23,444 bases of DNA from positions 1-23,444 of the IMG/VR virus record IMGVR_UViG_3300022693_001064; one strand, 5' to 3'. Below the pieces are notes generated by a model. The model saw only the letters and a program-made list of their open reading frames with translations. It was not told where the DNA came from and searched no databases. This DNA comes from a virus. Position 1 is the stretch's first letter; each line of letters starts with the position of its first letter. Shown here piece by piece: positions 1-23,444 of this stretch. The translations under genes were made by a program, and so were the position numbers.

Positions 1-491
1 GGTTGTGGTCGTGGCTTTACCGAAGAAACCGCCTGACTTGCGTCTGCAGCTTCCTCCGACGCCTGCACCGACCCTACACATGCATAAAGAGTGTCGAGAG
101 CCCTACTGCTTCCGCTCAAGGAAAATGCCGAGCCGATGAAACCCGATCCGCTTTTATAAAGCAGAAACGAGTTACTTTCACGGAAAGCGGAAATTAGTTC
201 GTCAGTCAGATCAAAGGAAATGGAATGGTCGTACTGGGCGCGAAAAACTTTGTCCTCGCCACTGCTGAAGTTAACAACAAACATCTCTCCACGCTGGCCT
301 GTTAAGGCGATGACGAGGTCAGCACTTGTATCTCGATCCATAACCAAACTCACGATGATGCCATCTGCATTCACAGAGCCAGTTGAGCACGCTCCATCGA
401 CGAGTGGACTGGCTTCACGCCAAGAAGCGAGAGCCGGGGTGGTGAAGAGCGCTGCAATGCACGCAAATAGTACTATCGCCCTGTAGGCCAT
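1..491 (-). CDS. Secreted protein of unknown function, C-terminus off the window
   Basis: The reading frame is open from the ATG at 491 to the window edge (about 163 residues visible, no stop), so the gene is cut at its C-terminal end. The start is supported by a GGGAG Shine-Dalgarno 6 nt upstream. Residues 1-18 form a classical signal peptide: a short basic start (MAYR), a hydrophobic core and a PALA-S cleavage site, so the mature protein should be periplasmic or secreted. The mature part has two cysteines far apart (in DGACST and YACVGS) that could form a disulfide. The segment FSLSGSSRALDTLYACV resembles the closing motif of small alphaproteobacterial periplasmic proteins, but I do not recognise a named family. 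It lies on the host side of the presumed phage junction. Existence is well supported; function is unknown. Confidence 0.75.
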   Translation of the reverse strand, partial: MAYRAIVLFACIAALFTTPALASWREASPLVDGACSTGSVNADGIIVSLVMDRDTSADLVIALTGQRGEMFVVNFSSGEDKVFRAQYDHSISFDLTDELISAFRESNSFLLYKSGSGFIGSAFSLSGSSRALDTLYACVGSVQASEEAADASQAVSSVKPRPQ

Positions 492-592
492 TGGAACTCC
501 CATCCGATCTATGTGTCGCCATTTTGAAGCCACATAAACGAAGAACAATGGTTCGACCACTGAGTTACGCTGGCATCAATTACGATGGCATT

Positions 593-621
593 TGACACCC
601 CGTTGATTTAGCAGAATAAGA
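593..621 (+). promoter_or_regulatory. Sigma-70-like promoter for the 662 gene
   Basis: A perfect TTGACA (593-598) is followed after 17 nt by AATAAG (616-621), matching four of six positions of the -10 consensus. Transcription would start near 628, about 35 nt upstream of the GTG at 662. No other hexamer pair near this gene is as good. Confidence 0.5.
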
Positions 622-661
622 TTCTTCAAAGGGGGCATTCCATGGAAATAAATTTCAGCAG

Positions 662-1012
662 GTGGCGGTTCAAATCAAGGCCGCAGCGGTAGTACTCGGG
701 TTACTGTTCCTGAAGGCTCTCTTTTCGCTCGAAATCGCGGCTCTTTTCGTCCTTGGCGGCATACTTGTATGGGTCTGGTGGAATGAAGAGAAGCACATCG
801 CGTTTTGGGACAACTTCCGCTCACTGCCTCTTGAGCAAGCCCAGCAGGTAGCTGCACAAACACGTAACGAGAGCCGCGATTACCTCAAGAAGCAGATCGC
901 CTTTTATCGAAGGGCCGTTCTCAGCAGCGAGAAAAGTGGTGACTTCGCTCGCGCTCGTGAGTTCCGCGCAAGAGCGGAACAGGCTGAGTCAGAGCTGAGA
1001 ATGATGGACTAG
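662..1012 (+). CDS. Small inner-membrane protein with C-terminal helical tail, unknown function
   Basis: This encodes 116 residues from a GTG. Residues 6-40 are almost entirely hydrophobic (VVLGLLFLKALF, then ALFVLGGILVWVWW) and should form one or two membrane helices. The rest is charged, helical and Arg/Glu/Ala-rich (RAREFRARAEQAESEL), consistent with a cytoplasmic coiled coil. The GTG has only a weak ribosome site. A much better GGGGG-spacer-ATG lies at 642 but in another frame, and its reading stops after 16 codons. One extra base between 642 and 662 would join the two frames into a natural N-terminus, so a frameshift or sequencing error at the 5' end is possible. It belongs to the host side. 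I do not recognise a family. Confidence 0.6.
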   Translation: MAVQIKAAAVVLGLLFLKALFSLEIAALFVLGGILVWVWWNEEKHIAFWDNFRSLPLEQAQQVAAQTRNESRDYLKKQIAFYRRAVLSSEKSGDFARAREFRARAEQAESELRMMD

Positions 1013-1056
1013 TCCCAAGGCCTTTTAAAACATCCGAAGGCACCATCGCGAATAAA

Positions 1057-1076
1057 GCAAGCTACAGTAGCACAGC
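1057..1076. repeat. 20-bp repeat, copy 1
   Basis: GCAAGCTACAGTAGCACAGC matches 2111-2130 in 18 of 20 positions and in the same orientation; the preceding bases are AT-rich in both copies. The pair brackets the lipoprotein gene at 1277-1900. It could be a repeated operator or a small dispersed repeat. Apart from this copy, I see nothing else definable in the 264-bp gap between 1012 and 1277. Confidence 0.5.
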
Positions 1077-1276
1077 ATCTCACAAGGCAGTGAACCCAAT
1101 ACATTTTGCTGCGCGGCGAGTTAGTCGCTAGTGAAATAGATGTCCAAAACCGGACGGTCAGCTAACGACCCGAATGGGGACTTTTCTGCCGCTCCACTAA
1201 GGGGGGATTGTGGTGTTTCCGGATTGGTTCGGAATAAATCAGTTTACGTGAGAACTGCGGTCCTTAATGTGTCTCC

Positions 1277-1900
1277 ATGAGGAAACGAAATAGCGCACTT
1301 ATTTTGCCGATGGCCTTCGCTTTTGCAGCTTCTTGTAGCTCTCCTGGACCGCAAGAGGCCGTAGAAAAAGAAACGCTGGATTGGATGGAGCAACCTGACG
1401 GGAGTATCCTAGCTTCCTCAGATGATGAACTGGCGACACAGATCACGCGTTGTTTTCCTAAAGGTCCGCAATTCGACTGCCTCGCGATAACCGCCACCAA
1501 GCCCGGTATGATTTTGCTCTCGCGGGAGATCCGAGATGATCCGAACGTCTTCAATGGGCAAGATGATTTCGAGGCCTCACAGGTTGGCTATAGCTGCAAC
1601 ATATACATGGAAGACGGAATGGCGGCGTTCGGTGAGGATGTGAACTTTTACAAGGAAGCTATTTCCTCGGAAAAGGGGATGTTGAAGAAGCAAGACATTG
1701 AATTACGCCCAATGTTTGGCGGACTGAAAAAAGCATCGTGGTCGGCCAGAGAGGTCAACCAGTTTATCGAAGAGAACGGTCTGACAGCCAATAGGCTATG
1801 GTTCGACTGCGGAGAGGTCGCTCAGATAATTGACAACGGCAGCGTCGCTTCGCTTGAAACAAACCTCATTACATATGACGGGGTATTCAAGGGCGACTAG
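1277..1900 (+). CDS. Predicted lipoprotein, unknown function
   Basis: This encodes 207 residues. The N-terminus MRKRNSALILPMAFAFAASC is a lipoprotein signal: basic start, hydrophobic core and a lipobox ending in AASC, so Cys20 should be lipidated. The following SSPGPQEAV is a typical flexible linker, and there is no Asp directly after the Cys to signal inner-membrane retention. The mature domain is acidic and contains four further cysteines (RCF, DCL, SCN, DCG) that could form two disulfides in the periplasm. No enzymatic motif is evident. The ATG at 1277 has no convincing Shine-Dalgarno, but no alternative start gives a complete signal peptide. It stands alone, with gaps of about 260 bp on both sides. 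Family not recognised. Confidence 0.7.
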   Translation: MRKRNSALILPMAFAFAASCSSPGPQEAVEKETLDWMEQPDGSILASSDDELATQITRCFPKGPQFDCLAITATKPGMILLSREIRDDPNVFNGQDDFEASQVGYSCNIYMEDGMAAFGEDVNFYKEAISSEKGMLKKQDIELRPMFGGLKKASWSAREVNQFIEENGLTANRLWFDCGEVAQIIDNGSVASLETNLITYDGVFKGD

Positions 1901-2110
1901 AGAGGAATCTCCATTTGGTGGGTCGGGAGATCAGATCGTTGCGGCAGGTTTGGTTTGCAGTTTCCGGTTTCCACCCAAATCTCGGTCATTCCGCTGACAT
2001 TGGTCGTTGCCCGTAAACTGCGATGGGACTGAAAAGCTGCCGTTCACAGATAATTCGTGTTGTAACAAAACAACTTAGTCGCAAATCGGAATCGACAACA
2101 ATTTCATAAT

Positions 2111-2130
2111 GCAAGCTACAGTTGCACAAC
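2111..2130. repeat. 20-bp repeat, copy 2
   Basis: GCAAGCTACAGTTGCACAAC is the second copy of the element at 1057-1076 (two mismatches). It lies between the end of the lipoprotein gene and the end of the minus-strand gene at 2155. Read on the minus strand it has a TTGTGC and a TATGAA 15 bp apart, so it could be part of a weak promoter or operator. Confidence 0.5.
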
Positions 2131-2154
2131 CTTTTCAACGCAGTTTTGCGTGGG

Positions 2155-2391
2155 TCAGGCCCATCCCTCGGGGGCGTGACATGCGGAAGCGTCAAACTTT
2201 CGCCCGCCGCATTGCTGGCACTTCATGCTCTCGTCCAAGCGGGCCAAGTGCAGGCTCTTTCCCTTGCGTTGCAACTCGCTGCGCAGCGTAACGGGGTCAA
2301 CCCTCGCATCGTGTCCACAGGGGCATACAAGGTGCAGCCAGTAGCCGTGACGTATAAGGGCCGAGAGGGTGTCAGTCTTGTAGGATGCCAT
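2155..2391 (-). CDS. Small Cys-rich (zinc-ribbon-like) protein
   Basis: This encodes 78 residues from the ATG at 2391 (MASYKTDTLSAL). The frame stays open upstream to a start at 2478, but that extension crosses the pilin terminator hairpin and looks non-coding, so I take the internal ATG; neither start has a clear Shine-Dalgarno. A VCPCGHDARVDP segment and, about 40 residues later, a CQQCGGRKF segment give two Cys pairs, as expected for a small zinc ribbon. Compact proteins with CxxCGH...LRCxxCG spacing are common uncharacterised proteins in sphingomonads (from memory). It lies downstream of the pilin on the same strand but is separated from it by a strong terminator, so it probably has its own transcript. 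Function unknown. Confidence 0.6.
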   Translation of the reverse strand: MASYKTDTLSALIRHGYWLHLVCPCGHDARVDPVTLRSELQRKGKSLHLARLDESMKCQQCGGRKFDASACHAPEGWA

Positions 2392-2453
2392 GCTTGGAAC
2401 ATACGCGGAACATAGCCAGTCCGCTAGGGCATAACCCTGTGCAGAAGTCATGG

Positions 2454-2481
2454 AAAAGGGGTGGGAGTTTCCTCCCACCCC
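2454..2481 (-). terminator. Rho-independent terminator of the pilin gene
   Basis: The arms GGGGTGGGAG (2458-2467) and CTCCCACCCC (2472-2481) are perfectly complementary (10 bp, 4-nt loop). On the minus strand the stem is followed by TTTT (2457-2454). It lies 36 bp past the pilin stop codon. Confidence 0.8.
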
Positions 2482-2516
2482 TTCCGTCGCTGGGTACTGC
2501 GACTCAGGAGACTTGG

Positions 2517-2714
2517 TTAGCCGGTGGTCATTCCAGCGTCCTTGTTGCTGGTGTCCAACTGATTGCCGACGCCCATCATCGTTTCGGAGACCTTGTCGCC
2601 GACATGATCGAACGCCGTGATACCTGCCACCGCGATCAGTGCTGCGATAAGGCCGTATTCGATGGCCGTTGCACCCATTTCATCCTTGCGAAGCTTCTTG
2701 AGGATTTTGAACAT
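2517..2714 (-). CDS. flp: Flp/Fap-type (type IVb) prepilin
   Basis: This encodes 65 residues and is the major subunit of Flp (tight-adherence) pili, which mediate surface adhesion. The start at 2714 (MFKILKKL) is set by a strong AGGAG 7 nt upstream; the longer open frame has no comparable site. The leader MFKILKKLRKDEMG is short and basic and ends in Gly, followed by ATAIEYGLIAALIAVAG. This is the diagnostic Flp motif: cleavage by a CpaA-type prepilin peptidase after Gly14, Glu at +5 next to Tyr at +6, and a hydrophobic helix that serves first as membrane anchor and then as filament core. The C-terminal 20 residues are polar. The rest of a cpa/tad assembly operon is not in the window. This is a host gene and marks the last clearly chromosomal position before the phage. 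Confidence 0.93.
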   Translation of the reverse strand: MFKILKKLRKDEMGATAIEYGLIAALIAVAGITAFDHVGDKVSETMMGVGNQLDTSNKDAGMTTG

Positions 2715-2981
2715 TTGGTATTCTCCTGTTGTGCATTTTTGCTTGCCCCTCGGAACACTGTGCCCCTCGTTGCCAGCTCGATCTGCTGCCAAGGAGTTAA
2801 CGACTTCTTTACCTTGTTGAAAAGAATTCGCAGTAGGAAGAAAAAGCTGCGCAGGACCCATGAATAGCTTCGCGCGTGTACGAGTGTTCTTCTTCCGCCT
2901 TTTTTAGAATTAGGTAAAAAAGCGGCTCGCTTACCAGATTTTCTGGCTGCAATACGATGTTGCCAACAACAGGAGAAGGCA
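2715..2981. other. Non-coding stretch between pilin and first phage-side gene; possible phage/host junction
   Basis: No credible gene occupies this 267-bp segment. It must hold the pilin promoter (minus strand). It also contains an imperfect inverted repeat at 2895-2925, where CCGC-C-TTTTTT pairs with AAAAAAGCGG around a 10-nt loop with one bulged C, and a small CCAGA/TCTGG repeat near 2934-2946. I see no integrase or tRNA here, so an attachment site cannot be placed. Confidence 0.4.
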
Positions 2982-3329
2982 ATGCGTAACGCAGACTTGT
3001 TTGGACAGGTAAGGGGCGAGAAGGTACGCTTCGTCATCGCACCCTTTACTCGGGGAGAGGGTAACATCGTGGGCTGCTATGTCCGCGAGGTAGTCACCTA
3101 CACGTTCGACGAACGGTACGGCGACATTGAACACGCGATGGACCTGTTCGACGTAGAAATCCAAGTGTCCGAGGGCTTCGAGTTTGGTGCAGTTAGCTGC
3201 TCTGCCGCAGTAGCAGTCGTGGAAACGGACCTTACAGGGCAGAACATCGTGATGCACAAGCTGTCACGGCTTGAACTGCTCAACGCTGTAACGAATGGGG
3301 ACGTTCTACAGCGCACAAGCGTAGCTTAA
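2982..3329 (+). CDS. Unknown protein, first gene on the phage side
   Basis: This encodes 115 residues. The ATG at 2982 is preceded by a good AGGAG about 8 nt upstream. The protein is acidic and has no signal peptide or membrane segment, so it should be cytoplasmic or virion-associated. The sequence has alternating hydrophobic strands (GNIVGCYVREVVTYTF, AAVAVVETDLTGQNIV), which suggests a mostly beta fold. I recognise no family. It converges on the minus-strand gene ending at 3372, with a hairpin between them. Assignment to the phage rather than the host is by position and compact spacing only. Confidence 0.6.
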   Translation: MRNADLFGQVRGEKVRFVIAPFTRGEGNIVGCYVREVVTYTFDERYGDIEHAMDLFDVEIQVSEGFEFGAVSCSAAVAVVETDLTGQNIVMHKLSRLELLNAVTNGDVLQRTSVA

Positions 3330-3336
3330 CGGGTGG

Positions 3337-3359
3337 TACCTCGACCCTAGGTCGGGGTA
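3337..3359. terminator. Hairpin between convergent genes
   Basis: TACCTCGACC (3337-3346) pairs with GGTCGGGGTA (3350-3359) over 10 bp with one G-U pair and a 3-nt loop. It lies between the stops of the 2982 (+) and 3791 (-) genes. No T-run follows on either strand, so the call rests on position and stem strength. Confidence 0.45.
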
Positions 3360-3371
3360 TCGCCATGAGTG

Positions 3372-3791
3372 TCAATCTACGGCTTGAGGCTTACCCATGT
3401 GCGCCACACAATAGCGAACTAGGTCCTGTTGCATCTGCTCTTTCGTTAGGACCTCGCCATAGCCTTGTTCCGTCCACATTCGGTAGAACATCGCATCACC
3501 CGTTGTAGGGTCTTTAAGGTGTCTGCGGTTGTAGGCGAATGTCATACCTAGCAGCGCAGGACCATTCTCAGGCCAGTGGACCGCACAGAACGCCAGATCA
3601 GGGCCATCTGGTTTGTTGGCAGCCTCGCTTATGTACGAACGCCCAAACTCGTAAATTGCCCTTAGATCGCCCTCGCTGGGCAATGTAGTGCCATCCACAT
3701 GGGGGAAGCGTTCTGCAAGTTGACTGTTGAAGCCATTGAGCCCCGCCATAGGAATAGTCCGTTTGGTTGGGGTGGAACGCTGTTTAGTCAC
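3372..3791 (-). CDS. Unknown phage protein
   Basis: This encodes 139 residues from a GTG at 3791, chosen because GGAGG lies 8 nt upstream. The N-terminal 20 residues are basic and low in complexity (TKQRSTPTKRTIP). The rest looks like a compact soluble domain with Trp and aromatic residues (FCAVHWPENG, FYRMWTEQGYGEVL). No known motif was recognised. The ribosome-binding site is inside the stem of the preceding terminator hairpin (3792-3820), so transcripts entering from upstream would both terminate and mask the site. A promoter starting within that hairpin would escape both effects. Last gene of a run of three small minus-strand genes. Confidence 0.65.
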   Translation of the reverse strand: MTKQRSTPTKRTIPMAGLNGFNSQLAERFPHVDGTTLPSEGDLRAIYEFGRSYISEAANKPDGPDLAFCAVHWPENGPALLGMTFAYNRRHLKDPTTGDAMFYRMWTEQGYGEVLTKEQMQQDLVRYCVAHMGKPQAVD

Positions 3792-3820
3792 AAAAATGGC
3801 CTCCGTTGAACGGAAGCCAT
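3792..3820 (-). terminator. Rho-independent terminator overlapping the next gene's ribosome site
   Basis: On the minus strand ATGGCTTCCGT pairs with ACGGAGGCCAT (11 bp, one G-U, loop of 3) and is followed by TTTTG. It ends transcripts of the 4039 gene. The second arm carries the GGAGG used by the GTG at 3791. Confidence 0.65.
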
Positions 3821-3846
3821 TCTGCGCTAATGTGCTATTCTGTCAA
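3819..3846 (-). promoter_or_regulatory. Possible sigma-70 promoter for the 3791 gene
   Basis: On the minus strand a perfect TTGACA (3846-3841) is followed after 16 nt by CAGAAT (3824-3819), four of six matches. Initiation would fall near 3812, inside the first arm of the terminator, so the resulting RNA could not form the hairpin and the ribosome site would stay free. Confidence 0.35.
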
Positions 3847-3850
3847 CCAA

Positions 3851-4039
3851 TCAGTCAGGTTGCTCGATTTTCCACCAGCTTCCGTTGCTGTAAGCAAAGC
3901 GGTCGGGGTCATCTACCTCACATTCCACAAGAACAAAAGCGTAGACCGACTTACCGCCGCGAGTACCTACAGTCGCTTCAAAGTTACGCGCTTTGAAGTG
4001 TCCATCTACGTAGAATTCAGGCTTTTTGGTTGCGGACAT
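3851..4039 (-). CDS. Small unknown phage protein
   Basis: This encodes 62 residues. The ATG at 4039 has a strong GAAGGAG about 7 nt upstream. The sequence is soluble and strand-rich (FYVDGHFKARNFEATV, VYAFVLVECEV) and ends with an aromatic WWKIEQPD tail. No motif identifies a function. It is the middle of three short minus-strand genes, each with its own good ribosome site, followed by the terminator at 3792-3820. Confidence 0.65.
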   Translation of the reverse strand: MSATKKPEFYVDGHFKARNFEATVGTRGGKSVYAFVLVECEVDDPDRFAYSNGSWWKIEQPD

Positions 4040-4112
4040 TTTTATGCTCCTTCTGTTGTGCTGTCACCGCTTTGCAGCCTTAATGAGAAGTTTACGAGCC
4101 GGAGATTTAGGC

Positions 4113-4141
4113 TTGACAGTATTTTTCTGGTTAGGGTTAAT
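4113..4141 (+). promoter_or_regulatory. Sigma-70-like promoter pointing toward the endolysin
   Basis: TTGACA (4113-4118) and GTTAAT (4136-4141) are separated by 17 bp. The expected start is near 4149, so the transcript would run antisense through the 4137-4319 gene and then into the endolysin at 4398. Confidence 0.45.
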
Positions 4142-4319
4142 CCAGCTTGTCAGGGTGCCTACTTGCTACCTCGCTAGCAGCGTGGGCGAACAAAGCTATA
4201 GTCCTATCCAGTAGTTCTAACAACTCGCCCTTGTGCCCATTGCGGACGGCTTGCAGCTTGTCCTTGCGAGCCTGAATTAGAATGTCCGCGTCGTTGATTG
4301 GTGTAGATTCGATCTTCAT
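4137..4319 (-). CDS. Small helical unknown phage protein
   Basis: This encodes 60 residues from an ATG at 4319, with AAGGAGGG about 7 nt upstream, the strongest ribosome site in this block. The sequence is almost fully helical and rich in Lys, Glu, Leu and Ala (LIQARKDKLQAVRNG, ELLELLDRTIALFAHAASEV), with no Cys and no membrane segment. Proteins of this kind are often regulators or small accessory factors, but nothing specific is visible. A TAATTA at minus-strand 4352-4347 resembles the TAARTA elements found upstream of other phage genes. The gene is overlapped by a predicted antisense promoter at 4113-4141. Confidence 0.6.
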   Translation of the reverse strand: MKIESTPINDADILIQARKDKLQAVRNGHKGELLELLDRTIALFAHAASEVASRHPDKLD

Positions 4320-4390
4320 GTTGCGCCCTCCTTCTGGTGTGCCAACTAATTAGCACGGAGGCTCAAATGTAGGCCTGTTAACTGCGCACA

Positions 4391-4396
4391 TAAGTA
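4391..4396 (+). promoter_or_regulatory. TAAGTA element before the endolysin (late-promoter candidate)
   Basis: CATAAGTA lies 4 nt upstream of the second of two adjacent ATGs (4398 and 4401), and no Shine-Dalgarno is present. The arrangement is the same as at 5440 and 10761. Confidence 0.4.
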
Positions 4397-4397
4397 G

Positions 4398-4829
4398 ATG
4401 ATGCGCATTTCACAGACAGGCATCGACCTAATCAAGCAATTCGAAGGCTTCCGTTCAAAGGCATACATCTGCCCCGCTGGTGTTCTTACCATCGGTTACG
4501 GATCAACGGGCAAACACGTTCAACCCGGTATGTCGATCAACACGGCATACGGCGAAAAGCTATTGCGCGAGGATGTTTCCCGTTTCGAGAGCGCAGTGAA
4601 CAGGCTTGTCACGGTGCCAATGTCGCAAGGCCAGTTTGACGCGCTGGTGTCCTTCGCGTTCAACGTGGGCGAAGGCGCGCTTGCCAAGTCCACCCTCCTT
4701 AGGAAGCTCAACGCGGGCGATTATGCTGGCGCAGCACACGAGTTCAAACGATGGAACCGGGGCGGCGGAAGGGTGCTTGCAGGGCTTGTGAGGCGACGCG
4801 AAGCAGAGGCTAAGCTGTTCAATTCGTGA
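4398..4829 (+). CDS. Endolysin, GH24 (T4-type) lysozyme
   Basis: This encodes 143 residues and is a muramidase that cleaves the N-acetylmuramic acid to N-acetylglucosamine bond of peptidoglycan at the end of infection. The GH24 signature is clear: FEGFRSKAY carries catalytic Glu16, and Cys25 and Thr31 follow in the E-x8-(D/C)-x5-T arrangement, then IGYGST. Later blocks FDALVSFAFNVGEGAL, LLRKLNAGDYAGAAHEF and the closing GLVRRREAEAKLF are standard for the family, and the length is normal. This is the Cys variant of the triad. There is no signal peptide or signal-anchor, so export requires a holin. Two ATGs are adjacent (4398 and 4401). Neither has a Shine-Dalgarno, and 4401 fits the leaderless spacing from the TAAGTA at 4391. 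Confidence 0.93.
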   Translation: MMRISQTGIDLIKQFEGFRSKAYICPAGVLTIGYGSTGKHVQPGMSINTAYGEKLLREDVSRFESAVNRLVTVPMSQGQFDALVSFAFNVGEGALAKSTLLRKLNAGDYAGAAHEFKRWNRGGGRVLAGLVRRREAEAKLFNS

Positions 4830-4841
4830 CCCTTCTTGGAA

Positions 4842-4878
4842 AGTTATCCACAGGCGCGGACCGGACGCGGGGATAACT
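4842..4878. other. Inverted repeat containing a DnaA-box sequence
   Basis: AGTTATCC (4842-4849) is perfectly inverted at 4871-4878, enclosing a shorter GC-rich stem. The left side includes TTATCCACA (4844-4852), a perfect consensus DnaA box; the right side on the other strand reads TTATCCCCG, a near match. It lies between the endolysin and the next gene. It could act as an RNA hairpin or as a DnaA site. Confidence 0.4.
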
Positions 4879-4914
4879 GAGCGATCTACGTAGAAACGCT
4901 CCAGCGGCCCCCTT

Positions 4915-5121
4915 ATGTTCTGGGGCATGGCAAAGAAGTCGAACCGCTTTGATTACGGCATGGCTGGGTTGCTGCTGACGGCATTGATGGGCCTCGGTAG
5001 CCTTGGGCTGTTGATCTTCCACGTGGGCAAGGATGTTGGTGTCTACGAAGAGCGGCTTGCGCAGCTTGAGCAGCGCGTCGAACTGGTGTCACCTAACCCT
5101 TCGGTAATTCCCGCCAACTGA
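4915..5121 (+). CDS. Small membrane protein next to the endolysin (holin or spanin candidate)
   Basis: This encodes 68 residues if started at 4915; an ATG at 4927 (MAKKSNRFDYG) is in frame and equally weakly supported by ribosome-site sequence. A basic N-terminus is followed by one strong hydrophobic helix (MAGLLLTALMGLGSLGLLIF) and then a charged heptad-like segment (VYEERLAQLEQRVEL) that should form a short coiled coil. One membrane span plus a coiled coil, directly after the endolysin on the same strand, suggests a lysis accessory protein such as an XhlA-like membrane protein, holin or inner-membrane spanin. No family motif proves it. The last 29 bp overlap the 3' end of the convergent endonuclease gene. 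Confidence 0.55.
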   Translation: MFWGMAKKSNRFDYGMAGLLLTALMGLGSLGLLIFHVGKDVGVYEERLAQLEQRVELVSPNPSVIPAN

Positions 5122-5440
5122 ATCCGTTCTTTTCCGCCCACATTGCGTAGGTGGTCTTGCTTGTTTTCGAGATCGTCTGATTGGCCTTCTGGAACATGAA
5201 GCAGATAGTCCAGTCAGGGTTTTGCTGTTTGATGAGGACCATCTTTTTGCGGTCCTCTGCGCGCAGGTAGCCCTTCGCTTCAACGATTACCTTGTTCTCG
5301 TAGTCGATGAAATCCGGCGTGTAGATCGCTTGGCGCGCTGGTACCTCGTAGGACAGCTTCATCGTTTCGTACTCGTAAGCCGGTCCTAGCTTATGCGCCA
5401 CCTTGGCTTCGAACTTGTTTCTGTATGGAGTCTGTTTCAC
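5093..5440 (-). CDS. T7-type endonuclease I (Holliday-junction resolvase)
   Basis: This encodes 115 residues and should resolve branched DNA during phage replication and packaging and degrade host DNA. It follows phage T7 gp3 from end to end: YRNKFEAKV (T7 FRSGLEDKV), YEYETMKLSYEVPA, YTPDFI, VIVEAKGYLRAEDRKKM, LIKQQNPDWTICFMF and SKTTYAMWAEKNGFSW. The four active-site residues of T7 endonuclease I (Glu20, Asp55, Glu65, Lys67) correspond to Glu11, Asp43, Glu54 and Lys56. It lacks the basic C-terminal tail of the T7 protein. The only possible start is the GTG at 5440, because an in-frame stop lies just upstream. No proper Shine-Dalgarno is present; instead TAAGTA ends 4 nt before the GTG, so the message may be leaderless. 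An enzyme of this sort outside T7-like podoviruses is notable. Confidence 0.9.
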   Translation of the reverse strand: MKQTPYRNKFEAKVAHKLGPAYEYETMKLSYEVPARQAIYTPDFIDYENKVIVEAKGYLRAEDRKKMVLIKQQNPDWTICFMFQKANQTISKTSKTTYAMWAEKNGFSWRELPKG

Positions 5441-5444
5441 CTTC

Positions 5445-5450
5445 TACTTA
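5445..5450 (-). promoter_or_regulatory. TAAGTA element before endonuclease I
   Basis: On the minus strand GCTAAGTA ends 4 nt before the GTG at 5440. The element is one arm of a perfect palindrome, CTACTTA (5444-5450), GCG, TAAGTAG (5454-5460), so a second TAAGTA faces the plus strand. Confidence 0.4.
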
Positions 5451-5485
5451 GCGTAAGTAGAGGTGGCGGCTTTCTCCTTTCCGCC

Positions 5486-5529
5486 AAAAAGATGGTCCTA
5501 GCGTTGGTGTCATGGTGCGCTAGGACCAT
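5486..5529 (-). terminator. Rho-independent terminator of the sigma-factor gene
   Basis: ATGGTCCTAGCG (5492-5503) is perfectly complementary to CGCTAGGACCAT (5518-5529): 12 bp with a 14-nt loop. On the minus strand it is followed by CTTTTT (5491-5486). It lies 5 bp after the stop of the sigma gene and isolates it from endonuclease I. Confidence 0.85.
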
Positions 5530-5534
5530 TCCCT

Positions 5535-6335
5535 TCACCAGCCAGTGTTCTTTAGCTGCCTCGTTGTGCTGGCCCTTACCCCAGCTTCTTCCAACATGTC
5601 GTCTCTTGCATCTTGCATTCGCTTTTCCGCGTTCAGGATTTTCGTGAACGAGTTGCTGCAAGCGGCGGTGTAATAGGCGAACGGATTGGATGATTTGGCT
5701 TCGTTGAACATGAGACCGTGGTTGACGAGGTTCACAAGCGCCTCGCCCTTCATCTCTTCAACATAGCTGTAGCCGCGCCAGTTGCCGCGTGAGCCGTACC
5801 GCTGCGATAGCATCAGGAAGCACTTCCCGAGGGTGTTAGTGATCTTGCCATGATCGGCCGAGAAATGGCCTGTTTCGATGTCACCCTTCCAATGGCTGCG
5901 CAGGACTTCACGGAAGCCATCTTCGGTAGGGACGTAGTGCTTGAAGGGGATAAAGTTCACGGGTTCGTGATGGTGCTTAATCGCTTTAGGTGCCGCCTTC
6001 TTTGGGTCGCGTTCCAGTTTTGGAATGTGATCCCATGTCATCACGCGGATGACCATTTGATCGTTTGAGTAGGTTGGAGCCTTGATCGCGTTGTATCGCG
6101 CTTCGTGTATCTTCCAACCCTTGTCCCGTGCTTCTTTGCGCAGCCGCTTAAATTCGAGCGTGGCCTTGCGGGTAGCAGCTTGCTCTAGCTTGTCTGGTGT
6201 TACCTCGTCCAAGCTATCCACGATAACGTCGAATGATTGGTACTTGGGTTCAGCTTCTGAGCAGTACGTTAGCTTGCTCTTATGAATTTGCTCTAACAGG
6301 GTTGCGTTCTGTAGATAGTAGTTTGGTTTCGCCAA
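5535..6335 (-). CDS. T4 gp55-like late-transcription sigma factor
   Basis: This encodes 266 residues from a TTG at 6335, the only start in the open frame, with AGAGGG 7 nt upstream. T4 gp55 is a minimal sigma-70-family protein that directs host RNA polymerase to TATAAATA late promoters without a -35 element. Two blocks align by eye: the N-terminal PNYYLQNATLLEQI (T4 YNYVNNKELLQAI), and residues about 165-245, where KITNTLGKCFLMLSQRYGSR, MKGEALVNLVNHGLMF and NPFAYYTAACSNSFTKILNA match gp55 IGLAIMLIAEGLSKRF, IADGIEASIKGLHNF and NPHAYITQACFNAFVQRI. This second block is the sigma region 2 core. About 120 residues between the blocks have no counterpart in T4 (about 185 residues total). The C-terminus (TTRQLKNTGW) lacks the T4 acidic-hydrophobic tail that binds the sliding clamp. 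A TAAGTA element and a 5' hairpin precede the gene. Confidence 0.82.
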   Translation of the reverse strand: MAKPNYYLQNATLLEQIHKSKLTYCSEAEPKYQSFDVIVDSLDEVTPDKLEQAATRKATLEFKRLRKEARDKGWKIHEARYNAIKAPTYSNDQMVIRVMTWDHIPKLERDPKKAAPKAIKHHHEPVNFIPFKHYVPTEDGFREVLRSHWKGDIETGHFSADHGKITNTLGKCFLMLSQRYGSRGNWRGYSYVEEMKGEALVNLVNHGLMFNEAKSSNPFAYYTAACSNSFTKILNAEKRMQDARDDMLEEAGVRASTTRQLKNTGW

Positions 6336-6352
6336 AGATGCCCTCTGTTCTC

Positions 6353-6373
6353 ACTGGTGGGGTTTTCACCAGT
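6353..6373 (-). other. 5' hairpin in the sigma-factor leader
   Basis: ACTGGTG (6353-6359) and CACCAGT (6367-6373) form a perfect 7-bp stem with a 7-nt loop. If transcription starts about 5 nt after the TAAGTA at 6380-6375, this hairpin is at or very near the 5' end of the sigma mRNA, ahead of the AGAGGG ribosome site. Confidence 0.45.
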
Positions 6374-6374
6374 T

Positions 6375-6380
6375 TACTTA
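6375..6380 (-). promoter_or_regulatory. TAAGTA element upstream of the sigma gene
   Basis: GTTGCTAAGTA on the minus strand matches GCTAAGTA before endonuclease I; the upstream flank also matches in part (AGAGGTGGC in plus-strand sense at both sites). It would allow the sigma factor to drive its own gene. Confidence 0.35.
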
Positions 6381-6422
6381 GCAACAGAGGTGGCCGTCAT
6401 TATTCGAGGTAGATTGGGGGCA

Positions 6423-6596
6423 GATGTTAAGGGTGTTATGGGTGTGATGTGAATGTAGGGGTGTTGCGGTTTGCCTGTACCATGGATTATCTTTTTATTT
6501 TTATTTCTTAATAAAATAACCCTTAACATCCATCACGACACCGCTACCGCGCAGAAGAGCTGGACTTTTGATCGTTAAGGGCCGTGAAGGGTGTGA
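6423..6596. repeat. Repeat cluster around an AT-rich tract, origin-like
   Basis: GATGTTAAGGGT (6423-6434) is perfectly inverted at 6519-6530. A third GTTAAGGG occurs at 6574-6581. The first and third copies are each followed, 6-7 nt later, by GGGTGTGA, giving an imperfect direct repeat of about 24 bp. Between the inverted copies lies an almost pure A/T stretch (about 6487-6518). This is the layout of an origin with initiator sites and an unwinding element, and it precedes the replicative ATPase gene. It could also be an operator cluster between divergent operons. Confidence 0.45.
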
Positions 6597-6666
6597 AGGT
6601 ACCAGCACAAAACGAAACTCTGGAAACTTTTTTATCGTGTTTGAGCACCATTTCTGCTATCTAGGG

Positions 6667-6672
6667 TAAATA
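6667..6672 (+). promoter_or_regulatory. TAAATA element before the replication leader
   Basis: GGGTAAATAG is the only plus-strand TAAATA I find in the window. A start about 5 nt further on (6678) would place the structured leader (6689 onward) close to the 5' end. A TTGAGC at 6641-6646 is a possible -35, but its spacing to any -10 is poor. Confidence 0.4.
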
Positions 6673-6688
6673 GAAATGACGCTACAGA

Positions 6689-6796
6689 GGCCTGAGAATC
6701 CACTGCTAGCTGGTGGAGAAGGTCTAGGTAGTCCTCAAGACGAAAAGAACCGATCCCGCTAACCGGAATTCTCAGGCCCCGGTTAGCGGGATTTTT
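6689..6796 (+). promoter_or_regulatory. Structured leader RNA, putative antitermination switch
   Basis: GGCCTGAGAAT (6689-6699) is perfectly complementary to ATTCTCAGGCC (6768-6778), which is the loop of the terminator at 6753-6796. Between them lie two local hairpins: CCAC/GTGG (6700-6703 with 6713-6716, plus a T-G pair), and GTCT-AGG/CCT-AGAC (6722-6728 with 6733-6741, tetraloop TAGT and a CA bulge). An 11-bp helix cannot sit inside a 12-nt loop closed by a 14-bp stem, so the long-range pairing and the terminator should exclude each other. That is the design of an attenuator, riboswitch or put-like antiterminator. It ends 18 bp before the replication operon. I do not recognise it as a known class. 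Confidence 0.6.
6753..6796 (+). terminator. Rho-independent terminator ahead of the replication operon
   Basis: ATCCCGCTAACCGG (6753-6766) pairs perfectly with CCGGTTAGCGGGAT (6779-6792) around a 12-nt loop and runs into TTTTT (6792-6796). It lies between the presumed promoter and the 6815 gene, so it must be bypassed for replication genes to be expressed. Confidence 0.88.
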
Positions 6797-6814
6797 CGTT
6801 ATGAGGTACAAAAA

Positions 6815-8341
6815 ATGAAAACAGAAGATGGCGTTAAGCCACAGCTAGAAGTGGTCGCATCAAACGATGATGTAACCCCCGATTACCAAGATGGTCTGAT
6901 TGAGGTAGTCAAAGCCCTTGCAGAGAAGCACATCAAGAAGGAGAAGATTGAACTGCATGAGGTAGTTCGATTCCTCGATCCTGCTGAAGACAACCAAACG
7001 GTCTGCGATTGGCTCGTCACCAACAAGATTTGCAAAGCATCGGAATTCGAAAAGGCGCTCAAGCAAGCAAAGCGGCGCGAGCGCTTAGAAAGAGAACTCG
7101 GCTTCGTACCCAAAGACGTTGTGGACTTCGTGATGAGGTGGGCCGAGCAGAACAAGATCATCCTCACCCCACGGGGGATCATCAAGCAAGAACGCCCCGC
7201 GAAGATTGGCGACATGACGATCACCGCGCAGGAGGCAAAGGACGTTCCAGAGGCCAAACGGATTTTCGACATCCACAACGCTTCTGCCAGCACTTTAGAC
7301 GCAATCGCTCGCAAGCTGCGCCTAGCTAACGATAAGCTAGAACTAGGCTATCGCGATGGTGTGATTTCCGACGCGCTGGACGAGTGGCAGGAAAAGGTCA
7401 TCACGGACGCAAGCGTGGAAGCATTCCAGTTGATTGCATTTCAGAAGGGTAAAGCCACCGGCGAAATTGGTGCTGCAATGTGGGCCGACCTAGAGCGCGC
7501 CTGTTTCGACGTGTCGGACTCATGCCAGGGGTTCGCTGTCGCGGTCTTGAAGAAGTTCATGTGGCAGGTGAAGCGCAAAGCCCGTGGGATGGACGTTACG
7601 AACCATCTGATGCCTGTGCTTACTGGTTCACAGGGCAAGGGCAAATCCACCTTCGTTGAGCATCTTATCGCCCCTCTAGGGGACCTAACCCGCAAGGTGG
7701 ACTTCGGGCTGCTATCGGATGGCAAGACGAAGGACATTTGGTCGGCATCCATCCTTTTCATCGATGAGATGGGCTTCTTCTCGAAAGCTGACGTTGACCA
7801 AGTGAAGAACCTAATCACCAGCAACGAGCTATCCATTCGCACGATGCGGACGAACCGAAGCGACGTTGTGCGCAACTGCGCCACGCTCATCGGCTGCACC
7901 AACAAGAGTCTTGGTGAACTTGTGCGCGACGATACCGGCGTCCGTCGCTTTGCCGAACTGCGCTACAGCAACGATCCTGATTGGGCATTCATGCAGACGG
8001 TCGATTGGATCATGCTTTGGCAGAGCGTGGACGAGGAAGGCCCTGACCCTGTTATCGAGGCGAACATGATGACCGCTTTGAAGTCGCAGCAGGAGAGCAA
8101 CCGTAACCAGTGCCCCGTAGAGCTTTGGGCAACCGAGTTTGGTAAAAACTACAAGGACTGGACGAGAGCATCGGACCTGCATGAAACCTTCCGCGAGTGG
8201 GAGGACATTGCGTTCCCTCGCGCACAAACCAACCAAACCAATTTCGGTAAAACCCTAACCCGTTTGATCGGGGATGGACGTATCGAAATGGAAAAGAAGG
8301 TTATGCGGAACGGCGTGAACTACCGAGCAGGGGTGCTATAA
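6815..8341 (+). CDS. VapE/SF3-like replicative ATPase (helicase)
   Basis: This encodes 508 residues from an ATG preceded by GAGG 9 nt upstream. The central part is a P-loop ATPase of the virulence-associated-E (VapE) type found in many phages and satellites, where it serves as replicative helicase. Walker A is GSQGKGKST (residues 271-279), Walker B is ILFIDEMGF (about 312-320), and a sensor-like segment LIGCTN precedes VRDDTGVRRF, where the paired Arg residues are typical arginine-finger candidates. The C-terminal 60 residues (SDLHETFREWEDI...FGKTLTRLIGDGR) look like the winged helix that follows D5/SF3-type helicases. The N-terminal 200 residues are helical and charged; no primase motif was recognised. 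First gene of the plus-strand operon, controlled by the upstream switch, with the stop overlapping the next start (TAATG). Confidence 0.85.
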   Translation: MKTEDGVKPQLEVVASNDDVTPDYQDGLIEVVKALAEKHIKKEKIELHEVVRFLDPAEDNQTVCDWLVTNKICKASEFEKALKQAKRRERLERELGFVPKDVVDFVMRWAEQNKIILTPRGIIKQERPAKIGDMTITAQEAKDVPEAKRIFDIHNASASTLDAIARKLRLANDKLELGYRDGVISDALDEWQEKVITDASVEAFQLIAFQKGKATGEIGAAMWADLERACFDVSDSCQGFAVAVLKKFMWQVKRKARGMDVTNHLMPVLTGSQGKGKSTFVEHLIAPLGDLTRKVDFGLLSDGKTKDIWSASILFIDEMGFFSKADVDQVKNLITSNELSIRTMRTNRSDVVRNCATLIGCTNKSLGELVRDDTGVRRFAELRYSNDPDWAFMQTVDWIMLWQSVDEEGPDPVIEANMMTALKSQQESNRNQCPVELWATEFGKNYKDWTRASDLHETFREWEDIAFPRAQTNQTNFGKTLTRLIGDGRIEMEKKVMRNGVNYRAGVL

Positions 8342-8874
8342 TGACAACCTTATTCGAGCATCCTACAAGCAACCCTGCGCCCACTGCGCTTAAGAATGAC
8401 TTTAGCTACCGCATCGACGTTTTCGATAACGGACCTAAGCCAAAGCGGCCTAAGACGCAGTACGGTATCGTCCTCGACGTTAACAACAGCAAGCAACGGT
8501 TCCACTTCAATTTCGGAGTGATAGACGACGCTAACCTGTTCAAGCAGGGCTACAGTCCGAAAACGTCAGCGAACGGCTACAAAACTTTGCATGAAATGGC
8601 GAAGCGATGGTCGGGTGATGACCTTTGGAAAAACCCAAACGCGCACCTCGTCACAGCGAAACAGAACAACCTTTCCGGATCCTACCGCTATGACCTTCTG
8701 TACGGCGCACAGGGCTTCCATCACGAACTAGGTAGCATCATGATCTGGGACGGAATTCGCGCCCCGAAGGTTTACCTATACGCGGACGGAACCGAAATTG
8801 ATGTAGACCTCAATCTATGGGAGCCTTTGGTTAACAGCCGCAATCCAGTGTATAAGTGGCGCTGCTACCTATGA
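8341..8874 (+). CDS. Unknown protein translationally coupled to the replicative ATPase
   Basis: This encodes 177 residues. Its ATG shares one base with the TAA of the previous gene (TAATG), so translation is probably coupled and the two products are likely needed together. The sequence is soluble, mixed alpha/beta and rich in Asn, Tyr, Lys and Trp (KTLHEMAKRWSGDDLWKNP, GSIMIWDGIRAPKVYLYADG). It has no zinc motif, Walker motif or recognisable nuclease motif. A replication role (primase partner, single-strand binding or loader) is inference from context only. Confidence 0.65.
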   Translation: MTTLFEHPTSNPAPTALKNDFSYRIDVFDNGPKPKRPKTQYGIVLDVNNSKQRFHFNFGVIDDANLFKQGYSPKTSANGYKTLHEMAKRWSGDDLWKNPNAHLVTAKQNNLSGSYRYDLLYGAQGFHHELGSIMIWDGIRAPKVYLYADGTEIDVDLNLWEPLVNSRNPVYKWRCYL

Positions 8875-8885
8875 ACCGAATCTAA

Positions 8886-8913
8886 TTGACGGGAGCGGCT
8901 TCCAAGGTATAGA
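8886..8913 (+). promoter_or_regulatory. Sigma-70-like promoter for the 9005-9756 pair
   Basis: TTGACG (8886-8891) and TATAGA (8908-8913) are 16 bp apart, the best hexamer pair on this strand in the block. The start would be near 8920, leaving a leader of about 85 nt that contains the hairpin at 8971-9000. Confidence 0.45.
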
Positions 8914-8970
8914 AGGATCGCTCGGGCCGAATCGCTTGCCCGGTAGATCGGCATAACATCGTGCCTAACC

Positions 8971-9000
8971 AAGCCCGACCCGCTTTGCGTTGTCGGGCTT
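8971..9000 (+). other. Leader hairpin before the 9005 gene
   Basis: AAGCCCGAC (8971-8979) pairs perfectly with GTCGGGCTT (8992-9000), loop 12 nt, ending 4 nt before the ATG at 9005. There is no T-run, so it is more likely a translational control or processing element than a terminator. Confidence 0.45.
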
Positions 9001-9004
9001 CTAC

Positions 9005-9433
9005 ATGAGCAAGCGAATGACTGAAACCAAAACTAAAACAAAGACTGCCCGCAACGAACCCCTGTTCGCATTTCCAGCGCCAGCCGAAACCAAGGCGGTT
9101 TCTCTGGATCGTGATACGATCAATTTCTTCCACCAGCCGCACCATTCAGAATCAGAATGCGATGATGTGGATTTGGTTGGACCGGTTTTTCTCGTCGGCA
9201 CCCTAGAAGACATTACTTTTGGCGCAGGATGTACCAATCTGATTGGCCACCCCGAGGCAACGGCTTGCGCAGCAAAGCGCCTGCAAATGGCGAACAAGTT
9301 GAGCGCCCCCTACGCATTGGTCTTACGCGATAGGGCAGATGGGTTGGTTGACGTTTTCATCCAGTTCACAGCCGACACGGACCACCTCACCTATTACTTC
9401 AACTTCGGCCCCGCTGTCGGAGGTAGCGAATGA
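9005..9433 (+). CDS. Unknown phage protein
   Basis: This encodes 142 residues from the ATG at 9005 (MSKRMTETKTKTK). A second ATG at 9017 is in frame, and an upstream TTG at 8990 lies inside the hairpin; none has a good Shine-Dalgarno. The first 20 residues are basic and repetitive (TETKTKTKTARNE) and probably disordered. The rest is a soluble domain with strands (VFLVGTLEDITFGAG, YALVLRDRADGLVDVFIQF). No known motif. Its stop overlaps the next start as ATGA, so the two genes form a coupled pair. Confidence 0.6.
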   Translation: MSKRMTETKTKTKTARNEPLFAFPAPAETKAVSLDRDTINFFHQPHHSESECDDVDLVGPVFLVGTLEDITFGAGCTNLIGHPEATACAAKRLQMANKLSAPYALVLRDRADGLVDVFIQFTADTDHLTYYFNFGPAVGGSE

Positions 9434-9756
9434 AGGTCAATCAGATGGAAGCCGCTGCGGTATTCAGCGTTTCGATACCACTTGCGCAACTCATGGAGGA
9501 CGAGGTTTACTCTCGCTTGATGCGAAATGCGCGGCGGCGAACGAAGACCGAGCCTGCTGCTCGCGAGTTAGCGGCATGGAAACTTATGGGCGTGATGAAC
9601 GAAATCGTAGAGGACTGCGAATTGAAGAAATGGGTCGATGCGCAGGATGGCAAAGCGACAATGTGCCGGAAGGGTTCGTTCCTCAACGAGTGGAAAGTCA
9701 TCTGCCACGACGCATCAACGGCGATGCTGTTCAAGCTGACATTTTGCGGAACATGA
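9430..9756 (+). CDS. Unknown phage protein, coupled to the preceding gene
   Basis: This encodes 108 residues, with an ATGA overlap with the previous gene. The N-terminal half is helical and basic (YSRLMRNARRRTKTEPAARELAAWKLM), which could contact nucleic acid or a partner protein. The C-terminal part carries three cysteines (DCEL, MCRKG, ICHDA) and a final FCGT, without a clear CxxC pair. No family recognised. Last gene of the plus-strand operon, followed by the shared terminator at 9763-9789. Confidence 0.6.
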   Translation: MKVNQMEAAAVFSVSIPLAQLMEDEVYSRLMRNARRRTKTEPAARELAAWKLMGVMNEIVEDCELKKWVDAQDGKATMCRKGSFLNEWKVICHDASTAMLFKLTFCGT

Positions 9757-9762
9757 CAAAGG

Positions 9763-9789
9763 AAGGGCTGGCCGAAAGGCTGGCCCTTT
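9763..9789 (+). terminator. Terminator between convergent early and late operons
   Basis: AAGGGC-TG-GCC pairs with GGC-TG-GCCCTT around a GAAA tetraloop (9763-9788). As plus-strand RNA the two TG steps form G-U pairs, giving an 11-bp stem followed by a short T-run. In the minus-strand RNA those positions are mismatched, but the outer stem remains and CCTTTG follows, so it may also end the late operon. Confidence 0.6.
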
Positions 9790-10042
9790 ACCGTTGTATC
9801 TCTTCGCCTTCGACAAGGCCCTTAGGGCGAGCCTTGTCCTTTTGCGCGATACCAAACCCACCAGCGCCTAGGATAGCTGCGCAGCCGGTCCCGAACACCA
9901 GCGCGTCGAACGCCTGTCCTTGGAACAAAGCCCAACCCTGATAGGCAACAGCGGATAGCAGCGAGAAGGCCAAGCCAACTCGCCCTAGATCGTAATAGAG
10001 GTTGGATGGTCCGGTGAATAGGTCGCGGACGAGTTTTACCAT
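9788..10042 (-). CDS. Holin-like small membrane protein
   Basis: This encodes 84 residues from the ATG at 10042 (MVKLVRDLF), chosen over the GTG at 10054 because GGAAG lies 4-5 nt upstream. It overlaps the previous gene by 7 bp. Two hydrophobic helices are visible (VGLAFSLLSAVAYQGWALF and ALVFGTGCAAILGAGGFGIA), followed by a charged tail (KDKARPKGLVEGEEI). Size, two spans, charged C-terminus and position at the end of the late operon are typical of a class II-like holin, which would release the signal-less endolysin encoded at 4398. No family motif is strong enough to name it. Confidence 0.6.
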   Translation of the reverse strand: MVKLVRDLFTGPSNLYYDLGRVGLAFSLLSAVAYQGWALFQGQAFDALVFGTGCAAILGAGGFGIAQKDKARPKGLVEGEEIQR

Positions 10043-10761
10043 AGCTTCCACCACGGTTCCGGCGCCTTCTGTCCTTTGATTTCCTCGATCGTTGCGGCCA
10101 CTCCGCTTGCGGCCAGGCCCACGGTGGAGAGGATGTGCTGATCGTCATACGGTTGGTTGGCAGGGTCGGTGTACCCTATGCCTAGCAAACCGATGGGAAA
10201 GCCCTCACGGCTTACCAGCGGGCATGTAAACGCCTTGTCCACGGCATGTTGTTGGAGATAGGCTTTGTAGGCCGGATCGTAATCCATTTCCGCGACATTC
10301 TGGCTGATGCAACCGGGACTGCGAAAATCTCGCCAGATCATCTTGGAAGTCTGGCTCATGATGCTGGTGGGATAGTTGCTGGACGCCGGAACGCTGACGC
10401 CTTCCGCAAGCGAAATGTGGGAGGTGTAGATGTGGCTGAACGGGACTTCGATGAGGTTCTTGGTCCCGTTGGTGTACTGCCTCACCAGTACCCTGTCCGC
10501 GTTCGTTTTCCCGCGCAGTGCGCCTAGTTGATCGTGGACCTTAACATCGCCAGTGATGCTGCGATCCAGTGCATCGCGTTCCATTTCCGGTGTCGGGTGC
10601 GCAGCCCTGTGGAGGTTCGCTCTGTTGTCCAGCGTTAGCACGGCAAGGAACAGGCCGATGAAGGTAATAACTGCTAGCCACGGGTTCTTACGGGCACTCT
10701 CCCAAAGAGAAGCAAGGACGCCTAGCAAGGTAGCCCATGCCGTAAGAAAACCCGTAACCAT
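10036..10761 (-). CDS. Membrane-anchored protein with GAF-like domain
   Basis: This encodes 241 residues from an ATG at 10761. The N-terminus has two hydrophobic segments (FLTAWATLLGVLASLW and PWLAVITFIGLFLAVLTL), so the protein should be anchored in the inner membrane. Residues about 85-235 resemble a GAF/PAS-type sensor: a strand with VLVRQYTNGTKNLIEVPF, a central region, then CPLVSREGFPIGLLGIGY and a long final helix. The reading as a GAF-like fold is pattern recognition, not a search result. It directly precedes the holin-like gene with a 7-bp overlap, so a role in sensing or timing lysis is a reasonable guess. There is no Shine-Dalgarno; TAAATA ends 4 nt before the ATG, suggesting a leaderless late transcript. 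Confidence 0.7.
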   Translation of the reverse strand: MVTGFLTAWATLLGVLASLWESARKNPWLAVITFIGLFLAVLTLDNRANLHRAAHPTPEMERDALDRSITGDVKVHDQLGALRGKTNADRVLVRQYTNGTKNLIEVPFSHIYTSHISLAEGVSVPASSNYPTSIMSQTSKMIWRDFRSPGCISQNVAEMDYDPAYKAYLQQHAVDKAFTCPLVSREGFPIGLLGIGYTDPANQPYDDQHILSTVGLAASGVAATIEEIKGQKAPEPWWKLW

Positions 10762-10765
10762 CAGC

Positions 10766-10771
10766 TATTTA
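10766..10771 (-). promoter_or_regulatory. TAAATA late-promoter candidate for the lysis-end genes
   Basis: On the minus strand CGTTAAATA is followed by 4 nt and then the ATG at 10761. It lies in the 13-bp gap after the stop of the preceding gene (10775), with no Shine-Dalgarno. Confidence 0.5.
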
Positions 10772-10774
10772 ACG

Positions 10775-11089
10775 TCATTCGGGTTCAGGAGCGGGTTCTT
10801 CCGACGGCAGGGTGAGATCTACACCAACTGCCTGTGCGAGATTCCGGCCGCCGCTTAGCAGCGCGTTCAAGTGCATCGAAAAATACATGCGCTCGTCGGG
10901 ATAGTCAGCCAGTATGGTAGCCGCCTCTGCGACCATCGCTTTGAATTCGGGGGTCGATACAAGGGCCGTTACGGGTCCAACAAGGGCTTCGCGCTGCGCA
11001 GCTACCCGCGCTTCATCCTGTGCGCGGCGGGCTTCCACGATAGCCTGTGCTTCGGCGTACTGCTCGTCTGTGATTGTTTCAGTGGTCAT
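10775..11089 (-). CDS. Unknown Ala/Glu-rich helical phage protein
   Basis: This encodes 104 residues, with an ATG at 11089 that has GGAGAG about 7 nt upstream. The first half is a highly charged helix (EAQAIVEARRAQDEARVAAQREAL), probably a coiled coil. The second half has more hydrophobic helices (FKAMVAEAATILADYPDERM), and the end is acidic and Pro-rich (SEEPAPEPE). No family recognised. It follows the tail-chaperone-like gene by 3 bp, so it probably belongs to the fibre module. Confidence 0.6.
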   Translation of the reverse strand: MTTETITDEQYAEAQAIVEARRAQDEARVAAQREALVGPVTALVSTPEFKAMVAEAATILADYPDERMYFSMHLNALLSGGRNLAQAVGVDLTLPSEEPAPEPE

Positions 11090-11092
11090 CTG

Positions 11093-11503
11093 TTACTCTC
11101 CAAAATCTAATGCGGGTTCGTCCGGCCACACAACGGAAGCAGGAGCGTCAAAATCGATGGTCAAGCGGTGCAGCGCCTTGATGTATTCGAGGAACGCGGC
11201 TTGGCACTCGGTACTTAGCGGAGAACCGGGAAGGACTGCCCATTGAGCAGCCGCTATGCGCTGGTTCCGCTCTGCGCGAATGTCGTTGCCCTTTTCGCCA
11301 TCCCAGCCCTCATTGGGCACCGCAGGGGCGTTGATGGCATCATTGGTGAGGCAGTGCCCACACCGGGCTGTCTCGATGGATTCATCCACGTAGAGCGCCC
11401 ACATGGGGGTCGTTCGTCCGCATGACGTACACTGGCTTTCGCCATCTCCATCTTGCCCCGTCGTTTCGCGGATCAGTTCTTCTGCTGTCTTTAGTTGGAT
11501 CAT
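11093..11503 (-). CDS. Zinc ribbon plus tail-assembly-chaperone-like protein
   Basis: This encodes 136 residues; its ATG overlaps the stop of the large fibre gene as ATGA. The N-terminal part has a four-cysteine zinc ribbon, CTSCGRTTPMW (Cys25, Cys28) and RCGHC (Cys48, Cys51). The C-terminal part (NQRIAAAQWAVLPGSPLS...YIKALHRLTIDFDAP...WPDEP) matches the pattern of small phage tail/fibre assembly chaperones, which typically read R..WTQLPDSPL...YR..LR...P. Such proteins are usually encoded directly after the fibre they fold, exactly as here. The zinc ribbon fused in front of that domain is unusual. The family call is from pattern and position. Confidence 0.6.
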   Translation of the reverse strand: MIQLKTAEELIRETTGQDGDGESQCTSCGRTTPMWALYVDESIETARCGHCLTNDAINAPAVPNEGWDGEKGNDIRAERNQRIAAAQWAVLPGSPLSTECQAAFLEYIKALHRLTIDFDAPASVVWPDEPALDFGE

Positions 11504-14500
11504 GGTACAATCGTTATCTGGGCAGTCTGCCCGTTAGGGGTTGCGGACCTTACGCTGCTAGGTGTGCCTGCTGCTGACCAACTAACTTCCGTAATTTTAC
11601 AGGTTGAGCTGCTACCGTTGGTGGAGATTGACAAACCAAACTTGGTAACACCACTTGAAACGGTTATGTCAGTATCAAAGCTAAAGGATTTTGAGTAAGT
11701 TCCAGACGAGTATGCGTTGACATACTTGGTGTCCCACATCTGCTTCACTTCCTGCCAAACCCCAGACACGTATGCCCACAGTCGCATCGTAACCTCGATG
11801 TAATTGTTCTCATTATCGACAATTGGTTCAGGCTCGTATGGATTACCACCTCCGCCACCACTGACAAAAATGTACTTGCTAGCAGTCGCCGTGCCTTTGA
11901 AGCGGTACGTACCGTTCGCGGAGTCAGCCTGTGATTTGTCTATTTGGCGAGTTGGTCCCGAAGAACCTGCGTAGTCGGTTGTGAGTGACACACTGCTCGC
12001 AGTACCGGGCACAAGGATTTTGAGCCTCGCGGTTGCTTGAGTGGATGACACAGGATCGAGATACAGGTTGTAGCTTTCACCTGCGTTCAAAGTAGCAAGG
12101 CCGTTTGATGAGATAGGCAGGTAACTTGGAATGTAGCCAAAGTCGTAACCGAAGTTGATAACATCGCCATCCTTCGCGGTGAATGTCGCGGGCTTCAAGG
12201 CGATCTGCCAACCCGCGCCGCTACCAACGGAAATCTTCGCCCCGATGTTTAGGTTTCCGTTAAAGCGTGAACCCGACTCTGTAATCTCCAGCGCACGGTT
12301 TGGACCCAAGTAAACGGCATCCGCCGCTAATTCAGCTTCGCTGAAAGACTGGTTCGCCCTAAGTTCGAAGCGCGCCCTGCTTGTGCCCGCTACCACCGAT
12401 TGCGTTAGGTACGCTGCTAGCTTACCGTCATGTGTTGCAAGAACACCTTCGTTGGTTTGAACCCTCGCAATAAGGTTTGCATCAATTACCTTTTGCGCCT
12501 TGATTTCGCCATCCGTTGCAGTACGCACCGAAACACGCATCCAACGGATGGTCTTTGCGACCGCCGGACCAAAGCCCTCCCAGTTATTCATCTGGTGGAA
12601 GTTCATGTAACCTTCGTGCGGGTTGTGGACTAACTTTGTAAAGCGACGAACACCGTAGCCGCTATGTCCTACGACGCCGTTCACATCAGGATCTGACATG
12701 AAGTTAAGGCTAAGTGCGCCCCAACCATGACAGGTTATGCCTGCGCTTTGTAGCGAACCTGAAAGTAAGTGGACCTCCGCCTCAATCACATAATAGCCCG
12801 GATTCATGTACACGCTGCCTTGGATGAGGCCAGCGTTCAACGACGTGGATGACTGCACCATGCACCATCCACCGCGTCCAAAAGGATCGCTATCTCTGCT
12901 TACTACGATGTCACCAGTCCAGCCATTCCAAGTAGTTGGATAGGTCTGGCCATCGGGCCAGAGAGCAAAGGAAGGGTTAGGGTTTAGGGAAGTGTCGCCG
13001 CGTACAACGCTCGCTTCTAAGCTAGTTGCTCTAGACGCGAGTGCAGCCGTCTGCGACGCGCGAGTGGTTTCCTCTGTGGAGATGCGCGACGCTAGATTGC
13101 TATTTTGGTTCGGACCATTGAAGACCGTGCTTTCCAGTGTCGTCGTACGGTTAGCAAGGGCACTGTCGGCGTTGGCTCTGGTGCTTTCCTCCGTTACGAG
13201 GCGAGAATGGGTTTCGTTACGAGCAGCGCGACCCGATCCGTGAACAAAGGGGTTCCATTCGGTCTGGCCTTCGCGAGCCTCGCCAACATAGGGGCGGATG
13301 AACCAACCATAGCTGTCGTTACTGCCTTCGTAACTATCGAATTTGCGAAGCTCAAGGGCCGCCGTGGTGGCCCCTGCCGGAACCTTCGTCGAAGGCACGC
13401 CTATGCGGGTATAGGAAGCTAACGACTTGCCCTCATTAGCGCCGACGTTTGCATACTGATCCGAGAATCCAAGATAGCTCCCATTTCGATCATAGTAATA
13501 CAGCGTGCCGCCAACAGGGGCACGGTGGGCGTTGGCAAGTACATACCACTGGATCCAGCTTCCGGGGCGAACCGAAAACCTCTCCGAGGTGTAGTGCAGA
13601 TAACCAGTCGTTCCTAAACGAGTGCCCTGAAACAGACCCAAAGTGTGTTCGTTTTCGGGATGATAATCATAGCCTGCGAGATTGATGACGAACGCCGCAC
13701 CTGCCGCAGCCCCCAAGCCATTAATCGGGGTCCATCCGGTCATGGTTTCGAGGGTTGTGTTCGAAAGCAAGTTACCCCCACCTGAGCCACGAGCTTCAAG
13801 CAAAGTCGCACGATTGGCGAGCGCACCATCGGCATTGGCCCGTGTCGTTTCTTCGGTTGCAATCTTCGCGTTAAATGAAAGTTCAGATGCACGAAGCGAG
13901 GTAGCATCCTCTGTTGTAAACTCGAAGATTCTGGTGACGGCACCGGGAACACCTGCACCGTGTGGATTGTCAATTGAGCGATTAACGAGAAGGAAAAAAC
14001 GAACCCATACCGCTCCTTCGTGGAAGGGCACTTCACCTTCGTAGGTGTGGGTGTGGAATGCGCCATCAGGGATCGTGTAGATGTTACCGAGAACACCACT
14101 GTTTACACGATTGAAGTTGGTGTCGAAGTACTCGGCATAGAACATCATTTTTGTGGTTGGCCCAGACACCTGCCAAACACGCGCCCTCAACCTATAAAAT
14201 AGGTTTCTACGCTGTATTGCATGAACTTCACGCTTTGCAGCCGTAACCGTACTGAACTGTACATACGGACCATAATGCGGAGTGTCATTGCGGTACTCCC
14301 CGTCATTGCCGGGGGTTTCCGGCGGGGAAGAATGTGCCGCGATAAACGTATCAGGGCGCATTATCTCGAATGTACCGGCTTTGTTAAACCGGCTTTCGAG
14401 GTTTGTGCTTCGTGTAGCTAATGCGCTATCGGCAGAAGCGCGGGTTAGTTCTTCCGAATCTAGACGAGCAACGATGTCTGTAGAGTTATGGCCGCCTACG

Positions 14501-16590
14501 CGACTTTCCAATGTCGAAGTGCGGCCTGCAAGGGCGCTGTCAGCATTCGCCCTTGCAGTCTCTTCAGTTGCAATTCGAGCGTTTGTCTGTCGCTGGGCCT
14601 TAAATGTTTCAAGCAATGGTGGTTCGGTGCCATCCACAAGTTCGATACTCGGACGCCCAAAAGACTGATACGCACCGTCAGCGGCATAGAACTGGTATGC
14701 TCGATGCGAAATCTGCCGACCATCGGGATGGAAGCAGAAGTTCCATCCAGTTCGGACTATCTCACCAGTTTCCGTGTCATAGATGCCAGCGCCGTCGTGA
14801 GTTTTCTGGGTGGAGTTGCGAGGGAAGATGTAGCCTACAAACAAGTACCACTTGAGCGCTGTAAGGGCCGAAAAATCACAATGGGCGAAGTACGGATTGC
14901 CGTTGATCGTCGTCGTGTTCAAATCGCAGACGCCGTGGACACCCCAAAAGGATGATCGAGGCTCTTCACCCATGTGCATGATCGGGACCATGAACCTGTA
15001 AGTCTGGTCAGGGTCGAGTTGGAGCGTCGGAGCGCCGTTCCAGCCGCCAGCCTGTTGGCCACCAGCATCGGCGCGAGCAAGCCATACGGCATCGGAGTTT
15101 CCGCGTGGTCCTCTGATGTTCGCCCAAGGAGCGGTAGTGGGGTCGGGCAGTCGATGAATTTGGTTGCCAGCGCCACCGTTTTGGCCCCAAGGAATAACTG
15201 CGCCATCGTTCCACCACGACAGGTCAATGTAGTTCTTCCGGCTTTTGCTAGCTTGCGTCTCTAAAACCGAAGTACGTCCTGCAATCGCACTGTCCGCATT
15301 GGATCGGGTTGTTTCCTCGTTACGGATGCGAGCGTAGAGCGGACTGTCCGTTCCTAGGTCCAGCTTGCTTTCCAACGTGGACGCTCTGCTCGACAAGGCG
15401 CTGTCTGCGTTCGCCCGAACGGTTTCCTCGTTCGCGATGCGAGTGGTGAGACCGTTGGCGTCTGACTGGGCCGTTTCAGCGATGCTGCGGATCGCGCCTT
15501 CTTCATTCGTTGCACGAAGCACTTCCGCCGCAAGTTCGTCTCGCGCCTCCTGAACATCGCCGCTTAGGTCCGTGCGGGCCTGCGCAATCTCGCTTCTTGC
15601 TGTGGCAGCTTCTGTGTTCGCCTCACTTGCGGCTTGTTCGACTGCCGCCACATCCGCCGCAAGCTGGACTGACTCGGCGCGTTCTGCTGGCGTCATGCCA
15701 ACGGTTGCGCTGCTATCGGCTAGCTTTGCGAGGGGGAAGGAATGGCTGACCCCACCATCGGCAGTTGCAGTCACGATCAATTGGGAGTTGCCGCCCATCT
15801 CACTGGACGAGATTGAGAAGGTGCTAGTGCCACTTGCGCTTTTGACGTTTGGTGAGGTCGTCCAGCTTACCGGTGCCTCTACCCCGTCCAACATGGCCGT
15901 GAACGTGATCGTCTGGCTGGCTGGCGTTAGATTGCCGTTGAGGTAGGTAAAGCCAGCTTGGCTCGGTAGAAGGGCCAGCGAAGGGCCTACAGGGCCGGTA
16001 GCGCCATCCTGCATGTGGACGACGCTAATGTGGTCTGCCAATCCAGAGCCGTCCGCTAGGGCCGCTGTGACGATAACGCCGGTTGTACCGTTCCTTGCGG
16101 CAACGAATTGCGGAAGCGTCATTGTGACTTGATCGCCAGACGCTGCGCTTAGGAAATCTCCAACCGGCATGCGCGCTTCGCCGTTAATGTCAGTCACGCT
16201 CCAAACAACTGTGCCCGTCGAGTTCTGCTTGAAGGCGTTGAAAGTAATCGTCTGCGAGACAGGATCAGGCTCGCCATCCTTGTTATAGGTGATCGTCTGT
16301 GTGGACGAGGTAACGGATAGGACTTTCGCAGGCGTACCATCTACACCCGCTCGGCTTTTCGCTACCGTGAAGCGCTGGACGATTTCCTTACCCTGATGGA
16401 CTGCCTTGAAGGTAGCGTAAGCGGAATCATTCGTGACGCTGTAGAGCAGGTAGACACCTGTTGCGGCATCAATCTCGGCATCGCAGCCTACTTCCTCCAT
16501 GACGCTGTAAACAACGCCATGGCCTGTGGTAATGTCTTGCCCTTCGAAGGATACCTTGAACTGGCCGCGATACGAACTTAGTGCGGTCAT
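11500..16590 (-). CDS. Giant modular tail fibre / receptor-binding protein
   Basis: This encodes 1696 residues from an ATG at 16590 that overlaps the J-like gene stop (ATGA). N-terminal: about 100 residues likely docking to the tail tip, then two Ig-like repeats, each with a SQTITF segment. Then a helical stretch (VQLAADVAAVEQAASEANTEA) leads into seven copies of a roughly 25-residue coiled-coil unit of the form EETxRANADSALAxRxTxLES, plus a degenerate first copy. Between units 2-3, 4-5, 5-6 and after 7 sit larger beta-rich, Trp/Tyr-rich domains of roughly 150-200 residues that look like carbohydrate-binding jelly rolls. The C-terminal third begins with a DUF1983-like segment (AELAADAVYLGPNRALEI) and includes a GGGGGNP linker. 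Coiled-coil spacers with interposed sugar-binding domains fit a trimeric host-recognition fibre. Confidence 0.85.
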   Translation of the reverse strand: MTALSSYRGQFKVSFEGQDITTGHGVVYSVMEEVGCDAEIDAATGVYLLYSVTNDSAYATFKAVHQGKEIVQRFTVAKSRAGVDGTPAKVLSVTSSTQTITYNKDGEPDPVSQTITFNAFKQNSTGTVVWSVTDINGEARMPVGDFLSAASGDQVTMTLPQFVAARNGTTGVIVTAALADGSGLADHISVVHMQDGATGPVGPSLALLPSQAGFTYLNGNLTPASQTITFTAMLDGVEAPVSWTTSPNVKSASGTSTFSISSSEMGGNSQLIVTATADGGVSHSFPLAKLADSSATVGMTPAERAESVQLAADVAAVEQAASEANTEAATARSEIAQARTDLSGDVQEARDELAAEVLRATNEEGAIRSIAETAQSDANGLTTRIANEETVRANADSALSSRASTLESKLDLGTDSPLYARIRNEETTRSNADSAIAGRTSVLETQASKSRKNYIDLSWWNDGAVIPWGQNGGAGNQIHRLPDPTTAPWANIRGPRGNSDAVWLARADAGGQQAGGWNGAPTLQLDPDQTYRFMVPIMHMGEEPRSSFWGVHGVCDLNTTTINGNPYFAHCDFSALTALKWYLFVGYIFPRNSTQKTHDGAGIYDTETGEIVRTGWNFCFHPDGRQISHRAYQFYAADGAYQSFGRPSIELVDGTEPPLLETFKAQRQTNARIATEETARANADSALAGRTSTLESRVGGHNSTDIVARLDSEELTRASADSALATRSTNLESRFNKAGTFEIMRPDTFIAAHSSPPETPGNDGEYRNDTPHYGPYVQFSTVTAAKREVHAIQRRNLFYRLRARVWQVSGPTTKMMFYAEYFDTNFNRVNSGVLGNIYTIPDGAFHTHTYEGEVPFHEGAVWVRFFLLVNRSIDNPHGAGVPGAVTRIFEFTTEDATSLRASELSFNAKIATEETTRANADGALANRATLLEARGSGGGNLLSNTTLETMTGWTPINGLGAAAGAAFVINLAGYDYHPENEHTLGLFQGTRLGTTGYLHYTSERFSVRPGSWIQWYVLANAHRAPVGGTLYYYDRNGSYLGFSDQYANVGANEGKSLASYTRIGVPSTKVPAGATTAALELRKFDSYEGSNDSYGWFIRPYVGEAREGQTEWNPFVHGSGRAARNETHSRLVTEESTRANADSALANRTTTLESTVFNGPNQNSNLASRISTEETTRASQTAALASRATSLEASVVRGDTSLNPNPSFALWPDGQTYPTTWNGWTGDIVVSRDSDPFGRGGWCMVQSSTSLNAGLIQGSVYMNPGYYVIEAEVHLLSGSLQSAGITCHGWGALSLNFMSDPDVNGVVGHSGYGVRRFTKLVHNPHEGYMNFHQMNNWEGFGPAVAKTIRWMRVSVRTATDGEIKAQKVIDANLIARVQTNEGVLATHDGKLAAYLTQSVVAGTSRARFELRANQSFSEAELAADAVYLGPNRALEITESGSRFNGNLNIGAKISVGSGAGWQIALKPATFTAKDGDVINFGYDFGYIPSYLPISSNGLATLNAGESYNLYLDPVSSTQATARLKILVPGTASSVSLTTDYAGSSGPTRQIDKSQADSANGTYRFKGTATASKYIFVSGGGGGNPYEPEPIVDNENNYIEVTMRLWAYVSGVWQEVKQMWDTKYVNAYSSGTYSKSFSFDTDITVSSGVTKFGLSISTNGSSSTCKITEVSWSAAGTPSSVRSATPNGQTAQITIVP
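12990..15450 (-). repeat. Seven dispersed copies of a coiled-coil-coding repeat inside the fibre gene
   Basis: Units of roughly 75-85 bp encode EETxRANADSALAxRxTxLES. Approximate positions are 13000-13090, 13120-13205, 13780-13865, 14390-14470, 14505-14580, 15255-15335 and 15360-15445. Copies are similar at DNA level, which would let recombination remove, add or swap the domains between them. Confidence 0.75.
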
Positions 16591-18587
16591 AAAATGTTAC
16601 CATTACTATCAGCGGCGAACGTCACTGCTGGGTCAGTGAGGTAGCCAACGAAACTAGGGACACCTGAGCCAACTGCCGCTTGGACAGTCGTTGTTGAGTA
16701 GGGTCCGTAAATGCCGCTCAACATGCGGAAACGGGCGCGGACCTGTGTTGCCACTCCGCTAACGGGGGCATTGAAAACGAACTCTTCTGCGCTTGCTGTG
16801 AAGCGAGCAGCTACCTCGTTCCAAATGGTCCCATCCGTACTTACTTCGATGGCAATGCTGCCAACCGCAGCGTCGGGTTCTTCCCACCGAATGGTAATTT
16901 GCGATTGGCGAACGCCATTGGCGCCATCTACGGCTTGGCTTGTTACAGTCAGACCTTCCACTGGCTCTTGTGCTTCTGGATTGTAACCGGGAGGTCTAAT
17001 GTCGTCGGGAAGCGGCTTTACTTCGTTTAGATCGAAAGCGTAGATCGCCTCATTCTCTTCCTGCAACGTCATCTGGAAAAGCATTTCTGCCGTTTCCTCT
17101 TGAGCGATAACGCGGAACAATTTGCCGGGTTGTGCCCAACCTTCGCTTGGTAGAACCAGCCGGATAAGCGAGCCTACCTGTACCGTGAAAGCGGCAGGCA
17201 TGAAGGTGGCTGTTAAAATTCCAGAATAGTGGTTTCGGATCAGGAATTGCTTGGCAATGCGCTGCGCAGTTTCCGCCCGCGTTACGGCTGGAAGTTCAAG
17301 TACCAGAGTACGAGGAATGCCGTCAGCAAGTGGCGCAGTCTCTATCTCGCCCCAATCTTCCAACTGGTACAGTTTAGATGGATTGGTAAAGCGCCCACGG
17401 ACGATGTTGAAATACTCGCGGACCGCTTGCGAGGGTCGCCATTCATACTGTCCAAGTAGGTCGCGTTCTGTGAAGGTTGTGATAGGACCGTCTAGGTCGT
17501 TCACCCCACCTACAAGTTGATAAAGGCCACCAGTATCAACCAGCTTGGCTGCACCCATGCAGGAGGTTATCGCTGCAAGGATGGACTCATGCGCTTCGGC
17601 TGTACTGAAAATGCCATCGCAGGTGTAACGTTGGGTCGTGCCGCCATAGTGCGAGGTGACAGATTCTTCGCAGATGTTCGCGTATTCAACGAAGTTAGCG
17701 AAGTCGATGCGCGACGCTGGAATGCCCATGCCCCACATGAGCTTCCCGTTGACCCGCCAGCCTAGAAGATAGGTAAGCAACGCAAGAGCGGGATTGCGCC
17801 CAATTTGTCTCCCACCATTAGTCCACTGCCAAGTCGCGTTGTCGGTTGGTCGATGGCTTCCAGACCCGCCATTCGTACTGTCCAAGCGCGGGTCGTAGAC
17901 AGGGCACCCTTCGACGACTGTTGTTAAACGAGTTGGAATGCCATCGGGGTAGATGTCGGCATCCATCCGGTGGACGAGGCAAAGGTAAGCGCAGCCGGTG
18001 AATGTAGAGTTGTTTGTCCAGTATCCCCCTGACCCAAACCTAAAGCCGTTGTTTCGCTTCCCTTCTAGGACAGGGTGTACCTTTAGCCCTTCGTCCTTGG
18101 TGAATTTACCAATCGCGCTGGAACCGTTGTAGCTAAGCGTATCTTCGAAGTAGATTTGCTTGACCGCGTTGATGCGATGCGACGCAAGAGCGATAACGCG
18201 ATAGAAGTAGTCACCCTTTTTGTATGGGCGCAGATGAGTAGGGTTCTGCCCACCTTGGTCGCGCTTAATCTTCTCGTGGAAACGTTCGTCAGCGGCAGCG
18301 GCAGTCAGACCAAACACGATGCGGCGGGGAGCGGTAGGCTCCACCGTAATGTTCATTCGCTCAAAGACGCTGTTCCCAATGCCTTTGGGCTTGCCCATGA
18401 TTAGGCGCTGCGCGAGCGTTGAAGCTGCCGCGATAGCGATGGCGGCAATCAGCTTTGCACCAATGCCGATGGTGCCCGCCGCAACCGCTGCCTTACCCGC
18501 AATAAGTCCAGCAAGGGCAGGCTGCGCCACAACGACAAGCGCGATGACAACCACTGCTGCGACGATAAGTTTGACTGTCTTACCCAC
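16587..18587 (-). CDS. J-like tail tip / host-specificity hub protein
   Basis: This encodes 666 residues. I place the start at the GTG at 18587 because GGAGG lies 8 nt upstream; a TTG at 18602 is open but has no ribosome site. The first 60 residues are hydrophobic and Ala/Gly/Val-rich (VAAVVVIALVVVAQPALAGL), usual in this family and probably interacting with the tape measure or host membrane. The body (RRIVFGLTAAAADERF, YKKGDYFYRVIALASHRI, DGIFSTAEAHESILAAITSC, YQLVGG) follows the central-tail-protein / lambda J pattern, with the typical bisected hub domain. The C-terminus has a fibronectin-III-like repeat (ITIRWEEPDAAVGSIAIEVS). It forms the closing hub under the tail tube. Overlaps both neighbours. 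Confidence 0.82.
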   Translation of the reverse strand: MGKTVKLIVAAVVVIALVVVAQPALAGLIAGKAAVAAGTIGIGAKLIAAIAIAAASTLAQRLIMGKPKGIGNSVFERMNITVEPTAPRRIVFGLTAAAADERFHEKIKRDQGGQNPTHLRPYKKGDYFYRVIALASHRINAVKQIYFEDTLSYNGSSAIGKFTKDEGLKVHPVLEGKRNNGFRFGSGGYWTNNSTFTGCAYLCLVHRMDADIYPDGIPTRLTTVVEGCPVYDPRLDSTNGGSGSHRPTDNATWQWTNGGRQIGRNPALALLTYLLGWRVNGKLMWGMGIPASRIDFANFVEYANICEESVTSHYGGTTQRYTCDGIFSTAEAHESILAAITSCMGAAKLVDTGGLYQLVGGVNDLDGPITTFTERDLLGQYEWRPSQAVREYFNIVRGRFTNPSKLYQLEDWGEIETAPLADGIPRTLVLELPAVTRAETAQRIAKQFLIRNHYSGILTATFMPAAFTVQVGSLIRLVLPSEGWAQPGKLFRVIAQEETAEMLFQMTLQEENEAIYAFDLNEVKPLPDDIRPPGYNPEAQEPVEGLTVTSQAVDGANGVRQSQITIRWEEPDAAVGSIAIEVSTDGTIWNEVAARFTASAEEFVFNAPVSGVATQVRARFRMLSGIYGPYSTTTVQAAVGSGVPSFVGYLTDPAVTFAADSNGNIL

Positions 18588-19074
18588 CGGACGCACCTCC
18601 AATCGGAGCGTCGAGAATTGCGGTAGGCGCGATCTTCCATGCGCAGTCGCAATCTAGGGTTGGCCAAGTAACCAAACCGTCTTTGGTGATAGGGAAGCCT
18701 TCGTAGTTGAAGTCTACAGTTTGCTCGCCCACGAAGTACGTGAAGCGGCCTACGCAGACGCCAATGGCTTTGTTGCGCAGTACAATGTCGCCCTTACCTG
18801 CTTGTGCTACATGGACAGGCTTGCCTAGCTTTTTGGTAACTGCGCTCTTTAGCGTTCCAGCTTTAATCTCGCGGAGTAGTAGAGCGGCTTCGCGCTTGTC
18901 AGTGTACTGACCGGCGTACTTGGAAACAAAGTCCTTGCCGGTAATTGCTTTGACAGCGCCGTTGCAGAATAGAACGCAATCATGCTCGCCCCACCCGAAA
19001 GGCTCGTCGCGAACACGGTCGAGGTAGCAAGCTAATCTATCGGTCCAATCCGGGTATCTAGTTAGCTTCTTCAT
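18580..19074 (-). CDS. Tail protein of DUF6950 / NlpC-P60-like type
   Basis: This encodes 164 residues. WGEHDCVLFCNGAVKAITGKDF places Cys33 and a nearby His-Asp in the arrangement of the DUF6950 and NlpC/P60-like phage proteins. The later segment GDIVLRNKAIGVCVGRFTYFV fits the second half, where a catalytic His would be expected but is not evident. Such proteins sit at the tail tip between the distal tail proteins and J, and may locally open peptidoglycan during DNA entry; activity here is uncertain. The ATG at 19074 has no Shine-Dalgarno. Instead TAAATA lies 5 nt upstream, inside a GCCGGT/ACCGGC inverted repeat. Confidence 0.72.
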   Translation of the reverse strand: MKKLTRYPDWTDRLACYLDRVRDEPFGWGEHDCVLFCNGAVKAITGKDFVSKYAGQYTDKREAALLLREIKAGTLKSAVTKKLGKPVHVAQAGKGDIVLRNKAIGVCVGRFTYFVGEQTVDFNYEGFPITKDGLVTWPTLDCDCAWKIAPTAILDAPIGGASGG

Positions 19075-19079
19075 GCCGG

Positions 19080-19085
19080 TATTTA
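19080..19085 (-). promoter_or_regulatory. TAAATA late-promoter candidate for the tail-tip genes
   Basis: On the minus strand GGTGTAAATACCGGC is followed directly by the ATG at 19074, leaving 5 nt between TAAATA and ATG as in a T4 late promoter to its start site. It lies in the 26-bp gap between genes. Confidence 0.6.
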
Positions 19086-19100
19086 CACCGGCGAGTCAGC

Positions 19101-19799
19101 CTACTTTAGTACCTGTTCCGAATAGATTCCGCCGCCACCGCCTCGGCCTCCGCCTCCACCGCCACCGCCGTATGAACCACCAGCCGCGCCGCGTGACGGA
19201 TTGCTTGGATTGTTTGCGATGCTAACTGCGAAGTCCTGTGAGGTATCAAGCGGATCAAAACGCTTTTGATCTAACCAGTTGCTACCTGTCGCCGCGCTAA
19301 TCATGCTGGCATGTGCTTCGATTGTCAGGGTGAAGAGGTGTTCCTTGCCGTTGTAGGAAATGGACAGTTCATCCATCGCACCAGCGCGAACACGCCTAAA
19401 AGCCCAGATGCCTTCCTGCCCCGGTGTTGGTGCCGTGACCATCATTGCGCGCCATAGGATTGCAGTGCGAGCCTGATACTCTTCGGGGTCCACGCTAGCA
19501 GCCTGTACGTAGGTGCTTGGTGACTCTGGAATGGCCATCGAAAGGGTGAAGGCTTCGGAACCCTGATAGCTGAAATTGTTCGTCCCGATGTTAATAGGGG
19601 CGCCGTTTACCAGTGGGTCGAACGTCTTATTGTCCAACTCAATGTCGCCAGTCCCTTTGGGCGTGATCGGATGGGTTCCGGTCCACACACCAACAGGGCC
19701 GCTTTTGAAGTCGAACCAGCCGAAGATGGCAGGGGTGATGCCAAACTCATTGCGCAGCTTCGCGGACCATTCCGCGTGGAGTGGGCCTAGATCTCTCAC
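19101..19799 (-). CDS. Distal tail protein with glycine-rich C-terminus
   Basis: This encodes 232 residues from a GTG at 19799 that overlaps the previous stop (GTGA). The core (FGWFDFKSGPVGVWTG, YQARTAILWRAMMV, FDPLDTSQDFAVSIAN) has the pattern of siphoviral minor tail / hub proteins that lie between the distal tail protein and the NlpC/P60-like protein; DUF2163-type is the closest I can suggest. The last 25 residues are unusual: SYGGGGGGGGRGGGGGIYSE, almost pure glycine. Such tracts occur as flexible linkers or as polyglycine-II helices in adhesins. Membership in the tail is well supported by context; the exact family is not. Confidence 0.65.
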   Translation of the reverse strand: MRDLGPLHAEWSAKLRNEFGITPAIFGWFDFKSGPVGVWTGTHPITPKGTGDIELDNKTFDPLVNGAPINIGTNNFSYQGSEAFTLSMAIPESPSTYVQAASVDPEEYQARTAILWRAMMVTAPTPGQEGIWAFRRVRAGAMDELSISYNGKEHLFTLTIEAHASMISAATGSNWLDQKRFDPLDTSQDFAVSIANNPSNPSRGAAGGSYGGGGGGGGRGGGGGIYSEQVLK

Positions 19800-20395
19800 A
19801 GGGCTTCTCTCGCGCTCAATGTGCCCACGCTCACGGTGTCTGCGTCCCTGCTAATCCCAGCGCCGTCTTGGCCTTCAATGAGGCGGAAGCGGCCCTTGGG
19901 AGAACTGAAATTGACCGAACTACCAGTAGCGAATTGAGTGCGGGTGTTTGGGCTGACCTCGATTAGAACGCGGCCATTCCCGTCTGCGACAGCCGGGGCC
20001 GTGATAATCTGGAATAGGGTGTTGTTGATGCTTAGGTAATCGCCGCCGACGAGTTGGCTTGCCGCGCCTGCGGCCCACCCACCAACGGAGATTGTTTGGC
20101 TGTATGGGAATGCCGTTGCAGCAAGCGTCCTACCATTAAGGTTTTTGCCGCTCCCGTGCGGCTGGTACAGGAACGTCCCTGTCGCCCCCCGCAAACTGGC
20201 ACGCCATGCCGTGAAAGCCTTCGCGTTGGCTTCTGACATTGGATTGAAGCCAAGTTCTAGGCTCCACTCTGCAAAGTTGTTTACCGTTACCTGATTACCC
20301 GAGAAGGGCGAAATCATGATACCTTGGTTGTGGGCGAGGCGAAGCGTCTCGGTAGATGCTACAACGGGTGGTGGATTAATTGGGTAGGTAGTCAC
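19796..20395 (-). CDS. Distal tail / tail structural protein
   Basis: This encodes 199 residues from a GTG at 20395, with GAGG 7 nt upstream. The protein is strand-rich and soluble (NFAEWSLELGFNPMSEANAKAF, ATGTFLYQPHGSGKNL, GGDYLSINNTLFQII), with the organisation expected for a distal tail protein that joins tube and tip. The position directly after the tape measure supports this. No catalytic motif. A hairpin and a TAAGTA element lie between it and the tape measure, so it may start a separate late transcript with a 24-nt leader. Confidence 0.65.
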   Translation of the reverse strand: MTTYPINPPPVVASTETLRLAHNQGIMISPFSGNQVTVNNFAEWSLELGFNPMSEANAKAFTAWRASLRGATGTFLYQPHGSGKNLNGRTLAATAFPYSQTISVGGWAAGAASQLVGGDYLSINNTLFQIITAPAVADGNGRVLIEVSPNTRTQFATGSSVNFSSPKGRFRLIEGQDGAGISRDADTVSVGTLSAREAL

Positions 20396-20407
20396 CTAGG
20401 GGCCTCA

Positions 20408-20436
20408 CTTGCAAAGTAGTCGAGTACTTATGCAAG
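20408..20436 (-). promoter_or_regulatory. Hairpin with embedded TAAGTA after the tape measure gene
   Basis: CTTGCA-AAGTA pairs with TACTT-A-TGCAAG (6 + 5 bp, one bulged A, 6-nt loop). No T-run follows, so termination is doubtful. The minus strand carries GCATAAGTA (20430-20425), and initiation 5 nt beyond it would give a short leader including the GAGG of the 20395 gene. Confidence 0.4.
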
Positions 20437-20448
20437 CAAGGCTCCGGC

Positions 20449-23154
20449 TTAGTTCATTCGGGGGCGACCAATCTTGTTCATCGTCTTTGCGTGAGCAGCG
20501 TCGGTAATCATTGGCATTGCAGAGGCGATACCTTCCATCACATGGCGACGCGTTTCCTCTGGATCGGTGGAGCCGTTCACGTTCACAATAACGCTTGTGC
20601 CGCCGCCACCTAAACGATGGTTAGGAACGATGTAGCCGCTGCGATCCGGTGTAAACAATTCCATGCCGCGTTCGCCGATACGGTACGTTTCGCCAGCGTT
20701 TACCGGACCACCAACAGCCTTACCAATGGTGGCGTGATCTGGACTCATGATGCCAGGGGCCGAACCTCCCGTGCTGGTAGATGAACCAACCGAAACACCG
20801 CCGATGATGTTGCCAGCAATCTGGCCAAGCCATTTGCCTAGGGAGCCACTAAGCGCCTTTGCCCATTCAGCCATCATGGTTTGCAGCGGCTGGTAGACGA
20901 GCAGTTCGAGCATCAAGCTGCCTAGGTCCTTCAACGTCTTCTTGAAAACGTCTCCGAACTTCTCACTACCCATGATAAGCGCATCAAAGGCATTGGCTGC
21001 GATGTTACCGAGGTCTGCACCAATTTGCTCCCTGACGCGGGAAATGTCGTCGGCGCGTTGCTGGGCTGCTCTCGCCTGTTCTTCCTGTAGGCGCTTCGCT
21101 TCCTCTAGCTTTTTGTTCCGCGCCTCAATGGCATCCTTCTCGTCGTAATAGTCGTTGATCGCTTTCCGCGTTGCCTTAGAAAGTGCGCTGACGACTATGG
21201 TGCCGTCTGACAGGATGACCGTACCGGATTGCCTCTCCGCGTTGAGCAAGGCCAACTGGCGCTCGTTCAACCCAATTTCCTCACGCATCTTCACATAGTC
21301 GTCGCGGGTATCGCGCAGGGCCTGTTGGTTTCGTGCGAACTCCTCAACGTCGAAGTTCTGTCCAGCTTGCTTAGCAATTTCCTTGCCGAGTTCGCTATCA
21401 CCCGAAACACCGGCCTGTTTTAGTGCGTTGTAAATTGCCAACGCTTTGCCGGTGAGCATCAACTGACGCTCGGTGTCGCGTAGGTCCTCGAGATAATCCA
21501 ATGCCTGCCTGCGCGCATCTGCTGCCGCGCTTGATGCGCCTCCACCCCCATTCGATGGAACACTGCCAATTGGTGGCGCGCTGTAGTCGATACCCGGTGC
21601 CCCAGCGAGCATCTGTGCAAGCTCGTATTCCTGTCTGCGGAGTTCAGCGACTGTCAACTCCGCTTCCATGATGTTGGCATGAAGCTGCTGTTCACCTGAG
21701 TTGTAGACGCGCCTCTTTCTGCCCGAGGTTGCCATCCCATCAGCAGTCTTGGTCTGCATGGAGATTTGGCGATCCATTCGAGCGTTGTTCTCGGCAATCT
21801 TGTCCGTCAGCTTTACCCGTGCGGCCGCAGCGGCAGCTTTCGCGTTGGCGATGAGCTGCTTCGTCTCCTGCATGAGCGCATTGGCGTTTGCCAGCGAGGC
21901 GGCTCTTGCTTCACCCTTCGCATGGGCAAGCTGCATCGTGACCTCTGTGACCTTTGCGGTACGAGCCTGGGCCTCTGTCAGCTTCTGCGTGTATTCAACG
22001 GAGGCGCGTTTGGATTCCTCGGTTTTCTGGTAGAGCCAGTAGATACCAGCAGCGGCCCCCGCGATTGCTAATCCCCACGGCCCGCCAAATAGCGCCAACA
22101 GGCCCATCGCTGCGGCACGTAGGCCTGTGACTGCCATCGTTGCGCCGGCCATTACAGGGGCCACACGGGCATAGGCCATCATTCCAGCAATCGCGCCAAG
22201 GTTTGCAGCAACGAACGATCGTGCTGCGGCGACTGCCGTAACGCCAAGGGCAACCGCATACCGGCTGGCGATGATCCCGGCGGCTACCGCTGCCGCGTTG
22301 CCAATTGTGTTCAGCGCGTTGGAGACGCTTGCCCCCATCGCATTCGCCGCTGGCGCTGCGCCTGACATTTGGCGCACGATTTCCGCTGTGAGTTGGATTG
22401 CCTTTGTGAAGCTATCCAGAACGCCGCTGTCGATAGCTGCTAGGATTAGGGTCTGCTTGGCAGCTTGGAGTTCTTGCTGCGCTCTGGTGTATTCCTGTAG
22501 CTTCTTAATGTCGTCGTCCGAGATAACGGAAGCCTTGGAACCCATCTCGTCAAACGCCTTACCGCCATCACGCAAGAGCGGAATGAGGTTGGTAACGTCG
22601 CTAGCCATTGCCTCCAGATAGAAGACCATTTCCTCTTGGCTGACGCCTGCCTTCACCAAGCTATCGTAGTAGAGTTGCAGAGCGTCTTTGCCGCCTAGCT
22701 TCTGGAATTGCTGCGCAGTTACGCCAACCTTGGGAGCGATCTGTTCGAAGAAGTCCTTCATGGGACCGCCACCCGTGCTGATGAAGTCACCGATGCGATC
22801 ACGAACGTCTTTGAAAATGTCGCCTAGTTTTTCAAACTCGATACCAACGGTAGATGCCGCAAACGCCTGCCGCTGGAAGTCATCGAACCCGACACCTGCT
22901 ACCTGTGCCGAATTGGCTAACTGCTTCGCCTTGTCTGCGATTGAGTCGAACTGGAATTTGATAGCAGTTGCACCAGCGACTGCCGCCGTTCCCATAGCTG
23001 CGAATGCGGTTGCCGCCCCCTTCGCCATCGTGGCAAAGTTGCTCCGCATTTCTCGCTGAGTGCGTTGGGTTTGGGTCGAAGCCCTACGAAGTCCACTTTC
23101 AAAGTTTGCGGACTTGAGGGAGAGCGAAGCGTATAGATTACCAATCGAAGCCAT
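20449..23154 (-). CDS. Tape measure protein
   Basis: This encodes 901 residues; tape measure proteins set tail length and are ejected with the DNA. Using about 0.15 nm per residue, the tail would be near 135 nm, normal for a siphovirus. The N-terminus (SLSLKSANFESGLRRASTQTQRTQREM) and the QANSAQVAG-like segment after FDSIADKAKQL are typical. Residues about 285-380 are strongly hydrophobic (AAAVAAGIIASRYAVALGV, MGLLALFGGPWGLAIAGAAAG), followed by long coiled coils (KLEEAKRLQEEQARAAQQRA). Near the C-terminus lies the recurring phage motif VGGPVNAGETYRIGERGMEL. The ATG at 23154 has no Shine-Dalgarno and is preceded by TAAATA with a 5-nt gap. Confidence 0.92.
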   Translation of the reverse strand: MASIGNLYASLSLKSANFESGLRRASTQTQRTQREMRSNFATMAKGAATAFAAMGTAAVAGATAIKFQFDSIADKAKQLANSAQVAGVGFDDFQRQAFAASTVGIEFEKLGDIFKDVRDRIGDFISTGGGPMKDFFEQIAPKVGVTAQQFQKLGGKDALQLYYDSLVKAGVSQEEMVFYLEAMASDVTNLIPLLRDGGKAFDEMGSKASVISDDDIKKLQEYTRAQQELQAAKQTLILAAIDSGVLDSFTKAIQLTAEIVRQMSGAAPAANAMGASVSNALNTIGNAAAVAAGIIASRYAVALGVTAVAAARSFVAANLGAIAGMMAYARVAPVMAGATMAVTGLRAAAMGLLALFGGPWGLAIAGAAAGIYWLYQKTEESKRASVEYTQKLTEAQARTAKVTEVTMQLAHAKGEARAASLANANALMQETKQLIANAKAAAAAARVKLTDKIAENNARMDRQISMQTKTADGMATSGRKRRVYNSGEQQLHANIMEAELTVAELRRQEYELAQMLAGAPGIDYSAPPIGSVPSNGGGGASSAAADARRQALDYLEDLRDTERQLMLTGKALAIYNALKQAGVSGDSELGKEIAKQAGQNFDVEEFARNQQALRDTRDDYVKMREEIGLNERQLALLNAERQSGTVILSDGTIVVSALSKATRKAINDYYDEKDAIEARNKKLEEAKRLQEEQARAAQQRADDISRVREQIGADLGNIAANAFDALIMGSEKFGDVFKKTLKDLGSLMLELLVYQPLQTMMAEWAKALSGSLGKWLGQIAGNIIGGVSVGSSTSTGGSAPGIMSPDHATIGKAVGGPVNAGETYRIGERGMELFTPDRSGYIVPNHRLGGGGTSVIVNVNGSTDPEETRRHVMEGIASAMPMITDAAHAKTMNKIGRPRMN

Positions 23155-23159
23155 GCGTG

Positions 23160-23165
23160 TATTTA
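23160..23165 (-). promoter_or_regulatory. TAAATA late-promoter candidate for the tape measure gene
   Basis: On the minus strand CACGTAAATACACGC is followed by the ATG at 23154. The element and the 5-nt distance are the same as at 19080, and it lies in a 28-bp gap between genes. Confidence 0.6.
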
Positions 23166-23182
23166 CGTGGCGATTGGCCTAC

Positions 23183-23444
23183 CTACTTCTTGCTCTCCCG
23201 TTCCTTTTGCTTGAGTGCCTGTTGCTCTGCCGAGTAGATTTTGAAGCGAGCAAGAACGACATTGGATAGCTGCGCAGCCTTTTGTGACTTAACTTCCTCT
23301 TCGTGGCTACTGTATCGAGTGAACCAGTTTTCAGGTTTAATCCACTCACCGCCAAGGGCGTTTCCAATGATGCTTAGGAGCATACCAAAACGATGATCTT
23401 CTACCTGACAACCCCAAGGCGACATGAGGTAGAACGTCTTCCAA
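23183..23444 (-). CDS. Partial gene upstream of the tape measure, probable tail assembly chaperone
   Basis: The frame is open to the window edge; an internal ATG exists at 23425, but the coding frame continues through it (preceding residues WKTFYL), so the true start is likely outside. About 87 residues are visible: FYLMSPWGCQVEDHRFG, a helical centre, and a basic Gln/Glu/Lys-rich C-terminus (AEQQALKQKERESKK). In siphoviruses this position, directly ahead of the tape measure, is held by the tail assembly chaperone (lambda G/GT, often with a programmed frameshift). The identification is by synteny only. Confidence 0.5.
   Translation of the reverse strand, partial: WKTFYLMSPWGCQVEDHRFGMLLSIIGNALGGEWIKPENWFTRYSSHEEEVKSQKAAQLSNVVLARFKIYSAEQQALKQKERESKK

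Follow-up and report, generated by a model that had tools for sequence, protein, structure and literature searches.

TAARTA elements 4-5 nt before start codons in a siphophage lineage: probable T4-type late promoter cores and candidate leaderless late mRNAs

The window, i.e. the whole stretch of viral DNA of 23,444 nt that was analysed, carries structural, lysis and nuclease genes as well as a gene for a gp55-like late sigma factor, which are preceded by copies of the hexamer TAAATA or TAAGTA. The genes, the elements and the inverted repeats around the elements are as follows.

4391-4396, plus strand: TAAGTA upstream of the lysozyme gene (ATG at 4401, spacing 4 nt)
4401-4829, plus strand: phage lysozyme gene (Pfam Phage_lysozyme, E 8.5e-53)
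5093-5440, minus strand: endonuclease I gene (Pfam Phage_endo_I, E 7.6e-27)
5444-5460: inverted repeat CTACTTA-CGC-TAAGTAG, enclosing the endonuclease I TAAGTA
5445-5450, minus strand: TAAGTA upstream of the endonuclease I gene (GTG at 5440, spacing 4 nt)
5535-6335, minus strand: gene of the gp55-like late sigma factor, 266 aa (phrog_12791, phrog_234 and T4 gp55 matches)
6342-6390: inverted repeat CCTCTGTT...AACAGAGG, flanking the sigma-gene TAAGTA
6375-6380, minus strand: TAAGTA upstream of the sigma gene (TTG at 6335, spacing 39 nt)
6667-6672, plus strand: TAAATA, fourth copy of the window
10036-10761, minus strand: 241-aa gene (weak GAF_2 match), leaderless candidate
10766-10771, minus strand: TAAATA upstream of the 241-aa gene (ATG at 10761, spacing 4 nt)
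18580-19074, minus strand: DUF6950 tail gene (Pfam DUF6950, E 2e-36), leaderless candidate
19075-19092, minus strand: perfect inverted repeat GCCGGT-GTAAAT-ACCGGC, surrounding the DUF6950 TAAATA and ending at the ATG
19080-19085, minus strand: TAAATA upstream of the DUF6950 gene (ATG at 19074, spacing 5 nt)
19796-20395, minus strand: distal tail gene (phrog_1302 distal tail protein, E 4e-28)
20408-20436: inverted repeat CTTGCA...TGCAAG, flanking the distal tail TAAGTA
20425-20430, minus strand: TAAGTA upstream of the distal tail gene (GTG at 20395, spacing 29 nt)
20449-23154, minus strand: tape measure protein gene (phrog_2854, E 1.6e-66), leaderless candidate
23160-23165, minus strand: TAAATA upstream of the tape measure gene (ATG at 23154, spacing 5 nt)

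Counting both strands, TAAATA is present in four copies, as the first-pass annotation had stated, and this number is ordinary (5.0 expected). Three of the copies lie 4-5 nt before the start of an open reading frame (0.05 expected, P 2e-5), and TAAATA was the most over-represented of all 4096 hexamers at this position. The reported spacings of 5, 5 and 4 nt before the ATGs at 23154, 19074 and 10761 were confirmed. These starts cannot lie further upstream, since an in-frame stop is found 6-27 nt away without an intervening ATG, GTG or TTG; in the tape measure gene the stop 27 nt upstream fixes ATG 23154. All three lack a Shine-Dalgarno sequence, as had also been claimed (anti-Shine-Dalgarno pairing energies +0.1, -3.0 and +0.6 kcal/mol). 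The contig L014, which is 96% identical, has the same TAAATA before its tape measure gene.

The element is broader than TAAATA, the only form that had been noticed at first. TAAGTA occurs seven times in the window, twice 4 nt before a start (lysozyme and endonuclease I genes) and twice upstream of leadered starts (distal tail and sigma genes), and the element is thus TAARTA. Another ATG is found 3 nt upstream of ATG 4401 of the lysozyme gene. The copy before the sigma gene would allow self-regulation. The full octamer of T4 late promoters, TATAAATA, is absent from the window; among the gene starts, TGTAAATA (19080-19087) comes closest to it.

As the motif had been selected within the window itself, its enrichment is tested fairly only in relatives. 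The occurrence of TAAATA 4-5 nt before starts gave P about 5e-18 in the related phage G009 and about 6e-31 in six pooled siphophage contigs, the window included. The motif search upstream of the relatives' genes that the annotation had suggested detected 474 distinct TAARTA sites in 40 siphophage contigs, 195 of them 4-6 nt before a start (near class; 138 at 4 nt and 55 at 5 nt). A second, far class is found 17-45 nt from the start (mode peak 26-27) and is followed by a normal Shine-Dalgarno sequence, and the spacings of 7-16 nt between the classes are nearly unoccupied. The mean Shine-Dalgarno energies of the near and far classes were -0.6 vs -6.2 kcal/mol (P 4e-34). Positions -45 to -5 relative to the near-class elements hold at most 0.15 bit anywhere, and a -35 element at these sites is therefore ruled out. 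The base directly before TAARTA is C or A in 174 of the 195 near sites, and the siphophage sites do not retain the two leading bases of the T4 octamer.

The genes bearing TAARTA in the relatives encode portal, head, tail, fibre and lysis proteins. The portal, tape measure, distal tail and DUF6950 orthologues (26-67% protein identity) carry it at either spacing: it precedes all 14 tape measure genes compared, in leaderless or leadered form, stands at 4-5 nt before the DUF6950 gene in 10 of 14 phages and at 4-5 or 20-26 nt before the distal tail gene. No TAARTA precedes the tail232 gene in any of the 14 phages compared. Relatives which keep the genes and lose both the motif and its spacing had been named in advance as evidence against the proposal; the outcome said more than that, as the sister phages retain gene and motif, yet at 20-32 nt with a Shine-Dalgarno sequence. 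Some relatives use TAAGTA almost exclusively, others TAAATA. In J-protein relatives at a greater distance (Yong-M3-232, MT835603; ~35% identity), TAARTA occurs only once in each and never near a start.

The sequences flanking the element are complementary to each other to a degree which none of 2000 permutations reached in its mean, in both the near and the far class, permutation being the sole control for the near class. The mean accessibility of the start region in the far class was 0.37 in read-through and 0.53 in late transcripts (control genes 0.41 to 0.47). As in T4 gene e, the arm just ahead of the putative late promoter tends to be complementary to the start region. Since the arms can pair, the start would be hidden in read-through RNA, and RNA initiated at the late promoter would not contain the upstream arm.

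The sigma factor encoded in the window is a true gp55 relative. It matches phrog_12791 (E 8e-75, residues 2-262), phrog_234 (E 1e-23) and, as its best PDB match in sequence, the T4 gp55 chain 7d7c_F (E 5e-6). Its AlphaFold2 model (mean pLDDT 84.7) exhibits a sigma region 2-like fold as in gp55; the best PDB match of this fold is again 7d7c_F (Foldseek probability 1.00, E 3e-3, rmsd 1.9 A across 89 columns), and the other well-supported matches are mostly sigma factor chains. A first structure prediction from 7 sequences was poor (58) and was discarded. The closest characterised relatives (38-44% identity) come from RaK2-like and other jumbo phages; no gp33 or gp45 homologues were detected in the RaK2-like phage CBB (PMC5259590). 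The gp55-like protein is likely to be the reader of TAARTA in the window.

We consider it probable (about 70%) that TAARTA forms the core of a late promoter of the T4 type which produces leaderless late mRNAs in the near layout and leadered ones in the far layout, with the sigma factor of the window as its likely reader. The element shares the hexamer, the lack of a -35 motif and the location in front of late genes with T4-type late promoters. An element 4-5 nt before the start codon would make host RNA polymerase with the phage late sigma initiate at or within a nucleotide of that codon, and from this promoter spacing we infer leaderless mRNAs. In the far layout, an element about 17-45 nt upstream leaves room for the Shine-Dalgarno sequence in between. 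Many structural and lysis genes which do not overlap the preceding gene have an element of their own. The T4 late octamer begins at -13 (PMC2988020) and ends at -6; a gap of 5 nt thus places +1 on the A of the ATG, in agreement with the original prediction. A point against the explanation is that the common siphophage gap of 4 nt would place it, by strict T4 spacing, on the T. We have not found a leaderless arrangement described in the literature for a gp55-type phage sigma.

The first-pass annotation had ascribed the leaderless genes to the gp55-like sigma. The T4-type core, a spacing which dozens of related phages keep and the true gp55 relationship of the window sigma partly support this. 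That gp55 is the reader in the lineage is less certain, since among the motif-bearing siphophages the gene was detected only in the window and in the contig G050. A family HMM, our own HMM and profile-profile comparison found no gp55-like gene in 31 of the 32 J-related siphophage records, nor in the earlier set, although the records may be incomplete; direct terminal repeats, sought as proof of contig completeness, gave nothing useful. Several siphophage records without the gene span 38-45 kb. It is possible, though less likely than not, that the architecture is real and transcriptional but that in most of the lineage something other than gp55 reads the element, be it an unrecognised sigma, an activator or a host sigma. 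The gp55-like gene found in the window and in G050 would then be one of several solutions or a later acquisition. The difference between TAAGTA and TAAATA phages also suggests several specificities. On the other hand, the primase adjoining the sigma gene in the window is absent from many motif-bearing relatives as well, as would be the case in incomplete contigs, the element is the T4 late promoter core and both sigma-bearing siphophages have it. Moreover, all-against-all clustering revealed no gene outside the structural module common to all motif-bearing phages. This clustering and HHalign of the gene sets gave no common regulator other than gp55 in the phages without it, and PHROG and Pfam scans of the non-structural genes found only HNH endonucleases, AlpA and weak HTH matches. 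The plasmid collection yielded no gp55-like match and the GTDB contigs no match to the J protein; with the sigma profile, GTDB matches were confined to contigs of MAG-titled records.

For the lineage as a whole, which would be widespread and has been little studied, we suggest tentatively, at a little short of even odds, that many structural and lysis genes are individually promoted and leaderless, that the promoter is located within the silencing arm and that the element drifted between TAAATA and TAAGTA as the reader changed (a gp55-like sigma in some phages, another factor in others). If so, a phage late sigma can set initiation exactly on start codons genome-wide, and the translation of virion genes would need no Shine-Dalgarno sequence but would depend strictly on late transcription. 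TAARTA with a 4-5 nt spacing would be a simple, testable rule for recognising late genes and true start codons in a large unannotated phage group, and the orthologous genes switching between the leadered and leaderless forms would be a natural set for studying the choice of form.

It is improbable that TAARTA is no promoter but an RNA-level translation initiation signal replacing the Shine-Dalgarno sequence. The constant spacing of 4-5 nt to the start codon and the presence at genes lacking that sequence would suit such a signal; however, orthologous genes carry TAARTA 17-45 nt upstream together with a normal Shine-Dalgarno sequence, the element equals the late promoter core known from phages of the T4 type and it is situated between pairing arms. 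The empty zone at 7-16 nt is unexpected for a ribosome signal but expected for a promoter, since a leader too short for a Shine-Dalgarno sequence would be useless. It is very improbable that the spacing merely reflects an upstream gene which ends in TAA and is separated from the next gene by a short linker. This artefact was ruled out because it fits only 62 of the 195 near sites, those with TAA in frame with an upstream reading frame of at least 60 codons; hexamer and spacing are conserved regardless at the other 133 sites, among them the tape measure and DUF6950 sites of the window, where the upstream gene ends before the element. Chance or intergenic A+T bias, which the selection of the motif from the window itself might have favoured, can practically be dismissed, as the enrichment was repeated in independent contigs, in one phage and pooled, and TAAATA at 4-5 nt is not in excess over hexamers of the same composition in known T4-like phages.

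The proposed late promoter has one of its closest parallels in T4 late transcription (gp55, TATAAATA promoters; PMC2988020, PMC7892883), with which it shares a homologous sigma, the hexamer core, the lack of -35 and the late genes. The T4 elements, however, are mostly 20-30 nt before starts and thus leadered, whereas those of the siphophage lineage are often at 4-6 nt; T4 is a large myovirus, and the first two bases of its octamer are not kept here. The RaK2-like and jumbo phages (CBB, GAP32, RaK2, 121Q, PA5oct, Atu_ph07, Phosso) include the closest characterised relatives of the window sigma. In CBB, ATAAATA was found at 35 places, some before structural genes, and proposed as a late promoter; the transcription section of that paper does not mention leaderless spacing (PMC5259590). 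Unlike our near class, RaK2, PA5oct, Atu_ph07 and nearly all of Phosso have leadered spacing; that the best-characterised cousins of the sigma (the first three) are leadered phages speaks against the explanation preferred here. In the Sinorhizobium phage Phosso, which has many leadered sites, the clearest near case is a TAAATA 5 nt ahead of the ATG of a 285-aa gene.

The T4 genes e, soc, 49 and I-TevI have a late promoter within a structure hiding the ribosome-binding site (PMC3014915), likewise in the 5' arm of a structure which hides the start in read-through RNA. These are few genes, whereas in the siphophage lineage the arrangement appears, statistically and from sequence, to involve many late genes. 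In Deinococcus-Thermus (PMC12340547) and mycobacteria (PMC4633059), leaderless mRNA arises from a -10-like element immediately upstream of the start codon, but these are housekeeping-type bacterial promoters and not TAARTA with a phage late sigma. Giant phages of the AR9 type resemble the present case in their phage-specific late promoters, but they have their own multisubunit RNA polymerases and leaders of 26-491 nt (PMC5312081). Known gp55 phages such as T4, RaK2 and PA5oct have essentially leadered spacing. In 88 sigma-bearing contigs, mostly from a marine T4-like clade, the spacing has one peak at 5 nt and another at 14-23 nt. The gp25-like baseplate genes of this clade have TAAATA 4-6 nt before the ATG in 51 of 66 cases, with 31 different spacers, which points to the leaderless form.

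The hexamer TAAATA occurs four times in the window, as counted in the first-pass annotation. This number is unremarkable (5.0 expected) and it is the position of the copies that stands out. Three of them indeed lie 5, 5 and 4 nt upstream of the minus-strand ATGs at 23154, 19074 and 10761, each lacking a Shine-Dalgarno sequence, and TAAATA ranks first among all 4096 hexamers for over-representation 4-5 nt upstream of ORF starts in the window. The three starts are secure because in-frame stops are found 27, 24 and 6 nt upstream, respectively, with no ATG, GTG or TTG in between. The hexamer was drawn too narrowly: the element is TAARTA, and the TAAGTA sites had been overlooked. In all, seven late-type sites were located in the window, five at leaderless and two at leadered spacing, and inverted repeats enclose several of them:

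TAAATA, 5 nt before ATG 23154, minus strand, leaderless spacing
TAAATA, 5 nt before ATG 19074, minus strand, leaderless spacing
TAAATA, 4 nt before ATG 10761, minus strand, leaderless spacing
TAAGTA, 4 nt before lysozyme start 4401, plus strand, leaderless spacing
TAAGTA, 4 nt before endonuclease I start 5440, minus strand, leaderless spacing
TAAGTA, 29 nt before distal tail gene 20395, minus strand, leadered spacing
TAAGTA, 39 nt before sigma gene 6335, minus strand, leadered spacing
19075-19092, inverted repeat GCCGGT-GTAAAT-ACCGGC enclosing a TAAATA site
Inverted repeat CCTCTGTT...AACAGAGG flanking the TAAGTA site of the sigma gene
5535-6335, minus strand, gp55-like sigma, 266 aa, with PHROG and PDB matches

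The 266-aa protein matched the PHROG 'sigma factor for late transcription' (E 8e-75) and also the T4-type family (E 1e-23). T4 gp55 was its top PDB match both by sequence (7d7c_F, promoter open complex, E 5e-6) and by fold (rmsd 1.9 Å over 89 columns, E 3e-3; predicted model with pLDDT 84.7). Its closest characterised kin are encoded by the jumbo phages Phosso, Atu_ph07, 121Q, RaK2 and PA5oct (38-44% identity), and no relative at ≥60% identity was found in a 50,697-record phage collection. The interval separating the sigma gene from the primase gene carries a long G+C-rich inverted repeat, CCCGCTAACCGG...CCGGTTAGCGGGATTTTT, followed by T residues (6770-6815); this arrangement resembles an intrinsic terminator or operator.

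A profile search with the J protein (central tail fibre) yielded 36 siphophage loci, 33 of them new. In 40 siphophage contigs, with duplicate sites dropped and ATG or GTG of ORFs of at least 70 aa taken as starts, 195 of 474 TAARTA sites sit 4-6 nt before a start (138 at 4 nt, 55 at 5 and 2 at 6). Distances of 7-16 nt are nearly unoccupied, and a second mode extends over 17-45 nt with a maximum at 26-27. The near class has no -35 element, since no position further upstream exceeds 0.15 bit. The mean Shine-Dalgarno energy is -0.6 kcal/mol in the near class (none) versus -6.2 in the far class (present; P 4e-34). A promoter would be expected to leave either no leader or a leader that can accommodate a Shine-Dalgarno; a ribosome signal would not produce this pattern. 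Some siphophages use almost exclusively TAAGTA, others TAAATA; records L319-L321, L325-L328, L331, L334 and L343 carry chiefly TAAGTA at genes where sister phages have TAAATA. This alternation suggests that the factor reading the element has switched specificity.

Relatives retain the motif at the portal, tape measure and distal tail genes, at one or the other of the two spacings. The spacing differs between orthologues of one gene, leaderless versus leadered: TAAATA-4/5, TAAGTA-4 or TAAATA-22 to -32 at portal genes, TAAATA-4/5, TAAATA-26 or TAAGTA-27 to -34 at tape measure genes, and 4-5 or 20-29 nt at distal tail genes. The element is absent from the tail232 gene in 14/14 phages compared; in those inspected, this gene abuts or overlaps the preceding one. 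Tail-module relatives found via the tape measure protein mostly lack a near site (isolated matches in a few), and in each of two distant J-protein relatives the single TAARTA is not at near spacing; both groups act as negative controls.

Pairing of the 16 nt preceding the element with the 40 nt that follow it was stronger than in 2000/2000 permutations in both classes. Predicted accessibility of the far-class start region is 0.37 in read-through RNA versus 0.53 in late-promoter RNA; control genes cut at comparable places changed from 0.41 to 0.47. The same read-through-hiding logic is documented for T4 genes e, soc, 49 and I-TevI (PMC3014915).

In T4, S-CAM7, Atu_ph07, RaK2, PA5oct and Phosso, TAAATA clusters about 17-35 nt upstream of starts and is no more enriched at 4-5 nt than same-composition hexamers. 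ATAAATA upstream of structural genes of the RaK2-like phage CBB was earlier proposed as a late promoter (PMC5259590). The known gp55 phages are essentially leadered. In 88 sigma-bearing contigs, mainly of a marine T4-like clade, spacing maxima occur at 5 nt and then at 14-23 nt. The 5-nt peak comes mostly from one gene, whose product is, judging from its sequence, probably a gp25-like baseplate wedge protein. TAAATA precedes the ATG by 4-6 nt in 51 of 66 gp25-like homologues, with 31 distinct spacer sequences; element and distance are conserved while the spacer letters are free. The element of this homologue is placed further upstream in Phosso and PA5oct. Contigs bearing gp55-like sigma also occur in records L303-L310, whose titles describe MAGs of bacteria (Pelagibacter, Rickettsiales, Flavobacteriaceae and others); these contigs are probably phage DNA binned with bacteria.

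The T4 late octamer starts at -13 (PMC2988020) and therefore ends at -6, so that transcription from TAARTA would begin on the A of the ATG with a 5-nt gap or within one nucleotide of it with a 4-nt gap. Because T4 spacing would set +1 at or near the ATG, we infer that leaderless late mRNAs gated by a late promoter are the best explanation. Besides the window, gp55-like sigma was found only in G050, the contig of record L333 (PHROG E 7e-58), whose locus has 11 near sites. It was absent, in contigs that may be incomplete, from 31 of 32 J-related siphophage records by family HMM, from an earlier set of relatives' records and from eight whole contigs by profile-profile alignment. These relatives may encode gp55 outside the contig, or the element may be read by a different factor. 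The gp55 sigma, the promoter core, RBS-hiding structures and host-type leaderless genes are already known; their combination and its extent appear to be new, and a full-text literature search, which covered a minority of subscription papers, turned up no account of a gp55-type sigma driving leaderless late genes.

A family of 154-204 aa is common to eight motif-bearing siphophages, e.g. L356-L357 (contig G053), L352-L353 (G047) and L102-L103 (G008); it was not found in the two siphophages with gp55-like sigma, both possibly fragments. In contig G027 (L100 5230-6513), an IS256-type transposase-like ORF, recognised by eye, adjoins primase where the window has the sigma gene, which it may have displaced. 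Small proteins at 8990-9433 and 9430-9756 of the window end in a motif like MLFKLTFGG or MFKLAF, shared by several genes of G027 (L100/L101), with multiple copies per phage. At 2517-2861 (minus strand), a stretch of a 114-aa ORF, GATAIEYGLIAALIAVAGI, is Flp/Fap-pilin-like, and its neighbours within 1-3000 are chromosomal in appearance (both by eye); the window may thus begin in host DNA at its left end and span a prophage junction.
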